In this document: positions 1-64,000 of the stretch, piece by piece | How the letters are laid out: every line of letters begins with the position of its first letter | Numbering within the stretch: the first letter of the stretch is position 1 | Origin: Rathayibacter tritici | GTDB taxonomy: Bacteria > Actinomycetota > Actinomycetes > Actinomycetales > Microbacteriaceae | NCBI RefSeq assembly: GCF_002932875.1 | Contig: NZ_PSWS01000039.1 | Span: 1-64,000 of the forward strand | DNA length: 64,000 nucleotides | Direction of reading: 5' to 3' | The notes under the pieces: model-generated | What the model was told of the DNA's origin: nothing | Database searches by the model: none | The model's input: the letters and a program-made list of their open reading frames with translations, nothing else | Made by a program: the position numbers and the translations under genes

Positions 1-229
1 TGGGCCGGTCTTGCGTGCGAGTTTTCACACCGGAGCCGTAGAGGATCAGTACCTGATCGACGCGGTCATGCCGTGCGCTCCGGGCGATTTCGAATCGCTT
101 CTTCTCGAGGACAACGCTCAACGAGCGGCGGGAGTGGTCTTGCCGGGCGATGAGGGGATCGCGCCGCAGCCTCGACTGGGCCAGCCGACCTCGACCCCGA
201 CCGCGCCGCCGCCCACCGGCTGAGCCGCC
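1..229. other. Left edge, no supported gene
   Basis: A short plus-strand frame runs from the edge to a stop at 221-223. Its translation is compositionally ordinary and ends in a Pro/Thr-rich tail, but I recognise no family. It could be the 3' end of a gene that starts outside the window, or nothing. No hairpin or promoter stands out. Confidence 0.3.
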
Positions 230-802
230 TCAGCGCGGAGTGCCCACGAGCTGCGCGACGTGCACGACGAAGGCGCGACGGCGGTCCCGCGTCTCCTCGT
301 CGCCGCGGGAGGCGAAGGGGGTGAGGTGCCAGATCTCGCAGAGGCCGAGGAGCGCGATGAAGAGGTCGTCGGCCGACCAGCTCGCATCGACGACTCCCGC
401 GTGCTGCCACTCGAGGACCCGCGCTTCCGGGGCGGGGACGCCGCCGAGCCGCTCGCCGGCCTCCTCCCAGACACCGGCGCCTTCCAGGCGCGCCCAGGTG
501 AGCAGGCGGAGGAACTCCGGGTGCTCCCAGACGCGGTCGAACATGCGGCCCGCGAGGTCGGGCAGGTCTGCCGCGTCGGCGAGCAGTGTCTCGTCGAGGG
601 CGCTGAGGGCCTCGACGATGGTCGCGACGAACAGCCCGCGCTTGCCGCCGTAGTAGGCGTACAGCCGCTCCTTGTTCAGGCCCGCGGCAGCGGCCACCCG
701 GTCCACTCGAGCGCCGGCGAAACCGTGGGCGGCGAACTCGACGGAGGCGGCGCGCAGGATCCGCTCGCGCGCGGGTACCGCCAGATCGGATATCGGCTTC
801 AT
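230..802 (-). CDS. TetR/AcrR family transcriptional repressor
   Basis: A 190-residue TetR-type repressor. The N-terminal helix-turn-helix lies at about residues 10-55, with the typical run FAAHGFAGARVDRVAAAAG followed by LNKERLYAYYGGK. The rest is the variable ligand-binding and dimerisation domain. The ATG at 802 was chosen over an upstream in-frame start because GGAGGT sits 5 nt before it. It is divergent from the DHA2-type exporter at 933, and the 130-bp gap holds a near-perfect 18-bp inverted repeat. By analogy with QacR/TetR pairs it probably represses the exporter and itself and is released by the exported compound. The inducer cannot be told from sequence. Confidence 0.9.
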   Translation of the reverse strand: MKPISDLAVPARERILRAASVEFAAHGFAGARVDRVAAAAGLNKERLYAYYGGKRGLFVATIVEALSALDETLLADAADLPDLAGRMFDRVWEHPEFLRLLTWARLEGAGVWEEAGERLGGVPAPEARVLEWQHAGVVDASWSADDLFIALLGLCEIWHLTPFASRGDEETRDRRRAFVVHVAQLVGTPR

Positions 803-841
803 GGTGCACCTCCGGGCGCTCGAACGATACACTCTTCTTCA

Positions 842-859
842 CCCAACCAACTGGTTGGG
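842..859. promoter_or_regulatory. TetR-type operator between repressor and exporter
   Basis: An 18-bp inverted repeat with perfect 8-bp arms (CCCAACCA and TGGTTGGG) around a 2-bp centre, placed between the divergent starts. TetR dimers usually bind such short perfect palindromes, so binding here could control both genes. Confidence 0.7.
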
Positions 860-932
860 GTGGTTCGGCCCCGACGACGCGGCTCGGATCCGGACCCGCC
901 GGTCCCGCTCCGCTCCTGTGCGAAAGGCCGCC

Positions 933-2369
933 ATGCCCTCCCCGTCCGCTCCCTCTTCCGCCCGCCGCTGGTGGGTACTCGTGATCCTCGCGCTCACACA
1001 GCTTGTCGTGGTCCTCGACGGCACCATCGTCACGATCGCCCTTCCCGCCGCGCAGGCCGACCTCGGCCTCACCGATGTCGAACGCCAGTGGGTCGTCACC
1101 GCCTACGCGCTCGCGTTCGGCGCGCTCCTCCTGCTCGGCGGGCGCATCGCCGACTACACCGGCCGCAAGCGCACGTATCTGATCGGCATGATCGGGTTCG
1201 GCGCCGCCTCGGCGTGGGGCGGCCTCGCCTCCTCCGGCACCGAGCTGATCGCCGCGCGCGGTCTGCAGGGTGCGTTCGCCGCGCTGCTCGCCCCGGCCGC
1301 GCTGGCCCTGCTCACCGTCTCCTTCCCCTCCGGCCGCGAGCGGGGAACGGCCTTTGCCGTCTTCGGCGCGGTTGCCGGAGCGGGTGCCGCCGTCGGCCTC
1401 GTGCTGGGCGGACTGCTCACCGAATTCGCCGACTGGCGCTGGTGCCTCCTCGTCAACGTCCCGGTCGTGGTGGTCGGCGCGATCGCCGGTCAGCTGCTGG
1501 TCACCGAGAGCCGCGCGGAGGGGCGCAACCGCTTCGACGTCGCGGGGACGATCACCGTCGCGCTCGGCCTCGCGAGCGTCGTCTACGGCTTCACCCTCGC
1601 CGAGCAGGGCTGGCTCCGTGTCGACACGCTCGGGTTCCTCCTGGTCGGCGTCCTGCTGCTCGCCCTCTTCGTGCGGATCCAGGCTCGCTCCGACCACCCT
1701 TCGCTGCCGCTGCGCATCGTGGCCGATCGTGTCCGCGGTGGAGCGTTCCTGGTGCAGGCGATCGTCGGCAGCGTGATGATCGGCTCCACCCTCTACCTGA
1801 CCCTGCACTTGCAGCTGGTCCTCGGCCTGCCGCCGCTCGAGGCCGGCCTGGCGAACCTGCCGATGACGGTGACGATCATGGTCGTCGCGGGAGTCGCCGC
1901 GAAGCTGCTGCCGCGCACCGGCCCGCGCGTCCTGATGATCGTCGGCCCGCTGATCGCCGCCGCAGGCCTGCTCTACCTCAGCCGGATCACCCCGGGTGGC
2001 GGTTACCTCGTCGAGGTGCTGCCCGCGCTGATCCTGCTCGGCATCGGCATGGCGATGGTCTTCGTGCCGCTGCAGAATCTCGCGCTCACCGGAGTCGCGG
2101 CGCACGACGCCGGGGCCGCGGGAGCGACCGCGAACGCCGCCATGCAGATCGGCGGCTCGATCGGACTCTCGATCTTCACCACTCTCTACGCGGGCGTCGC
2201 GGGAGAGCAGCAGTCGCCCGTCGCGTTCGTCGCTGGCTACTCCGCGGTCTTCGTCGCTGCCGCGATCGGACTGGTCGTTGCCTCCGTCGTCGCCGTCGCG
2301 ATGATCCGGGTGAAGAAGGAGGAGTTCCTCGCGCAGGCTCCGCAGGAGGCCGTCGCCCACCTGGGCTGA
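933..2369 (+). CDS. MFS transporter, DHA2 (14-TM) drug exporter family
   Basis: A 478-residue integral membrane protein, which matches the 14-TM drug:H+ antiporter-2 family. TM1 carries the motif VVLDGTIVTIALP, characteristic of EmrB/QacA-like proteins. Motif A follows as GRIADYTGRKR, and GAVAGAGAAVGLVLGG matches the antiporter motif C. The ATG at 933 is preferred because the hydrophobic TM1 begins soon after it, whereas a longer frame would cross the operator. It likely exports a toxic organic compound under control of the divergent TetR gene. The substrate is not predictable. Confidence 0.88.
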   Translation: MPSPSAPSSARRWWVLVILALTQLVVVLDGTIVTIALPAAQADLGLTDVERQWVVTAYALAFGALLLLGGRIADYTGRKRTYLIGMIGFGAASAWGGLASSGTELIAARGLQGAFAALLAPAALALLTVSFPSGRERGTAFAVFGAVAGAGAAVGLVLGGLLTEFADWRWCLLVNVPVVVVGAIAGQLLVTESRAEGRNRFDVAGTITVALGLASVVYGFTLAEQGWLRVDTLGFLLVGVLLLALFVRIQARSDHPSLPLRIVADRVRGGAFLVQAIVGSVMIGSTLYLTLHLQLVLGLPPLEAGLANLPMTVTIMVVAGVAAKLLPRTGPRVLMIVGPLIAAAGLLYLSRITPGGGYLVEVLPALILLGIGMAMVFVPLQNLALTGVAAHDAGAAGATANAAMQIGGSIGLSIFTTLYAGVAGEQQSPVAFVAGYSAVFVAAAIGLVVASVVAVAMIRVKKEEFLAQAPQEAVAHLG

Positions 2370-2592
2370 TCCCGGCCTGGGCTCGGGAGCGCGCTCCTCC
2401 CGAGCAGCGGAGGACGCGCGCGGCGGTGATGGGCGTCTGGAGTGGGAACTGTCGGCCGGTGTCGTCGGACATCGATGGGCTCTCGCGGGCCGATGACGTC
2501 GGTATTCTATGCTCACGTCCGCGGGTGGCAGCACTCACGGAGGAGAGCATCGTTGTGGAGAAAATGAGCGTCGTTGTAAGGGAGAATCTCGC

Positions 2593-3258
2593 ATGAAAAG
2601 ATCGACCACTGCGGAACGGGTGATGAGCCGTATAAGCGGCGCTCACGAACACGTGCGTTTGAGCTTCGCGGCCTCGGGATGGGGAGCGATCCTCGCAAGT
2701 GTTCTCCTCCTTGGCGGATCGTCTCTCACCGTGATCGACTTGGCTCAGAGGCTGATCCGAGCAGTGCAGTCCGAACAAGGTGACAACATCGCTACGATGG
2801 CGAGCGGAATGGGAGCCATCGGAATTGCAGGAGTAGTCGCATCTGCACTGGGGTGGGCTGTGCTTGCCGCTGTCTTCGTTCGCCGGACGTCGAAGTGGAC
2901 TTTCGCGGCGGTAGGAATCGGAATCTCCCTGTTGCTGCTCTTCGGGTTGCAGATCGCAGAGAATCACCTACTCCGGATAGGAGTCTGCCTAGGATTACTC
3001 TTCCTCTCTGTTATATGGCCGCTTGCCGGTGGCGCCACAGTAATCGCTAAAGAAATACAGCACGCCTTCTTTGCGTTCGGTTTCTTGAACTTTGCTAGAA
3101 TGGCAGCGGCCGCATGGGCTACAGAGATGACACCGTTGGCTGGGCCAGTGAGTGTCCTGCTCGGTATCAGCCTCTGCGCGGGGATCTCGGCCTTGCTCGT
3201 CCTGGTGCGCACTGTTGTTCTTATGATCAGAGCAACGCCCGACCTCCGTCGTCTTTGA
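2593..3258 (+). CDS. Hypothetical multi-pass membrane protein
   Basis: A 221-residue protein that I do not recognise. It has about five or six hydrophobic segments, roughly at residues 30-55, 80-105, 110-130, 135-160 and 190-215, with a short basic N-terminus. The ATG at 2593 has an AAGGGAGA ribosome site. An upstream in-frame ATG at 2509 would add a charged, Gly-rich tail with no ribosome site. Base composition is visibly less GC-rich than the flanks, as in the protease gene that converges on it, so both may have arrived by transfer. Confidence 0.7.
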   Translation: MKRSTTAERVMSRISGAHEHVRLSFAASGWGAILASVLLLGGSSLTVIDLAQRLIRAVQSEQGDNIATMASGMGAIGIAGVVASALGWAVLAAVFVRRTSKWTFAAVGIGISLLLLFGLQIAENHLLRIGVCLGLLFLSVIWPLAGGATVIAKEIQHAFFAFGFLNFARMAAAAWATEMTPLAGPVSVLLGISLCAGISALLVLVRTVVLMIRATPDLRRL

Positions 3259-3265
3259 CACCGAT

Positions 3266-3301
3266 GAGGAGGGCGAGGCGCGGATTCGCCTCGTCCTCCT
3301 C
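3266..3301. terminator. Bidirectional hairpin terminator
   Basis: A 15-bp stem with one G-T wobble (arms 3266-3280 and 3287-3301) and a 6-nt loop lies between the converging membrane-protein and protease genes. No long T-run is present, as is common in high-GC actinobacteria. Confidence 0.65.
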
Positions 3302-3309
3302 TCTGAGGT

Positions 3310-4626
3310 CTATCCTGTGACGAGACCCGCTCCCCAGGCCTCCGCAATATTCTGGATCGAGGTGAAGCCGACGCCTCGATAGCAGTCGACATCCTCCGAA
3401 TGCGCCAATGACGGGCACGAGGTGGGAGTGTTGCCGTACTGAATCATCCCGACTGCCCCGAATCCGTCAGACCAGGGCACGACCATTGGTCCGCCACTGT
3501 TCCCTCCTGCGTTGATCCAATCGTCCTTTTCGGCTTGGATGTTGTAAAAGGGGTCGCCTTGTCCATCATTCCAGAGAACCGCCATATTATCGATGACGCC
3601 ACCGCAGGATACACCGGTATTTCCGCCCTCGGAACACACTTCATTCCCGATTCCGATAGCTTGATGTCCCTTCACGGGAACGCTTGAGGAGGAGTTCACC
3701 CCGCCGTCGAAGACTCTGCCCGAGCCTGCGGATTCGAGGCGAGCAGCCCCATAGTCAGGAGACGTTGCGACGATGCCGCCGAGATGGGACGAGTAGTTGT
3801 CATACGATGTCCAGGAGCCGCCGGGCGGTTGACAATGACGCGCCGTCGTCGTCGCATTGTTCGAGTCGAATCGCAGTGAGAACCCCGATGAACAGACTGC
3901 GCTGTTCGCCTGAACGCCGAAGTACGAGTACATGAACCCGCCGCCGTAGTACGGAGCGTTGTCGTCATTGCGCGATGCTGTGGCGTGGTTCACAGCCTTC
4001 ACGTCGGACGTGATCTGCGTCGAAATCGGCCCGAGGGATGAAAGCTTGTCCTGAATGAGGGAACGCGCTTTTTCGCCGAGGGAGTTCGCGTTCTGTGCTG
4101 TTGTCGGGTCGACATAAGACCCGACAACCACAAGATCCGCGGTGTCCTTACTCAGAGTTTTGACCGCACTGATGACGAACCCGAGCTTCCGGAATTCCTC
4201 GGCGGCAGCCATCGTTGCTCGGGCCTGCCGGTCAATGTCCTTCCAGGCGAAGGGACGGTCGACAATCGTCACGTCGAGGTTCAACTCTTTGCCTCTGGCG
4301 ACCGCAGCGGCGCTGAGCGGTGACGCTCCGCTCCAGTACAATTCGTAGCTTCGGTTGTCTGCGGAGACGGCCCCGAAGAGGAAGCCCTGATCCTGTGCCT
4401 TGTTCTCATCGAGCCAATCGAGAAGAGACCCGGCTCCGCGCTCGTAGTCCAGACGATTCCAGCCGACGCGATCGATGAAGTCCTGCACCTCGGGAGAGAA
4501 GTGCCAGGGATCTTCTTGTTTCTGGTCGGACTGCGATGGAGGCGGGGGAGAGGGCGTCGCTGCGGCTGTTACCGTACAGGTAAGAACGGCGAGTAGGGCG
4601 ATGCCGACTAGGGCTGTTGGGCGCAC
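3310..4626 (-). CDS. Secreted trypsin-like serine protease with pro-region
   Basis: A 438-residue secreted S1-type peptidase. A signal peptide covers residues 1-23, followed by a Pro-rich linker and a long pro-region (about 40-215). The catalytic domain shows His264 in TTTARHC, Asp291 in SPDYGAARLE and Ser377 in GGNSGGP. Cysteines at 245/265, 331/341 and 404/415 could form three disulfides. The layout, with a large pro-domain before a chymotrypsin fold, recalls streptogrisin/alpha-lytic-type proteases. The start is GTG with AGAGGA 9 nt upstream. The gene is less GC-rich than most of the window. The substrate is unknown, and a role in host or nutrient proteolysis is inference. Confidence 0.85.
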   Translation of the reverse strand: MRPTALVGIALLAVLTCTVTAAATPSPPPPSQSDQKQEDPWHFSPEVQDFIDRVGWNRLDYERGAGSLLDWLDENKAQDQGFLFGAVSADNRSYELYWSGASPLSAAAVARGKELNLDVTIVDRPFAWKDIDRQARATMAAAEEFRKLGFVISAVKTLSKDTADLVVVGSYVDPTTAQNANSLGEKARSLIQDKLSSLGPISTQITSDVKAVNHATASRNDDNAPYYGGGFMYSYFGVQANSAVCSSGFSLRFDSNNATTTARHCQPPGGSWTSYDNYSSHLGGIVATSPDYGAARLESAGSGRVFDGGVNSSSSVPVKGHQAIGIGNEVCSEGGNTGVSCGGVIDNMAVLWNDGQGDPFYNIQAEKDDWINAGGNSGGPMVVPWSDGFGAVGMIQYGNTPTSCPSLAHSEDVDCYRGVGFTSIQNIAEAWGAGLVTG

Positions 4627-4650
4627 TGTAGGGTTCCTCTTTCATCATGT

Positions 4651-4666
4651 GGAAACAAGCGTTTCC
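4651..4666. promoter_or_regulatory. Inverted repeat upstream of the secreted protease
   Basis: GGAAAC and GTTTCC, 6-bp perfect arms with a 4-nt spacer, lie 25-40 nt before the protease start. The size and position suit a repressor site. No matching regulator is identified. Confidence 0.4.
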
Positions 4667-4728
4667 TCTGTGATTGCAGCGTAGGGCGGAGGGAAACTCA
4701 GGTCTAGTAGAACCTGCCGGTACAACCC

Positions 4729-4752
4729 GCCCCACTATCGGGGTAGTGGGGC
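4729..4752 (-). terminator. Hairpin terminator downstream of the XRE-cupin gene
   Basis: A perfect 9-bp GC-rich stem (GCCCCACTA / TAGTGGGGC) with a 6-nt loop, about 50 nt past the stop codon of the XRE-cupin regulator and upstream of the protease promoter region. Confidence 0.6.
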
Positions 4753-4799
4753 GGTGGGGGCGGCGATCGACCGAGGTGCTCGGCGAGGGGTGAGGGCGT

Positions 4800-5393
4800 C
4801 TACCGGCGCGTCGATGCGCGCACGTGCATCCGCTCGCCCTGGCGGCCGAACAGGCTGAGGAACTCGACCTGCTGCTCGTCGGCGCGGCCGAACCAGTGCG
4901 GCACGCGGGTGTCGAACTCGGCGGCCTCACCCGCGGGCAGCACCAGGTCGTGCTCGCCGAGGCGCAGGCGGAGCCGACCGCTCAGGACGTAGAGCCACTC
5001 GAAGCCCTCGTGGATGCCCTGCTCACCGGGTTCCGTCACCGGCCCGGGCGGGAGCGTGTGCTTGAACGCCTGGAGCGCCCCCGCATCACGGCTGAGCGGC
5101 TGGATCAGCATGCCGTTCCGGCGCACCGGCCGCCCGTGCACTCGCGGATCCTCCGGCGCGGCCCCGACGAGTTCGTCGAGCGGCGCTCCGAGGGCGCGTG
5201 CGATCGGGAGGAGCAGCTCGAGCGTCGCGCGCCGGCCGCCGCTCTCGAGCCGCGACAGGGTGCTCGCCGAGATGCCGGTCTCGGCGGCGAGCGAGGCGAG
5301 AGTGCGGTCGCGGCGGGCACGCAGGCGTCGCAGGCGCGGTCCGACGGCGGCGACGATCTCGTCGTCGGAGGGGGCGGGCGGGGTCTCGGACAC
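4800..5393 (-). CDS. XRE-family regulator with C-terminal cupin domain
   Basis: A 197-residue two-domain regulator. The HTH_XRE domain covers about residues 15-75 (TLASLAAETGISASTLSRLE), followed by a cupin fold at about 110-185 with GFEWLYVLSGRLRLRLGEH and a metal/ligand pocket His. The GTG at 5393 gives the natural N-terminus, and a longer frame upstream would read through the start of the divergent gene. It is divergent from a thioredoxin-reductase-like oxidoreductase, a pairing seen in many actinobacteria. It probably senses a small molecule through the cupin and controls that gene. Confidence 0.88.
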   Translation of the reverse strand: MSETPPAPSDDEIVAAVGPRLRRLRARRDRTLASLAAETGISASTLSRLESGGRRATLELLLPIARALGAPLDELVGAAPEDPRVHGRPVRRNGMLIQPLSRDAGALQAFKHTLPPGPVTEPGEQGIHEGFEWLYVLSGRLRLRLGEHDLVLPAGEAAEFDTRVPHWFGRADEQQVEFLSLFGRQGERMHVRASTRR

Positions 5394-5481
5394 AGCGCCA
5401 TCCTGGCACGGGGAGTCGCGGCGCGTGCCGGAACAGCACGGATCCTCGCGGGTTCGTGCAGGGCGGCGGAGCATCGGGGGC

Positions 5482-6438
5482 ATGACCTTCGCCGATGCCT
5501 CTACCGGCCCCTCCACCGATGCCCACGCCGACGTCCTCATCCTCGGCGCCTCCTTCGCCGGCCTCGCCGCCGCCACGGCCCTGGGCCGCAGTCTCCGCGA
5601 CGTCCTCCTGGTCGACGGCGGACCGCCGCGGAACGCGCCCTCGCCCGGCGCGCACAACGTGATGACCCGAGACGGCACGTCACCGACCGAGCTGGTGCGC
5701 CTGGCCCGAGCGGAGGCCGAGGGCTACGGAGCCCGGGTCGTTGCGGGCGACGCGGTGCGCGCCTCCGCGGGCCCGGAGGGGGTGACGGCGACCCTCGCCG
5801 ACGGCACGGTCCTCCGTGCCCGCCGACTCCTGCTCGCGACCGGCGTCCGCGATCTGCTGCCGGACGTTCCCGGGCTCGCCGACCGCTGGGGACGCGACGT
5901 GCTGCACTGCCCGTACTGCCACGGCTTCGAGGTGCGCGGGCAGCGGATCGGCGTGCTCGGCAGCTCGTTCGCGGCGCATCAGGCGCAGATGTTCCGGCAG
6001 CTCAGCGAGCGGACATCGGTCCTGCTGAACGGGGCGCCCGCGCCGACGGGTGAGGAGGCGGCGGCGCTCGCCGCGCGCGGGATCGCCCTCCTGCCTGGCC
6101 TGGTCGAGAGAGTCCTCGTGGAGCAGGACCGCCTAGTGGGGGTCGTGATCGATGGGCGGCGGCACGAGCTCGACGCGGTCGTCGTCGGCCCGCGGGTGCA
6201 GGGGCGGCTTCCGGAGGGGCTCGGGCTGGAGCTCGCGGACCACGCGTCGGGCGTCGCGCGGCACCTCGCCGTCGACCCGATGGGCCGGACGGGCGTGCCC
6301 GGGGTGTTCGCCGCGGGCTCCCTGGTCGAGCCGATGTCGCAGGTGGTCGCCTCCGCCGCCGACGGCCTGCGCGTGGGCGCGGCGATCAACCACGACCTGA
6401 TCGAGGAGGAGATCGCTCAGGCGGTGCGGGCCGCGTGA
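5482..6438 (+). CDS. NAD(P)/FAD-dependent thioredoxin-reductase-like oxidoreductase
   Basis: A 318-residue pyridine-nucleotide-disulfide oxidoreductase of the TrxB type. The FAD-binding dinucleotide fold starts at about residue 18 (VLILGASFAGLAAATALG). The redox-active pair is in CPYCHG near residue 140, and GVFAAGSL near the end binds FAD. The NADPH-binding loop is degenerate (GVLGSSFAAHQ instead of GxGxxA). The divergent cupin regulator suggests inducible expression. It may reduce a small thiol or act on a special substrate rather than be the housekeeping thioredoxin reductase. Confidence 0.88.
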   Translation: MTFADASTGPSTDAHADVLILGASFAGLAAATALGRSLRDVLLVDGGPPRNAPSPGAHNVMTRDGTSPTELVRLARAEAEGYGARVVAGDAVRASAGPEGVTATLADGTVLRARRLLLATGVRDLLPDVPGLADRWGRDVLHCPYCHGFEVRGQRIGVLGSSFAAHQAQMFRQLSERTSVLLNGAPAPTGEEAAALAARGIALLPGLVERVLVEQDRLVGVVIDGRRHELDAVVVGPRVQGRLPEGLGLELADHASGVARHLAVDPMGRTGVPGVFAAGSLVEPMSQVVASAADGLRVGAAINHDLIEEEIAQAVRAA

Positions 6439-6445
6439 CTCCGGC

Positions 6446-7111
6446 TCAGCGGCGGCGGTACTCGAGCTCGGGGCGGCCGGGGAAGCCGTAGCGGGGCGCG
6501 CGGTCCGCGACTCCGGAGTCGGCGAGATGCTCGAGGTAGCGGCGAGCCGTCACCCGCGAGATATCGAGGCGGGTGGCGAGCTCGGCGGCCGAGAGGCCGA
6601 CGGGGCCCAGCAGTGCAGTGACGGCCTCGAGCGTCTCGGCGGAGAGACCCTTCGCCAGGCCCGGAGCGTTAGAGGTGCGCAGCGCCGCGAAGGCGCCGTC
6701 GACTTCGTGCTGGCTGGCGACGTCGGCGCTGTGCATCCGCTCGCGGTAGGCCCGATAGCTGGCGAGCTTCGCCGCGAACACGCTGAAGACGAACGGCTTG
6801 ATCAGGTACTGCACGACCCCGGCGGCGACGGAGGCGCGCACGACCGCGGCGTCGCGGACGGCGGTGATTGCGATCACGTCGACGTCCAGACCCGCCGCCC
6901 GGACCGCCCGGCAGAGGTCGAGGCCACCCATGTCCGGCAGATTCATGTCGAGCAGGATCAGCGCGATCCCCGGATCCGCGCGCAGGGCCCGGATCGCCTC
7001 CGCCCCGCTGCCCGCGACCGCGGCCACCTCGAAGCCCTCGACCCGGCGGACGTAGTCGGCGTGGGCGCTCGCGGTCAGCGGCTCGTCCTCGACGACGAGG
7101 ACCCGGATCAT
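6446..7111 (-). CDS. Response regulator of the CitB/DcuR type
   Basis: A 221-residue regulator. The receiver domain covers residues 1-120 with acidic residues at EDE (8-10), phospho-acceptor Asp55 in LLDMNLPDMGG, and Lys in LIKPF. The C-terminal helix-turn-helix is at about 175-205 (AAELATRLDISRVTARRYL). Its ATG overlaps the stop of the sensor kinase gene by 4 nt, so the pair is translationally coupled. It is expected to activate the divergent dicarboxylate transporter gene when phosphorylated. Confidence 0.92.
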   Translation of the reverse strand: MIRVLVVEDEPLTASAHADYVRRVEGFEVAAVAGSGAEAIRALRADPGIALILLDMNLPDMGGLDLCRAVRAAGLDVDVIAITAVRDAAVVRASVAAGVVQYLIKPFVFSVFAAKLASYRAYRERMHSADVASQHEVDGAFAALRTSNAPGLAKGLSAETLEAVTALLGPVGLSAAELATRLDISRVTARRYLEHLADSGVADRAPRYGFPGRPELEYRRR

Positions 7112-8715
7112 GACGCCACCCGCGCGGGCAAGGGCAGCTGCACGGTGAACACCGCGCCGACGTGGCGCGACACTTCGATCGTGCCGCCGAGCCGCTCCAC
7201 CACCTGCTGCACCAGCGCCAGACCGATGCCGCGGCCGAAGCCGTCCGACTCTTTCGTGGAGTAGCCGCGCGCGAACACGTCGGCGGCGCCCTCGACTCCG
7301 GGGCCGCTGTCGGAGACCTGCACGACCAGCTCGCCCTCCGCGAGGCCGAGGTAGACCTCGACCCACGGCGTGCGGTCGGGGGCGGAGGACGCGGCGGCGT
7401 CCAGGGCGTTGTCGATCAGGTTGCCGAGCACGGTCACTAGATCCCCCGGCTCGAGCCCCTGCGTGCCGGGCTTGAGGTGGGTCTCGAAGTGCAGCTCGAC
7501 GCCGCGCTCGCGGGCTTGCGCGGCCTTGCCCAGCAGCAGCGCGGCGATCACCGGCTCCTGCACGGAGCCGAGGACCCGGTCGGCCAGGCGCTGGCTGAGG
7601 TTCAGCTCGCCGGCCGCGAAGGAGAGCGCCTCGTCCTGTCGACCGAGTTCGATCAGCGAGGCGATGGTGTGCAGACGGTTCGAGAACTCGTGGGTCTGCG
7701 AGCGCAGCGCATCGGAGAGGGTGCGCAGCGACTCCAGCTCGCCGCTCACCCGCTGCAGCTCGGTGCGGTCGCGCAGGGTGATGACCGTGCCCATCGGCCG
7801 GGCACCGGGGGAGGCGGCCGGCCGTTCGTTCACCACGAGGATCCGCTCGCGGGCCACGATCAGGCGGTCCGAGACGGGCTCGTCGTCCTGCAGCAGCTCG
7901 CGCAGCGCGTCGGGGAGGTCGAGCTCGGCGACCGGCACCGGCGTCCGCACGCCCTCGAGCCCCAGCAGCTCCAGCGCGTGGTCGTTGGCGAGCACCAGCC
8001 GGCCGCGGTCGTCCACCAGCAGCAGCCCCTCCCGCACCGAGTGCAGCACCGACTCGTAGTAGGCGAAGACCTGGCCCATCTGCTCGGGGCCCCTGCCGCC
8101 GGTGACGCGGCGCAGGTAGCGGGCCAGGAGCCACGAGCCGAGCGCGCCGAGGGCGACCGCCCCGAGCGCACCCCAGGCGACGACCTGCACGCGGGCGGCG
8201 AAGGAGGCGTCCACGCTCGAGAGGGTGACCCCGGCCGAGACGAGCGCGACCACCCTGCCATCGGCGTTCTCGATCGGCGCGACGGCGCGCACCGAGGGGC
8301 CGAGCGTGCCGGTGTATGTCTCGGTGAACGTGCGGCCCTCCAGCGCTGGCTGGATCGTGCCGCGGAACGGCAGGCCGATCTGGTCGCGGTCGCGGTGGGT
8401 GTAGCGGGTGCGGTCCGGATTCATGATCGTGAGGAAGTCGACGCCGGTGTCGCGCATGATCTCCTCGGCGTAGGGCTGCAGAGTCGCGGCCGGATCCGGC
8501 TCGCCCGCGGCCTGCAGCACGAACGGGTTGTCGGCCACGGTGCGCGCCACCACGAGGCTTCGCTGCGCTGCCTCCTCGCCCGCTCGGCCGCGCGCGTCGA
8601 GTGCCAGCACGGCGACGGCCGCGGCCGCGATCAGCAGGATGCAGAGCAGCTGCACGACGAAGAGGCGGGCTGCGATGCTGCCGCGCGGCCCGTGTGCGTT
8701 CGTCGTCCTGACCAT
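7108..8715 (-). CDS. Sensor histidine kinase of the CitA/DcuS type
   Basis: A 535-residue membrane sensor. TM1 lies at about 17-40, the extracytoplasmic PAS (sCache) domain at 41-175, TM2 at about 176-198 and a cytoplasmic PAS domain at about 215-310. The kinase H-box is at 335-350 with phospho-His342 in THEFSNRLH, the exact CitA/DcuS signature. The N-box (NLIDNALDAA) and G-box (DSGPGV, GRGIGLALV) follow. In this family the periplasmic domain binds citrate or C4-dicarboxylates, and the divergent dctA supports that. The ATG at 8715 was chosen because TM1 follows after about 16 residues. Confidence 0.92.
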   Translation of the reverse strand: MVRTTNAHGPRGSIAARLFVVQLLCILLIAAAAVAVLALDARGRAGEEAAQRSLVVARTVADNPFVLQAAGEPDPAATLQPYAEEIMRDTGVDFLTIMNPDRTRYTHRDRDQIGLPFRGTIQPALEGRTFTETYTGTLGPSVRAVAPIENADGRVVALVSAGVTLSSVDASFAARVQVVAWGALGAVALGALGSWLLARYLRRVTGGRGPEQMGQVFAYYESVLHSVREGLLLVDDRGRLVLANDHALELLGLEGVRTPVPVAELDLPDALRELLQDDEPVSDRLIVARERILVVNERPAASPGARPMGTVITLRDRTELQRVSGELESLRTLSDALRSQTHEFSNRLHTIASLIELGRQDEALSFAAGELNLSQRLADRVLGSVQEPVIAALLLGKAAQARERGVELHFETHLKPGTQGLEPGDLVTVLGNLIDNALDAAASSAPDRTPWVEVYLGLAEGELVVQVSDSGPGVEGAADVFARGYSTKESDGFGRGIGLALVQQVVERLGGTIEVSRHVGAVFTVQLPLPARVAS

Positions 8716-8745
8716 GCCACCCCCTCGCGAGCGAGCGCCCGCAGC

Positions 8746-8806
8746 GCCCCGCCGTGGGCAGCCTCGGCCGTGAACTGCCCCGCCGTGGACAGCCTCGGCC
8801 GTGAAC
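8746..8806. repeat. Two-copy 31-bp tandem repeat upstream of dctA
   Basis: GCCCCGCCGTGG-CAGCCTCGGCCGTGAAC occurs twice in tandem with period 31 bp (8746 and 8777) and one mismatch, between the divergent sensor-kinase and dctA starts. A 31-bp spacing is about three helical turns, so this may be a pair of response-regulator sites on one face of the DNA. Confidence 0.55.
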
Positions 8807-8889
8807 AGTATGAACGCAACCGTGCCGCGCGTCGGCGGTGGAGCCACCATCGTTCTACCCCCTGACCTCGACGAAGAGAAGGACACCTC

Positions 8890-17817: not shown

Positions 17818-18786
17818 TCAGGGGGTGCCGGGCTCTCGCTGGAGACGCACGAGCACCACTCCGGCGAGGATCAGCGCGCCGCCGCCGAACTGGATCGGCG
17901 CGGGCAGCTCGCCGAGGATCAGCCACGCGGCCGCGATCGAGAACAGCACCTCTGTCAGTCCGGCGAAGGAGGCGATGCGGGTCCCGAGCCGACGTCCGCC
18001 CTCGATCCCGAGCAGATAGGCCAGCACCGTCGACATGCCCAGGATCACGCCCGCGGGCAGGAGCCAGCTCACCTCGGCGCCGACGAACAGCACGTCGCCG
18101 AAGGTCGCGCGCAGCGGCGTGACTCCGAGCACCCCGAGGACCAGCAGGATCACCGCACCGACGACCATCGCCCCTGCGGTGAGCGCGATCGGCGGCAGCT
18201 CGGGATCGACGCGCCCGGCGATGACGTAGTAGACGCAGAGGCCGAGCGAGGCGGTCAACGCCCACGCGATTCCGATCAGCTCGGGCGAGGACTCGCCGGA
18301 CAGGTCGAGCACGAGGACGAGGCCGCCGAGTGCGAGCACCGAGCCGACGAGGGTGAAGCGGCCGGGGTGGCGGCGGGTGCGCGCCCAAGAGAACAGGACG
18401 AGGAAGACAGGGGCGAGGTACTCGATCAGCAGGGCGACGCCGACGGAGAGGTGCTCGATCGCGCTGTAGAAGCAGAGTTGAGCGGCGACGACCGCGAACA
18501 CTCCGTAGAGCGCGATCGTGCCGAGGTTCCGCCGGAGCACGCGCCGACGGCCGCGGAGGGAGAGTATGGCGGGGATTGCGAGGATCACGGCCGCGCCGCC
18601 GGCCCGCCAGAGGACCGCCGCCGCGGGCGTCCAGCCAGCCTCGAGCAGCGGCTTCACGAAGGGCCCGCCCAGACCGAACGCCGCCGACGCGGCCACGGCG
18701 ACCACGAGGCCGGAGCCGAGATGGCGCGCTGGCTTGGGCGCTGTCTCGGCGGGGAGGGCGAGGGCAGCAGTACTCTCGGCGGTCAT
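17818..18786 (-). CDS. EamA-family (DMT) transporter
   Basis: A 322-residue protein with ten TM helices in two EamA repeats (about 25-160 and 170-310). Typical segments are AAFGLGGPFVKPLLEAGW and LIEYLAPVFLVLFSW. The ATG at 18786 has GAAGGGA upstream and was preferred over a longer frame that would run into the divergent promoter. It likely exports a metabolite or amino acid. The divergent CGNR-type regulator is its probable controller. Confidence 0.88.
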   Translation of the reverse strand: MTAESTAALALPAETAPKPARHLGSGLVVAVAASAAFGLGGPFVKPLLEAGWTPAAAVLWRAGGAAVILAIPAILSLRGRRRVLRRNLGTIALYGVFAVVAAQLCFYSAIEHLSVGVALLIEYLAPVFLVLFSWARTRRHPGRFTLVGSVLALGGLVLVLDLSGESSPELIGIAWALTASLGLCVYYVIAGRVDPELPPIALTAGAMVVGAVILLVLGVLGVTPLRATFGDVLFVGAEVSWLLPAGVILGMSTVLAYLLGIEGGRRLGTRIASFAGLTEVLFSIAAAWLILGELPAPIQFGGGALILAGVVLVRLQREPGTP

Positions 18787-18797
18787 GGCCGTCCCTT

Positions 18798-18869
18798 CAG
18801 GAGTCAAGATGATTACACTCGTGACAACGAGCTGATCGCACACTACTGAGCCGCACTGTCAGGAGTCAA
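18798..18869. promoter_or_regulatory. EamA/CGNR intergenic region with repeats
   Basis: Two direct copies of TCAGGAGTCAA (18798-18808 and 18859-18869) flank an inverted repeat CTCGT-GACA-ACGAG (18818-18831) between the two divergent starts. The direct copies also act as or overlap the ribosome-site region of the CGNR gene (AGGAG). Confidence 0.45.
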
Positions 18870-18870
18870 C

Positions 18871-19428
18871 ATGGTGTTCGCCTATGACATCGAGGCGTCG
18901 CTGACCTCAACCGCCTCTCTGGTCAACACGCTCCCCGAACTCTCGGCGTCCGGAGACGATGAGATGGCAACACTCGAGCAGTTGGACGAGTTCCTTCTCG
19001 AGAACCGCTACACCGGCAGCCGCGACGGGTCGGCCGACGAGCTGGAGGCGGTGCGGGCGATCCGCTCCTCCCTCCGCACTCTCTGGCTCACCCGGGCCGA
19101 GGAGGACCTCGTGCCCGTGGTGAACGCGATGCTCGACTCCGGACGCGCGCTGCCGCAACTGGTGCGGCACGGACCCTACGGCTGGCACCTTCACGCGACG
19201 CGCGACGAGAGCCCGCTCGCCACCCGCATCGTGGTCGAGGCGGCCATGGCATTCGTCGACGTGGTTCGCGGAGATGAGCGCGAGCGGATCCGCGTCTGCG
19301 CCGCGGAGGACTGCGAGGCGGTGCTCGTCGACTTCTCCCGCAATCGCTCGAAGCGCTACTGCGACACGGGGAACTGCGGGAACCGCGCCAACGTCGCGGC
19401 GTACCGGGCTCGGCGCGCCTCGCAGTAG
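18871..19428 (+). CDS. CGNR zinc-finger domain regulator
   Basis: A 185-residue protein with an ABATE-like N-terminal domain (about 1-130, EAVRAIRSSLRTLW) and a C-terminal CGNR treble-clef zinc finger (about 138-182). The finger cysteines are in RVCAAEDCEAV and RYCDTGNCGNRANVAAYR. The family is thought to bind DNA as stress or metabolite regulators. It is divergent from an EamA exporter, a common arrangement. Confidence 0.9.
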   Translation: MVFAYDIEASLTSTASLVNTLPELSASGDDEMATLEQLDEFLLENRYTGSRDGSADELEAVRAIRSSLRTLWLTRAEEDLVPVVNAMLDSGRALPQLVRHGPYGWHLHATRDESPLATRIVVEAAMAFVDVVRGDERERIRVCAAEDCEAVLVDFSRNRSKRYCDTGNCGNRANVAAYRARRASQ

Positions 19429-19725
19429 TGGGCGGTCGCTGTGCTGCTGACCGGCGGCCTAGCCAGGGCGTGGAGCCGCGTGTAGACTCGCTCGGTCGGC
19501 TCTTGACACCGCGCGTTCTCGTGCGGATGGGTTTGTTCGTCACGTGAGCCGAGCCTCCGACAGTCGTCGTGAGGCGAATCACCTGTGTGAATCGGCCCCG
19601 GTCAACGACTCGCCCGGGTTCTTCCCCTGCTGCCCCGCAGCAGTCCAGCGCACGGACGCTCTCCACGACGGGGCTGCTCCGGCGTCGCCTTCCTCGCGCA
19701 CGACCTGAACCCAGGAAGAACTGCC
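19429..19725 (+). other. 297-nt leader upstream of the DEAD-box helicase gene
   Basis: There is no coding gene here. A TTGACA element occurs at 19504-19509 but lacks a convincing partner box at 16-18 nt. The helicase ribosome site is GGAAGAA before 19726. Long 5' leaders are known for cold-shock helicase genes (for example csdA), so a structured regulatory leader is possible but not shown. Confidence 0.3.
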
Positions 19726-21765
19726 ATGCCCAAGAACAAGAAGCCCGCCGGCGGACGTCCGGCCAAGAACTTCGAACCCAACCGCTTCGGCGCCTCCAGC
19801 GGGAAGTCACAACTCGGCGGACGCTCGCGTTTCCCCGCGGCCAAGCCCGGCTCCCGCAGCGAGGGCCACCGCGGCTTCCGCCCGATCGACGAGAACGCGC
19901 CCAAGAAGGCGCGCTGGAACGCCGACGAGCGCGCGGCGCGCGCCACGGAGCGCACGGAGCGTCCGGCCCGCGGGTACGACCGCGACGAGCGGCCCGCGCG
20001 CGGGTACGACCGTGATGCACGTCCGGCGCGTGGCGGCGATCGCGACGAACGGCCCGGCCGCTCGTACGACCGTGATGCCCGTCCGGCGCGTGGCGGCGAT
20101 CGCGATGCACGTCCGGCGCGTTCCTTCGACCGGAATGACCGTCCGGCTCGCTCGTACGACCGTGATGTTCGTCCGGTGCGTGGCGGTGACCGCGATGCAC
20201 GTCCGGCGCGTTCCTTCGACCGGAATGACCGTCCGGCTCGCTCGTACGACCGCGATGCACGTCCGGTGCGTTCGTTCGACCGCGACGACCGTCCGGCGCG
20301 CTCTTCCGGACGCGATGACCGGCCCGCCCGCCCGAATGACCGCGATGCGCGTCCGGTGCGCTCCTACGACCGCGGTGAGCGTCCCGCCCGCTCGTTCGAC
20401 CGCGACTCGCGTCCCTCGCGCGGTCACGACCGCGGCGACCGCCCGGCTCGCTCCTACGACCGTGACTCCCGGCCCTCGCGCCGCGACTCCGGCTCGGACT
20501 TCTACCCCAGCCGCGACGCCCGCGTACCGCACCAGGGTGATGACGTCGTGCTCGAGCGCCTCGAGGCGACGGCCACGCTCGCCGTCGACGTCGAGGGCGT
20601 CACGTTCGGTGACCTCGGTCTGGGCGGCAACATTGTCCGGATGCTGACCGAGCTGGGAGCGGCGTCACCGTTTCCGATCCAGGCCGCGACCATCCCTGAG
20701 GTGCTCGCCGGTAAAGACGTTCTCGGACGAGGCAAGACCGGCTCCGGCAAGACGATCGCCTTCGGCGCCCCTGTCGTCGAGCGTCTGATGGAGAACAACG
20801 GAGCCAAGGGCCGCAAGCCGGGCCGCGCTCCGCGTGCGCTCATCCTGGCTCCTACCCGAGAGCTCGCGATGCAGATCGACCGCACGATCCAGCCGATCGC
20901 CCGCTCGGTCAGACTGTTCACGACAACCATCTACGGAGGCGTCCCCCAGTACAAGCAGGTGGGCGCGCTCCAGCGCGGTGTCGACATCGTGATCGCGACA
21001 CCGGGCCGCCTCGAGGACCTCGTCGAGCAGGGCCGCCTCGACCTCTCGAATATCACCATCACGGTGCTCGACGAGGCCGACCACATGTGCGACCTGGGCT
21101 TCCTTGAGCCGGTGCAACGGATCCTTCGCCAGACTGCCGACGGCGGTCAGCGCCTGCTGTTCTCGGCCACGCTCGACAAGGGCGTCGCGACGCTCGTCAA
21201 CGAGTTCCTGGTCGATCCGAGCGTCCACGAAGTCGCCGGCGAGGACCAGGCGTCCTCGACCATCGACCACCGCGTGCTCCTGATCGAGCATCGCGACAAG
21301 GCCGAGATCATCGAGCAGCTCGCCGCCCGCCGGGGCAAGACGCTGATCTTCGCCCGCACCCGCGCCTTCGCTGAACAGCTGGCGGAGCAGCTCGACCACG
21401 CGGACATCCCCGCGACCAGCCTGCACGGCGATCTCAATCAGTCCCGCCGCACGCGCAACCTCGCCCTGCTGACCAGCGGACGCGTGGACGTCCTCGTCGC
21501 GACCGATGTCGCCGCGCGCGGTATCCACGTCGACGACATCGACCTCGTGATCCAGGCTGACGCCCCCGACGAGTACAAGACCTACCTACACCGCTCCGGC
21601 CGCACCGGCCGGGCCGGCAAGAAGGGCACGGTCGTCACTCTGATCACGCGCAACCGCCGTCGCCGGATGGAAGAGCTGCTCGACCGCGCCGAGATCGAGG
21701 CGGAGATGGTCGAGGCCCGCCCCGGCGATCGCATCCTTCGCGAGATCAGCACACCCGCCGAGTAG
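19726..21765 (+). CDS. DEAD-box ATP-dependent RNA helicase with repeat tail
   Basis: A 679-residue helicase. The N-terminal 78 residues are basic. Residues 79-248 are 17 units of a 10-residue repeat (RPARSYDRDA-like). The helicase core runs from about 290 to 665: Q-motif region ASPFPIQAATIPE, motif I GKTGSGKT, Ia APTRELAMQ, II DEAD, III SAT, then RGIHVDDIDLVIQ and motif VI HRSGRTGRAG. It unwinds structured RNA, probably in ribosome assembly, RNA decay or cold adaptation. The Arg/Asp/Tyr-rich disordered tail is N-terminal, while many relatives carry basic tails at the C-terminus. Confidence 0.93.
   Translation: MPKNKKPAGGRPAKNFEPNRFGASSGKSQLGGRSRFPAAKPGSRSEGHRGFRPIDENAPKKARWNADERAARATERTERPARGYDRDERPARGYDRDARPARGGDRDERPGRSYDRDARPARGGDRDARPARSFDRNDRPARSYDRDVRPVRGGDRDARPARSFDRNDRPARSYDRDARPVRSFDRDDRPARSSGRDDRPARPNDRDARPVRSYDRGERPARSFDRDSRPSRGHDRGDRPARSYDRDSRPSRRDSGSDFYPSRDARVPHQGDDVVLERLEATATLAVDVEGVTFGDLGLGGNIVRMLTELGAASPFPIQAATIPEVLAGKDVLGRGKTGSGKTIAFGAPVVERLMENNGAKGRKPGRAPRALILAPTRELAMQIDRTIQPIARSVRLFTTTIYGGVPQYKQVGALQRGVDIVIATPGRLEDLVEQGRLDLSNITITVLDEADHMCDLGFLEPVQRILRQTADGGQRLLFSATLDKGVATLVNEFLVDPSVHEVAGEDQASSTIDHRVLLIEHRDKAEIIEQLAARRGKTLIFARTRAFAEQLAEQLDHADIPATSLHGDLNQSRRTRNLALLTSGRVDVLVATDVAARGIHVDDIDLVIQADAPDEYKTYLHRSGRTGRAGKKGTVVTLITRNRRRRMEELLDRAEIEAEMVEARPGDRILREISTPAE
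19960..20469 (+). repeat. 17 x 30-bp in-frame repeat in the helicase gene
   Basis: Seventeen imperfect 30-bp units coding for RPxR(S/G)(Y/F/G)DR(D/N)x. Neighbouring blocks at 20110-20169 and 20200-20259 are almost identical, indicating recent duplication of a two- or three-unit block. Confidence 0.9.
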
Positions 21766-21776
21766 CAGGCCCGCGC

Positions 21777-21824
21777 ATGACGGGAGGCGTGGATCCCTTG
21801 ACCGGGGTCCACGCCTCCCGTCAT
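21777..21824. terminator. Strong hairpin terminator after the helicase gene
   Basis: A perfect 17-bp stem (arms 21777-21793 and 21808-21824) that can extend through the loop by a further GC-rich helix. It starts 11 nt after the helicase stop. No T-run follows. Confidence 0.75.
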
Positions 21825-21843
21825 TGACGTCACGAACGCAGGA

Positions 21844-21885
21844 ACGCCGAAGGGCGGACACCTCGCGGTGTCCGCCCTTCGGCGT
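21844..21885. terminator. Hairpin terminator after the fasciclin gene
   Basis: A perfect 19-bp stem with a TCGC tetraloop (21863-21866), 28 nt past the minus-strand fasciclin stop. Together with the preceding hairpin it insulates the converging genes. Confidence 0.75.
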
Positions 21886-21912
21886 GATCGGCGGCTCTCA
21901 CCGCCGAGGGAC

Positions 21913-22602
21913 TCAGCTGGCCGGGGGGGTCAGCACGGTGTCGATGAGGTACACGGTCGCGTTGGCGGTCTTGACGCCACCGCAGATAACCGACGCGTCG
22001 TTAACCTTCAGGTCGTCGCCCGAGCCGGTGACGGTGACGTTACCGCCCTGGACAGTGGCGTGGTCGCCGGCGATCGCGTCAGGGGCGATCTGGCCGGGGA
22101 CGACGTGGTAGGTCAGGATCGAGGACAGCGTGGGTGCGCCCTCGGGGGTCTTGAGGGTCTCGACGGTGGCTGCATCGAGCTTCGCGAACGCGTCGTCGAC
22201 CGGGGCGAAGACCGTGAACTCGCCGCTGTTCAGGGTGTCGACCAGGTTCACATCGGGGTTGAGGCCACCGGAGACCGCAGCGGTCAGCGTGGTCAGCAGC
22301 GGGTTGTTCGACGCGGCAGTTGCAACGGGGTCGAGCGACATGCCCTCGACCGAGCCTGCACCGTCCGGAACCTGGGCGGCGTAAGCGGCACAGCCGGCGC
22401 CGACGAGGTTCGCGGCAGGGTCCATCGTGGCCATCGGGGTGGACGAAGCGGAGGACGAGGTCGCCATCGGGGTCGACATCTGGGTCGCCGTGTCGCTGGA
22501 GGTGGTGGTCGAGCCGCTACCGCTCGAGCAGGCGGTGAGGCCGAGGGTGGCGGTGCCCAACAGGGCGAATGCGGCGAGGGCGGAACGCTTGGTGGATCGC
22601 AT
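21913..22602 (-). CDS. Fasciclin (FAS1) domain lipoprotein
   Basis: A 229-residue surface lipoprotein. The signal peptide ends in the lipobox LTAC (Cys25), followed by a Ser/Thr/Met-rich linker. One FAS1 domain covers about 90-228, with the conserved segments [14 protein letters not shown] and [11 protein letters not shown]. It resembles mycobacterial MPT83/MPT70. Such proteins act in adhesion or envelope interaction. The ATG at 22602 has AAGGAG upstream. Confidence 0.92.
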
Positions 22603-22840
22603 GGGATTTCTCCTTCGTGAGACGGCCCCCACGTGACGCGGTGGACCTGTTCTGTGTGGACCGTTTCGCGGCCGTTGACAAGTGTTCGGAGCCCTCACGG
22701 AGAGGGTTTGGAATTCTTTCGGCGATCTAGGTAACGGCTTCGTAACGGCGCAGAACCGAAGGTCAGTGAGCCTCGCCTCTACGTCGATTATCCTGGAGTC
22801 GTCACGCGCACGCGGGACGCGAGGACGAGAGGACGAGCCG

Positions 22841-23461
22841 GTGCAGACCCGAGGCGTACGAGTGGCACGCGGTGCCTCGGCCGCTCTCGCCGCGACCGCA
22901 ACCGCCGCCGCCTCCCACACGCTCGCCGGCGCCGTCACTCCTGCTCCCGCGGTCCTCGCCCTCGCCGCGGCATTCGCGGTCGTCGTCTGCGTGCTCCTCT
23001 CGGGACGCCATCTCTCCCTCCCGCGCCTGACCGCCTCCGTCCTGCTCAGCCAGATCGCCTACCACGGGCTCTTCCTCGTGACAGGCACCGGAGGAGAGGT
23101 GAGCGTGATCGGCACGACTGGCCGCGCCGCGCACTTCCATGACGGATCGACCATCGAGCTGATAGCTGGCGAAGGCGGGCACGCCGCCCACAGGCCCCTG
23201 ATGCTTGTCGCCCACCTCGCCGCCGCAGGCCTCACCATCGCCGCACTCCGCCACGGAGAGCGGCTGTTCTGGACCCTCGGCGCAGAACTGCACCGCGTCG
23301 TCGTGCGGATCGTCGCCGAAGCATCCGCCCTGGCGCTCCCGCAGAGCCCGGGCGTGGCGGTGACGGGCGCTCCCGAGCCACGAGCACCCCGCACGCTCGA
23401 TACGGTCCTCTCGGTCCTCCGACACCGTGGACCGCCCGCGCGCGCTCTTCGCGCCGCCTGA
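22841..23461 (+). CDS. Hypothetical membrane protein next to copper genes
   Basis: A 206-residue protein with about four hydrophobic segments (roughly 8-28, 34-50, 58-75, 110-130) and several His residues in and near them ([26 protein letters not shown]). The C-terminal 70 residues are cytosolic and basic. The GTG at 22841 follows AGAGGA. I do not recognise the family. Its position immediately before YcnI and CopC genes suggests a part in copper handling, which is inference. Confidence 0.6.
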
Positions 23462-23572
23462 CGTCCCTCCCGCGTGGGAGCGGCCCCGGTCGGCGCACCC
23501 GCGCGCACCGCGAACCCGCGCTGCGTCCTGAACCCCGGCACTGGGCCGGACACCTCAGAGGACACGACCGCC

Positions 23573-24343
23573 ATGATTTGCTCTCCTTCATCCTTCTCCC
23601 GCCTGCGCATCGCCGGCAGCGGCGCCCTCGTCGCCACCGGAGCGCTCGCGCTCGCGCTCGCCGCCCCCACCGCAGCCAGCGCCCACGTGACCGCTGCCGC
23701 GAGCAGCACCGCCGCGGGCTCCTACTCCGTCGTCACTTTCTCGCTCGCCCACGGCTGCGAGGGCTCACCCACGACGGGTCTCACCATCACGATGCCCGAT
23801 GGGATCAACTCGGTCAGCCCGACCGTCAACCCGAACTGGGACGTCGTGAAGAACGAAGTCGCGATCGCGGAACCGGTCACGGACTCCCACGGCAACACCG
23901 CGACGAAGCGCGTCTCGGACGTGGTCTACACGGCGAAGACTCCGCTCGCCGACGGCTACCGCGACACGGTCTCCCTCCAGCTCCAGCTCCCCGCGGACGC
24001 GGCCGGCTCCACTCTGGAGTTCCCAGTGCTGCAGACCTGCGAGACGGGTAGCACCACCTGGGACCAGCCGACCGTCGAGGGCCAGGACGAGCCCGAGCTA
24101 CCCGCACCCACGGTCGCAGTGACCGCTGCGGAGGCCGGCTCCAGCCACGGCGGCGGACACCACGGCGAAGCAGGCCACGACGATGGGGACGGCGAGGTCG
24201 CGACGACAGCCTCGACGACGACCGCGACGGGCGGGGACGACCTCCTCGCCCGAATCCTCGGCGTCGGAGGCCTCGTCGTCGGCGCGGTAGGCGTCGCCGT
24301 CGGTCTCGCATCCCGCCGCCGCGACCCTCAGGCGTCGGAGTGA
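23573..24343 (+). CDS. YcnI-family (DUF1775) copper-binding membrane protein
   Basis: A 256-residue exported protein. A signal peptide ends at ASA (about residue 37), leaving a mature N-terminal His (HVTAAASS), the copper-binding residue known in B. subtilis YcnI. The beta-sandwich domain follows (about 38-180), then a His/Asp-rich stretch (SHGGGHHGEAGHDD) and a C-terminal TM anchor (about 225-247). It probably acts as a copper chaperone on the outer face of the membrane. The stop overlaps the start of the CopC gene (GTGA). Confidence 0.9.
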   Translation: MICSPSSFSRLRIAGSGALVATGALALALAAPTAASAHVTAAASSTAAGSYSVVTFSLAHGCEGSPTTGLTITMPDGINSVSPTVNPNWDVVKNEVAIAEPVTDSHGNTATKRVSDVVYTAKTPLADGYRDTVSLQLQLPADAAGSTLEFPVLQTCETGSTTWDQPTVEGQDEPELPAPTVAVTAAEAGSSHGGGHHGEAGHDDGDGEVATTASTTTATGGDDLLARILGVGGLVVGAVGVAVGLASRRRDPQASE

Positions 24344-24942
24344 CTCGTCGTAAACTCGTTGTCTCCGCGGCCGTGATCGGGCTCCTCAGCTCGATCACGG
24401 TCGCGGCGCCCGCGAGTGCGCACAACTACCTCGTCTCGACGACTCCGGCTGCGGACTCCACGGTGACCGAGCAGCCGGGGGCACTGGAACTCACGACCAA
24501 CGACGATCTCCTCGTGCTGGGGACGGACGGGACGGCGGCCGCACTGCGCGTCGTCGGGCCGGACGGGCTCTACTACGGAGACGGCTGCGTCGCCGTCGTC
24601 GGGCCGGAGGCCTCGATGCCGCTGGAGCTCGGCGTGGCCGGTCACTACGAGGTGACCTGGCAGGTCGTGTCGACGGATGGGCACCCCGTGTCTGGGCAGT
24701 ACGCGTTCGACTGGGCGCCGACAGAGGGCACCACGCTTGCCGAAGGATCAAGCTCGATCCCGGACTGCAATGGGACCATCGCGGTCTCGGGAAGTCTCGG
24801 GTCGGCTGACGACGCTCAGGCACGGTCCGGATCGAACCCCGCGCTGCTCGGCGACGTGCTCTGGATCGGCGGCGCACTCGCCGCTGTCGCAGCCGTCATC
24901 GGAGGCACGCTTCTCGTGCTTCGCCGGCGGCCCCGCAGCTGA
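24340..24942 (+). CDS. CopC-domain copper resistance protein, membrane anchored
   Basis: A 200-residue exported protein. A signal peptide ends at ASA, leaving a mature N-terminal His (HNYLVSTTPA). The CopC fold follows (about 28-125) with the conserved VVSTDGHPVSGQY that supplies the second His of the Cu(II) site. A C-terminal TM anchor is at about 170-192. The GTG start is coupled to the YcnI stop by 4 nt. A CopD partner is not present next to it. Confidence 0.9.
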   Translation: MTRRKLVVSAAVIGLLSSITVAAPASAHNYLVSTTPAADSTVTEQPGALELTTNDDLLVLGTDGTAAALRVVGPDGLYYGDGCVAVVGPEASMPLELGVAGHYEVTWQVVSTDGHPVSGQYAFDWAPTEGTTLAEGSSSIPDCNGTIAVSGSLGSADDAQARSGSNPALLGDVLWIGGALAAVAAVIGGTLLVLRRRPRS

Positions 24943-24951
24943 GACTCCCAG

Positions 24952-24986
24952 GCCTCCTGAGCGGGCTGATGATCAGTTCAGGAGGC
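24952..24986. terminator. Hairpin terminator between copC and HAD genes
   Basis: A 9-bp stem GCCTCCTGA/TCAGGAGGC with a 17-nt loop. The right arm lies in the last codons of the converging HAD gene. Confidence 0.5.
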
Positions 24987-25677
24987 TTGCGAGCGGGCCC
25001 TCGTGGAGACCGGTGAGGACCGTCGCGGCGTCATCATAGACAGCGACGGCACCGGCCTCTCGAAGATCGTGCTCGGAGGTGCCGCCGGAGAGGACACCGA
25101 CGGTCGCCAGACCGGCCCGTTCGGCAGCGATGACGTCCCAGGTCGCATCGCCCACCATGATCGCACGGTCCGCCGAGACGCCCGCTCGTTCAAGGGCGAT
25201 CGCGATCAGGTCTGGGGCGGGCTTCGCGGTCGAGACATCAGCACCGCTGGTGACTGCGTAAACGGAGCCGCCGAGGTCGAGGACGTCGAGAAGAACGTCG
25301 AGTTCGTTCTGCGGCGCCGACGTCGCGAGGACGACGTGAAGCCCATGGCCTACGAGCGTAGCGACGAGTTCTCGTGCCCCCGGAAGGGGAGTGATCCGCG
25401 CTGTCGTCTCGGCGTAATTCTTCGTGTGCAGCACTTTCACTAGAGCACGTCGGTCGTCGTTCACGTCGTCTTCGAGGAGCATGTCGAGCAGTTCCGATGA
25501 ATCGGCGCCAATTGCACGCTGAATCCGCCAGGCGGGGACGACGAGGTCGCACTGCCAAAAAGCCTGTGACCATGCCTCGACGTGGAGGAAGTTCGTGTCC
25601 GCGAGCGTCCCGTCGATGTCGAACAGGACCGCCGCGGTCCCGGTGGTCTTTTCGACACGGTTCTTCGCTGCTGCCAT
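24973..25677 (-). CDS. HAD-superfamily phosphatase
   Basis: A 234-residue phosphatase. The nucleophile and acid/base Asp are in LFDIDGTLADT (about 18-28). The helical cap is of the beta-phosphoglucomutase/phosphoglycolate type. Motif II is VVLATSAPQNE, motif III Lys is in TAKPAPD and motif IV is MVGDATWD. The ATG at 25677 has AAGGAG upstream. The substrate is unknown. Confidence 0.88.
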   Translation of the reverse strand: MAAAKNRVEKTTGTAAVLFDIDGTLADTNFLHVEAWSQAFWQCDLVVPAWRIQRAIGADSSELLDMLLEDDVNDDRRALVKVLHTKNYAETTARITPLPGARELVATLVGHGLHVVLATSAPQNELDVLLDVLDLGGSVYAVTSGADVSTAKPAPDLIAIALERAGVSADRAIMVGDATWDVIAAERAGLATVGVLSGGTSEHDLREAGAVAVYDDAATVLTGLHEGPLASLLN

Positions 25678-25807
25678 ATCGCTGCTCCTTGCTGCTCCAT
25701 CCCGCGCCTTCCGCCCGGAGTTCTTCACGCTACGCGGGCGCGCAGAAGCGGCTTGGCCCCTTGACCTCGTAGTGCGTTGCTCGGCACGGCTGGGATTGCA
25801 CGTCCCG

Positions 25808-27091
25808 TCAGGGCCCGCCGTCTTCGGTCCGTTCGGGTTCCTCCTTCTGGCGTTGCCCCGCGTCCTCGGGCCGCGTCGTGTGCCGTCTCCCCGTCGGACT
25901 CAGCCAGTGGAGAGTCCCGTCCGCCTCCTGCTCGCTGGTCCACGTGGTTGTGTGGCGGAGCCGGTGGTGGTGGCGGCAAAGGTGCGCGAGGTTGTCGGCG
26001 GAGGTGGTTCCTCCGTGCTGCCATTCCCTCGTGTGGTCGATGTCCGCGTGCCGCGTGCTGCGGGTGCAGCCGGGGAACCGGCAGGTCCCGTCGCGATGCT
26101 GCAGGTGGCGTCGCAGGTCCGCCGGTACTCGGTAGGAGTCGCGTCCGACGGAGAGCACCGCTCCGCTCTCGGGGTGGGTGAGCAGCCGCGTGAAGGACGG
26201 CGCCCCGGCAGCGAGACGTCGCGCTGTCTCGGGATCGACGGGTCCGTATCCGTCGAGCGTTCCCGGCTGGTCGGACCGTCCGAGGAGGGTCAGCGCAGGT
26301 ACAGTGACGGCGACTTCGGCCCGTATGCCCGTCGGCATCCGTGTCCCGTTCCGCTCGCCGGGAGTGTCGCCGTCGAGTAGCAGCGCTGCCGCGACGTCCG
26401 CACGCAACTGTCCGAGCGTCCGCTCCTCGTCCGGCAGGTCTGCGAGTGAGCGCGCGGCCCGGTCGATCCTGTCCAGTGCACCAAGCACGTCGGGAGCTGC
26501 AGCGTAGAGATGCAGGATCGCCATCCCATCGTCGAGTCCCTCGACCCACAGGGATCGGCGGCGAGCGCAGTCAGCATGCCGCTCGCTGAGCGTCTGGGGG
26601 TGCAGCCGTTCGCGGAGTGACCGGAGCGCGCGCCGCAACTGGGGCGGCGTGCAGGTGGCCGCCATCGTCGCGGCCTCTTCGTCGAAGCGTCCCCGGACGT
26701 CGGCCGGTACGTCGAGCGCTGCTCGCACCACGATCCGCGCGTGTTCGGGCGAGAGTGTTCCGTTGGCGAGTGCACGCAGCGTCGCGGGGAGATCATTGAC
26801 CAGTAGGCGGGCCTCGTCGACGAGTGCCGACGCGTGCGCCTCGGAGACGCGCAGACCCGTCGCAAGCTCCGCGATCAGCGCGCGGTGTGCCGCCTCCGCC
26901 CGGTCTACCTCCACCTGGACGTGTTCGCCCGCGAGCGCGGCCGACGCGCTCATCGCGATGCGGCGCGTCTCCTCGATCGCCTGGTACCGCGAAGCTTCGA
27001 TGGCGGAGCGCTCAGCATGCCGTCCGCTCACGTTCTTCACCGACGACAGTAGATCGCTGTCGAAGTGGTCAGGGCCGTTCCGAGGGGTCAT
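25808..27091 (-). CDS. DUF222 domain protein with C-terminal HNH endonuclease
   Basis: A 427-residue protein with a helical DUF222 region (about 60-310) and a C-terminal HNH nuclease (about 335-395). The nuclease has zinc Cys in TCRFPGCTRS, catalytic HADIDHTREW, Asn in TSADNLAHLC and the HHHRLRH end. This family is present in many copies in actinobacterial genomes and is suspected to be mobile or selfish. The ATG at 27091 is preferred to a TTG 12 nt upstream. Confidence 0.88.
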   Translation of the reverse strand: MTPRNGPDHFDSDLLSSVKNVSGRHAERSAIEASRYQAIEETRRIAMSASAALAGEHVQVEVDRAEAAHRALIAELATGLRVSEAHASALVDEARLLVNDLPATLRALANGTLSPEHARIVVRAALDVPADVRGRFDEEAATMAATCTPPQLRRALRSLRERLHPQTLSERHADCARRRSLWVEGLDDGMAILHLYAAAPDVLGALDRIDRAARSLADLPDEERTLGQLRADVAAALLLDGDTPGERNGTRMPTGIRAEVAVTVPALTLLGRSDQPGTLDGYGPVDPETARRLAAGAPSFTRLLTHPESGAVLSVGRDSYRVPADLRRHLQHRDGTCRFPGCTRSTRHADIDHTREWQHGGTTSADNLAHLCRHHHRLRHTTTWTSEQEADGTLHWLSPTGRRHTTRPEDAGQRQKEEPERTEDGGP

Positions 27092-27196
27092 GCTGACAGC
27101 CAAGTACGCACCGGTCGACTGTCGGTGGTGCTCCAGTCACCCCATCAGAGGAACGGGAGATCTGCAGGTTGTGGAGGAGCCTACGCCGACGCAGCG

Positions 27197-28312
27197 TTAC
27201 GCGTAGGCGCGCACGGTCTCCCTGATCGTCTGGGCGTGCTCATAGATCTCGTCGAGGGCTGCGATCGGGTGCCGGGTCTCGTTCTTCTCCGCGTCGAAGG
27301 TGCCGAGGTACTTCTGCTTACGGTTGAAGTGTAGGCGGGCCACCGGTTTGCGGTTGTTGTCGTCCAGAATCACGGCGAAGTACGATTTCGCGTCTCTCTG
27401 CGCGATCCGGTTCACCTTCACCTCGCTGCAGGCGATGGCCTTGATGATCTGGAAGGCCTCGAGCTCCTCCAGAGTTGTCTCGATGTCACTCTGCTCCTCG
27501 AGTTCCTCCTCGACGACGGCCTGGCTGGTGAGCGACTGTTCTGCTGCGATCGCCTCGGTGCGAGGGAAGTTGGGCGCACCGAGAGCGGTTTTCAGCCGCT
27601 CATTGACCTGTTCGTTGAGAAATTGCTTGGACGCCTTCGACACCAGTGCCGAGAACTGCTCTCGCACTTTCTGCGTGTAGGCGCCTTCGTAGACCCGGGT
27701 GGTGAAGAACTTGATCCACTCGTCGCTGGGGGCAGCGAACTGGGTGCCGAGCTCCCGTTTCAGCTGTCCGATGTACTTGAGTTCGCCCGCCGCACTGATA
27801 ATCGAATCGAGGTCGAAGACCTCCTTGGTCAGCTTCGTCAGCTCGGGGATGAGTGTCTCGTCGATGTCCGTCAGGTCCAACACGAGGAACGGCTTCGCAT
27901 CCATCCGATTCGGAGCGTCGAGGTCGGTGTAGAAGTGGTACTGCTCGCCGTTGGTGAGGATCGCGATCCTCGCAGTGGTGACCGCGAAGTAGCGGAACAG
28001 CTGCGATGCGTGCTCGATGCGCAAAGGTTCCGTGGACTTTTTGCATTCGATCAGCATCTGCACGTCGCCGTTGTGAACGATGGCGTAATCGATCTTCTCG
28101 CCCTTTTTCACCCCGACGTCCGCGATAAATTCCGGGACGACTTCGAGTGGGTTGAAGACGTCGTAGCCGAGGATCGTCGAGATGAAGGGCATGATGAAGG
28201 CGTTCTTCGTCGCCTCCTCCGTCTGGATGATCTCGCGTTGTTGATGGACCTTTGTCGCCAGAGCGATGAGTCGTTCGGTGAATTCCACGGTTCCCCCAGG
28301 TGAAGCTGACAT
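27197..28312 (-). CDS. Stand-alone HsdR_N-type restriction endonuclease
   Basis: A 371-residue protein. The N-terminal domain (about 8-160) matches the nuclease domain of type I restriction R subunits: Asp75 in GEKIDYAIV and Glu89-x-Lys91 in MLIECKK form a PD-(D/E)xK site, with a Gln in HASQLFRYF. No helicase motor, HsdM or HsdS gene is nearby. The C-terminal part has a separate beta-rich domain (about 310-370). The start could instead be GTG 28381, which overlaps the upstream stop by GTGA. The shorter ATG at 28312 fits relatives better. Confidence 0.82.
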   Translation of the reverse strand: MSASPGGTVEFTERLIALATKVHQQREIIQTEEATKNAFIMPFISTILGYDVFNPLEVVPEFIADVGVKKGEKIDYAIVHNGDVQMLIECKKSTEPLRIEHASQLFRYFAVTTARIAILTNGEQYHFYTDLDAPNRMDAKPFLVLDLTDIDETLIPELTKLTKEVFDLDSIISAAGELKYIGQLKRELGTQFAAPSDEWIKFFTTRVYEGAYTQKVREQFSALVSKASKQFLNEQVNERLKTALGAPNFPRTEAIAAEQSLTSQAVVEEELEEQSDIETTLEELEAFQIIKAIACSEVKVNRIAQRDAKSYFAVILDDNNRKPVARLHFNRKQKYLGTFDAEKNETRHPIAALDEIYEHAQTIRETVRAYA

Positions 28313-28377
28313 CGATACAAACGAATGTTCTCCGATGAATGTCGTCAGCGCGACCCCCTTCCGTGGGGCTCTTCTCA

Positions 28378-29106
28378 TCACACCCGCCGCGGCAGTGTGA
28401 ACACCGTCTCGACTCCTGGCGAGTACAGCACCGAGTCCGGCGCCCGCGACGCCAGCCCTGGGAAGCCGGCCGTCTCGAGCAGACCGTCATCGAGCGCCAG
28501 CAGTTCCGCTCGGTGCAGCGGCCACGGACGGTGCAGGTTCCGTCCGTACCAGGTTGAGCCCACGTGTCGCTCGTGGTAGGCCCAGCGTGCGGTGAGGAAC
28601 GAGGCCAGCGGATCGTCGCCCGTGGGCTCTCCGGGGCGCACGACGATCCGCGAGTGGGCGGTCGCGTTCGTGTGCCGGATGGTGTCGTAGATCACCGCGC
28701 CGTGACGGTGCTCGATGCTCATCCGAGCCCATCGGTAGGGGAGCCCGAACACCGCCTGCGCCGTCAGCACGGGCACCAGGTGCGCCGCGTCGAGTGAGAC
28801 GAAGACGACGCCCCGACGCCCGTGTTCGTCGACGGAGTAGAGGCGCACGTTCACCTCGGGGAACGTGCCGAGCCACGGCACCCGCGGTCCGCCGAGGAAG
28901 GCCGTCCGCGAGAGCCGGAACGGGATGAGGCCTACCCAGGATGAACCGTCGTGCTCGTCCGGCCGGGTCCCGGGCGGCAGGTGGGGCGCCACCAGTGCGG
29001 GGTCGACGCGCCAGTGCAGGAAGGTCGCCTCGGTCCAGCGCTGCCGCAGGATGCGCGCTCCGCCGAGCGGAGGCGCGGAACGGGTGACGGGTTCGACAGA
29101 GATCAC
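28378..29106 (-). CDS. DUF2071 (YqjF-like) acetoacetate-decarboxylase-fold protein
   Basis: A 242-residue protein. Family segments are TFLHWRVDPALVAPHLPPG near the start, WVGLIPFRLS, PEVNVRLYS and YRWARMSIEH, ending in a strand with VYSPGVET-like sequence. The fold resembles acetoacetate decarboxylase, but no enzymatic activity is established for DUF2071. The GTG at 29106 was chosen because the conserved domain begins about 17 residues later. It is divergent from an EamA transporter. Confidence 0.82.
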   Translation of the reverse strand: MISVEPVTRSAPPLGGARILRQRWTEATFLHWRVDPALVAPHLPPGTRPDEHDGSSWVGLIPFRLSRTAFLGGPRVPWLGTFPEVNVRLYSVDEHGRRGVVFVSLDAAHLVPVLTAQAVFGLPYRWARMSIEHRHGAVIYDTIRHTNATAHSRIVVRPGEPTGDDPLASFLTARWAYHERHVGSTWYGRNLHRPWPLHRAELLALDDGLLETAGFPGLASRAPDSVLYSPGVETVFTLPRRV

Positions 29107-29220
29107 GCGGCCATCGTGCTCCCGCGCGCTGCGAGCTCGCCCGTTTCGCAGCCCTGATGCGCCAGGCGGGCTCCGCGCGGCGCAGGCGAACGAGGAATGG
29201 TGCACGCCTCCCGCGGACGC

Positions 29221-29226
29221 CACGAT
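29221..29226 (+). promoter_or_regulatory. Possible -10 box of a leaderless EamA transcript
   Basis: CACGAT ends 6 nt before the ATG at 29233 and no ribosome site is visible. It has the A and T of a -10 box but lacks the first T. Confidence 0.3.
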
Positions 29227-29232
29227 GGCCTC

Positions 29233-30180
29233 ATGACCCGTACTGCCTCCTCCGCGCGACCCTCCACCAGGGACGCCGTCCTGCTCTGGGCGGCGATTGT
29301 GGTGACCGTCCTGCTCTGGGCGTCAGCCTTCGTCGGGATCCGCGCGACGACCGGGGATTTCGGGCCTGGTTCGCTCACCCTGGGGCGTATCGTGGTCGGC
29401 TCGCTGGCGCTCACTGTCGTCCGGCTCGTCCTCTCCGCTCGCCGGCGCCGCTTGGCCGCTGCTCCCGATCCGCGCACCAAGGTCCCGCGCGGTCGCCTCC
29501 TCGTCCTCGTGGTGGCCTGGGGAGTCGCGTGGTTCGGGGTCTACAACCTCTCGTTGAACGCGGCGGAACGGCATGTCGATGCGGGAACGGCGGCGCTGCT
29601 GGTCAACATCGCGCCGATGATCACGGCGGTGCTCGCGGGGCTGCTGCTCGGCGAGGGCTTCCCGCGACGGCTCATCGCGGGGATGCTCGTGGCGCTGACC
29701 GGTGTCGCGGTGATCGCGTTCTCCACCTCGACCGGGCAGTTCGACGTGATCGGGGTCGTCCTGGGCCTGGTCGCGGCCGTCGTCTACGGGAGTGCCGCGA
29801 CGCTCCAGAAGCGCCTGCTGGACCGGATCGATGCGCCGACGATGACGTGGCTGGGCTGCCTTGCAGGGACGCTCGCGTGCCTGCCTTTCGCGCCGGAGCT
29901 GATCGAGGCGCTCCGCACCGCGCCGGTCTCCTCCGTTCTCGCAGTCGTCTATCTCGGGATCTTCCCGACAGCGGTCGCCTTCACGACCTGGGGCTACGTC
30001 CTCGCCCGGTCCAGCGCGGGGCGCACGGCCGCCTCGACGTACGCGGTGCCCGCGGTGGTCGTCCTACTGTCCTGGCTCGTCCTCGGCGAGACTCCACCTC
30101 TCGCCGCACTGCTCGGCGGTGCGCTCGCCCTGGCCGGAGTCGCCGTGGCGACGCTGCGGAGGCGTCCGACAGCGGCTTGA
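29233..30180 (+). CDS. EamA-family (DMT) transporter
   Basis: A 315-residue protein with ten TM helices in two EamA halves (about 15-145 and 160-305). Characteristic pieces are LLWASAFVGIRA in TM1, NVAL-like NIAPMITAVLAGLLLGE in the first half, and YAVPAVVVLLSWLVLGE in the second. It probably exports an amino acid or related metabolite. It is the second EamA gene in the window and is not closely similar to the one at 17.8 kb. Confidence 0.88.
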   Translation: MTRTASSARPSTRDAVLLWAAIVVTVLLWASAFVGIRATTGDFGPGSLTLGRIVVGSLALTVVRLVLSARRRRLAAAPDPRTKVPRGRLLVLVVAWGVAWFGVYNLSLNAAERHVDAGTAALLVNIAPMITAVLAGLLLGEGFPRRLIAGMLVALTGVAVIAFSTSTGQFDVIGVVLGLVAAVVYGSAATLQKRLLDRIDAPTMTWLGCLAGTLACLPFAPELIEALRTAPVSSVLAVVYLGIFPTAVAFTTWGYVLARSSAGRTAASTYAVPAVVVLLSWLVLGETPPLAALLGGALALAGVAVATLRRRPTAA

Positions 30181-30268
30181 GCGTCGACAGATGCTCCTCC
30201 ACAGCCACCGGATCACGTCGACTCGTCCGTCCTCGCCGCTCCCGCGGATCGACCGGGAGAGCCCGGGA

Positions 30269-30274
30269 TATGCT
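30269..30274 (+). promoter_or_regulatory. Possible -10 box of the TelA-PknG-PP2C operon
   Basis: TATGCT lies 52 nt before the first gene of the eight-gene unit, in the only non-coding gap upstream of it. The -35 side is weak (no clear TTGAC). Confidence 0.35.
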
Positions 30275-30326
30275 GTGGGACGTCCATCCCAGTCGGCGCT
30301 GAGCGCCAGGAACGGTGAGGATCCCG

Positions 30327-31532
30327 ATGACCGAGGCCCTGCAGCCGCCCGTCCAGAATGCCCTCTCGCTCACACCGCCAGAGCCGGTGGCGGCGGTGCC
30401 GACCACCTCGGCGCCGTCGATCGCGCCGAAGGTCCCGGAGGCGGCCCTGCCCGGCCTCGAGGCCAAGGTGGACGGCTACCTCGACACCCTCCTGTCGACC
30501 GAGGCGCGCAGCCCCGAGTTCGCGACGCGGGCCAACGACATCCGCACGATGGGCGACGCCGACATCCGCTCGGCCGCGGACTCGTCGAACCGGCTGCTGA
30601 GCACGCCCGTGCGTGCACTGAAGGAGGGCGGGCTCTCGGAGGGATCGACCATCGGCAAGACGCTGCTCGAACTGCGTCGCACGGTGGAGGATCTGGATCC
30701 GTCCGAGGACAACGTGCAGAAGAAGATCCTCGGCTTCATCCCCTTCGGCAACAGGATCACCGACTACTTCCGCCGGTACGAGAGCGCCCAGTCGCACCTC
30801 AACGCCATCATCCAGGCCCTGTACGACGGGCAGGACGAGCTGCGGAAGGACAACGCGGCGCTCAACCTCGAGAAGCAGAACCTCTGGGAGACGATGTCGC
30901 GTCTCAACGAATACATCTACGTCGCCGAGCGGCTCGACGTGAAGCTCTCGGCGAAGATTGCGGAGCTCGATGCGTCCGACCCGGAGCGGGCGAGGGCGCT
31001 GCGCGAGGACGTCCTCTTCTACGCGCGCCAGAAGCACCAGGACCTGTTGACTCAGCTCGCCGTGTCGATTCAGGGGTACCTCGCGATCGATGTCGTCATC
31101 AAGAACAACGTCGAACTCATCAAGGGTGTCGACCGCGCGACGACCACCACCGTGTCGGCGCTGCGTACCGCGGTCATCGTCGCGCAGGCGCTCGCCAACC
31201 AGCGTCTCGTCCTTGATCAGATCACCGCGCTCAACACGACGACGTCGAACATGATCGAGGCCACCTCGCGCATGCTCGCCGACCAGTCGGCCTCGATCCA
31301 ATCGCAGGCCGCCTCCGCCACCGTCGGGCTGCCGCAGTTGCAGGCCGCATTCGCGAACATCTACCAGACGATGGATTCGATCTCGGACTTCAAGATCAAG
31401 GCGCTCGACAGCATGGCCCAGACCGTCGGGGTCCTCCAGACCGAGACGGCCAAGGCGGGCGATTACGTGGAGCGCGCTCGCCGCAGCAACTCGGACATCG
31501 ACGCGGCGTCCTCGCTCGATCTCGGCCGCTAG
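30327..31532 (+). CDS. TelA/KlaA family (toxic anion resistance) protein
   Basis: A 401-residue, mostly helical cytoplasmic protein of the TelA family. Landmarks are KKILGFIPFGNRITDYFRRY, LNLEKQNLWETMSRLNEYIY, YLAIDVVIKNNVELIKGVDR and TTTTVSALRTAVIVAQALA. TelA relatives confer tellurite or antimicrobial and envelope-stress tolerance by an unknown route. The ATG at 30327 has GAGGA 6 nt before it and is preferred over a GTG at 30315. It is the first gene of an eight-gene unit ending with the PknG and PP2C genes. Confidence 0.92.
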   Translation: MTEALQPPVQNALSLTPPEPVAAVPTTSAPSIAPKVPEAALPGLEAKVDGYLDTLLSTEARSPEFATRANDIRTMGDADIRSAADSSNRLLSTPVRALKEGGLSEGSTIGKTLLELRRTVEDLDPSEDNVQKKILGFIPFGNRITDYFRRYESAQSHLNAIIQALYDGQDELRKDNAALNLEKQNLWETMSRLNEYIYVAERLDVKLSAKIAELDASDPERARALREDVLFYARQKHQDLLTQLAVSIQGYLAIDVVIKNNVELIKGVDRATTTTVSALRTAVIVAQALANQRLVLDQITALNTTTSNMIEATSRMLADQSASIQSQAASATVGLPQLQAAFANIYQTMDSISDFKIKALDSMAQTVGVLQTETAKAGDYVERARRSNSDIDAASSLDLGR

Positions 31533-31535
31533 CCG

Positions 31536-32099
31536 ATGGGCTGGTTCTCCCGACTGTTCTCGGGCGCCCCCGCTGAGCCGGAGGAGACCGCGCCCGCTCT
31601 GCCGCGCGTCCCGACAAGCGAGGACATCCTCGCGGCGCTCGACCGGGTGAGCAGCCGGACCGAGGGGCAGGTGCCCGGAATCGTCGCGGCTCGCATCCAG
31701 CGGATCGACGAGACCGTGCGCGAGATGGTGCCCCGACTCGACCGCCTCGGCGGGATGAGCAGGCAGGGCCACACCGTCGTCGCGACCGCGACCAGCTACC
31801 TCCCCGAGGCGGTCGAGGGGTACCTCCGACTGCCGAGGGACTTCGCCGACCGCCGCGCCGTGCACAAAGGGAAGACCTCGCTGATGATCCTCTGCGACCA
31901 GCTCGACCTCCTCGGGGGCACGCTCGACCGCATCTCGGACGCCGTCTCGCGCCAAGACGCCTCAGCGCTGATCGCACACGGGCAGTTCCTGGCGGAGAAG
32001 TTCACGGACTCCTCGCTCTCGCCGAGTGGTCTCGACGCGCCCCCGCAGCCCGGCAGTTCGTCCGGGCCCGGCTCGCTGACCCCGCCGAGTGCCTCGTGA
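31536..32099 (+). CDS. XpaC-like small helical protein
   Basis: A 187-residue protein. Residues 1-15 are a short hydrophobic start (MGWFSRLFSG). The centre (about 28-155) is helical, with MSRQGHTVVATATSYLPEAVEGYLRLP, a region similar to XpaC/5-bromo-4-chloroindolyl phosphate hydrolysis proteins that accompany TelA in many Gram-positives. The tail is Ser/Pro-rich. Family assignment is tentative. Its stop overlaps the AAA gene start (GTGA). Confidence 0.7.
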   Translation: MGWFSRLFSGAPAEPEETAPALPRVPTSEDILAALDRVSSRTEGQVPGIVAARIQRIDETVREMVPRLDRLGGMSRQGHTVVATATSYLPEAVEGYLRLPRDFADRRAVHKGKTSLMILCDQLDLLGGTLDRISDAVSRQDASALIAHGQFLAEKFTDSSLSPSGLDAPPQPGSSSGPGSLTPPSAS

Positions 32100-33613
32100 C
32101 CACGCTCGCGCCGGCACTCGACGCCCTCGTGCTCGCGGGGGTAGCCGCGGGTCTTGACGCCGCCGTCGTCCGCGAGGAGGGTGCGCGGCTGGCCGCCGCC
32201 GTCGCCGAGTCGATCCGCGGGGCCGGCCAGGACTGGCTTGCTGCCACCGGCGCGACGGGCGGCCTCGAGGCCTTCTTCACCGCCGCCTCGAGGGGTCGGC
32301 GCTGGCGGTCGGCGCCGACCGATCAGCTCTTCGCGCTGGCCGGCGCGGGTTCCTCGCACGCCGTGGCCTATGCGCGTGCCCTGACCGAGGTCGTCTCCGC
32401 CGCGAGCGCACTCGGCGACCCCGGCATCGGGGGTATCGCCTCCGCCTCCGCGACGGCTGCAGCCCAGCTCGCCGCGGTCCCGGGGGCCCGCGGGACGACC
32501 CCGACGGGGAGCGGAGCAGCGACGGTCGCGGGCCCCGCGGACGGCATCGGCGGGGCCACTTCTGCCGGGTTTCCCGCAGGCGTTCCCGGGGTCGACGAGA
32601 TTATTGCCCGTCTGCGCCGGACCGAGCACGACGGCCCACAGGACGAGGCGGCCCGCACCGCCGCGGCCGTCACCGAGCCCGCGCCCGAAGCGGAGCCACT
32701 CGACCCGCCCGAATCCATCGACGACCTGCTCGCCGAACTCGACGCCCTGACCGGGCTCGACCGGGTGAAGAGCGAGATCAAGCGGCAGACTCAGCTGCTC
32801 CGGATCGACACGCTGCGCCAGGCCGCCGGGCTCAGCACGCCCACACTCACGCGCCACCTCGTCTTCACGGGGAATCCCGGCACGGGGAAGACGACCGTCG
32901 CGCGGCTGGTCTCGAGGATCTACCGCTCGCTGGGCATCCTCTCGAAGGGGGTGCTCGTCGAGGTCGACCGGTCGGAGTTGGTAGCCGGCTATCTCGGGCA
33001 GACCGCGACGAAGACGGCCGAGGTCATCGCCTCGGCGCGCGGCGGGGTCCTCTTCATTGACGAGGCGTACGCGCTCGCGCTCGATCAGTACGGGGCGGAG
33101 GCGGTGACCACGCTCGTGAAGGATATGGAGGACCACCGGGGCGACCTCGTGGTGATCGTCGCCGGCTACTCCGGTCCGATGCAGAGCTTCCTCGAGACGA
33201 ACCCCGGCCTCGCTAGCCGCTTCTCGACCACGATCGACTTCGCCGACTACTCCGACGACGAGCTCTCGGCGATCTTCGGTCGGCTGGCCGCCTCCGCGGA
33301 CTTCGAGCCGACGGAGACGGCGCTTGCCGCGTTCGCCGAGCTCGCGTCGGCGCAGCAGCGCACGGAGGCGTTCGGCAACGGGCGCTGGGTACGCAACGTC
33401 CTCGACGCCGCGATCGCCCGCCATGCCTGGCGGCTGCGCGACGTGGAGGAGCCGACGCTCGACGAATTGCGGATCCTGCTCCCGGAAGACATCGTGGAGA
33501 GCCCGGAGGACGGCGGGAGCCCTGGGGACGCCTCCGACGCCTCCGACGCCACGACCACCGACAGCGGCACCGAGCCCCCCGCCCCCGGCAGCCCCGAGGA
33601 GGAGTCCCCATGA
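32096..33613 (+). CDS. CbxX/CfqX-type AAA+ ATPase
   Basis: A 505-residue protein. A helical N-terminal region (1-110) and a Gly/Ala-rich linker (110-200) precede one AAA+ module (about 205-470). Walker A is GNPGTGKT (259-266), Walker B is GVLFIDEA (317-324), and a sensor/Arg region is in GLASRFSTTIDF. The C-terminal 40 residues are acidic and low-complexity. The module is of the CbbX/EccA type, which remodels protein complexes. Its place in the TelA-PknG unit suggests it acts on a TelA or GlnX-linked assembly. The GTG start is coupled to the upstream stop. Confidence 0.9.
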   Translation: MTTLAPALDALVLAGVAAGLDAAVVREEGARLAAAVAESIRGAGQDWLAATGATGGLEAFFTAASRGRRWRSAPTDQLFALAGAGSSHAVAYARALTEVVSAASALGDPGIGGIASASATAAAQLAAVPGARGTTPTGSGAATVAGPADGIGGATSAGFPAGVPGVDEIIARLRRTEHDGPQDEAARTAAAVTEPAPEAEPLDPPESIDDLLAELDALTGLDRVKSEIKRQTQLLRIDTLRQAAGLSTPTLTRHLVFTGNPGTGKTTVARLVSRIYRSLGILSKGVLVEVDRSELVAGYLGQTATKTAEVIASARGGVLFIDEAYALALDQYGAEAVTTLVKDMEDHRGDLVVIVAGYSGPMQSFLETNPGLASRFSTTIDFADYSDDELSAIFGRLAASADFEPTETALAAFAELASAQQRTEAFGNGRWVRNVLDAAIARHAWRLRDVEEPTLDELRILLPEDIVESPEDGGSPGDASDASDATTTDSGTEPPAPGSPEEESP

Positions 33614-34935
33614 GCACCGCCCAGGCCGCGCCCCCCGCGCAGAGGCTCCCCGAGTCGCCTCCCGTCCAGGTCGCCCACCGCCCTGCTCCGCGCAGACCCT
33701 CCCTCCTTGCCCGTGCGACCGCGACCACACCGGGCGCGCTGCGCCTCCTCCTCGCGCTGACGGCGCTGGCCGCCGTCCTCTTCGGCGTATTCGCGCAGCA
33801 GGCCGGAGCGATGCAGGCGCGTGCCGCGACGACGGCCAGGGAGCAGTCGGCTCAGCTCCTCGGCGTGCAGAACGTGCGCACGATGCTCGTCGACGCGAAT
33901 GCGATCGCGGCGAACACCTTCCTCGTCGGCGGGCTCGAGCCGACCGAGCTGCGTGCGTCCTACGTGTCGAGCCTCACGGGCGCCGCGTCGGCGATCGCCG
34001 GACTGTCGGCCGCCGATTCGGCCGACACCGCAGCCCTCGCCCGTGTCGCGAGCAGCATCACGACCTACAGCGGTCTGATCGAGCAGGCCCGCGCCAACAA
34101 TCGCCAGGGCTTCCCCGTTGCGTCGGCGTATCTCGATCAGGCGTCGGCGGCGCTCTCGGGGGACGGCGGCATCCTCGAGGACCTCGACGGGCTGGTCAGC
34201 TCCGGCGCCGACCGGGTGGCGTCCGCCTACGACGCCGTCCGCTGGAGCGTCCTGCTGCTGATCGGCTCGCTCGTGATGCTGGTCCTCCTCCTGGCGGCGC
34301 AGGTCTGGCTGGCCCGGCGCACCCACCGCTACCTCAACCGTCCGCTCGCGACCGGCACCGCCCTCCTGCTCGTCCTGGGCATCGGCGGTGCGCTCGCCTA
34401 CGGATCGGTCGCGGCAGACGCGGGGACGGCCCGCGTCGAGTCGTACCGCGAAGCGCTCACCGTCTCGAACGCCCTTATCGCGGCGAGCGACGCCAAGTCG
34501 CTCGAGAGCTTCACGCTGATCACACGCGGGTCCGGTGCAGCCCTCGAGGAGCGGTACACGCAGGCGGTCGCGTCGGCGCGCGACAAGCTCTCGGGTGACC
34601 TGCGGGACGAGTCGGCGCGGACGCGGCTGGTCGACGAGTTCGGGCAGTGGCAGTCGTTCCACACGGAGATTCGGAAGGCGGACGAGGCCGGGAAGTGGGA
34701 TCAAGCCGTCCGCGTCGCCACGGCGACCGGGACCGGCACGCCGAACGACCTTTTCAGCACCTTCTCCAGCGACGCCCGCGAGGTGGTGCAGGAGAAGGCT
34801 GTAGCCGCCGCTACGACGCTTGACCGGGGCGCGGAGTTCTCCTCCCTGGTCTCCTGGGTGCTGTTGGCGTCGGGTCTCGCGGGCGCCGTGTTCGCCTGGC
34901 GGGGCGTCGCCCAGCGACTGGAGGAGTACCGATGA
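33610..34935 (+). CDS. glnX: GlnX-like four-TM sensor protein
   Basis: A 441-residue membrane protein with four TM segments (about 44-63, 212-236, 247-270, 412-430) separating two extracytoplasmic helical domains. The length and position match mycobacterial GlnX (Rv0412c, about 440 aa), which with GlnH relays extracellular amino-acid levels to PknG. Direct sequence identity cannot be judged here; the call rests on topology and the following glnH and pknG genes. ATGA overlaps at both ends show tight coupling. Confidence 0.82.
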   Translation: MSTAQAAPPAQRLPESPPVQVAHRPAPRRPSLLARATATTPGALRLLLALTALAAVLFGVFAQQAGAMQARAATTAREQSAQLLGVQNVRTMLVDANAIAANTFLVGGLEPTELRASYVSSLTGAASAIAGLSAADSADTAALARVASSITTYSGLIEQARANNRQGFPVASAYLDQASAALSGDGGILEDLDGLVSSGADRVASAYDAVRWSVLLLIGSLVMLVLLLAAQVWLARRTHRYLNRPLATGTALLLVLGIGGALAYGSVAADAGTARVESYREALTVSNALIAASDAKSLESFTLITRGSGAALEERYTQAVASARDKLSGDLRDESARTRLVDEFGQWQSFHTEIRKADEAGKWDQAVRVATATGTGTPNDLFSTFSSDAREVVQEKAVAAATTLDRGAEFSSLVSWVLLASGLAGAVFAWRGVAQRLEEYR

Positions 34936-35900
34936 ACCGGTTGCGCGCCGCCGCCCTCGCCCTGGTCACCGCCGCAGCTCTCGCCCTTGCCGGGTGCAGC
35001 ACGGGGGCCGACGACCTGGGCGCGCCCCTGGCCGCCGCGTCTCCGACTCCGACAGCGAGCTCCGCCGCTCCTGCCGCTCCTGCCGCCGCCGACTGTTCGC
35101 CCTCGGCCGTCACCTCCTACGCGCCGACCGGCGTGACCGACAGCACCCGGCTCGCCGAGATCCGCGGACGCGGGACCCTGCGCGTCGGTGTCTCGGCCGA
35201 CACGCTGCTGATGAGTGCCCGCAACCCCATCACCGGAGCGATCGAGGGCTTCGACGTCGACATCGCCCGAGAGGTCGCCCGCGCGATCCTCGGCACCGAT
35301 GCCATCGACTACGTCGTGATCACCTCCGCCCAGCGCCTCCCAGCGCTCACGGGCGGCGACGGCGCCCCGCAGGTCGACATGGTCGCGCGCACTCTCACGA
35401 TGACCTGCGACCGCTGGAGTTCGATCGCGTTCTCGGCGGAGTACTACGACGCCGGTCTCAAGGTGCTCGTCTCGGACGACCCCGAGGGCGTCCCGGTCAC
35501 CGGCATCGGTGACCTCGATGGCAAGCGGGTCTGCGCGCCGAGCGGCACGACGACGCTCAGCCGGATGCAGAACGACTACCCGGAGGTGGACGCCGTCGAG
35601 GCCGCCACGCACTCGCAGTGCCTCGCGCTCTTCCAGGCCGGCGAGGTCGATGCCATCGCGGGCGACGACACGATCCTCGCGGGTTTCGTGGCGCAGGACC
35701 CGTACGCGAAGGTCGTCGGCGACGCGCTGAGCTCGGAGCCCTACGGCCTGGGGCTGCCTGCCGACGATCCCGACTTCGTGCGTTTCGTCAACGCCGCGCT
35801 CGAGACCATGCGCAGCGACGGCCGCTGGCAGAGCATCTACGGGCGCTGGCTTGGTGTCCTCGGCGACGCCTCGCCTCCGGCTCCGGTGTACGGCCGATGA
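34932..35900 (+). CDS. glnH: GlnH-like solute-binding lipoprotein (family 3)
   Basis: A 322-residue lipoprotein. The lipobox is LAGC (Cys22), followed by an Ala/Pro/Ser linker. The bi-lobed SBP_bac_3 domain (about 75-308) has the start RGRGTLRVGVSADTLLM, GFDVDIAREVARAILG, and an Arg/Asp ligand pocket in VDMVARTLTMTCDRW. In Mycobacterium and Corynebacterium, GlnH binds aspartate, glutamate or asparagine and signals through GlnX. No ABC permease or ATPase gene is adjacent, in line with sensing rather than transport. Confidence 0.9.
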   Translation: MNRLRAAALALVTAAALALAGCSTGADDLGAPLAAASPTPTASSAAPAAPAAADCSPSAVTSYAPTGVTDSTRLAEIRGRGTLRVGVSADTLLMSARNPITGAIEGFDVDIAREVARAILGTDAIDYVVITSAQRLPALTGGDGAPQVDMVARTLTMTCDRWSSIAFSAEYYDAGLKVLVSDDPEGVPVTGIGDLDGKRVCAPSGTTTLSRMQNDYPEVDAVEAATHSQCLALFQAGEVDAIAGDDTILAGFVAQDPYAKVVGDALSSEPYGLGLPADDPDFVRFVNAALETMRSDGRWQSIYGRWLGVLGDASPPAPVYGR

Positions 35901-37039
35901 GCACCGGTCTCGCGGAGGGGACGCCCGCCGCCCCGGGTCGGCTCGGGGAGGCCGCGCCGCAGCGCGAACTCTTCGAGTATCTCGCCGCGCTCACCCGCTG
36001 GCTGCAGCGGACGACGCGCGAGCTCTCGCGTGTGGACGCTGCCGCGCTGGCGTCTCCGCAGGCCGAGAACTACACGGCCGACGTGGTGCTCGCTCAGTCG
36101 CTGCGTGAATCCGTCACCCGGCGTCTCGCCGAACTCGAGGTCGTCTGGGACTCCGGTCGCGTCGACGTGGTCGCGCGAGAGCGGATGTCGCAGCTGATCT
36201 GGGGGCGCCTGGACGCCTCCGGGAGCGGCGCCGTGTCGCTGGTGGAGGCTGTGCGCCTGTGCGACGCGGTCGTCGGCCAGCTGCGCTCCCGGCTCGAGCT
36301 CGACCCGAGCGGCACGGACGTCGCCGGACGGATCGTGGGGGTGCGCGCCGAGATCGAGCGTTGCCGCGACCTGACCCGCGACGGCGGAGGCACCGTCGAT
36401 CGCGCGCGAGCGGAACGGGTGGACGTGTTGCGCTCCCGGCTCGACGCGCTCGCCGAGAGGGCGGGTCGGGGAGCCGACGTGTCGGGGCCGCTCGGACAGC
36501 TGGAGAGCGACTCCGCCCGGCTCGAACGCGACCTGATCATCGCTGCGTCGGAGCGGCGCGGGCTCGAGCGCGATCGCCGTCGAGCCCGCGAGCTGGCCGA
36601 GGCGGCCGAGCGCCGTGAAGTACCGCTGCGGGAGCTGGTGGCCCGATGCCGCCGCGAGATCGCCGACCCGCCTCGCCTCGCCGTGCCCGACGTCTCGCGC
36701 CTCGGGGAGCCTCCGCTGAACCGCGAGGAACTGGACGCGCACCTCGTCCGACTCACGGCCGTCGGCCGAGCCTTCGACGCGGTCGAGGCCGCCTACACAT
36801 CGCCGCTGCGCGAGCGCGCCGCCCTGGGCTTCCGCCTCCGGGCGCTGCGGGAGCGCGCCGAGGGCAACGGCCGAGCTGCCACCCCGGTCGGACTCGCGGC
36901 CGCGGAGGAGGTGCGCGCCGCACTTGAGGCGGTGCCCTGCTCCGTCCCGCTCGCCCGCCATCTGGTCGAGCAGTACGACGTCGTCACCCGCGACCTCCCG
37001 CACCACGAGCCCGCGCACCACCGGAAGGCCACCCCATGA
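35897..37039 (+). CDS. Unknown helical/coiled-coil protein between glnH and pknG
   Basis: A 380-residue soluble protein that I do not recognise. It has no signal peptide or TM helix and is rich in Arg, Glu, Leu and Ala, with heptad-like stretches at about 75-110, 150-190, 205-250 and 290-320. The start (ATGA overlap with glnH) and the end (overlap with pknG) show that it is an integral part of the unit. In Mycobacterium tuberculosis, glnH is followed directly by pknG, so this gene is an addition. A scaffold or adaptor between the membrane sensor and the kinase is a guess. Confidence 0.8.
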   Translation: MSTGLAEGTPAAPGRLGEAAPQRELFEYLAALTRWLQRTTRELSRVDAAALASPQAENYTADVVLAQSLRESVTRRLAELEVVWDSGRVDVVARERMSQLIWGRLDASGSGAVSLVEAVRLCDAVVGQLRSRLELDPSGTDVAGRIVGVRAEIERCRDLTRDGGGTVDRARAERVDVLRSRLDALAERAGRGADVSGPLGQLESDSARLERDLIIAASERRGLERDRRRARELAEAAERREVPLRELVARCRREIADPPRLAVPDVSRLGEPPLNREELDAHLVRLTAVGRAFDAVEAAYTSPLRERAALGFRLRALRERAEGNGRAATPVGLAAAEEVRAALEAVPCSVPLARHLVEQYDVVTRDLPHHEPAHHRKATP

Positions 37040-39372
37040 ACGGCGCCCCCTGCACCGCGACCCCCGGCTGCACCGGAACGATCGAGGACGGCTACTGCAA
37101 CGTTTGCGGCCTGCCACCCGAGGACGCTGCTGCCGCGTCCGCTCCCACCGCCCGTCGCGCCGCGCCCGCTCCGGCACCCGCTCCGGCGACCGCGTCCGGC
37201 GCCTTCGGCACCGGCTTCGCCGAGGGCACCCCCCGCGCAGCCGCATCCGGCCCCGTGGAGGAGCCGGCCACCGCGCGAAGCACCCGCACCTCCTCCGCCC
37301 GCCTCGCCACCGCGGCCCTCGGCTCCGCCCGCACGGCGCAGACCGGCTCGAGGGTCACCCGCCGTGTCGGCACCACCTCGACCCGCCTCCGCGGCCCGCG
37401 TCTGGGTGCCGGACTGACCACCGTCCCCTCCCGCCCGGCCGCCGATCCGATGGCCGCGCTGATGACCGAGGCGGTTCTCCCCGAGCGCAAGCGATTCTGC
37501 TCGCACTGCGGCACGGCCGTCGGCCGCGGACGCGACGGGCGGCCCGGACGCACAGAGGGCTTCTGCCCCACCTGCCGCACGCCCTTCTCGTTCACCCCGC
37601 AGCTGAAGCGGGGCGACGTGGTCGGCGGGCAGTACGAGGTGGTCGGCTGCCTCGCCTACGGCGGCCTCGGCTGGATCTACCTCGCGCGCGACCGGAACGT
37701 CTCGGGACGCTGGGTCGTGCTCAAGGGCCTTCTCAATTCCGGTGACCCCGACGCCTACGCGGCGGCCGTCACCGAGCGCCGGTTCCTGGCCGAGGTCGAG
37801 CACCCGCTCATTGTCGAGATCTACAACTTCGTTCTGCACGACGGCGCCGGCTATATCGTGATGGAGTACGTCGGCGGGCCGAGCCTGAAGCAGATCCTGA
37901 AGGAGCGGCTGGACGCGAACGGCGGCGCCGCGGATCCGCTGCCGGTGGATCAGGCGCTCGCGTTCGTGCTGGAGGTGATGCCCGCGTTCGCCTACCTCCA
38001 CGATCAGGGCCTGCTCTACTGCGACTTCAAGCCCGACAACATGATTCAGGTCGGCGATCAGGTCAAGCTGATCGACCTGGGTGGAGTGCGCCGGATCGAC
38101 GATGAGGACTCCGCGATCTACGGCACCGTCGGCTACCAGGCCCCCGAGGTCGCCGACCTCGGGCCCTCCGTCGCCTCCGACGTCTACACGATCGGCCGCA
38201 CACTGGCCTCGCTCGTGCTCGACTTCCGCGGCAACCAGACCACCTTCGTCGCGTCGCTACCGCCGGTCTCCGAGACGCCGCTCTTCCAGCGCTACGACTC
38301 CTTCTACCGCCTGATCTCGAAGGCCTGCGCTCCCGACCCGCAGGACCGCTTCGCGACCGTCGACGAGATGCGCGGCCAGCTGCTCGGCGTGCTGCGCGAG
38401 GTCGTCGCTACCGATCGCGGCCCCGGGCATCCCGCGCTGCACTCGACGGAGTCGGCCCTGTTCGAGGCACCCGTGGCCGACGTGGTCGACCGCGTCCCGC
38501 CGTGGGACGCACTGCCGGCGCTGCGCCGTGACGAGTCCGACCCGGCCCGGTCGTGGCTCGCAGGCGTCAACGTCGCCGACCCGATCGTGCGTCTGCGTGC
38601 CCTCGCGCTCGCGCCCACCGTCACCGTCGAAGTGCGCCTCGCCCGCGCCCGCGCGGCGATCGAGGCCCAGCGCTGGGAGGAGGCGGCGCGCGCGACCGGC
38701 GAGATCCTCACCGAGGATCCGTGGGAGTGGCGGGCGGTGTGGATGAGCGGCCTCGCGCAGCTCGCGCGCGGCGATGATGTCGGCGCTCGTGCCTCCTTCA
38801 ACACTGTCTACGGGCAGGTCCCCGGCGAGCTCGCCCCCAAGCTCGCGCTCGCCGCAGCCTGCGAGGCGAGCGGTGAGCCCGAGGTCGCCGAGTCGCTCTA
38901 CGTGATCTGCGCCCGCGCGGATGCGAATTACACCGCTCCGGCCGCCTTCGGCCTCGCCCGGGTGCGGCAGCTGCGCTCCGACCTCGACGGAGCACTCGAC
39001 GCCCTCGACATCGTCGCGCCCACTCGTTCCTCCTACGCCGACGCGCGCCGCCGCCGAGCGGAGCTACTGGCGGAGTCGGACCGGGGACTGCCCGCGCTCT
39101 CGGCCGCCCTCGCGAGCGTCGACTCCGTGTCCATCGACCAGCGGACCCGCCTGGAGCTGACGACGCAGGTCCTCGCTTCCGCGCTCGAGCTGGTGCACCG
39201 CGACGGTCCTGCCGAGGGTGCGAACCTCGGCGGAGTCGAGGCGAATGAGGCCGCGATCCGCGACGGCCTCGAGGCCTCCTACCGCGCGCTCGCCGCCTCT
39301 ACCCGCGAGCGCGATGAGCGCGTGCGTCTCGTCGACCGGGCCAACGAGGTCCGACGCTGGACGCTGACATGA
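37036..39372 (+). CDS. pknG: PknG-type Ser/Thr protein kinase
   Basis: A 778-residue soluble kinase with the full PknG layout. An extra zinc ribbon comes first (Cys6, 12, 21, 24). A disordered tail follows with a TTST motif at 113-116, matching the autophosphorylation/FHA-docking region of PknG. The rubredoxin-like domain has Cys155, 158, 177 and 180. The kinase domain spans about 197-455: AYGGLGW loop, Lys230, catalytic Asp330 in CDFKPDN, DLGG and APE. A TPR-like C-terminal domain runs to the end (TLAPKLALAA-type repeats). Spacing from the rubredoxin cysteines to Lys230 equals that in the mycobacterial enzyme. It is expected to phosphorylate an FHA-domain regulator of 2-oxoglutarate metabolism. 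Confidence 0.95.
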   Translation: MNGAPCTATPGCTGTIEDGYCNVCGLPPEDAAAASAPTARRAAPAPAPAPATASGAFGTGFAEGTPRAAASGPVEEPATARSTRTSSARLATAALGSARTAQTGSRVTRRVGTTSTRLRGPRLGAGLTTVPSRPAADPMAALMTEAVLPERKRFCSHCGTAVGRGRDGRPGRTEGFCPTCRTPFSFTPQLKRGDVVGGQYEVVGCLAYGGLGWIYLARDRNVSGRWVVLKGLLNSGDPDAYAAAVTERRFLAEVEHPLIVEIYNFVLHDGAGYIVMEYVGGPSLKQILKERLDANGGAADPLPVDQALAFVLEVMPAFAYLHDQGLLYCDFKPDNMIQVGDQVKLIDLGGVRRIDDEDSAIYGTVGYQAPEVADLGPSVASDVYTIGRTLASLVLDFRGNQTTFVASLPPVSETPLFQRYDSFYRLISKACAPDPQDRFATVDEMRGQLLGVLREVVATDRGPGHPALHSTESALFEAPVADVVDRVPPWDALPALRRDESDPARSWLAGVNVADPIVRLRALALAPTVTVEVRLARARAAIEAQRWEEAARATGEILTEDPWEWRAVWMSGLAQLARGDDVGARASFNTVYGQVPGELAPKLALAAACEASGEPEVAESLYVICARADANYTAPAAFGLARVRQLRSDLDGALDALDIVAPTRSSYADARRRRAELLAESDRGLPALSAALASVDSVSIDQRTRLELTTQVLASALELVHRDGPAEGANLGGVEANEAAIRDGLEASYRALAASTRERDERVRLVDRANEVRRWTLT

Positions 39373-40391
39373 GCGCCGCGCTCTCGACTCCCTGCCCGAC
39401 CTGCGGCGAGCCGGTCACCACGGGTGACGCGTTCTGCGAAGCCTGTGGGACGCCGCTGATCGTCGCGGCCGCCGCCTCCACTCCGCCCGTCGCCGTCGCG
39501 GCGCCCGCGAGCTGCGTCTTCTGTGGCGGAGTGGTCGCCGAGGACGGCTACTGCGAGCAGTGCGGCCGCCCCGCGCCGAGCGAGCGCGAGCACTGGGCCG
39601 AGGCGCCGCACCCGCTCGTCGGCGGCGTCTGCGACCGCGGGCTCCGCCACCCCGCCAACGAGGACGCGATGGCGATCGGAGCGACCGCGGGCGAGGACGG
39701 CACTCTGCGGACGGCGCTCCTCGTCGTGTGCGACGGAGTCTCGTCGACCCCCGACTCCGACAGAGCGTCGCTCGCCGCGGCCCGGGCCGCGCTCAGCGCG
39801 CTGCAGGCCGAGGTCGGCGGCGAAAGCGAAGGAGCGGACCGCTGGCGTGCGCTCCTGCAGATGGCGACCGCGCGCGCCTCCGGAGCGATCGACGCCGCCC
39901 TGCCCGGGAAGCGGGCGAATCCGCCCTCGTGCACGTTCACCGTGGCAGTGCTCGACGGAGCGCTCCTCGTCACCGGCAATGTGGGGGACAGCCGCAGCTA
40001 CTGGATCCCGGATGCCGGCGAGCCCCGGCAACTGAGCGTCGACGACTCGTGGGCGCAGGAGCAGATCGCGTCGGGAGTGCCGCGGGAGCAGGCCGAGACG
40101 GCGCCCGACGCGCACGCGATCACCCGGTGGCTCGGCGCCGACGCGCACGACGAGGAGCCGCGCGTCGCCTCCGAGGAGCTGACCGAGGCTGGCTGGGTGC
40201 TGGTCTGCTCCGATGGGCTGTGGAACTACGCGTCGGCCGCAGACGACCTCGCGCGCGTGCTCCGCGAGGCGCAGGAGCGGGTGGGCGCCGATCCGGTGAC
40301 CCTCGCGGAGGCGCTGGTCGCCTGGGCGAACGAGCGCGGCGGGCACGACAACATCACGGTCGCGCTGGCCCGCTTCGTGCTTGCGGACTAG
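39369..40391 (+). CDS. PP2C-family phosphatase with two N-terminal zinc ribbons
   Basis: A 340-residue phosphatase. Two four-Cys ribbons come first (Cys9, 12, 23, 26 and Cys49, 52, 62, 65). The PP2C domain spans about 85-338, with metal-binding residues in RHPANEDA, VVCDGVSS, VCSDGLWNY and GGHDNIT. It is the last gene of the unit, coupled by ATGA to pknG, so it is the obvious antagonist of PknG. The zinc ribbons echo the one on PknG and on the FHA protein at 52.8 kb, suggesting a shared docking or redox-sensing module. Confidence 0.93.
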   Translation: MSAALSTPCPTCGEPVTTGDAFCEACGTPLIVAAAASTPPVAVAAPASCVFCGGVVAEDGYCEQCGRPAPSEREHWAEAPHPLVGGVCDRGLRHPANEDAMAIGATAGEDGTLRTALLVVCDGVSSTPDSDRASLAAARAALSALQAEVGGESEGADRWRALLQMATARASGAIDAALPGKRANPPSCTFTVAVLDGALLVTGNVGDSRSYWIPDAGEPRQLSVDDSWAQEQIASGVPREQAETAPDAHAITRWLGADAHDEEPRVASEELTEAGWVLVCSDGLWNYASAADDLARVLREAQERVGADPVTLAEALVAWANERGGHDNITVALARFVLAD

Positions 40392-40482
40392 CGTTCCCCG
40401 GTCCGTCCGGTGTTCCCCGTTCGTCCAGTACCCCCAGCCCGCGCTGGACGGATCCGCGCACCTCCGCGACCGCCTCCGTCCC

Positions 40483-40488
40483 TACAGT
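40483..40488 (+). promoter_or_regulatory. Probable -10 box of a leaderless mmsA transcript
   Basis: TACAGT ends 7 nt before the ATG at 40496, and no ribosome site is present. Confidence 0.5.
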
Positions 40489-40495
40489 CGTCGCC

Positions 40496-42013
40496 ATGAG
40501 CATCGCTGAGCCCGCCACCGCCCTGTCCGTCGTCGGCCACTGGATCGACGGGGCTCCCTCGGTCTCCTCGTCCGGCCGTACCGCCCCGGTCTACGACCCG
40601 GCCCGGGGAATCGTGACCAGGGAGGTCGCCCTCGCCGACCGCGCCGAGGTTGCCGCCGCCGTCGCCTCTGCGAAGGCCGCCTTCCCCGGCTGGCGCGACA
40701 CGTCGCTCGCGAAGCGGCAGCAGATCGTCTTCCGCTTCCGGGAGCTGCTCGACTCCAGGAAGCAGGAGCTTGCCGAGCTGATCACCTCGGAGCACGGCAA
40801 GGTCGTCTCGGACGCACTCGGTGAGATCGCCCGCGGGCAGGAGGTCGTGGAGTTCGCGACCGGCCTGGCCCACCACCTCAAAGGCGAGTACTCCGAGCAG
40901 GTCTCGACGGGCGTCGACGTCTACTCGGTGAAGCAGCCTCTCGGCGTCGTCGGGATCATCAGCCCGTTCAACTTCCCCGCGATGGTGCCGATGTGGTTCT
41001 TCCCGATCGCAATCGCTGCCGGCAACAGCGTCGTGGTCAAGCCCTCCGAGAAGGACCCGTCACCGGCGATCTGGCTCGGCGCGCTCTGGAAGGAGGCAGG
41101 CCTCCCCGACGGCGTCTACACCGTGCTGAACGGCGACAAGGTCGCCGTCGACGGGCTGCTCGAGCACCCGGACGTCCGCTCGATCTCGTTCGTCGGCTCG
41201 ACGCCGATCGCCCAGTACGTCTACGAGACCGGCACCCGCCACGGAAAGCGGGTGCAGGCGCTCGGTGGGGCGAAGAACCACATGCTGGTCCTCCCGGACG
41301 CGGACCTCGACCTCGTCGCCGACTCCGCGATCAACGCCGGCTTCGGCTCGGCGGGGGAGCGGTGCATGGCGATCTCGGTCGTCGTCGCGGTCGAACCCGT
41401 GGCGGATGAGCTGATCGACAAGATCCGGGAGCGGGCCGCGGCCCTCCGCACCGGTGACGGCCGCCGCGGCTGCGACATGGGCCCGCTGATCACCGAGGCG
41501 CACCGCGACAAGGTCGCCTCCTACATCGCGATCGCGCAGGAGGACGGCGCCGAGGTGGTCATCGACGGCCGCGGCATCGAGGTCGACGGTGACGCGAACG
41601 GCTTCTGGCTCGGCCCGACCCTTCTCGACCGCGTGCCGACGACGTCCCGCGCCTACACGGAGGAGATCTTCGGACCGGTCCTCTCGATCGTCCGCGTCGC
41701 GTCTTACGAGGAGGGCGTCGCGCTCATCAACGCCGGTGCCTTCGGTAACGGCACGGCGATCTTCACGAATGACGGAGGAGCGGCCCGCCGCTTCCAGAAC
41801 GAGGTCGAGGTCGGAATGATCGGCATCAACGTCCCCATCCCGGTGCCGGTCGCGACGTTCTCCTTCGGCGGCTGGAAGGCGTCACTGTTCGGCGACACCA
41901 AGGCTCACGGTGCCGAGGGCGTCCGCTTCTTCACCCAGCAGAAGGCCATCACGAGCCGGTGGCTCGACCCCTCCCACGGCGGCATCGATCTCGGCTTCCC
42001 GCGGCAGTCCTAG
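40496..42013 (+). CDS. mmsA: CoA-acylating methylmalonate-semialdehyde dehydrogenase
   Basis: A 505-residue aldehyde dehydrogenase. The MmsA subtype is shown by PFNFPAMVPMWFFPIAIAAG (oxyanion Asn159 is in it) and by catalytic Cys290 in GERCMAIS. The general-base Glu of ordinary aldehyde dehydrogenases is replaced in ALGGAKNH, as expected for the CoA-dependent type. It converts methylmalonate semialdehyde to propionyl-CoA (valine, myo-inositol or beta-alanine catabolism). It converges with the PucR regulator gene, and the two stop codons overlap by 4 nt. Confidence 0.93.
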   Translation: MSIAEPATALSVVGHWIDGAPSVSSSGRTAPVYDPARGIVTREVALADRAEVAAAVASAKAAFPGWRDTSLAKRQQIVFRFRELLDSRKQELAELITSEHGKVVSDALGEIARGQEVVEFATGLAHHLKGEYSEQVSTGVDVYSVKQPLGVVGIISPFNFPAMVPMWFFPIAIAAGNSVVVKPSEKDPSPAIWLGALWKEAGLPDGVYTVLNGDKVAVDGLLEHPDVRSISFVGSTPIAQYVYETGTRHGKRVQALGGAKNHMLVLPDADLDLVADSAINAGFGSAGERCMAISVVVAVEPVADELIDKIRERAAALRTGDGRRGCDMGPLITEAHRDKVASYIAIAQEDGAEVVIDGRGIEVDGDANGFWLGPTLLDRVPTTSRAYTEEIFGPVLSIVRVASYEEGVALINAGAFGNGTAIFTNDGGAARRFQNEVEVGMIGINVPIPVPVATFSFGGWKASLFGDTKAHGAEGVRFFTQQKAITSRWLDPSHGGIDLGFPRQS

Positions 42014-43506
42014 TGGATCAGCCGCAGCGCCGTCCAAAGTTCTGTGCGGGCGGAGACGTCGCCGAGATCGATGCCGAGGGCGCGCTCTACGGCGGTGATG
42101 CGGTTGCGGAGCGTGTGGCGGTGCACGCCCAGGTCACGCGCCGCCGGCTCCCAGGCGCCGTTGCGGCGTAGCCACGCGCGAGCACTCTCGAGCAACACCG
42201 CACCGTCCGGGGTCAGCAGCGGTGCGAGCATCCGGCGGGCGAGCGGGGCGCCTCCGGACGCGGTGAGCAGCCCGAGCATTCCCTCAGCGGCGACGTCCTC
42301 GAAGCGGATCAGACGCGCGCCGCTCGCCCGCGTCGCCGCCCGCCGCGCCTCCTCGAGGCCTCGCTCGAGGTCGGCCCAGCCCAGCGGAGCGGAGGCGCCG
42401 CCCGCCGCTCCGTGCCGCTCCAGTACCGCGATCAGCGGGTCGAGCCCGTCGGCGCCGGTGATGGCGACGAGGGATCCGTCCCGCTCCGCGAAGAACAGCG
42501 TCGCGTCGTCCTCGTCCGCCACGACCTCCAGCTCGTCGAGGAGCGAGTCGCCCTGAACGGGTGCGCTCAGCACGATCACCCTCACCGGCTCGTCCGGCAG
42601 CGGGCTCCCGAGCCGCCGTGCCGTGCTCTCGGCCACGTCGAACGCGCCCGCGGCCAACAGTTCCAGCAGCCCCGATCGCAGTTGTCGGCGGGAGGAGTCG
42701 AGGGCGCGCCGCTGCTCCAGGGCGATGCTCGCCAGTGCGATGACGCTCGCGACCAGGTCGTTGCCCGCCGGATCCAGCGGCGTGCCCGTCCCCACCGCGA
42801 GCACCCCGCGCAGATGGTCGCGGCGCCCGATCGTCTGGAGCGTTACGCCTCCTCCGTCGTCCAGCCGCAGCCCCGCGCGGGTGCCGCGGCTCAGCGCATG
42901 CCTCGCGGCCGCGGCGACCGCCTCCTCCGCCGGCACGCAGAGCCGCGTGGGCAGGCGCACCCGCTGCCCCACCGCGTCGTACAGGGCGACCCAGCACCCC
43001 AACTGACGCTCCAGCTCGGTGAGGATCGCCGCGAGCCCGTCCGGCCGCAGTGCTGCGCGGGCGACCCGCCGCTGGGCCTCCAGCGACCACTCCAGCCGCT
43101 CACGCTGCTCCCGCGAGATCACGTCCGCGACGAAACGGATGATCCCCATGAACGGCGTGAGGTCCGCCACCTCCACCAGTGGCAGGCCCTGACGCTCGCA
43201 GGCCACGATCAGCGCGGCGGGCACGTTGTCGTGCACGATCCGGGTAGCGAAGCCGAGCGCGCGGATGCCGCGGCCACGCAGCCGGGCGACGTACTCCTCC
43301 GAGAACTCGGCGCTGTCGTGTCCGGTGAAGTGGACGCCGTCAGTGAGTAGCAGCTGCCCCGCTTCGAGCCAGGGCGTCGGATCGACGAGGTCGGAGGAGT
43401 GCGCCCAGGTCAGAGGGGCGTCGAGGTCGGCCTCGTTGTGCACGCCGGCGAGCACCCGGAGGCGGAAGGCCGGCTCTGCCAGCAGATCGCGGACGGTCGC
43501 GGGCAT
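42010..43506 (-). CDS. PucR-family transcriptional regulator
   Basis: A 498-residue regulator with an N-terminal PucR domain (about 5-125, TVRDLLAEPAFRLRVLAG), a central GGDEF-like/GAF-like region, and a C-terminal helix-turn-helix (about 440-495, NGAWEPAARDLGVHRHTLRNRI). PucR proteins control purine or amino-acid-derived catabolism. Adjacent mmsA and the nearby class III aminotransferase may be targets. The ATG at 43506 has GGAAGGGAG upstream. Confidence 0.9.
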   Translation of the reverse strand: MPATVRDLLAEPAFRLRVLAGVHNEADLDAPLTWAHSSDLVDPTPWLEAGQLLLTDGVHFTGHDSAEFSEEYVARLRGRGIRALGFATRIVHDNVPAALIVACERQGLPLVEVADLTPFMGIIRFVADVISREQRERLEWSLEAQRRVARAALRPDGLAAILTELERQLGCWVALYDAVGQRVRLPTRLCVPAEEAVAAAARHALSRGTRAGLRLDDGGGVTLQTIGRRDHLRGVLAVGTGTPLDPAGNDLVASVIALASIALEQRRALDSSRRQLRSGLLELLAAGAFDVAESTARRLGSPLPDEPVRVIVLSAPVQGDSLLDELEVVADEDDATLFFAERDGSLVAITGADGLDPLIAVLERHGAAGGASAPLGWADLERGLEEARRAATRASGARLIRFEDVAAEGMLGLLTASGGAPLARRMLAPLLTPDGAVLLESARAWLRRNGAWEPAARDLGVHRHTLRNRITAVERALGIDLGDVSARTELWTALRLIH

Positions 43507-43589
43507 GCGCGGCTCCCTTCCACAACTCGTCCATCGTAGGCGCAGGGTCGCGCCGGCCGACGTGCGGACCCGGAGCGAGCGTCGGCGCC

Positions 43590-43659
43590 GCACAACGTCA
43601 GCTGAGAGCACGTCTTATCCACCATCGTCGATGAGACCTACCCGCAGCTGACGTTGTGC
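43590..43659. repeat. 15-bp inverted repeat between esterase and pucR genes
   Basis: Perfect 15-bp arms GCACAACGTCAGCTG (43590-43604) and its complement (43645-43659) around a 40-bp spacer. The region is non-coding, downstream of the esterase gene and upstream of the PucR gene. It could be a terminator, a dispersed palindromic element or a regulatory site. Confidence 0.7.
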
Positions 43660-43683
43660 CGCGCGCACCGGCTGTCGGGTCGC

Positions 43684-44577
43684 TCAGCCGGTCGCCAACG
43701 ACGACGCGTTCCACTCCACCTCGGCGATTCTCGCCTGCCCGGCAATGTTGGGGTGGAAGTGGTCGACGGTGCTGAGCAGGTCGGGCGTGAAGTCGAGCCT
43801 GCTGAGCGCACCGCCGTCCCAGCGGCACAGCGAGCCCTGCGCTGCGCACGCGTTCTCGAGGACCGTGTTGAAGTCCTCGAGGCGCTTCGCCGCGGCGGCG
43901 CCCGAGGCCGCAGCCGCCGCCGGACTCAGGGGGGCGCCTGTCGCGCTGACTCCGCGGGTGGTGCGGCAGACTCCAGCCGATGCCCAGCGCCCAGCGCCGG
44001 AGGTCCCGCGAACGGAGTGCCACTGCGAGGCGTTGTTCGGCACCGATGCGAGGACGATCCCGGCCGTCGGCCACGAGCTGCGGATCGCGCTCATTGCGGC
44101 GTCCACGCCCTGGCGGAAGGTGTCGACCGGAGTCATCGTGTAGCCGTCGCTCGCCACCGGCACGTTCGGGCCGCAGAGGTCGTTGCCGCCGACCAGGAGC
44201 GTGATGACATTCGGATGCACGCCCGCCGAGACCGCGGCCGCGACTCGCGCCGGGACCTGAGAGACGGTATTGCCGCTCTGCGCGAAGTTGGCGGTGCTGA
44301 CCGTCGTCCACGGGCGAGAGTCCTGCAGACGTCGGGCGAAGGAGTCGACAGCAGGGTCACTGCCCGTCGACCAGCTGCGATCGGGGCAGTCCGCGAAGGA
44401 TCCGCAAGCGGTGAACGCTCGAGTGGTCGAGTCTCCCAGGGCGAGGAGGGAGACCTGCGGGGCATCCGCGGCAGTGGCGGCGCCGGTGGGAACGAAGGCA
44501 GCGGTCGCCGCGAGGACGGCTCCGATGCTGAGGGCTCGGAGCGCGGTGCGCGCTCCGCTGAGAGTGGTGAGGGTCAT
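43684..44577 (-). CDS. Secreted SGNH/GDSL-family esterase/lipase
   Basis: A 297-residue exported hydrolase. A signal peptide ends near residue 37 (TAADAP). Block I has nucleophile Ser50 in LALGDSTTRAF, block III is in LLVGGNDLCG, and block V supplies Asp and His in STVDHFHPN. Six cysteines can form three disulfides, as in Streptomyces esterases of this type. The ATG at 44577 has AAAGGA upstream. It shares an upstream 15-bp motif with the next protease gene. Confidence 0.9.
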   Translation of the reverse strand: MTLTTLSGARTALRALSIGAVLAATAAFVPTGAATAADAPQVSLLALGDSTTRAFTACGSFADCPDRSWSTGSDPAVDSFARRLQDSRPWTTVSTANFAQSGNTVSQVPARVAAAVSAGVHPNVITLLVGGNDLCGPNVPVASDGYTMTPVDTFRQGVDAAMSAIRSSWPTAGIVLASVPNNASQWHSVRGTSGAGRWASAGVCRTTRGVSATGAPLSPAAAAASGAAAAKRLEDFNTVLENACAAQGSLCRWDGGALSRLDFTPDLLSTVDHFHPNIAGQARIAEVEWNASSLATG

Positions 44578-44653
44578 GTCAGTCCTTTGTCTCTGGTGGC
44601 GGCGGGCCAGGGGGAGGATGGCGGCGGCGACCGAGAAGAGGGCGCGCCCCGGA

Positions 44654-44668
44654 TGAGGAGATCCGCAC
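44654..44668 (-). promoter_or_regulatory. Shared motif upstream of the esterase gene
   Basis: GTGCGGATCTCCTCA on the minus strand, 77 nt before the esterase ATG. It is identical to the site at 45706-45720 and similar to 48079-48093. Confidence 0.5.
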
Positions 44669-44740
44669 GTGAGGGCTCCGCACCGGCGGTGGCCGTAGCG
44701 TCCTCACATCCGGTGTGGTGCCGACGGGCTCGCAGCGGGC

Positions 44741-60522: not shown

Positions 60523-61454
60523 TGCTCTCCCGGATCGCCGAGTCGCTGTTCTGGATCGGCCGCTACATCGAGCGCTCCGACGGCACCGCCCGCATCCTCG
60601 ACGTCCACCTCCAGCTCCTCCTCGAGGATCCGTGGATCGACGAGGACACGGCCTGTCGCTCGCTCCTGTCGGTGATGGGCTCGACCCCGCCCGACGATAT
60701 GCGCGACATCACCCGCGCCGACGTGCTGAGCATCCTCGCGATCGACCGCGCAAACCCCGCTTCGATCGCCTACTCGCTCGGCGCCGCCCGCGAGAACGCC
60801 CGCCGCGCCCGCGAAATCGTCTCGACCGAGCTCTGGGAGTGCCTGAACACCACGCGCACCCGGATGCCGCGCCGCGTGTCGGGCGAGCGCGTCTCGGAGT
60901 TCTTCAGCTGGGTACGCGAGCGCTCCGCCCTCGCCGTCGGCATCATCGAGTCGGCGACCTCGCGCGACGAGGCCTGGCAGTTCTTCACCCTCGGCCGCTC
61001 GATCGAGCGCGCCGACATGACCGCCCGGCTCCTCGCCACCCGGTCGCTCACCGAGGCGAGCGGCCCCTCCTGGACCACGATCCTTCGCTCCTGCGGCGCC
61101 TACGAGGCCTACCTGCGCACCTACCGTGGCGTGCCGAGCGCGCGGAACGCGGCCGAGTTCCTCCTCCTGGACCGGCTCTTCCCGCGCTCGATCCTCTTCT
61201 CGGTCTCGCGGGCGGAGGCGTGCATGCGCGACATCGAGCCGCGCACCGGCCGCATCGGCCACTCGGGAGATGCGCAGCGCGTCCTCGGGCGGATCCGCAG
61301 CGAGCTGGAGTTCCGGCCGATCACCGACATCCTCGTGGACCTGCCGCGCCATATGGACAGCGTGCAGGAGGCGACGTCGGCCGCGTCCGAGGCGATTCGC
61401 CAGCGGTACTTCCCCACCAACGTCATGCCGAGCTGGATCGGGGAGGCATTGTGA
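60522..61454 (+). CDS. Alpha-E (DUF403) domain protein
   Basis: A 310-residue all-helical protein starting with the family signature MLSRIAESLFWIGRYIERSD. Conserved features are ARENARRAREIVSTELWE and FFTLGRSIERADMTARLL. Two repeats of the E-rich helical unit are visible. It accompanies permuted ATP-grasp and transglutaminase proteins in a predicted peptide-modification system. The start overlaps the previous stop by one base, and the stop overlaps the next start by 4 nt. Confidence 0.93.
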   Translation: MLSRIAESLFWIGRYIERSDGTARILDVHLQLLLEDPWIDEDTACRSLLSVMGSTPPDDMRDITRADVLSILAIDRANPASIAYSLGAARENARRAREIVSTELWECLNTTRTRMPRRVSGERVSEFFSWVRERSALAVGIIESATSRDEAWQFFTLGRSIERADMTARLLATRSLTEASGPSWTTILRSCGAYEAYLRTYRGVPSARNAAEFLLLDRLFPRSILFSVSRAEACMRDIEPRTGRIGHSGDAQRVLGRIRSELEFRPITDILVDLPRHMDSVQEATSAASEAIRQRYFPTNVMPSWIGEAL

Positions 61455-62299
61455 GCAGGCTGCGCATCAGACACACCACGGGCTTCACCTACGCGGGAGA
61501 TGTGGTCGCGTCGTACAACGAGGCGCGGATGCTGCCCGCCTCCTCCGACGGGCAGCTGGTGCTGTTCTCGAACCTCGACATCCGGCCGGTGACCTCGGTG
61601 CACGCCTACACCGACTACTGGGGCACCCGCGTCTCGTCGTTCGACGTGCTCGACGCCCATCGTGAGCTCTCGCTGACGGCGACCTCGCTCGTCGAGATCC
61701 GGCCGAAGCCTCATCCCGACCACCCCACCGGCTGGGAGCAGCTGTCCGAGCAGGTCGAGACGCGCACGGAGTACGTCGAGCAGTCGAAGCAGACCCACCG
61801 CACCGCGCCCGCGGAGGATCTCGCGGCACTCGCCCGGTCGCTCGCCGACGACGCCTCCGGCCCCTGCGAGGCCGCGCTCTCGATCGCCGAGACGATCGGT
61901 CGGGCGATGACGTACCGGCAGGGCGTTACCGGCGTGCACTCCACGGCGTCGGAGTCGTGGACCGCACGCGAGGGCGTCTGCCAAGACATCACCCACATCG
62001 TCCTCGGGGCGCTGCGCTCGGTGGGTATCCCGGCGCGCTACGTGTCGGGCTACCTCCACCCCAAGCCGCACGCCGAGATCGGCGAAACCGTGGTGGGGGA
62101 GTCGCACGCCTGGGTGGAGTGGTTCTGCGGAGGCGCGTGGCGCGGCTACGATCCGACCAATCTGATGGACATCGGCGATCGCCACGTCATCGTGGGCCGG
62201 GGCCGCGACTACAACGACATCGCGCCCTTGCGCGGGGTCTTCGCGGGTCCGCGCTCGTCGAAGCTCTTCGTCCGCGTCGAGATCACGCGCGAGGCGTGA
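61451..62299 (+). CDS. Transglutaminase-like cysteine protease family protein
   Basis: A 282-residue protein with an N-terminal beta domain (1-80, RLRIRHTTGFTYAG) and a transglutaminase core with catalytic Cys177 in REGVCQDITH, His219 in GESHAWVEWF and Asp234 in GYDPTN. It likely cleaves or transfers peptide amide bonds made by the ATP-grasp partner. The GTG start is coupled by GTGA. Confidence 0.93.
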   Translation: MSRLRIRHTTGFTYAGDVVASYNEARMLPASSDGQLVLFSNLDIRPVTSVHAYTDYWGTRVSSFDVLDAHRELSLTATSLVEIRPKPHPDHPTGWEQLSEQVETRTEYVEQSKQTHRTAPAEDLAALARSLADDASGPCEAALSIAETIGRAMTYRQGVTGVHSTASESWTAREGVCQDITHIVLGALRSVGIPARYVSGYLHPKPHAEIGETVVGESHAWVEWFCGGAWRGYDPTNLMDIGDRHVIVGRGRDYNDIAPLRGVFAGPRSSKLFVRVEITREA

Positions 62300-62311
62300 G
62301 GGGTGAGAGGA

Positions 62312-62572
62312 TCATCGCTCGTAGACCTGGCGGCGGTGGCCGAGCGTGATGACCACGACGAGGAGCACGCCATCGTCGACGGTGTAAAGGATTCTGTAGT
62401 CGCCAACGCGGACCCGGAGTCCGGGCCGTCCTCGCAGGGCCGTGGCGCCGGGCGGTCGGGGATCCTCACCGAGAAGTGCGATGACGCCCTGAATCCGCTT
62501 CCGGTCCCGCTGGTCGATCCCCCGAAGAGCCTTGACGGCCGCGGGCCGCAGATTGATGCGGTAGCTGCTCAT
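62312..62572 (-). CDS. RelE/ParE-superfamily toxin
   Basis: An 86-residue toxin with the RelE fold (INLRPAAVKALRGIDQRDR, GRPGLRVRVGDYRILYTV, GHRRQVYER). Conserved Arg and the terminal Tyr-Glu-Arg suggest an mRNA interferase. It is coupled to the Phd-like antitoxin by a 4-nt overlap. Confidence 0.9.
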   Translation of the reverse strand: MSSYRINLRPAAVKALRGIDQRDRKRIQGVIALLGEDPRPPGATALRGRPGLRVRVGDYRILYTVDDGVLLVVVITLGHRRQVYER

Positions 62573-62817
62573 TCCCAGCCGAGATCGACCTTGGCCTGAG
62601 CCCAGGGGATGTCGTCGCCCTCCTCGGCCATCGCGGCGTCGAAGGCCTGGACGTCCTCGACCTCCTCGAGGGCGTCCATCATCCGCTCGTACTGCTCGGG
62701 ACTGACGATGACAGCCTCCGCTCGCCCGCGGCGTTCGACGATGACGGCCTCGGTGTGGGACCGCTCGACGAGGTCGGAGAAGTTCGCGCGCGCATCCGTG
62801 ACGGAGATCGTGACCAT
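62569..62817 (-). CDS. Phd/YefM-family antitoxin
   Basis: An 82-residue antitoxin with an N-terminal Phd-type DNA-binding domain (ISVTDARANFSDLVERS) and an acidic C-terminal tail (about 50-82) that would wrap the toxin. No ribosome site is seen; the start is preceded by a promoter-like sequence at 6 nt. Confidence 0.9.
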   Translation of the reverse strand: MVTISVTDARANFSDLVERSHTEAVIVERRGRAEAVIVSPEQYERMMDALEEVEDVQAFDAAMAEEGDDIPWAQAKVDLGWE

Positions 62818-62823
62818 GCGGTG

Positions 62824-62852
62824 AGTGTACGTTGCTCGCGATTTTCTGTACA
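62824..62852 (-). promoter_or_regulatory. Promoter and operator of the Phd/RelE pair
   Basis: On the minus strand, TGTACA (62852-62847), 17 nt, TACACT (62829-62824), then 6 nt to the ATG. The ends TGTAC and GTACA (62826-62830, 62848-62852) form an inverted repeat that overlaps both boxes, a good autorepression site. Confidence 0.6.
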
Positions 62853-62865
62853 GTTCGGCGCGCTC

Positions 62866-64000
62866 TCACGCGCGGGGGCTCAGGAGCGGGCGGGCCCCGG
62901 TACCTGAGCCGGGCTCGACGTCGGCCGCCGCGAACCGGGCGGCATGGCGGTGGCGGAGGTGGAAGCCGACCCCGATCGCGGCCGCCGCGATCCCGGAGGC
63001 GGCGCCCACCAGCATCGCCTGGCGCGGCCCGTAGGCGTCCGCCACCCAACCGATCAGCGGCGCACCGACCGGCGTCCCGCCCACGAAGATCGCGAGGTAC
63101 AACGCCATCACCCGGCCGCGCATCTCCGGCGCTGTCGAGAGCTGCACGTAACCGTTGGCGGAGGTCATCAGCGTCTGCGACGCGATCCCGACGAAGGGGA
63201 GCAAAATCGCGAACGCCCAGACGGTCGGCATCAGTCCGGCCAGCGCGAGCGCGAGGCCGAATGCGGCCGAGGCGCCGACGATAAGGCGGAGCCGCGGGCG
63301 GTCCCGCCGAGCCGAGAGCAGCGCCCCCAGCACCGAGCCGACGGCGATCGCGGAGGAGAGTAGGCCGAACTCGCTCGCCCCCAGGTCGAACTCGACGGTC
63401 GCCATCGTCGAGGCGAAGATCGGGAAGTTGAGGCCGAACGTGCCGATCAGGAACACGATCGCCAGCACCACCAGGATGTCCGGCCGCCTCGAGACGTAGC
63501 GGAACCCTTCCAGCAGTGCGCCCGGCTCGCGGGTCGCGCGCGGGGCGCTGCGCAACTGATCGCGGTGCAGTGCCCGGAGCGAGAGCAGCACGGCGAGGAA
63601 GCTCGCCGCGTTGAGCAGGAACACCCAGCCGGAACCGATCGCGGCGATGAGCACGCCCGCGAGAGCCGGCCCGATCATCCGGGCCGAATTGAACGAGGCC
63701 GAGTTCAGCGAGACGGCGTTGGTGAGGTCGTGCTCCTCCACCAGTGCCGAGACGAAGGTCTGGCGCACGGGTGCGTCGATCGCGGCGGCGAAGCCCAGCA
63801 GCAGAGCGAAGAGGTACACCATCCAGAGCTGGACGACGCCTGTCACGACGATCAGGCCCAGCCCGAGCCCGAGCGCCCCCATCGCGCCCTGGGTGGCCAT
63901 CAGCAGCGTGCGACGGTCGAAGCGGTCGGCGATGAAGCCGGAGAAGGGGACCATTACCAGCTGCGGCCCGAACTGCAGCGCCATCGTCACGCCGAGCTCC
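62866..64000 (-). CDS. MFS transporter (EntS/TetA-like), cut by window edge
   Basis: At least 378 residues of a 12-TM major facilitator; its N-terminus lies beyond the right edge. Visible parts are GFIADRFDRRTLLMATQG (motif A), FAAAIDAPVRQTFVSALV, NSASFNSARMIGPALAGVL and GRVMALYLAIFVGGTPVGAP. This is the EntS-like group that exports siderophores or drugs. The C-terminal 35 residues are basic. The substrate is unknown. Confidence 0.88.
   Translation of the reverse strand, partial: ELGVTMALQFGPQLVMVPFSGFIADRFDRRTLLMATQGAMGALGLGLGLIVVTGVVQLWMVYLFALLLGFAAAIDAPVRQTFVSALVEEHDLTNAVSLNSASFNSARMIGPALAGVLIAAIGSGWVFLLNAASFLAVLLSLRALHRDQLRSAPRATREPGALLEGFRYVSRRPDILVVLAIVFLIGTFGLNFPIFASTMATVEFDLGASEFGLLSSAIAVGSVLGALLSARRDRPRLRLIVGASAAFGLALALAGLMPTVWAFAILLPFVGIASQTLMTSANGYVQLSTAPEMRGRVMALYLAIFVGGTPVGAPLIGWVADAYGPRQAMLVGAASGIAAAAIGVGFHLRHRHAARFAAADVEPGSGTGARPLLSPRA

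Follow-up and report, generated by a model that had tools for sequence, protein, structure and literature searches.

In Rathayibacter tritici, a TelA-gene 2-AAA module and the genes glnX, glnH and pknG belong to one unit of ten genes, which arose by one fusion and carries an overlapping seam between its two halves. This joining had been proposed in an initial annotation of the DNA and proved to be real, with a single origin in the genomes sampled. The window referred to below is the whole stretch of DNA analysed, 64,000 nucleotides of contig NZ_PSWS01000039.1 (positions 1 to 64,000, forward strand). The GlnX-GlnH-PknG core is already known, and its arrangement is stated, from a STRING figure, to be conserved in Actinomycetales (PMC6069109). 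For the enlarged operon with its TelA half, a full-text literature search, with subscription papers outside its scope, returned no paper on a PknG-TelA operon and no experiments on the ten-gene form.

Gene content of the operon in the window

The genes of the unit, and the block that splits it, are as follows.

30327..31532, + strand, telA: TelA/YaaN family, first gene (401 aa, ATG...TAG; PF05816 E 5e-92, 308.9 bits against a cut-off of 30)
31536..32099, + strand, gene 2: 187 aa, occupying the XpaC position
32096..33613, + strand, CbxX/SpoVK/EccA-type AAA ATPase: AAA and AAA_lid_6 over cut-off (Pfam)
33610..34935, + strand, glnX: membrane signal transducer (NF058618, 269.3 bits against a cut-off of 250)
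34932..35900, + strand, glnH: amino-acid binding lipoprotein (SBP_bac_3; 6h2t/6h1u)
35897..37039, + strand, gene 6: helical protein (structure model), no family match
37036..39372, + strand, pknG: N-terminal zinc ribbon, rubredoxin PF16919, Ser/Thr kinase PF00069, TPR PF16918
39369..40391, + strand, PP2C phosphatase: N-terminal double zinc ribbon (PF13672, PP2C_2; PF12773)
40496..51483, strand not assigned, splitting block outside the system: aldehyde dehydrogenase, regulator, class III aminotransferase, others
51484..52758, + strand, vWA protein, ninth gene: PF13768, PF18571; 4fx5 E 2e-114; 77% identical to the vWA protein after PP2C in locus L007
52755..53759, + strand, zinc-ribbon FHA protein, tenth gene: PF00498 over cut-off; resembles the FHA gene after vWA in locus L050

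The first eight reading frames are all open and lie on one strand, with a 3-nt gap between telA and gene 2 and 4-nt overlaps at the six later junctions, which confirmed the run at the coordinates first given for it. The labels TelA, CbxX-type AAA, GlnX, GlnH, PknG and PP2C were likewise backed by Pfam, NCBIfam and structure-sequence matches. The label "XpaC-like" for gene 2 was not supported: Pfam gave no XpaC match for gene 2 or for any of 19 relatives (0/20, with E values up to 1 allowed). These 20 proteins gave no convincing match to any Pfam family (best chance match E 0.041), and the core of gene 2 is conserved, with a mean column identity of 60%.

The initial annotation described eight genes, all of which stand, and missed the ninth and tenth (51484-53759). 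The vWA and FHA genes belong to the unit, giving ten genes. In the window they lie 11.1 kb downstream on the same strand, overlapping each other by 4 nt, and the interposed block encodes a methylmalonate-semialdehyde-type dehydrogenase, a class III aminotransferase, a regulator and other proteins. Among the loci compared, a block between PP2C and vWA was seen in Rathayibacter only. Of five Rathayibacter genomes checked, four carry the vWA gene about 7 to 18 kb past PP2C, with contig and strand shared with PknG; the fifth has it on a separate contig, its pknG contig stopping earlier. In loci L005, L006 and L007, vWA follows PP2C within about 1 kb. The window PknG is 88-92% identical to the PknG of five Rathayibacter loci, and its nearest neighbor on the tree is that of R. 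iranicus.

The locus has the features of a GlnH-GlnX-PknG system, namely the PknG domain set (kinase, TPR and the rubredoxin of the mycobacterial type), a GlnX of subfamily NF058618, a GlnH lipoprotein and an operon-like run. PknG is nearest to mycobacterial PknG (2pzi, E 1.9e-137), and GlnH, which has an N-terminal hydrophobic stretch (4-26), is nearest to mycobacterial GlnH (6h2t, E 6.7e-65). GlnX has hydrophobic stretches at 39-66, 207-236, 245-264 and 410-430. The protein kinase G-activating equivalog NF041460 was rejected as a name for GlnX (100.6 bits against a cut-off of 780). Gene 6 had no Pfam or NCBIfam match at E 0.01; its structure model is mainly helical (pLDDT 86.3, pTM 0.60) and gave no Foldseek match at E 0.001. 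The PP2C motifs NEDA, CDG, GDSR and SDG are all present.

The AAA protein has its Walker A motif at residue 259, its Walker B motif at 319 and an N-terminal region of about 200 aa without family assignment. In sequence it matches CbbX (3syk, E 1.9e-55) and EccA1 (9lur, E 3.8e-51), and the AAA and AAA_lid_6 pair is common to it and to CbbX, EccA and SpoVK; it differs from these in having its own N-terminal region and TelA and GlnX as partners, and in falling under the family cut-offs. The CbbX, EccA and SpoVK equivalogs were accordingly rejected, with NCBIfam bit scores of 226.2, 229.5 and 251.7 against cut-offs of 459.25, 466.65 and 422.95, respectively. To judge from its AAA family, the protein may act as a remodeller.

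Conservation of the gene order and origin of the joining

Gene order was compared among named loci, the best 80 of 263 PknG relatives; ten of these lie on contigs that stop before TelA, and the contig of L014 stops before PP2C. The eight-gene order, with every gene on one strand, was intact in each of the 69 loci of sufficient length, which is more than chance would give, and in most of the linked loci among these best 80 of 263, PP2C is followed by vWA and then the zinc-ribbon FHA gene. Sorted by the NCBI family that their titles indicate, the loci holding TelA as well as PknG (70 of the same best 80 of 263) belong to the Kribbellaceae (18), Promicromonosporaceae (17), Cellulomonadaceae (13), Microbacteriaceae (11), Kineosporiaceae (3), Nocardioidaceae (2), Beutenbergiaceae (2), Intrasporangiaceae (1) and Dermatophilaceae (1), the remaining two being one locus without an NCBI family and one titled Streptomyces. 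The latter (L066) sits among Kribbella on the PknG tree.

When all fetched loci with TelA and PknG were considered (n=78, both genes on one strand in each), aligned coordinates placed the eight genes in order in 77 and all ten in 71. The remaining seven comprise two without FHA, whose contigs stop soon after, four Rathayibacter loci, in which vWA and FHA are absent from the fetched stretch, and L014, whose contig stops after PknG. The claim that a phosphatase accompanies the kinase also held, with PP2C beside PknG in 132 of 138 loci bearing vWA or FHA and missing in 6.

In a FastTree phylogeny of PknG (196 rows), the 79 linked rows, including the window, formed one clade separated by one state change from the 107 unlinked rows, with support of 100 for the linked-clade branch in a tree that has long branches; the ten contig-truncated rows were left unscored and all lie within the linked clade. 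An IQ-TREE analysis of 50 chosen rows (25 linked, 25 unlinked) gave the identical split, again with support of 100. The TelA tree (79/119 rows, near-copies thinned, midpoint root) likewise placed linked TelA in one clade with support of 100. This clade also contains two TelA-AAA loci (L201, L203) and one TelA-gene 2 locus (L211) from genomes without PknG, which look like cases in which the PknG half was lost. TelA was single-copy and linked in all 11 linked-clade genomes searched, in keeping with an envelope role but uninformative on mechanism; in the order sample, second copies of TelA and of PknG were seen in G544 and G599, respectively.

Distribution was assessed in three genome samples. 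The class sample consisted of 296 evenly drawn genomes, of which 99 had PF16918 and 53 had TelA over cut-off; both families were present at E 0.001 in 39, and the matches lay about 8 kb apart in 9 of these (by eye). From this sample, 120 PknG regions (about ten weaker extra copies omitted) and 40 of 47 unlinked TelA places were fetched. None of the 40 TelA loci contained PknG; TelA stood alone in 7, had an AAA neighbor in 2 and in 31 adjoined a protein weakly resembling gene 2. In the Microbacteriaceae sample, PknG was over cut-off in 7 of 199 genomes, with TelA about 8 kb away in all 7, and 20 further genomes had TelA over cut-off without PknG; AAA and GlnX were not found beside TelA in five such PknG-less loci that were fetched (7 kb each). 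In the order sample, PknG was over cut-off in 29 of 248 genomes and TelA was linked in 23 (by eye). The other six comprise three with the genes on different contigs, where breaks are possible, two in which TelA was not found (G625, G638) and one, G594, in which TelA lies elsewhere, away from PknG.

Clade-type TelA without PknG occurs with AAA in G092 and G284 and with gene 2 in G058, and these genomes, by keeping the upstream genes, indicate that the upstream module is valuable alone. Together with the split in G594 they also demonstrate that the halves are separable. The fetched loci outside the linked clade have the halves apart or lack one of them. The gene-order check set by the initial annotation asked whether the halves are usually apart in relatives; the answer was yes outside one clade and no within it. 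Retention of one joining event by most descendants among the genomes sampled suggests that the parts work together.

The seam between the halves was examined in the 78 linked loci. Of the 69 loci in which the AAA-GlnX junction could be measured, 67 have a distance of precisely -4 nt, counted with the start codon nearest to -4, a choice that favors this value; by the same measure, -4 was obtained for 8 of 78 TelA-gene 2 junctions and 1 of 42 PP2C-vWA junctions. Independently of start choice, the last four nucleotides of the AAA gene are NTGA (N = A or G) at 77 of the 78 linked loci, compared with 21/141 for PP2C, 23/126 for FHA and 35/118 for TelA across all fetched loci. The conserved order and overlap argue for co-expression, not for interaction.

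The main rival explanation is that the halves share transcription only, a TelA module for envelope stress and a PknG module for 2-oxoglutarate flux being expressed together with no cross-signalling. This is considered somewhat unlikely. It agrees with the persistence of TelA and AAA without PknG in G092 and G284, with the absence of pknG from the 40 unlinked TelA loci, and with Bacillus subtilis, in which xpaC-yaaN is described as a sigma-W operon of its own (PMC3498285). A single fusion and an overlap-type seam in 77 of 78 loci exceed what a shared promoter needs, although high translational coupling alone could suffice for them.

Zinc ribbons, shorter PknG operons and the GarA/OdhI substrate

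The pattern C-x(2-6)-C-x(6-14)-[YWF]-C-x2-[CD]-G was used to search for zinc ribbons. In linked loci it was present in PknG (78/78), PP2C (77/77) and FHA (71/71), whereas six other families of the operon lacked it; in the window, all three ribbons are N-terminal. The PknG ribbon lies upstream of the rubredoxin domain in 78 of 78 linked loci, as opposed to 4 of 48 loci without TelA, PP2C, vWA and FHA (relatedness uncorrected). Among the other loci with PP2C, vWA or FHA nearby, 52 of 71 had an N-terminal PknG ribbon (relatedness uncorrected; ten of the 71 are truncated linked-clade loci or short contigs), which gives 130 of 149 loci with TelA, PP2C, vWA or FHA nearby.

The GlnX-GlnH-PknG three-gene form, known from publications on Mycobacterium and Corynebacterium, was present in 27 fetched loci. 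On the PknG tree, 26 rows group in one clade (25 three-gene loci plus L100, where PknG stands by itself), the sister of which is L114, bearing PP2C, vWA and FHA (the tree is unrooted and L114 has a long branch). Gene 6, PP2C, vWA and FHA occur also in operons without TelA, and PP2C, vWA and FHA lie on both sides of deep splits; the published three-gene operon may therefore be a shortened version of a larger one, reduction being the simpler reading on the unrooted tree.

In Mycobacterium and Corynebacterium, PknG phosphorylates GarA/OdhI and its activation requires both GlnX and GlnH (PMC6069109, PMC9769921, PMC8546545 for phosphorylation; PMC6069109, PMC9769921 for activation). Of the loci fetched from 12 relatives, 11 encode a GarA/OdhI-like protein (ten of the 11 judged by eye). 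The orthologue in the close relative G001 matched the solved GarA (8p5r, E 1.5e-39) and OdhI (2kb3, E 1.8e-37) and has DTT where ETT stands. At the acceptor place, 9 of the 11 GarA-like proteins have [DE]TT, the exceptions being PTT in L249 and DTA in L247, and none of the 12 genomes searched has ETTSVFR as an exact match.

These data bear on the proposal that PknG of the large operon acts mainly on the zinc-ribbon FHA protein encoded beside it, this being the true output, and no longer mainly on GarA. The ribbon that the operon FHA protein shares with PknG, and the frequency of the PknG ribbon in loci with TelA, PP2C, vWA or FHA nearby (130/149 against 4/48 without), speak for it; the GarA-like proteins in 11 of 12 relatives, one of them confirmed against solved GarA/OdhI structures, speak against it, and the FHA domain may be a reader instead of a substrate. 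The proposal is judged improbable.

Proposed function and related systems

Homology with the published relatives makes it very likely that GlnH, GlnX and PknG together sense amino acids. The preferred explanation, held with about even confidence, is a GlnH/GlnX-driven PknG-PP2C switch with FHA/vWA readout that became joined, on a single occasion, to an envelope module of TelA and AAA. Briefly, GlnH would bind acidic amino acids outside the cell and GlnX would pass the signal over the membrane. PknG would then phosphorylate an FHA target, GarA/OdhI, setting flux through 2-oxoglutarate dehydrogenase, and possibly also the zinc-ribbon FHA protein of the operon. The operon PP2C, as the presumed cognate phosphatase, would undo PknG phosphorylation, the N-terminal zinc ribbon common to PknG, PP2C and FHA could be an assembly element, and vWA and gene 6 might serve as scaffolds. 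The TelA-gene 2-AAA module would have been set upstream once, in one actinobacterial clade, its overlap with glnX being retained since; envelope maintenance would thereby be made in fixed proportion to the amino-acid switch, and TelA and AAA would probably be controlled by it. Confidence falls from PP2C as cognate phosphatase, through the ribbon as assembly element, to switch control of TelA-AAA.

A wider reading is offered tentatively and is credited with less than an even chance. It takes the three-gene PknG operon to be the remnant of a larger actinobacterial system, a kinase-phosphatase-FHA-vWA complex assembled by zinc ribbons and controlled by amino acids, which in one clade would directly command TelA-AAA as an envelope-remodelling module and so tie envelope integrity to extracellular amino acids via Ser/Thr phosphorylation. 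PknG has so far been studied in the three-gene context, in an operon without a phosphatase. The larger operon supplies named candidates for a PknG phosphatase, for a scaffold and for a further FHA partner of the kinase. The TelA fusion is a lead on the signal that TelA-family proteins might answer to.

Compared with GlnH-GlnX-PknG-GarA/OdhI of Mycobacterium and Corynebacterium, the unit encodes a homologous sensor, transducer and kinase whose genes keep their relative order, and a GarA orthologue is present in a close relative of the window. It differs in having gene 6 between GlnH and PknG, an extra N-terminal zinc ribbon on PknG, the PP2C, vWA and zinc-ribbon FHA genes after it, and TelA-gene 2-AAA in front. 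The gene pairs xpaC-yaaN (Bacillus subtilis) and lmo1966-lmo1967 (Listeria) likewise combine a TelA-family protein with a small partner gene; here, in contrast, TelA is first, gene 2 has no Pfam XpaC match, and an AAA gene completes a module that is fused to the pknG operon. A Listeria TelA mutant is reported to be more nisin-sensitive, by a mechanism that the reports call unknown (PMC12791056, PMC8865564).

The TerY-P triad likewise places vWA, PP2C and a Ser/Thr kinase side by side, as in the ten-gene relatives. The unit could accordingly be a TerY-P-like phospho-triad for stress or anti-phage defence, with PknG recruited as its kinase and nutrient sensing secondary. TerY-P shares the kinase-PP2C-vWA composition and is described as active against T7-like phages (PMC7699616), and TelA is assigned to tellurite and envelope stress loci (PMC12791056). 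In PADLOC, the PknG kinase domain matched PD-T4-6 kinase models (E 5e-37), a match that spans the generic kinase domain, and AAA matched IetA models weakly; PP2C matched at E 2.8e-4 only, and vWA had no match at E 0.01 in a collection that may hold no TerY-P models. The kinase here is a PknG with GlnH/GlnX input, vWA lies 11 kb away in the window, and the unit is usually present as a single copy per genome in one vertical-looking clade. The defence reading is thus considered quite improbable, GlnX or GlnH adjoining PknG in 187 of the 197 PknG loci.

The block within the operon

The ten-gene unit, which runs from telA to the FHA gene, is interrupted by a block that was seen in the Rathayibacter loci and whose size varies between relatives from about 7 to 18 kb. 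The block and two genes beside the unit are as follows.

27197-28381, strand opposite to the unit, protein encoded upstream of the unit
40496-51483, interrupting block, whose contents include a dehydrogenase of the methylmalonate-semialdehyde type as well as a class III aminotransferase
54100-55107, strand opposite to the unit, PknB-like Ser/Thr kinase, directly after the FHA gene

The dehydrogenase and aminotransferase of the block could be an amino-acid catabolic pair placed within an amino-acid-sensing operon.

Neighboring and possibly acquired genes

A similar kinase gene likewise comes after the FHA gene in L006, a locus fetched from a relative. By eye, the upstream protein resembles the N-terminal domain of a type I restriction HsdR subunit standing alone. 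Elsewhere in the window, the frames at 3310-4626 and 57108-58490 have a third-position GC (0.69 and 0.73, respectively) that is low for the window, and are possibly acquired genes.

Arrangements in relatives

TelA and the clade-type AAA genes were retained as an overlapping pair at L201 and L203, in two genomes from which PknG is absent, and this pair represents a natural minimal form for probing the TelA-AAA role. In a second PknG-like type, the kinase gene and GlnH-GlnX are located on opposite strands and face each other (loci L174, L175, L177, L181, L186, L187, L188, L193, L195, and L196), and at L190 and L197 two GlnX/GlnH pairs flank the PknG-like kinase.

The GarA-like protein at L247, from the same genome as L055 (titled Kribbella), was seen by eye to have its own zinc ribbon toward the N-terminal side, which resembles those on the PknG, PP2C, and FHA proteins of the operon.
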